Origin: Prevotella sp.
GTDB lineage: Bacteria > Bacteroidota > Bacteroidia > Bacteroidales > Bacteroidaceae
Direction: 5' to 3'
NCBI GenBank assembly: GCA_017623335.1
Contig: JAGAPI010000084.1
Span: 1-14,445, forward strand
Length of the DNA: 14,445 bases
The notes below the pieces were generated by a model. That model was not told where the DNA came from. It made no database searches and was given only the letters and a program-made list of their open reading frames with translations. Shown here one piece after another: positions 1 through 14,445 of this stretch. How positions within the stretch are numbered: the stretch's first letter is position 1; each line of letters begins with the position of its first letter. A program made the translations under genes and the position numbers.

Positions 1-1152
1 GACACCACTTCCCTGAAGCAGATTCTCAACACCTGGTATCACGGCAACGACGTCAAGCCGATGCAGAAGATGACAAAGTTTAGCTCATGTAATCCCGCTG
101 CGGCTCTTGAGGCATATAAGTTGTGGGGCGATCAGGAATGGCTGTTGGGTATGATGCCTTCGTTTGATGATGAGTATGCACGTTGGAAAGGCAGCAATCG
201 CCTGCCTAATGGACTATACTGGCAGGGTGACGTGCAGGATGGTATGGAGGAAAGTATCAGTGGTGGCAGAAAGAAAAAGTATGCCCGTCCTACCATAAAC
301 AGTTATATGTATGGCAATGCCCGTGCGTTGGCTGCAATGCACACAATGGCAGGAGAGACTGACAAGGCAAAGACATACGATGGCGAGGCAGAGACTCTGA
401 AATATCTTGTAGAGACAAAGCTTTGGAACGATAAGCATGAGTTCTTCGAGACTATGCGTGGTGATACTCTCGCTCAGGTGCGTGAGGCTATTGGATACAT
501 TCCATGGTATTTCAACATGACCACCGACAAGAAGTTTGACAAGGCTTGGCTGCAGATAACCGACGAGAAGGGATTCTCGGCTCCTTATGGACTGACCACA
601 GCCGAGCGCCGTCACCCGCTGTTCCGCAGTCATGGTTTTGGCAAATGCGAGTGGGACGGTGCAATCTGGCCGTTTGCGTCGAGTCAGACTCTGACAGCCT
701 TGGCAAACTATCTCAACGACCCTACAAAGAAAGACTCCCAGGTGGTTAGTGACTCTGTGTTCTTCCGCCAGATGAAACTCTATGTGGAGAGCCAGCATCA
801 CCGCGGACGTCCTTATATCGGCGAGTATCTTGACGAGGTTACAGGCTATTGGCTTATGGGCGACCGTGAGCGCAGCCGTTACTATAACCACTCCACATTC
901 AATGACCTCATGATTACCGGCATCTGCGGTTTCCGTCCACAGGCTGACGGCAGCATCCGCGTGAATCCTCTCATCCCCGAGGGCACTTGGGATTACTGGT
1001 GTCTCGACGGCATCAACTATCATGGTCACACCATTACCATTGTCTATGACAAGACCGGAAATCACTACAACCTCGGCAAGGGACTGATTGTTTTGAAAGA
1101 TGGGGTTAAAATGAAGAGTGAAGACTGCGAAGCTGATGAGCTTGCGAACTAA
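1..1152 (+). CDS. GH63/MGH1-like (alpha/alpha)6-barrel glycoside hydrolase, 5'-truncated by the window
   Basis: The reading frame is open from base 1, so the protein starts upstream; ATG 61 is internal. The visible part is 383 codons plus stop. Clan GH-G signatures are present. A GDVQDGMEES segment at bases 220-249 resembles the GM(D/E)(D/N)S region that carries the catalytic Asp (here the Asp codon at 238-240). Next comes a CEWDGAIWPF segment like the W(R/D)GxIWP motif of GH63/trehalase-type enzymes. Further on is GEYLDEVTGYW, a plausible site for the catalytic Glu. The C-terminus (DGSIRVNPLIPEG) is a small beta domain common in Bacteroidota glycosidases. It should cleave an alpha-linked glycoside in the periplasm or at the surface; the substrate cannot be read from sequence. 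The last 15 codons look like read-through into an intergenic repeat (see findings). The GH140-like gene follows after 86 bp with no promoter or terminator seen, so the two are probably co-transcribed. Confidence 0.75.
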   Translation, partial: DTTSLKQILNTWYHGNDVKPMQKMTKFSSCNPAAALEAYKLWGDQEWLLGMMPSFDDEYARWKGSNRLPNGLYWQGDVQDGMEESISGGRKKKYARPTINSYMYGNARALAAMHTMAGETDKAKTYDGEAETLKYLVETKLWNDKHEFFETMRGDTLAQVREAIGYIPWYFNMTTDKKFDKAWLQITDEKGFSAPYGLTTAERRHPLFRSHGFGKCEWDGAIWPFASSQTLTALANYLNDPTKKDSQVVSDSVFFRQMKLYVESQHHRGRPYIGEYLDEVTGYWLMGDRERSRYYNHSTFNDLMITGICGFRPQADGSIRVNPLIPEGTWDYWCLDGINYHGHTITIVYDKTGNHYNLGKGLIVLKDGVKMKSEDCEADELAN

Positions 1153-1238
1153 TGAAGAATGAAGAATCTTCGTGCAGGCTATTAGCCCAATAAGCCCTAT
1201 TAGCCCAATAAACAAAGAATAATAAAAAATTTAACAAT
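1153..1238. repeat. Short intergenic direct repeats between the two glycosidase genes
   Basis: Two repeat types sit in this gap. A purine-rich run repeats AATGAAG (1151-1157 and 1158-1164). After it, CTATTAGCCCAATAA occurs twice, at 1179-1193 and 1197-1211, with an 18-bp period. No promoter motif or rho-independent terminator was seen. Similar GAAGAATGAAGAA and TTAGCCCAATAA runs are, from memory, common intergenic repeats in Prevotella/Bacteroides genomes; only a genome comparison could confirm that. Confidence 0.7.
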
Positions 1239-2678
1239 ATGAAACTAAGAACAATTACAGCAGCTACTCTAATGCTGCTCATGGCAGGCACAATGACGGC
1301 TGCCAAAAAACAAATCTACAAGCCTTGGAGCAACGGTGCTCTGAAGGTGAGCGACAACCAGCGCTATATCGTTCACGAAAAAGGCAACGTGCCTTTCTTC
1401 TGGATGGGCAACACAGCGTGGCTGCTGCCTGAGCGCCTCAACCGCGACGAGGTGGAGTTCTATCTTGCAAAGGAACGTGAGGCTGGATATAACGTGGAGC
1501 AGATTCAGGTGCTCAACGGAATACCTACATTCAATATCTACGGTCATGCTGCCAACAATGCTGAATTCGATTTCTCAAAGGTGTCGAAGCCAGGTGTGTA
1601 TGGCTACTGGGAGCATCTTGACTATATAGTTAATGTTGCTGAGCGCAACGGCATCTATATTGCCATGGACTGCATTTGGGGCTCGCAGCTTAAAGCCATG
1701 GACGAGAAAAAGGCGGCTGCGCTTGGCAAGTTCCTCGGCGAGAGATATAAGGACAAGCCTAATATCATCTGGATGATTGGCGGTGACATACGCGGTGACA
1801 AGAAGCCGGAAGTGTGGGATGCCTTGGCATGTGCAATAAAGAAAGTGGACAAAGGGCACATCATGACTTTCCATCCAAGAGGACGCACCACCTCTGCATG
1901 GTGGTTCAACGACCGCGAGTGGATGGATTTCAATATGTTCCAGAGCGGACACCGCCGCTATGGACAGCGCAACGGTGACGGAGACTACACCATAAAGGAC
2001 AATACAGAGGAGGACAACTGGACCTACGTTGACATGAGTTTTGAGAAGTCGCCCATACGTCCTGTAATCGACGGTGAGCCTTCTTACGAGGACATACCTC
2101 AGGGACTTCACGACTTCGACGCTCCACGCTGGCAGGACTACGATGTGCGCCGCTATGCTTATTGGGCTGTGTTTGCAGGCTGTTTTGGTCACACTTATGG
2201 TCACAACTCCATAATGCAGTTTATGCGTCCAGGTCTGCTTGGCTCGTTTGGTGCAGAGAAACCATGGTGGGAGGCTATGAAGGATCCCGGCTACGGGCAG
2301 ATGAAATATCTTAAGTATCTCATGCTTAACTTCCCATTTACTGACCGCATTGCCGACCAGAGCATCATTGCCGGCAAGAACGGTGAGCGCTACGACCGCA
2401 TGATTGCCACCCGCGGCAACGACTACCTGCTGGTATATAACTACAGCGGCAAGCCTATGGACATCGACCTCACCAAGATTTCGGGTGCGAAGAAAAACGT
2501 GTGGTGGATGAATCCTTCCGACGGCACACTCACCTATCTTGGCGAGATGGACAGTAAGGTGACCACCTTCTCAGTTGACGGTGCCTATATGCGTGGCGGC
2601 GACCGTGTGCTCATAGCCGTTGATGCCTCGAAGAATTATCTTGACAAGAATGCAACAATGATTCCCGAGAAGGACTGA
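1239..2678 (+). CDS. GH140-like (DUF4038) glycoside hydrolase with C-terminal putative collagen-binding domain
   Basis: This 479-residue secreted enzyme has a signal peptide at residues 1-22 ending in TMTAA. The DUF4038 (beta/alpha)8 domain spans about residues 28-380, with FFWMGNTAWLLPERL near its start, IIWMIGGDIRGD around 177-187 and PVIDGEPSYED around 275-285. Asp183 and Glu280 are 97 residues apart. I recall the same spacing for the catalytic pair (Asp187/Glu284) of the GH140 apiosidase BT1012, and the surrounding motifs fit. A beta domain at about 390-470 matches the putative collagen-binding domain that usually follows DUF4038. GH140 removes apiose from rhamnogalacturonan II, but DUF4038 is broad and the true substrate may differ. 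It lies 86 bp after the GH63-like gene, so a shared polysaccharide-degrading operon is likely. No SusC/SusD pair is in view. ATG 1239 is chosen because it gives the complete signal peptide. Confidence 0.85.
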   Translation: MKLRTITAATLMLLMAGTMTAAKKQIYKPWSNGALKVSDNQRYIVHEKGNVPFFWMGNTAWLLPERLNRDEVEFYLAKEREAGYNVEQIQVLNGIPTFNIYGHAANNAEFDFSKVSKPGVYGYWEHLDYIVNVAERNGIYIAMDCIWGSQLKAMDEKKAAALGKFLGERYKDKPNIIWMIGGDIRGDKKPEVWDALACAIKKVDKGHIMTFHPRGRTTSAWWFNDREWMDFNMFQSGHRRYGQRNGDGDYTIKDNTEEDNWTYVDMSFEKSPIRPVIDGEPSYEDIPQGLHDFDAPRWQDYDVRRYAYWAVFAGCFGHTYGHNSIMQFMRPGLLGSFGAEKPWWEAMKDPGYGQMKYLKYLMLNFPFTDRIADQSIIAGKNGERYDRMIATRGNDYLLVYNYSGKPMDIDLTKISGAKKNVWWMNPSDGTLTYLGEMDSKVTTFSVDGAYMRGGDRVLIAVDASKNYLDKNATMIPEKD

Positions 2679-2759
2679 CGGCACCACTTACAAACGGCAT
2701 AACTACGCTACGGTACATAAAAGAAACATCGCAATAAAGCAAAATAAACATAACAAACA

Positions 2760-3443
2760 ATGAAAATAGGAATAATCATTGCAATGGAAAAGGAATTTGA
2801 GCAGGTGAAAGGCTTGCTCAAAACACCAAAGTCACTGACTTTCGAAAACCGGCACTTCGTTTACGGAACGATGGGATTGAACACCGTGATACTGATGCAA
2901 AGCGGCATTGGCAAGGTGAACGCCGCCGTGAGCACATGGCAGATGATTGAGAAGTTCTGTCCCGACATGATAATATCAACAGGCGTGGCGGGAGGAGCTT
3001 CCACAACACTGGAGATACAGGATGTGGTGGTGTCGACAGAGACGTGTTACCACGATGTGTACTGCGGCCCGGAGGCCATGTTCGGGCAGGTGATGGGTAT
3101 GCCCGAAAGATTCAAAAGCGCCGAAGACATAGTGGAAAAAGCAGCAAGCCTCAACTGCGGCACAACAATACACAAAGGGCTGATTGTGACTGGCGACTGG
3201 TTTGTGGACACCGTGGACAAGATGCGTGAGATAGCCAGTCATTTTCCCGAAGCCATGGCTGTTGACATGGAGTCGGCGGCAATTGCTCACGTGTGCTGTC
3301 AGAGAGACATACCGTTTGTGTCGTTCCGCATAATAAGCGACATTCCGCTAAAAGAAGGCAACGCACAACAGTACACAGACTTCTGGAGCAGCATGGCCGA
3401 AAAGTCGTTCAATGCCACAAAGGCGCTGCTTAATGCACTTTGA
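2760..3443 (+). CDS. mtnN: 5'-methylthioadenosine/S-adenosylhomocysteine nucleosidase (MTAN)
   Basis: This cytoplasmic enzyme cleaves adenine from methylthioadenosine and S-adenosylhomocysteine, giving methylthioribose and S-ribosylhomocysteine. At 227 residues it has the usual MTAN length. All family landmarks are present: the N-terminal MKIGIIIAMEKE with Glu12 (the E. coli Glu12 position), SGIGKVNAA, STGVAGG, the GDWFVD substrate loop, AVDMESAAIAHVC with the ribose-binding Glu, and FRIISD with the catalytic Asp near the C-terminus. The N-terminus matches the family start, so ATG 2760 is secure. The luxS gene follows 77 bp later and uses the S-ribosylhomocysteine made here. No TAnnTTTG promoter or terminator was found in the 81-bp gap upstream. 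Confidence 0.95.
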   Translation: MKIGIIIAMEKEFEQVKGLLKTPKSLTFENRHFVYGTMGLNTVILMQSGIGKVNAAVSTWQMIEKFCPDMIISTGVAGGASTTLEIQDVVVSTETCYHDVYCGPEAMFGQVMGMPERFKSAEDIVEKAASLNCGTTIHKGLIVTGDWFVDTVDKMREIASHFPEAMAVDMESAAIAHVCCQRDIPFVSFRIISDIPLKEGNAQQYTDFWSSMAEKSFNATKALLNAL

Positions 3444-3520
3444 TTCAGTGTGGAGTGAGGAGTGTGAAGTGAGAAGTTTTTTATATGTATTATAAATTTT
3501 ATAATTAAAAAACAAACAGC
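3444..3520. other. mtnN-luxS gap with purine-rich repeat and AT-rich palindrome
   Basis: After the mtnN stop there is a GTGAGGAGTGTGAAGTGAGAAG-like run of short GAG/GTG/GAAG units at about 3450-3476, similar in style to the repeats at 1151-1168. A perfect 17-nt palindrome follows at 3489-3505 (arms ATTATAAA and TTTATAAT around a central T), 15 nt before the luxS start. No strong terminator or TAnnTTTG promoter is visible, so mtnN-luxS co-transcription remains the simplest reading. Confidence 0.5.
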
Positions 3521-4000
3521 ATGAAGAAAATTGCAAGTTTCACAATAGACCACAACCGCCTGAGCCGCGGTATATTCGTATCAAGAAAAGACCATGCAGG
3601 CAACGAGGTCATAACAACCTTCGACATACGCATGAAAGAGCCCAACCGCGAACCGGCAATGCAGCAGGCGGCTCTGCACACCATAGAGCATCTTGCCGCC
3701 ACATACCTGCGTAATGATGCCGAGTGGGCAGACCGCATAATCTATTGGGGGCCCATGGGATGCCAGACGGGCAATTACCTTGTGATGCGCGGCGATCTGA
3801 GAAGCGAGGACATAGCCAACCTGATACTGCGAACATTCAGGTTCATAGCCGACTATGAGGGAGAAATTCCAGGAGCTGCACCGAAAGACTGCGGCAACTG
3901 GCTGCTCCACGACCTGCCCATGGCACAATGGGAATCGAAAAAATATGTGGACGAGGTGCTGTCGTGCATGAAACCGGAAAACCTCAGCTACCCAGAATAA
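3521..4000 (+). CDS. luxS: S-ribosylhomocysteine lyase (AI-2 synthesis)
   Basis: LuxS converts S-ribosylhomocysteine to homocysteine and DPD, the precursor of the quorum signal AI-2. The 159-residue length is normal for this dimeric cytoplasmic metalloenzyme. The metal-binding HTIEH motif places His53, the catalytic Glu56 and His57. The third ligand is Cys124 in the CGNW segment. The catalytic Cys81 is in GPMGCQTG. The N-terminal KIASFTIDHNRL...G is typical and supports ATG 3521. All active-site residues are intact, so the enzyme should work. It sits directly after mtnN, completing the two-step recycling of S-adenosylhomocysteine. Whether the host uses AI-2 as a signal or only recycles homocysteine cannot be told from this window, which shows no AI-2 receptor. 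Confidence 0.97.
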   Translation: MKKIASFTIDHNRLSRGIFVSRKDHAGNEVITTFDIRMKEPNREPAMQQAALHTIEHLAATYLRNDAEWADRIIYWGPMGCQTGNYLVMRGDLRSEDIANLILRTFRFIADYEGEIPGAAPKDCGNWLLHDLPMAQWESKKYVDEVLSCMKPENLSYPE

Positions 4001-4209
4001 CGAAGTTACGCAATAGCATGTATCATGCTTGCAAATCAGGCTATTTTTGTAAAAAAGACGTATATTTGTGATAAAAATCAATAAAAGACACAAGTCTTAG
4101 CGTTTTAAAAGAGCAAAAAGTAACTGAAATAACAAAAAAGCAGTAACTTTGCCCCGTCAAATAACGACATACGAAAAAAGAATTACTAACATTTAAAAAG
4201 AGAAATTCT
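4001..4209. other. AT-rich gap between luxS and the outer-membrane protein gene
   Basis: This 209-bp stretch has no convincing ORF. A small inverted repeat (AGCATG-TAT-CATGCT, 4015-4029) lies just after luxS but has no U-run, so it is a weak terminator candidate at best. TAnnTTTG-like hexamers occur at 4042-4049 and 4061-4068 without a -33 box at the usual distance. The best promoter is at 4144-4151. Confidence 0.5.
4144..4151 (+). promoter_or_regulatory. Bacteroidota -7 element TAACTTTG upstream of the small beta-barrel gene
   Basis: TAACTTTG matches the TAnnTTTG -7 consensus of the Bacteroidota primary sigma factor. No TTG or TTTG is found 19-21 bp upstream, so the -33 half is weak. Transcription would begin near 4157 and leave a leader of about 50 nt before ATG 4210. 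Confidence 0.6.
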
Positions 4210-4767
4210 ATGAAAAAGTTTATCGCAACATTCGTGATCGTTCTCGCCGCAATCGGCGCCAGTGCACAAACCTACCTCGGCGGTGGCTTCAGCTTCAGCT
4301 CCACAGATGTGTCCGGTGAGGACAAGTCAATCACTCAGATTACCCTTGCTCCGGAGATTGGATATAATCTCGACAACAAATGGGCAATAGGCTTAGGTGT
4401 AGGCTACACATACGCCAAACAGGAGTCGAGCTACAATATCATTTCTGTGGCACCATACGTGCGCTATACCGTGGCAAAGGCAGGCATAGTAAGCTTCTTC
4501 ATCGACGGTGAGTTCCAGTTTGCCTCTGCAAAACCGGAAGAAGGCGACTCATCCACAGGCTGGAGCCTTGGTTTGAAGCCCGGCGTGCGTTTCGACATCA
4601 CAAAGAAAATTTTCGCCACAGCCTCAGTCGGCTTCCTCGGATATCAGGACACAGCCGACTTCAACGGTGAGAAGACCTTCGGTTTCGGATTCAGCGGAAA
4701 CGGAATGAACTATTTCGGCAGCGACAACGGAACTGGTCTCAAGCTTGGTCTGTACTATAACTTCTAA
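4210..4767 (+). CDS. Small outer-membrane beta-barrel protein
   Basis: This is a 185-residue protein with a clear Sec signal peptide (MKKFIATFVIVLAAIGASA, cleavage before Gln20). The mature part is made of alternating amphipathic strands rich in Gly, aromatic and Ser/Thr residues (IGYNLDNKWAIGLGVGYTY, VAPYVRYTV, SLGLKPGVRFDI). It ends in an aromatic strand (LKLGLYYNF) with a C-terminal Phe, the usual Bam-recognition signal. That fits the OmpA-like/OmpX-like 8-stranded 'outer membrane beta-barrel' family. The role is unknown; such proteins may be structural, adhesive or small channels. It is monocistronic, with its own -7 element and a strong terminator, and is not obviously related to luxS or the xylanase. 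Confidence 0.85.
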   Translation: MKKFIATFVIVLAAIGASAQTYLGGGFSFSSTDVSGEDKSITQITLAPEIGYNLDNKWAIGLGVGYTYAKQESSYNIISVAPYVRYTVAKAGIVSFFIDGEFQFASAKPEEGDSSTGWSLGLKPGVRFDITKKIFATASVGFLGYQDTADFNGEKTFGFGFSGNGMNYFGSDNGTGLKLGLYYNF

Positions 4768-4790
4768 GCCCCGTGACCTAATTTCATAAC

Positions 4791-4840
4791 ATAATGGGAA
4801 GGCTTTTCTGTTGAAAGAAAAAGCCTTCCCATTATTTTTC
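4791..4840 (+). terminator. Strong rho-independent terminator after the beta-barrel gene
   Basis: A perfect 17-bp inverted repeat has arms 4791-4807 and 4819-4835 (core GGGAAGGCTTTT / AAAAGCCTTCCC) with an 11-nt loop. It is followed by a T-run at 4835-4839. It starts 23 bp after the stop codon and isolates this gene from the xylanase. Confidence 0.92.
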
Positions 4841-4885
4841 ACGGCATAGATGAAGCATCAAAAAACAGCAATAATTCATGTTTTT

Positions 4886-4917
4886 CTTGCAAGATTGGGA
4901 AAAAAGTACTAAATTTG
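4886..4917 (+). promoter_or_regulatory. Promoter of the GH10 xylanase gene
   Basis: CTTG at 4886-4889 and TAAATTTG at 4910-4917 are separated by exactly 20 bp, matching the Bacteroidota -33/-7 architecture. The predicted start of transcription is near 4923, giving an unusually long leader of about 115 nt. Confidence 0.8.
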
Positions 4918-4945
4918 CACACCAAAACAAATACATAGAACACAA

Positions 4946-5014
4946 CCGCCAAGCTGGCGGATATATAAAATTACCAATCTGATTAATACAAAATACAAAA
5001 ATAACAATCTGATT
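4946..5014 (+). promoter_or_regulatory. Structured 5' leader of the xylanase mRNA: hairpin plus direct repeats
   Basis: A perfect 6-bp GC-rich hairpin (CCGCCA-AGC-TGGCGG, 4946-4960) is followed by the direct repeat CAATCTGATT at 4975-4984 and 5005-5014, spaced by exactly 30 bp. All of it lies downstream of the predicted promoter and upstream of the start codon. The elements could stabilise the 5' end or bind a regulator; this is inferred from structure only. Confidence 0.5.
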
Positions 5015-5039
5015 TTAATGAATTATAACAGTTTAAAGA

Positions 5040-8000
5040 ATGAAAAAAATCTGTAGTCTCGTAGCCGCAACCATCATGGTTGCAGGAGCACATGCCGCAC
5101 CTTTGACGGTATGCGATTTTGAAGATTATCCAGTAGGCACAACATGGACGTTATGGAGCAGCGACGGCAATGCCGTCACATCAACAGCCACGGTGGAAAC
5201 CGACCCGGCCAACGCCGACAACAAGGTGTTGCACATTAAACTGGAAGAATGGGGATGCCACCCTGAGTTTAAAATCCCGACGGAACTGCGCGGAAAGGCA
5301 CTGACCGACCGCTATCCGATTGTGACATGCGATATTTACCGCAGCGGCAATGACAATGCCGATGCCTATAAACAATTTGCCGTGTTCATAGGCTCGCAGG
5401 AGGTTTACCGTGATGAGAGCTATCCGCATCAGGGTAACATAAAGGTGTGGCAACACAGGAAATACACCATGAAACCTGCCGGCGCGGACAACACCGAAGG
5501 AGTGATAAGACTTGGACTGCACCACAACAACACCGACTATTACATCGACAACATCTGTCTGGCAGGAGAATATGACGACTATCTGACAACGGAAGACGGC
5601 GGAATACTCGACTACTGCACTGCCAACACGTCAAGCTCATACCGCAACATCAGTGACAATATATTCATTCCGGCAGGCACAACAACCAATGTGCGTACAT
5701 CGCGATACACGGAATGGACAGGAAAGGTGGCCGGAGACGGCACACTCAACATCTATTCCGGAGGCGAGCGGTCGTATATAGGCACCGCGAAGAGCAAAGG
5801 AGCAACATGGCCCGACTGGAGCACAATGAGAGGCACGGTCAGCATCTATCCGTATAAGGAAGTGGCGGCAAACTGCGGCTTCTACGGTCTGGTTATGAGC
5901 AGCGGCACGTTCCAGCCCGACAATCTCGAAGCCTCACGCTGCAACGAGGTTTTCAAAAACAGCAAAGTAGTGCTGCACGACGGAGCTACAATAGCCATAG
6001 AATCGGGCACGCGCGGCATAAGATTCGGTGAGCTGAACACCATGGCGGGCAGCACACTCGACGGATATTATAAGAAAGGTACGGCAAACTCCTACTACAT
6101 CGTAGGAGGCACCGGCACCGACGGCATTCTGGCAGGAAAAATCCTTGCCTCCAGCTCGGGCAACAGCGTGGGACTGATAAAGGAGGGAGCCGGCACATAC
6201 ACAATCACCGGCAACGAAAATAACATAAACGCCGGAATACGCCTGCTCGGCGGAACACTGCTCATAAACAATGACGCAGAGGCGGCAGAGACTGGCGGCA
6301 AAAGTGGCGCGACAGGCAACGGCGGAACACTGTTTGTATTCAACGGCACCACTCTCGGCGGCAACGGTAGCATAGGCGCACAAACAGAAGTGTACGGAAC
6401 GATAATCCCCGGAATGGCAAACGCAGGGACACTAACCTTTGCCGACTACACGACATCAGCTGGCGTTAACGTCACTCTGCACCCTGAGGCCAACATAATA
6501 TGCCGGGTGAAAAATGCAAAGGAATATGCCCGCCTTGACATAAAGGGAATGATGGCCTACAACAACAAGACTCAGGAATTTGAAGAATCCGAGAAAACTC
6601 CACGGCTGACTATCGCCCTCACCGATGACGCCGCCTTGCAGGTGAACGATGAGATAACACTGCTTACAACAAACAAGAAAGACGGCAACGGATGGAGCTT
6701 CAGAATACGTTATCCCAAAGCCTACACATGGGTGGTGGAGCAACGGGAAGGCGCAGATGGAGAATACAGCATCGTTGCCAAGGTGACATCGCTCGACTAC
6801 AACGGCCAGGGAGACGTGAGCGACGACGATGATGATGCCCCGGGAAACAAGGGTGAATATCCCGATGACGACTGGACAGCAGACATTAACGATGACACAC
6901 CGCTGCGCACATACTCGGCACGCCTGAAAAAGAACATAGGAGTGGCTGTGGCAAGCTATCGCTACGACTGTAGCCGCGATGACGGCGAGACCGGACTGGT
7001 GGGACGTGAGTTTGACCTGCTGGTGGGAGAAAATGAAATGAAGTTTGACGCCACGGAGCCATCTAAGGGCTCGTTCAACTATGGAGGCGCCGACGCAGTG
7101 ATGTGGGTTGCCGACAGATACAAGCAGGAGGTGCGCGGCCACACTCTGGCATGGCACTCTCAGGTACCCGCATGGGTAAGCCAGGACGGCAAGAAAAACA
7201 ATCACAACTACACCCGACAGGAGCTACTCGACATACTTAAGAACCATATTTTCAACGTAGTGGGAAAATACAAGGGACGCATACGTGAATGGGATGTGTG
7301 CAACGAAGTGCTTGACGATGACCAAAGCATAGTGCGCACCAATCCCGACGCATATAAGCTGCGCCCATCTATATGGTCTACCTACATTGGCGAGGAGTTT
7401 ATTGACTCAGCCTTCGTATGGGCTCACCAGGCAGACCCTGAGGCACGGCTGTTCATAAACGAATACGGCGCGGAGTTCATGGGCGACACAAAGACAGAGG
7501 CTTACTATAATCTGATAAAACGGCTGAAAGCCGACAAACGCCCGATTGACGGATGCGGACTGCAGTGTCATCTGACCACAGGACAGCTCGACACCCTGAA
7601 GCTGGAAAAGAACATACGCCGCTATGCGGAGATGGACATGGACTGCATCATCACCGAGCTCGACATTGCGCTTGCCAATCCATACGCCGACAATGCTCTC
7701 GACATTCAAGCAAAGGAATACGGTGCCATCACACGTGTGTTCCTGCGCAACGACAACTGTCCGTCGATGCTTCTGTGGGGAATTTCCGACAACCATTCAT
7801 GGCGTCACAACAATCCACTGCTCTTCGACAGCAGTCTGAAGCCAAAGCCAGCCTACTACAACGTGCATGCCCAGTTGCGACTTGCCGCCGAGAAGGCACA
7901 GGCCGACGGCATCGTTGCTCCAGAACAGTCGGGCAACGACGCAAAAATAATATCCACCTCACGGCATGACATCTACGGACGCTGCGTAAGCACAGCCAAA

Positions 8001-8069
8001 GGTATTGTCATCGAGAAGAACATATACTCCGACGGAAGCGTGAAGGTGATTAAGAAGATTTGCAAATAA
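5040..8069 (+). CDS. Secreted multidomain GH10 endo-1,4-beta-xylanase with autotransporter-type beta repeats
   Basis: This 1009-residue xylanase has a signal peptide at 1-19 (cleavage AHA|AP). Residues ~22-185 form a jelly-roll CBM-like domain ending in YYIDNICLAG. Residues ~190-460 are Gly/Thr/Asn-rich beta repeats, including a passenger-associated repeat (KEGAGTYTITGN...GIRLLGGTLLIN, ~381-410) and GTIIPG; a further beta domain runs to ~585. An Asp-rich linker spans ~590-619. The GH10 catalytic barrel is ~620-945: GHTLAWHSQVPAWV, the acid/base Glu756 in WDVCNEV, FINEYG, the nucleophile Glu873 in ITELDIAL, and WGISDNHSWR. The last ~35 residues (DIYGRCV...KGIVIEK...SDGSVKVIKK) resemble degenerate Por/T9SS-like sorting tails common in this group. 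It should hydrolyse internal xylan bonds outside the cell. No SusC/D genes flank it. It has its own promoter and terminator. GH10 is certain; the CBM call is tentative. Confidence 0.95.
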   Translation: MKKICSLVAATIMVAGAHAAPLTVCDFEDYPVGTTWTLWSSDGNAVTSTATVETDPANADNKVLHIKLEEWGCHPEFKIPTELRGKALTDRYPIVTCDIYRSGNDNADAYKQFAVFIGSQEVYRDESYPHQGNIKVWQHRKYTMKPAGADNTEGVIRLGLHHNNTDYYIDNICLAGEYDDYLTTEDGGILDYCTANTSSSYRNISDNIFIPAGTTTNVRTSRYTEWTGKVAGDGTLNIYSGGERSYIGTAKSKGATWPDWSTMRGTVSIYPYKEVAANCGFYGLVMSSGTFQPDNLEASRCNEVFKNSKVVLHDGATIAIESGTRGIRFGELNTMAGSTLDGYYKKGTANSYYIVGGTGTDGILAGKILASSSGNSVGLIKEGAGTYTITGNENNINAGIRLLGGTLLINNDAEAAETGGKSGATGNGGTLFVFNGTTLGGNGSIGAQTEVYGTIIPGMANAGTLTFADYTTSAGVNVTLHPEANIICRVKNAKEYARLDIKGMMAYNNKTQEFEESEKTPRLTIALTDDAALQVNDEITLLTTNKKDGNGWSFRIRYPKAYTWVVEQREGADGEYSIVAKVTSLDYNGQGDVSDDDDDAPGNKGEYPDDDWTADINDDTPLRTYSARLKKNIGVAVASYRYDCSRDDGETGLVGREFDLLVGENEMKFDATEPSKGSFNYGGADAVMWVADRYKQEVRGHTLAWHSQVPAWVSQDGKKNNHNYTRQELLDILKNHIFNVVGKYKGRIREWDVCNEVLDDDQSIVRTNPDAYKLRPSIWSTYIGEEFIDSAFVWAHQADPEARLFINEYGAEFMGDTKTEAYYNLIKRLKADKRPIDGCGLQCHLTTGQLDTLKLEKNIRRYAEMDMDCIITELDIALANPYADNALDIQAKEYGAITRVFLRNDNCPSMLLWGISDNHSWRHNNPLLFDSSLKPKPAYYNVHAQLRLAAEKAQADGIVAPEQSGNDAKIISTSRHDIYGRCVSTAKGIVIEKNIYSDGSVKVIKKICK

Positions 8070-8080
8070 GACAAAACAAT

Positions 8081-8129
8081 AAAAAATAAGGCAATAAGGA
8101 GCGCATATATCCTTATTGCCTTATTTTTT
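8081..8129. terminator. Bidirectional terminator between convergent xylanase and Rid-like genes
   Basis: A perfect 20-bp stem has arms 8081-8100 and 8110-8129 (inner part GGCAATAAGGA / TCCTTATTGCC) around a 9-nt loop. The A-run on the left and T-run on the right give a U-tract in either direction. It begins 11 bp after the xylanase stop and lies about 100 bp beyond the stop of the minus-strand gene, so it probably serves both. Confidence 0.9.
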
Positions 8130-8228
8130 TCCATATTATATTTTTCTTTATCTGTTTCCACAAAGTTTGATAAAAGTCTATTTCGGATTCCCTTTTAGAC
8201 ATAGGAGCGCATACCGTCGAGGATGGAG

Positions 8229-9380
8229 TTAAAATTTAGGCAGGCTGTTGTCACTCCGTTCTTTCACAGCCATGCACTCCATCTCTATGAGCCATCCTGA
8301 GCGGCACACGGGAGCATGAACAATAACGTAGGGCTTGTGGGGAAAGCGTTCTGCAAAGATGCGGCTCACCACAGCATAATCGGAACTGTCACGCAGATAC
8401 ACCGATATCTGGCAAATGTCATCCATGGTGCATTCTGCCTCAGCCAGCAGCGCCTCCACGTTCTCCATCATGCGTTCAGCCTGTCTCACTATGTCGCCTG
8501 GACAAACCACCTGTCCCTTGTTGTCTATGCTCGCCGTACCCGAGATGAACACGTGGCGGCGGTCGGCATAGTCAACCATTGTACCACGCTCGAAACTCAC
8601 CCCGTAGTCACTCGTGCGGTTAAGATGCGTGGGGGCATAAAGATAGCGTATCTGCTCTGGACGTATGCCGGCAATGGCATAGCTGTCCATCTGCGAGAGC
8701 ACGTTAGGGTCAGCCTGACGGCCGCCAATGCCCGTGCTGGCAATAAAGTGTGTCTGGTTGGTGAGTCCCTGGGTGAAAAACACCTGATTGCGCGCCCTCA
8801 CCACTCCACCGTAGTTCAAGTCCACATCATTCACAAAGAACCATGTACGTATGCAGTTGTCCTTCAAAGTGCATCCCTCCTGTTTCAGCTGCATCACATA
8901 CTCATTGAAGAGCAGGCGTGTCTGATACTCGCTGTTGACGGCAAGGTTGTGCGCTCCCCCGCCCCACAGGTGGGTGAAATCTCCGTGGCTCACGGCGTGC
9001 AGTCCGTTGCCGTGGCAGCTCACGCTACGCATGCCTGTCATGAGATATGCCCACAACGAAACCTTAGTGCCGTCGAGCGGAGGCTGCTCAATCACGGAGA
9101 TGGCGCAGTCGCAGCCCTCAGGCTCCATGGCGTATATGCCGTCGGCCTGGTTGGCGGCATCGCTCAGATAGTAACGCTTAAACACGGCGGCAAATCCATG
9201 CAGGCTGTCTGTGAGCAGCTGCACAAAAGCATTGTCCACCGCCTGCAGCTGGCTGCGGTAAGACATGGTTGCATCGGTTACATGAATCTGAACATGGGCC
9301 TCACTCACCTCTGTGCCGTTGCTGAACGTAAAAACCTCGGCAGTGACACTGCCATAATTGTATTTAGTGAATTTATTCAT
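8229..9380 (-). CDS. Two-domain Rid (YjgF/YER057c/UK114) superfamily protein, chorismatase-like architecture
   Basis: This is a 383-residue cytoplasmic protein without a signal peptide. The C-terminal part (~265-372) is a typical Rid fold: HVFISGTASIDNKGQV, a helix with QAERMMENVEALLAEAECTMDDICQISVYLRD, and the last strand WLIEMECMAV. The N-terminal ~250 residues are longer than in RidA and hold GGGAHN and FFTQGLTNQTHFIASTGIGGR. A Rid-like domain after a long N-terminal domain recalls FkbO/Hyg5/XanB2 chorismatases, which hydrolyse chorismate, but the similarity is judged by eye. The PAR(S/T) segment that supplies the key Arg of RidA imine deaminases reads KPYVIV here, so classic RidA activity is unlikely. 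Arg360 and Glu366/Glu368 are left as polar candidates in the pocket. The gene stands alone, divergent from the porin operon. Substrate unknown. Confidence 0.7.
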   Translation of the reverse strand: MNKFTKYNYGSVTAEVFTFSNGTEVSEAHVQIHVTDATMSYRSQLQAVDNAFVQLLTDSLHGFAAVFKRYYLSDAANQADGIYAMEPEGCDCAISVIEQPPLDGTKVSLWAYLMTGMRSVSCHGNGLHAVSHGDFTHLWGGGAHNLAVNSEYQTRLLFNEYVMQLKQEGCTLKDNCIRTWFFVNDVDLNYGGVVRARNQVFFTQGLTNQTHFIASTGIGGRQADPNVLSQMDSYAIAGIRPEQIRYLYAPTHLNRTSDYGVSFERGTMVDYADRRHVFISGTASIDNKGQVVCPGDIVRQAERMMENVEALLAEAECTMDDICQISVYLRDSSDYAVVSRIFAERFPHKPYVIVHAPVCRSGWLIEMECMAVKERSDNSLPKF

Positions 9381-9422
9381 TATTCTCTATCATATCGTAG
9401 TTTTCAAAAGTAAAAAGCGCTG

Positions 9423-9454
9423 CAAAGTTAACAAAATATTTTCTCATACGGAAA
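9423..9454 (-). promoter_or_regulatory. Promoter of the Rid-like gene (minus strand)
   Basis: On the minus strand, TAACTTTG (plus coordinates 9430-9423) is preceded after 20 bp by TTTC (9454-9451), one base off the TTTG -33 box. The leader would be about 35 nt to the start codon at 9380. Confidence 0.65.
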
Positions 9455-9475
9455 TTATTTCGTTTTTTTATTTAA

Positions 9476-9540
9476 AATACCTAAAAATGAGGACACAACA
9501 ATAAACAGCAGATGTAAAAAATTACCAATTTTTAGGTATT
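9476..9540. promoter_or_regulatory. 13-bp perfect inverted repeat between divergent promoters (candidate operator)
   Basis: AATACCTAAAAAT at 9476-9488 is exactly repeated in inverted orientation as ATTTTTAGGTATT at 9528-9540, with 39 bp between the arms. The right arm overlaps the -33 box (TTG 9539-9541) of the porin operon promoter. The left arm lies upstream of the minus-strand promoter. A nested TACC-N8-GGTA (9523-9538) adds symmetry at the right arm. The placement suggests a repressor or activator site; the regulator is unknown. Confidence 0.5.
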
Positions 9541-9569
9541 GCAGGAAATTTCTAAAAGCCGTACCTTTG
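9539..9569 (+). promoter_or_regulatory. Promoter of the porin-imelysin-DHOR operon
   Basis: TTG (9539-9541), a 20-bp spacer and TACCTTTG (9562-9569) match the -33/-7 consensus with the same spacing as at 4886 and 14114. Transcription would begin near 9575, about 28 nt before ATG 9604. Confidence 0.8.
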
Positions 9570-9603
9570 CAGCCGGAAAAAAGAAACAAAATAAGGATAG
9601 TTT

Positions 9604-10911
9604 ATGAACAGTATCAGATTAGGACTTATCGCCGGCGCATTGATGACCGGCATTGCAACAGCCGGCGCACAGCAGACGGCCGCCGACAGCGTGCTGCAAC
9701 AGCACGTCAGCGGGAAACGCCTCAGCATCGGCGGCTATGGAGAGGCGGCATATTCGCGCAACTTCTACAGCGACAACGGGAAGCGCTATTCCAACGCACC
9801 TGCCTACAAAAACGACCCGAGCCACGGGCGGTTCGACATTCCACATGCCGTGATTTACATTGGCTACGACTTCGGCAAGGGCTGGACCTTCGGCACGGAG
9901 ATAGAGTTTGAGCATGGCGGCATTGGCGGCGCAATAGAATATGAGGCGGAAGAGAGCATCGAGTATGAGAGCGAGACCGAGAAAGGCGGCGAGGTGGAGC
10001 TGGAGCAGTTCTGGATTCAAAAGTCGTTCGGAAAGGCTTTCAACATACGTGCCGGACATATTGTGGTGCCAGTAGGCTTGACCAATGCCCACCATGAGCC
10101 GCTCAACTTCTTCACCGTCTACCGTCCTGAAGGCGAAAATACCATACTGCCCTGCACGTGGCACCAGACGGGAGTGGCGCTGTGGGGACGCAGCGGCGAC
10201 TTCCGCTACGAAGCGCAACTTGTGGCGGGACTTAACGCTCTCAACTTCAGCCGCAGCAACTGGATTCAAGGCGGCACAAAAAGCCCTTACGAGTTTGAGG
10301 TGGCAAACAAATATGGTGTCAGCGCACGTGTGGACAACTATTCCATACCCGGCCTGCGCATAGGAGTGAGCGGCTACTACGGACAGTCGATGCACAACAC
10401 CACGCCACACGACATGGAGAAAGGAGACGCCAAGCGCGTGAAGGGCAACGTATACATAGGAGCACTGGACTTCACATACAACCAACATAACTGGCTGGTG
10501 CGCGGCAATGCCGACTATGGCTACGTGAGCGATGCACAGACCATCGCCTCCTACACCTATCCCGGCACCTCACTGGTGAAGCCCAACGAGAGCGGCAGCA
10601 ACAAATACTTCGGCAGCCACGCCATAGCCACCATGGTGGAAGCTGGCTACGATGTGTTCTCGCAGATTGAAAAGATGCGCCGCGACAGGCAGAAGCTCTA
10701 TGTGTTCGGACATTTTGAATACTACGACTCAAGCATCGGCAACACCACCTCGCAGTGGACCGGCAAGAAGATTCTCGCCGGCGGCATCAACTACCAGCCC
10801 ATGCCGCAAATATGTATCAAGGCTGAATACAACCACAGAATGCTCAAAAGCCAGTACAACAATGAGCCTGCCATAAACATCGGCGTGACCTACCAGGGAT
10901 TTTTCCTATAA
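9604..10911 (+). CDS. Outer-membrane porin-like beta-barrel protein, first gene of the imelysin operon
   Basis: This 435-residue protein has a signal peptide (cleavage after TAGA, before Gln23). The mature part is a series of amphipathic beta strands: LSIGGYGEAAYS, VIYIGYDFGKGWTFGTEIEFEH, FNIRAGHIVVPVG, GLRIGVSGYYGQS. It ends in a strand closing with GVTYQGFFL, as in outer-membrane barrels. It resembles Bacteroidota porins of the phosphate-selective porin O/P type, but the substrate is not evident. A Glu-rich segment at residues 112-134 contains 11 Glu in 23 positions and may form an acidic loop. It is followed after 52 bp by imelysin and then the di-heme lipoprotein, so it is probably the outer-membrane channel or anchor of that system. 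Nothing in the sequence fixes phosphate or iron as the ligand. Confidence 0.8.
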   Translation: MNSIRLGLIAGALMTGIATAGAQQTAADSVLQQHVSGKRLSIGGYGEAAYSRNFYSDNGKRYSNAPAYKNDPSHGRFDIPHAVIYIGYDFGKGWTFGTEIEFEHGGIGGAIEYEAEESIEYESETEKGGEVELEQFWIQKSFGKAFNIRAGHIVVPVGLTNAHHEPLNFFTVYRPEGENTILPCTWHQTGVALWGRSGDFRYEAQLVAGLNALNFSRSNWIQGGTKSPYEFEVANKYGVSARVDNYSIPGLRIGVSGYYGQSMHNTTPHDMEKGDAKRVKGNVYIGALDFTYNQHNWLVRGNADYGYVSDAQTIASYTYPGTSLVKPNESGSNKYFGSHAIATMVEAGYDVFSQIEKMRRDRQKLYVFGHFEYYDSSIGNTTSQWTGKKILAGGINYQPMPQICIKAEYNHRMLKSQYNNEPAINIGVTYQGFFL

Positions 10912-10963
10912 AACAACAGAAACGAAGAACATAGAAAAATTTATCATAAAATCAAAATTAAAA

Positions 10964-12262
10964 ATGAAGAAAACAGCAAAATTCATGGCAATGCTCCTGC
11001 TGGGAGTATGCACAACGGGAGTCTCATCGTGCTCGGACGACGACAATGACGAGACAACCGTCAATGCCGTCAGCAAAAGCCTGATGGAACAGACAGCACA
11101 AACCTACGTAGACGATGTGGTATACCCCACATACACCGCTCTGGCAAACAATGCCCAGACCCTCTACGAGGCATGCGCAAAACTCTATGCAAACGCCAAG
11201 GCCAACAGCATGACGCAGAGCGACATCAACGCCGCCTGCGAGGCGTTCAAGGACGCACGCATGGAATGGGAGCGCAGCGAGGCATTCCTCTATGGTGCCG
11301 CCACCGACAACGAGATTGACCCGCACATTGACTCATGGCCATTAGACCGCGACCAGTTAGTGGCCGCACTCAACAGCAACGCCATCATCAGCGGCATCAA
11401 CGGCTCCGCACCTGCAAAGTTCGTTTATGAGAACAACGGCAATTTCGACTCGGTGCTGGGCTTCCACGGACTGGAGTTCGTGCTTTTCCGCAACGGCAGC
11501 AACCGCACCGTGGCAGACTTTCAAGGCAACGAGAATGCCGAGGGCATGACCTCGGTGAAGGGCATCGACGAACTGGCTTTCGCGGCTGCCGTGGCAGAGG
11601 ATGTGCGCAACATGACAACCCTGCTGGAATACGGCTGGCTGGCAAACGGCATCTCATCACCGCACAACGGCATACTCACTGCCGCTCCATGGGTGGTGGA
11701 AGGCACACTGAACAAGGGACTCTCGCCACGCAACATGGGATACGGCGACTATCTGCTTGCAGCCACCACTGCAAACGGCTATTTCCAGACATGGCAGGAG
11801 ACCATGGAGAACATTCTCATTGGCGGCTGCTCAAACATCTGTCAGGAGGTTTACCAGCAGAAGCTGGGACAGGCATACCGCGTAGCCACCAACCAAGGCG
11901 GCGAGGACGAGTCAATCGACTATATCGAGTCGCCCTACAGCAAGCGCTCGTTCATAGACTATCAGGACAACATACACTCCATCAGGAACGTGCTCTACGG
12001 CACACGCAACATCAGCGCCAGCTCTCCCGCAGCCAACTCGCTCATGGCAATCATGCGCGACCACAATTATCCCGGCTACCCTGCATTGAGCAATGCCCTC
12101 AACACTGCCATCAGTGCATTGGAGAATGCAAAAAACAGCGGGATCGCCTTTGTTGACGACCCCAAGAACGCACAGGTGAAAACCTGCATCGACGCCGTTC
12201 AGGAGCTTGACAACCAGCTGAACGAGGCAGGCGCATGGTTCCGTCGTCTCTCCGTAAAATAA
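10964..12262 (+). CDS. Imelysin (peptidase M75-like) family lipoprotein
   Basis: The protein has 432 residues with a type II signal peptide; the lipobox GVSSC gives Cys23 as the lipidated residue, followed by an acidic run SDDDNDE. The mature protein is largely helical, as expected for the two-bundle imelysin fold. It carries the diagnostic GxHxxE motif as GFHGLE (Gly166, His168, Glu171), together with the conserved MEWERSEAFLYG (~100-111) and IDSWPLD (~122-128) segments. Despite the M75 label, family members are thought to be metal-binding and linked to iron uptake (IrpA, EfeO M75 domain), not proven proteases. No N-terminal EfeO cupredoxin domain is present. It lies 52 bp after the porin and 33 bp before the di-heme protein. 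The acidic stretch after the cysteine suggests export to the cell surface. Family call firm, function inferred. Confidence 0.92.
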   Translation: MKKTAKFMAMLLLGVCTTGVSSCSDDDNDETTVNAVSKSLMEQTAQTYVDDVVYPTYTALANNAQTLYEACAKLYANAKANSMTQSDINAACEAFKDARMEWERSEAFLYGAATDNEIDPHIDSWPLDRDQLVAALNSNAIISGINGSAPAKFVYENNGNFDSVLGFHGLEFVLFRNGSNRTVADFQGNENAEGMTSVKGIDELAFAAAVAEDVRNMTTLLEYGWLANGISSPHNGILTAAPWVVEGTLNKGLSPRNMGYGDYLLAATTANGYFQTWQETMENILIGGCSNICQEVYQQKLGQAYRVATNQGGEDESIDYIESPYSKRSFIDYQDNIHSIRNVLYGTRNISASSPAANSLMAIMRDHNYPGYPALSNALNTAISALENAKNSGIAFVDDPKNAQVKTCIDAVQELDNQLNEAGAWFRRLSVK

Positions 12263-12295
12263 ATACACCTTTTATTTTATTAGCAACAAAACATC

Positions 12296-14047
12296 ATGAA
12301 CAATAAAAAATATCTGTATGCCTCAGCCGCTCTGCTCGCTCTTTCGGTGACAGCCTGCTCTGACAATGACGATGCCGACGGCGGAGGCGCAGCGGTGGAG
12401 ACCGATGCGAAGTATATAGGACAGGCTGTGGGAAATTTCTCTGCCGAGGAATGGTACCCGGGCGGTGAACTTGGCACAACCGAGAACACTGTGTCGGGAT
12501 GCTACGAAGACCCGGCACCAGCCGTGGAGCAGCAGGGACTGACTGAGAACTTCTTCATCGGCGAGCAGCTTTTTGAGCGTCAGTACACCATCAACACAGG
12601 AGTGTTTAAGGGACTCGGTCCGGCATCAACACGCAAATCGTGTCTCGACTGCCACCCCGGCTACGGTCACGGCAAGCGCATGAACTCCTACACCACCAGC
12701 TACGGCAACGGCAATGGTTACCTGCTTGTAGTCTACCATCCCACGGCACCTGGAAGCAACGACGGAGCCTATATCTCGGAAGTGACAGGAATGCCGCAGA
12801 CACAAGCCACATCGCCGTTCCTGCCTCCTATAGAGGAGAGCCAAATCAACCTGCAGTGGAAGACCGTCACCGCCATGGAGAGCGGACTGCCCCTGCAATT
12901 CCCCGACGGAGAAAGGTATGAGTTGATTTATCCTGAGCTGGACATCCCCGTCTCAGCATTCAACACCGACCCCAAGCCATCCAATCTTGCATTCCGCCTG
13001 GAGTCAACCATAGGAATCATCGGTACGGGTATGATTGACGCCATACCCAACGAGGCAATAGCCGAGCAGTATACCGCTGAAGCCAAGAGTCTGAGAGAGG
13101 CAGGACTGGACGTGTCGGAATATCTCAACCCCAACTTCTGGGACGAGAGCGCCAAGGCGATGGCAGCCGGAGCCTACTACCCCGTATTTGGCAAGGACGG
13201 CGTCAGCGGCGGCACCCATGCCGACGGCTCGAAGTACAACGGCACAGGACTGATTAAGCGTTTCACCTACGCCCTTACACGAGGCTCGCTGCAGGACGGT
13301 CCCGGAGCCAACGCCATCTGGAACATCACCAACGTGAGCCGTGCCGACCGTCCGAAACTGTACTCCACCAAGGCGTGGGCAAAGGCTATGGCAAACAACG
13401 ACAATGTGATAAGTGCCATACAGGCCGACCCCACATCGCCTTACTATGCCGACGGCACAAAGGAGGGCATCAGCAATGCCGTGTCCATACTGCTCGACCC
13501 GTCGACAAACCAGTTTGACAACGGCGTTCACAACTTCACTCCCGACCAGAGCATGGACAACTATTATTCGTTCATGGTGTGGCACCGCGGTTTAGCCATT
13601 CCACGTGCCCGCAACCTGAACGACACCGACGTGCAGCGTGGCAAGCAGCTGTTTATGGAAATGGGCTGCGCCACCTGTCACCGTCCGAAGTGGCAGACCA
13701 CCAGCGACAACTACATCACTGCCGACATGATGGCTGGCAAGAAGTTGCCGCGCTATCAGAACCAGACCATCTATCCATACTCTGACTTCGTACAACACAA
13801 GCTCTACATGGTGAACGACATACACGGCTCATGGTGCCGCACCACACCGCTGTGGGGACGCGGACTGTCGAGCCTCAACACCGGTGCCGAGGACCGGCTA
13901 CACGACTGCCGCGCACGCAACGAGGTGGAGGCAATCATGTGGCATGCCTACAGCAAGAAGAGCCACGCATATAGTTCTGCACAGAAATTCTACAACCTGC
14001 CAAAAGCCGACCGCGACGCAGTTGTAAAGTTTCTGAGGTCAATATAA
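12296..14047 (+). CDS. Di-heme oxidoreductase (DUF1111/COG3488) lipoprotein
   Basis: A 583-residue lipoprotein: signal peptide with lipobox SVTAC, lipidated Cys21, then SDNDDAD. Two c-type heme sites are present: CLDCH (Cys116, Cys119, His120) and CATCH (Cys458, Cys461, His462). Conserved DUF1111 features include IIGTGMIDAIP (~240-250), the RFTYALTRGSLQDGPGANAIW region, and a C-terminal LHDCRARNEVEAIMWHAY...FLRSI that corresponds to the family's HDGRA...EAI.WHGG ending. Here the usual Gly is Cys538. This family is annotated as thiol oxidoreductase or di-heme peroxidase-like and is often next to imelysins in iron-related loci; the reaction is not established. Heme must be attached outside the cytoplasm by a cytochrome c maturation system, and a ResB/CcsBA gene lies just downstream. 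It is the last gene of the operon. Confidence 0.92.
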   Translation: MNNKKYLYASAALLALSVTACSDNDDADGGGAAVETDAKYIGQAVGNFSAEEWYPGGELGTTENTVSGCYEDPAPAVEQQGLTENFFIGEQLFERQYTINTGVFKGLGPASTRKSCLDCHPGYGHGKRMNSYTTSYGNGNGYLLVVYHPTAPGSNDGAYISEVTGMPQTQATSPFLPPIEESQINLQWKTVTAMESGLPLQFPDGERYELIYPELDIPVSAFNTDPKPSNLAFRLESTIGIIGTGMIDAIPNEAIAEQYTAEAKSLREAGLDVSEYLNPNFWDESAKAMAAGAYYPVFGKDGVSGGTHADGSKYNGTGLIKRFTYALTRGSLQDGPGANAIWNITNVSRADRPKLYSTKAWAKAMANNDNVISAIQADPTSPYYADGTKEGISNAVSILLDPSTNQFDNGVHNFTPDQSMDNYYSFMVWHRGLAIPRARNLNDTDVQRGKQLFMEMGCATCHRPKWQTTSDNYITADMMAGKKLPRYQNQTIYPYSDFVQHKLYMVNDIHGSWCRTTPLWGRGLSSLNTGAEDRLHDCRARNEVEAIMWHAYSKKSHAYSSAQKFYNLPKADRDAVVKFLRSI

Positions 14048-14066
14048 CCAACATACTATCCACCAG

Positions 14067-14102
14067 GTCGGGAGGCTTCACGACAAGTCTCCCGACGTTT
14101 TT
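14067..14102 (+). terminator. Rho-independent terminator of the porin-imelysin-DHOR operon
   Basis: Stem arms at 14067-14078 and 14085-14096 pair over 12 bp with one G-U wobble (core GTCGGGAG / CTCCCGAC) around a 6-nt loop. They are followed by GTTTTT (14097-14102). It begins 20 bp after the stop codon and separates the operon from the cytochrome maturation gene. Confidence 0.9.
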
Positions 14103-14113
14103 ACCGCAAAACC

Positions 14114-14144
14114 TTGCATATATTCAAAAAAAACTGTAACTTTG
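14114..14144 (+). promoter_or_regulatory. Promoter directly in front of the ResB/CcsBA-like gene (leaderless transcript)
   Basis: TTG (14114-14116), 20 bp, then TAACTTTG (14137-14144) is a full consensus promoter. The ATG at 14152 lies only 7 nt after the -7 box, so transcription should start at or within about 3 nt of the start codon. Confidence 0.8.
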
Positions 14145-14151
14145 CCGCATC

Positions 14152-14445
14152 ATGGTCAAAAAACTGATTTACACCTTATATATAATTATTGTGGTGAGCA
14201 TGGCAGCAGCCACAATCGTGGAACAAGAACACGGCACCGACTACGCCCATCAGGCTGTTTACGGCAGCTGGTGGTTTGTGGCTCTGTGGGCTGCGCTCAC
14301 TGCCGCCGGCATATTCCACATTCTGAGGCGCAAGGTGAGGAGCGTCCCCACACTGCTGCTCCACCTCTCGCTCGTGGTGATACTGGCAGGAGCCTTGCTC
14401 ACCCACATCACCTCCGTGAAAGGCATGATTCATCTGCGCACGGGC
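14152..14445 (+). CDS. Cytochrome c maturation protein, ResB/CcsBA-type (System II), 3'-truncated by the window
   Basis: From ATG 14152 the frame is open to the last base (98 codons). The N-terminus MVKKLIYTLYIIIVV forms a first transmembrane helix. After it come TIVEQEHGTDYAHQAVYGSWWFVALW, a second hydrophobic segment ending in ILRRK, and a third (LLLHLSLVVILAGALLTHIT) followed by GMIHLR. This order (helix, GT(D/E)xxHxxxYGSWWF, helix, HLS helix, IHLR) is what I recognise from Bacteroidota ResB/CcsB proteins, often fused to CcsA. These carry heme across the inner membrane and attach it to CxxCH motifs. The adjacent di-heme lipoprotein is an obvious client, as are other c-type cytochromes. Met17 is an alternative start but would cut the first helix in half. 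The rest of the gene is outside the window. Confidence 0.85.
   Translation, partial: MVKKLIYTLYIIIVVSMAAATIVEQEHGTDYAHQAVYGSWWFVALWAALTAAGIFHILRRKVRSVPTLLLHLSLVVILAGALLTHITSVKGMIHLRTG

Follow-up and report, generated by a model that had tools for sequence, protein, structure and literature searches.

A conserved porin–imelysin–DHOR operon

What a porin, an imelysin lipoprotein and a c-type di-haem lipoprotein might do together is the question raised by one end of the window, the whole 14,445-nucleotide stretch of Prevotella sp. DNA that was analysed. An earlier reading of the sequence (the original prediction) had described three tightly packed genes between one promoter and one terminator, followed by a cytochrome c maturation gene, and open reading frames and Pfam searches confirmed this layout, with gaps of 52 bp (porin to imelysin) and 33 bp (imelysin to the di-haem protein, of the DHOR family) (Table 1). 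The three genes constitute one operon. The original prediction had staked itself on conservation of the gene order, which was intact in 41/41 relatives having all three genes (among them L033, with a split porin frame), and the arrangement is therefore more than chance. Of the remaining 6 of 47 relatives, five were interrupted by a contig end; the last, L028, likewise lies at a contig end, and there a shortened DHOR follows immediately after a porin fragment, with no imelysin. The hairpin after the DHOR gene had the longest stem of 12 terminator-like sites in the scan (6.6 expected).

Table 1. Coordinates of the operon, its signals and the neighbouring gene in the window.
Feature	Position	Strand	Basis or remark
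Upstream operator-like palindrome ATACCTAAAAATGAGGAC	9477..9494	.	12 of 14 consensus positions
Operator-like palindrome TTACCAATTTTTAGGTAT, overlaps -33 box	9522..9539	+	Upstream-region comparison
Promoter of porin, presumably Bacteroidota-type, TTG...TACCTTTG	9539..9569	+	Promoter scan
Porin, 435 aa, OprP/OprO-like barrel	9604..10911	+	ORF, structure comparison
Glutamate ladder, porin residues 99–134	9898..10005	+	12 of the porin's 16 invariant Glu (alignment)
Imelysin (M75) lipoprotein, 432 aa, canonical, not permuted	10964..12262	+	Pfam, motif
Imelysin lipidation Cys and acidic run CSDDD, surface-export-like	11030..11044	+	Motif as in PMC5080379 and PMC6222051
GxHxxE motif GFHGLE	11459..11476	+	Imelysin residue 166
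Di-haem c-type lipoprotein, DHOR family, 583 aa	12296..14047	+	Pfam, two CxxCH, alignment, structural comparison
DHOR lipidation Cys and acidic run CSDND, surface-export-like	12356..12370	+	Sequence motif
First haem motif CLDCH	12641..12655	+	CxxCH at residue 116
Second haem motif CATCH	13667..13681	+	CxxCH at residue 458
Intrinsic terminator-like hairpin, 12-bp stem, T-rich tail	14067..14096	+	Hairpin scan
Promoter-like site of ResB/CcsBA gene, TTG...TAACTTTG	14114..14144	+	Promoter scan
ResB/CcsBA-type cytochrome c maturation gene, first part only (truncated at the end of the window)	14152..14445	+	ORF, profile, relatives

The gene beyond the hairpin, incomplete at the window end, scored 19.6 bits against ResB (Pfam cut-off 24.6), and a homologue followed DHOR in 42/47 relatives, with an open frame of 672–813 aa in 38 of these 42. 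Its own promoter-like site makes it a neighbour rather than a proven co-transcript. NrfA was found in 6 of 14 related genomes (they belong to 14 of the 47 loci and were chosen for their named records), and in 6/8 genomes without NrfA the sole CcsBA-type gene adjoined DHOR. No electron donor or acceptor was evident within the window. Across the class, imelysin–DHOR pairing, often with a porin, was found repeatedly, and an alternative form had a Rieske protein between porin and imelysin; class-wide counts are lower bounds (4–5 candidates scored per genome), the best 30 of 84 DHOR places having been taken and the surroundings viewed widely for 20 of these 30.

An acidic pore and two putative surface lipoproteins

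The porin had no Pfam match at E 0.01, PF07396 included (this family was precomputed for 2 of the 120 relatives listed), and neither it nor DHOR matched any PDB sequence at E 1. By structural comparison its barrel matched the fold of OprP, at 11–15% identity to OprP/OprO, although Foldseek alone put general porins on top and OprP came first only with a second aligner. Alignment of the window porin with 39 of 42 others revealed the invariant glutamates of Table 1, most of them in one ladder; the glutamate hairpin of the model has pLDDT <50 at residues 105–127, so that its position in the lumen is uncertain. Porins of the Rieske form retained the core acidic positions only.

The imelysin matched PF09375 with 126.8 bits (cut-off 23.5) and carries GxHxxE. 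Since this motif lies mid-protein, a circularly permuted imelysin was rejected for the window. In the 40 rows that were aligned out of 45 (five shortened frames were left out), pocket residues E106, D123, H168, E171, E295, K300, E322, D332 and N336 were invariant, and the pocket residues of PIBO, a relative from B. ovatus, paired by hand on the alignment, were conserved in the window imelysin family. PIBO itself showed no specific binding of ferric ion or haem by thermofluor (PMC3143127). By our count, Asp309 of PIBO as published reads Glu in that chain.

DHOR (DUF1111) proteins are commonly annotated as thiol oxidoreductases. The window protein matched PF06537 with 109.2 bits (cut-off 22) over its last 157 residues only (427–583), and both CxxCH motifs were present in 47/48 rows, the exception (L043) being shortened by a contig end; the alignment comprised 44 of the 48. 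Bacterial cytochrome c peroxidases, with MauG, made up most of its structural neighbours; 6e1c, whose title names a MauG-like protein associated with copper homeostasis, was among them. Entries within 1 Z of one another count as ties, giving no preference for MauG over peroxidases.

Both lipoproteins fit the acidic export signal of surface-exported Bacteroidota lipoproteins, an acidic run after the lipidated Cys for which PMC5080379 and PMC6222051 give a consensus of SDDDD in B. fragilis and CS(D/E)2 in B. theta, and both are probably displayed on the cell surface. The outer-membrane assembly of the original prediction thus gains support from the barrel fold and the lipoprotein signals.

A shared promoter suggests an iron-starvation regulon

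In the palindrome overlapping the porin promoter, the right half (RGTATTG) was strictly conserved and the left half looser; the left half of the upstream palindrome forms the first arm of a 13-bp inverted repeat (9476–9488/9528–9540). RGTATTG together with the promoter was present in 38/41 porin upstream regions, compared with 0/43 ResB upstream regions. This upstream test was set against mononucleotide shuffles, which predict 0.115 promoters for the 41 regions and reach 12 of 14 positions in 2% of cases, and it used a consensus derived from the same sequences on which it was scored, and the weight therefore falls on the genome-wide controls: the extended, imperfectly palindromic promoter occurred at 53 sites in the 14 related genomes, against 2 with the shuffled control, although the exact pattern misses the operon itself in 2/14. 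Flavodoxin, DUF2023, TonB receptors and TetR and hemerythrin regulators accounted for 24 of the 41 other sites. HMA and ZIP genes likewise bore the promoter, as did enolase, LCM and further genes without evident iron link; two frames of only 60 and 65 aa were set aside as unusable. Within the window, the promoter was also looked for at the divergent Rid-like gene and not found. Judged from these sequences, the operator-bearing promoter marks an iron-starvation regulon.

A riboswitch was rejected as a clue to the ligand: a conserved structured leader occurs in five loci, and the window is without it. Rfam searches of six loci and the window gave no match at gathering score; with the limit relaxed to E 1, L045 gave nothing but a tRNA-like pseudoknot (17.9 of 80 bits), and L009 gave no hit. 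A leader model built from the five loci recovered those five, as it must by construction; with up to 150 candidates scored per genome, neither the 14 genomes nor the 41 sources yielded another strong copy, and the model therefore names no ligand.

The iron link of the original prediction is supported by the regulon and also by a like-annotated B. thetaiotaomicron locus: according to PMC10434189, iron limitation raises the expression of BT2473–BT2482 (porin, thiol oxidoreductase, peptidase M75, CcsA) 63- to 324-fold, and in the table there the locus appears under B. theta and not under P. intermedia. The gene called Fur in B. theta shows no response to iron.

Inner-membrane transport is probably encoded elsewhere

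As had been proposed, passage across the inner membrane appears to be served by genes outside the operon: no EfeU/FTR1 permease was found in the window, PF03239 matched in 0/14 related genomes (and in 4 of 14 named control genomes, including E. coli), and FeoB was present in 14/14. The imelysin scored 17.2 bits against NCBIfam EfeO (cut-off 270), Pfam giving M75 alone, without a cupredoxin domain; for the haem protein Pfam gave DHOR and Cytochrom_C and no match to the DyP family. The operon is not an EfeUOB system.

A proposed route for iron, and its rivals

On balance we lean towards reading the operon as an iron-starvation-induced outer-membrane iron acquisition module, with surface di-haem enzyme, imelysin, acidic pore and FeoB. 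When iron is short, a regulator would release the operator-bearing promoter, and the metal-binding imelysin and di-haem enzyme would be placed, probably on the cell surface, beside the acidic OprP-like pore. The enzyme would change the oxidation state of iron, most likely from Fe(III) to Fe(II), the imelysin would hold it, the glutamate ladder would let it through and FeoB would carry it through the inner membrane; attachment of the haems would fall to the neighbouring CcsBA. Several observations given above speak against this reading: the thermofluor result with PIBO, the Fur gene of B. theta that is indifferent to iron, induction data that come from B. theta alone, promoter-bearing genes with no obvious tie to iron, the two genomes in which the exact pattern misses the operon, the low pLDDT of the glutamate hairpin, the reduced acidic set in Rieske-form porins and the lack of an evident electron donor or acceptor in the window. 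Conservation, shared promoter type, FTR1 absence with FeoB presence in 14 relatives, export-like signals, the glutamate ladder and CcsBA linkage were computed; surface position, repression by the regulator, electron direction, metal passage and complex formation are what we infer. It is possible, though doubtful, that the operon encodes a TonB-independent, redox-driven importer: an anaerobe starved of iron would invest haem in a surface enzyme that frees iron from ferric chelates, a mirror image of OprP, its ladder built of glutamate and not arginine, would pass imelysin-delivered Fe2+, and elsewhere in the class a Rieske protein would supply the wiring of this machine.

Two other roles for the di-haem protein were weighed. 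It could be a MauG/MbnH-like maturase oxidising an imelysin side chain, for example the invariant Trp by the pocket, and so building the metal site, the imelysin being a scavenger and the haems standing outside iron transport; this we consider unlikely, as MauG is not preferred, that Trp is present in PIBO and 4ecg too and may be structural, and EfeO-type imelysins have a different haem partner, a DyP enzyme (PMC3577903). Or it could be an iron-starvation-induced surface peroxidase or electron sink, removing peroxide or another oxidant with the imelysin as accessory and the porin as general channel. Its structural neighbours agree with this, as do the like-annotated B. theta genes, up in colitis data (PMC10434189), but the imelysin partner family, the regulon and the class-wide pairing indicate iron, and so iron-costly an enzyme would be a poor choice for mere defence in iron famine, which makes this role distinctly unlikely.

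That the cargo is haem or another metal (copper, manganese, zinc) is quite unlikely: according to PMC9174327, copper, iron and zinc are the metals favoured by EfeM, a related M75 protein, and HMA and ZIP genes carry the promoter, but the make-up of the regulon and the iron-responsiveness reported for the like-annotated B. theta genes in PMC10434189 argue against it. For haem, the PIBO pocket is too small without a change of shape (PMC3143127), and the haem variant of the original prediction is the less likely. An MtrCAB-like porin–cytochrome conduit for extracellular respiration is very improbable; porin and surface-type c cytochrome do share an operon, with a Rieske protein in the other form, but no multihaem cytochrome is encoded there (the only cytochrome has two CxxCH) and induction by iron scarcity is the opposite of a respiratory reductase's need. 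In the 14 genomes PF00034 matched DHOR places only, in 4 genomes, and NrfA was found in the six noted above; as PF00034 overlooks most DHORs themselves, its silence elsewhere is a weak argument.

Iron limitation is one condition that gut Bacteroidota meet in inflammation. No published function for the like-annotated B. theta locus was found in the open-access literature, and the glutamate ladder, shared operator and partner proteins make a locus of blank function directly testable. Iron acquisition by the operon would bear on the function of imelysins, open since Xu et al. 2011 argued that they are not peptidases. It would bear, too, on why an iron-starved cell makes c-type haems outside.

Comparison with known systems

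MbnP/MbnH is a copper pair of a binding protein and a MauG-like di-haem enzyme, a pairing that the window operon resembles, although its binding partner is an imelysin and a porin is present. OprP has an arginine ladder (title of 2o4v), whereas the invariant ladder of the window porin is of glutamate. With EfeUOB and EfeUOB-M the operon shares an M75 protein beside a haem enzyme, and to that extent the kinship first proposed holds; it fails in that EfeU/FTR1, the EfeO cupredoxin domain and the DyP-type EfeB are all missing, DHOR standing in place of the peroxidase. EfeB is a DyP enzyme in PMC3577903; PMC3143127 equates it with DUF1111.

Outer-membrane imelysin–DUF1111 clusters without EfeU have been known since 2011 (PA4370–PA4373 and VC1264–1266; PMC3143127), and share with the window an imelysin beside a DUF1111/DHOR di-haem protein, the lack of FTR1 and, as predicted for the window, iron regulation. 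They differ in that the window kind has one imelysin only (one PF09375 match in 13/14 related genomes, zero in the fourteenth, the second, GxxxxE-type protein not being found in any) and adds porin and CcsBA. Figure 8 of PMC3143127 draws gene contexts, and a porin may be drawn there; as far as our literature searches reach, the operator, the Rieske form, the OprP-like barrel with its invariant glutamate ladder and the surface-export-like signals on both lipoproteins are new. The B. theta locus has the same kinds of genes, likened by annotation and not by sequence; the like-annotated genes are BT2477–BT2479, the numbering follows the order porin, thiol oxidoreductase, M75, and the locus also contains genes for hypothetical, fimbrillin and HTH proteins. 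PMC3143127 names B. theta as one of the species with circularly permuted imelysins, whereas the imelysin of the window is not permuted.

Conservation of the operon among relatives

Species genomes scanned with the di-haem lipoprotein (DHOR) yielded 47 loci, mostly titled Prevotella or kin, with a few from Bacteroidales, Bacteroidaceae or Bacteroides sp. All 41 loci having the three genes showed the identical order porin, imelysin, DHOR, with median intergenic gaps, window included, of 55 bp (porin–imelysin) and 89 bp (imelysin–DHOR), the window's own being 52 bp and 33 bp. A ResB homologue lay 3′ of DHOR in 42/47. Five of the other six loci are contig ends; the sixth, L028 from Hallella mizrahii (genome G009), has a porin fragment broken with stops, abutting a DHOR shortened by loss of its N-terminus, and no imelysin, nor was an imelysin match found in that genome. 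This operon is either decayed or misassembled.

The nearest named relative of the window porin, among the matches listed, is a Prevotella sp. protein (99% identity). Another porin relative, the 571-aa protein P0041, has PF00691 among its listed matches, from which a porin–OmpA-like domain fusion seems to exist. In two loci, L005 and L009, DHOR genes stand in tandem, copy two being 51–55% identical to the window DHOR. In the window the Rid/FkbO-like gene and the porin diverge. In 16/47 relatives (L014, L019–L021, L024, L025, L028, L031–L035, L039, L041–L043) this gene instead follows ResB in the same orientation; some remaining loci end short of the site.

Features of the window and of related loci
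Feature	Sequence	Position	Strand	Remark
Polysaccharide-degradation-like genes	window	1-8069		include MGH1-like and apiosidase-like glycosidases
PNP/UDP phosphorylase-family gene and LuxS	window	2760-4000		flanked by polysaccharide-degradation-like genes
Xylanase-like protein	window	5040-8069		scores under its family cut-off
Rid/FkbO-like (chorismatase-like) gene	window	8229-9380	minus	
Porin promoter	window	9539-9569	+	
Porin	window	9604-10911	+	ORF
Imelysin	window	10964-12262	+	ORF
DHOR di-haem protein	window	12296-14047	+	ORF
Terminator-like hairpin	window	14067-14096	+	after DHOR
ResB/CcsBA-type gene	window	start 14152	+	truncated at window end; own promoter-like site
5′ leader	L033	2231-2354		
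5′ leader	L031	7113-7237		
5′ leader	L045	7189-7311		
5′ leader	L009	6965-7101		
5′ leader	L025	7097-7223		
Tandem DHOR genes	L005	8100-11662		
Tandem DHOR genes	L009	10001-13625		
Broken operon	L028	1-2069		

A shared promoter and operator-like palindrome

The extended promoter RGTATTG-N-TAnnTTTG preceded the porin in 38/41 regions, the window among them, and was found upstream of ResB in 0/43. Its upstream part, TT-(A/C)(C/A)(C/T)-N-A-T-TTTT-RRGTATTG, is an imperfect palindrome whose strictness lies in the right half. Matched at at least 12/14, the palindrome ATACYYA-N4-TRRGTAT occurred in 32/41 porin upstream regions and 0/43 control regions; the window has two sites of this type, which account for its 13-bp inverted repeat.

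When the extended promoter, as TTTNRRGTATTG-N18-22-TANNTTTGC, was searched in 14 whole related genomes, 53 sites were recovered, compared with none for the reversed pattern and two when the upstream part was shuffled and the promoter core retained. Twelve of the 53 belong to the porin–imelysin–DHOR operon (those of genomes G003 and G007 miss the exact pattern). Downstream of the remaining 41 sites, the first frames encode 10 TonB-type receptors, eight flavodoxins, two other outer-membrane proteins, two each of DUF2023, TetR, hemerythrin-LuxR regulators, CbiX-like chelatases and enolases, and one each of ZIP, HMA, LCM and calycin-like proteins; three have no family and four sites no usable ORF. 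From the shared intergenic region a flavodoxin reads away in three genomes and the hemerythrin regulator in two.

Between the promoter and the start of the porin, five loci also share a structured 5′ leader that is conserved; four of these leaders have the outer stem AAGUGCAG/CUGCACUU. The leader is missing from the window, no Rfam match reached the gathering score, and no other strong copies were found in the 14 genomes.

Iron transport and cytochrome c maturation

Among the 14 genomes FTR1 was found in none and FeoB in all; imelysin was single-copy in 13 and absent from one. NrfA was present in six. A second Cytochrom_C_asm gene occurred in exactly those six, where it adjoins nrfA, and in G006. 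In NrfA-negative genomes cytochrome c maturation may work chiefly for DHOR, since seven of these eight have one Cytochrom_C_asm gene and in six of the seven it adjoins DHOR (in G003 it is on another contig). That a starving cell spends haem on DHOR suggests that the enzyme repays iron; the direction of electron flow through it is one that we infer.

Arrangements in the wider class

DHOR matches (E 1e-10) were found in at least 78 of 295 genomes sampled from the class of G004 (Leyella stercorea), full-length in only four of the 78. Imelysin adjoined DHOR in 29 of the 30 best of 84 DHOR places, and in the thirtieth on wider reading. Twenty of the 30 were read with wide flanks: a porin match lay 5′ of imelysin in 14, ten of them with a small protein between the two. 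This is a Rieske [2Fe-2S] protein (Pfam, 3/3 tested), with the C-x-H...C-x-x-H motif in 10/10 and a Tat-like start in 9/10, which suggests a redox chain in these class members. Imelysins flanked DHOR on both sides in five of the six places without a preceding porin match (L085, L086, L091, L093 and L096).

When this sample was searched with the porin, matches came from at least 34 genomes, in 19 of them no more than 6 kb from a DHOR match; three of the 19 (G103, G032, G187) have DHOR preceding the porin. For the remaining 15 the listing gives either a porin match at another place or no DHOR match.

Comparison with known systems

Imelysin–DUF1111 clusters without EfeU are already published (PMC3143127), and so is the induction of the B. 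theta locus by iron limitation (PMC10434189). The open-access literature searched held no account of the porin–imelysin–DHOR unit as a system and no report of the Rieske form, operator or glutamate ladder (a row of invariant Glu in the porin); as far as these searches go, the last three are new. P. gingivalis Fur reportedly does not bind the Fur box of E. coli (PMC6613475). In Prevotella bryantii proteomes an imelysin, of this or another locus, rose with iron-import proteins in acetate cultures and valerate cultures (PMC7709123).

The imelysin–DHOR–imelysin arrangement resembles PA4370-4373 as described in PMC3143127. According to Lewis and Gui (2023; PMC10434189), iron limitation induces flavodoxin, DUF2023, TetR, TonB-receptor and hemerythrin-regulator genes in Bacteroidota. 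There, B. theta BT2473-82 is induced 63- to 324-fold in tables (69-fold upward in the text) and rises by 14- to 33-fold in the listed colitis data; the table has this locus for B. theta only. Comprising porin, thiol oxidoreductase, M75 and CcsA, it resembles the window operon by annotation alone. The same paper gives, at low iron, a 30- to 36-fold fall of the nrf locus with its ccsA, whereas BT2475 CcsA rises about 104-fold, a similar division of labour in B. theta.
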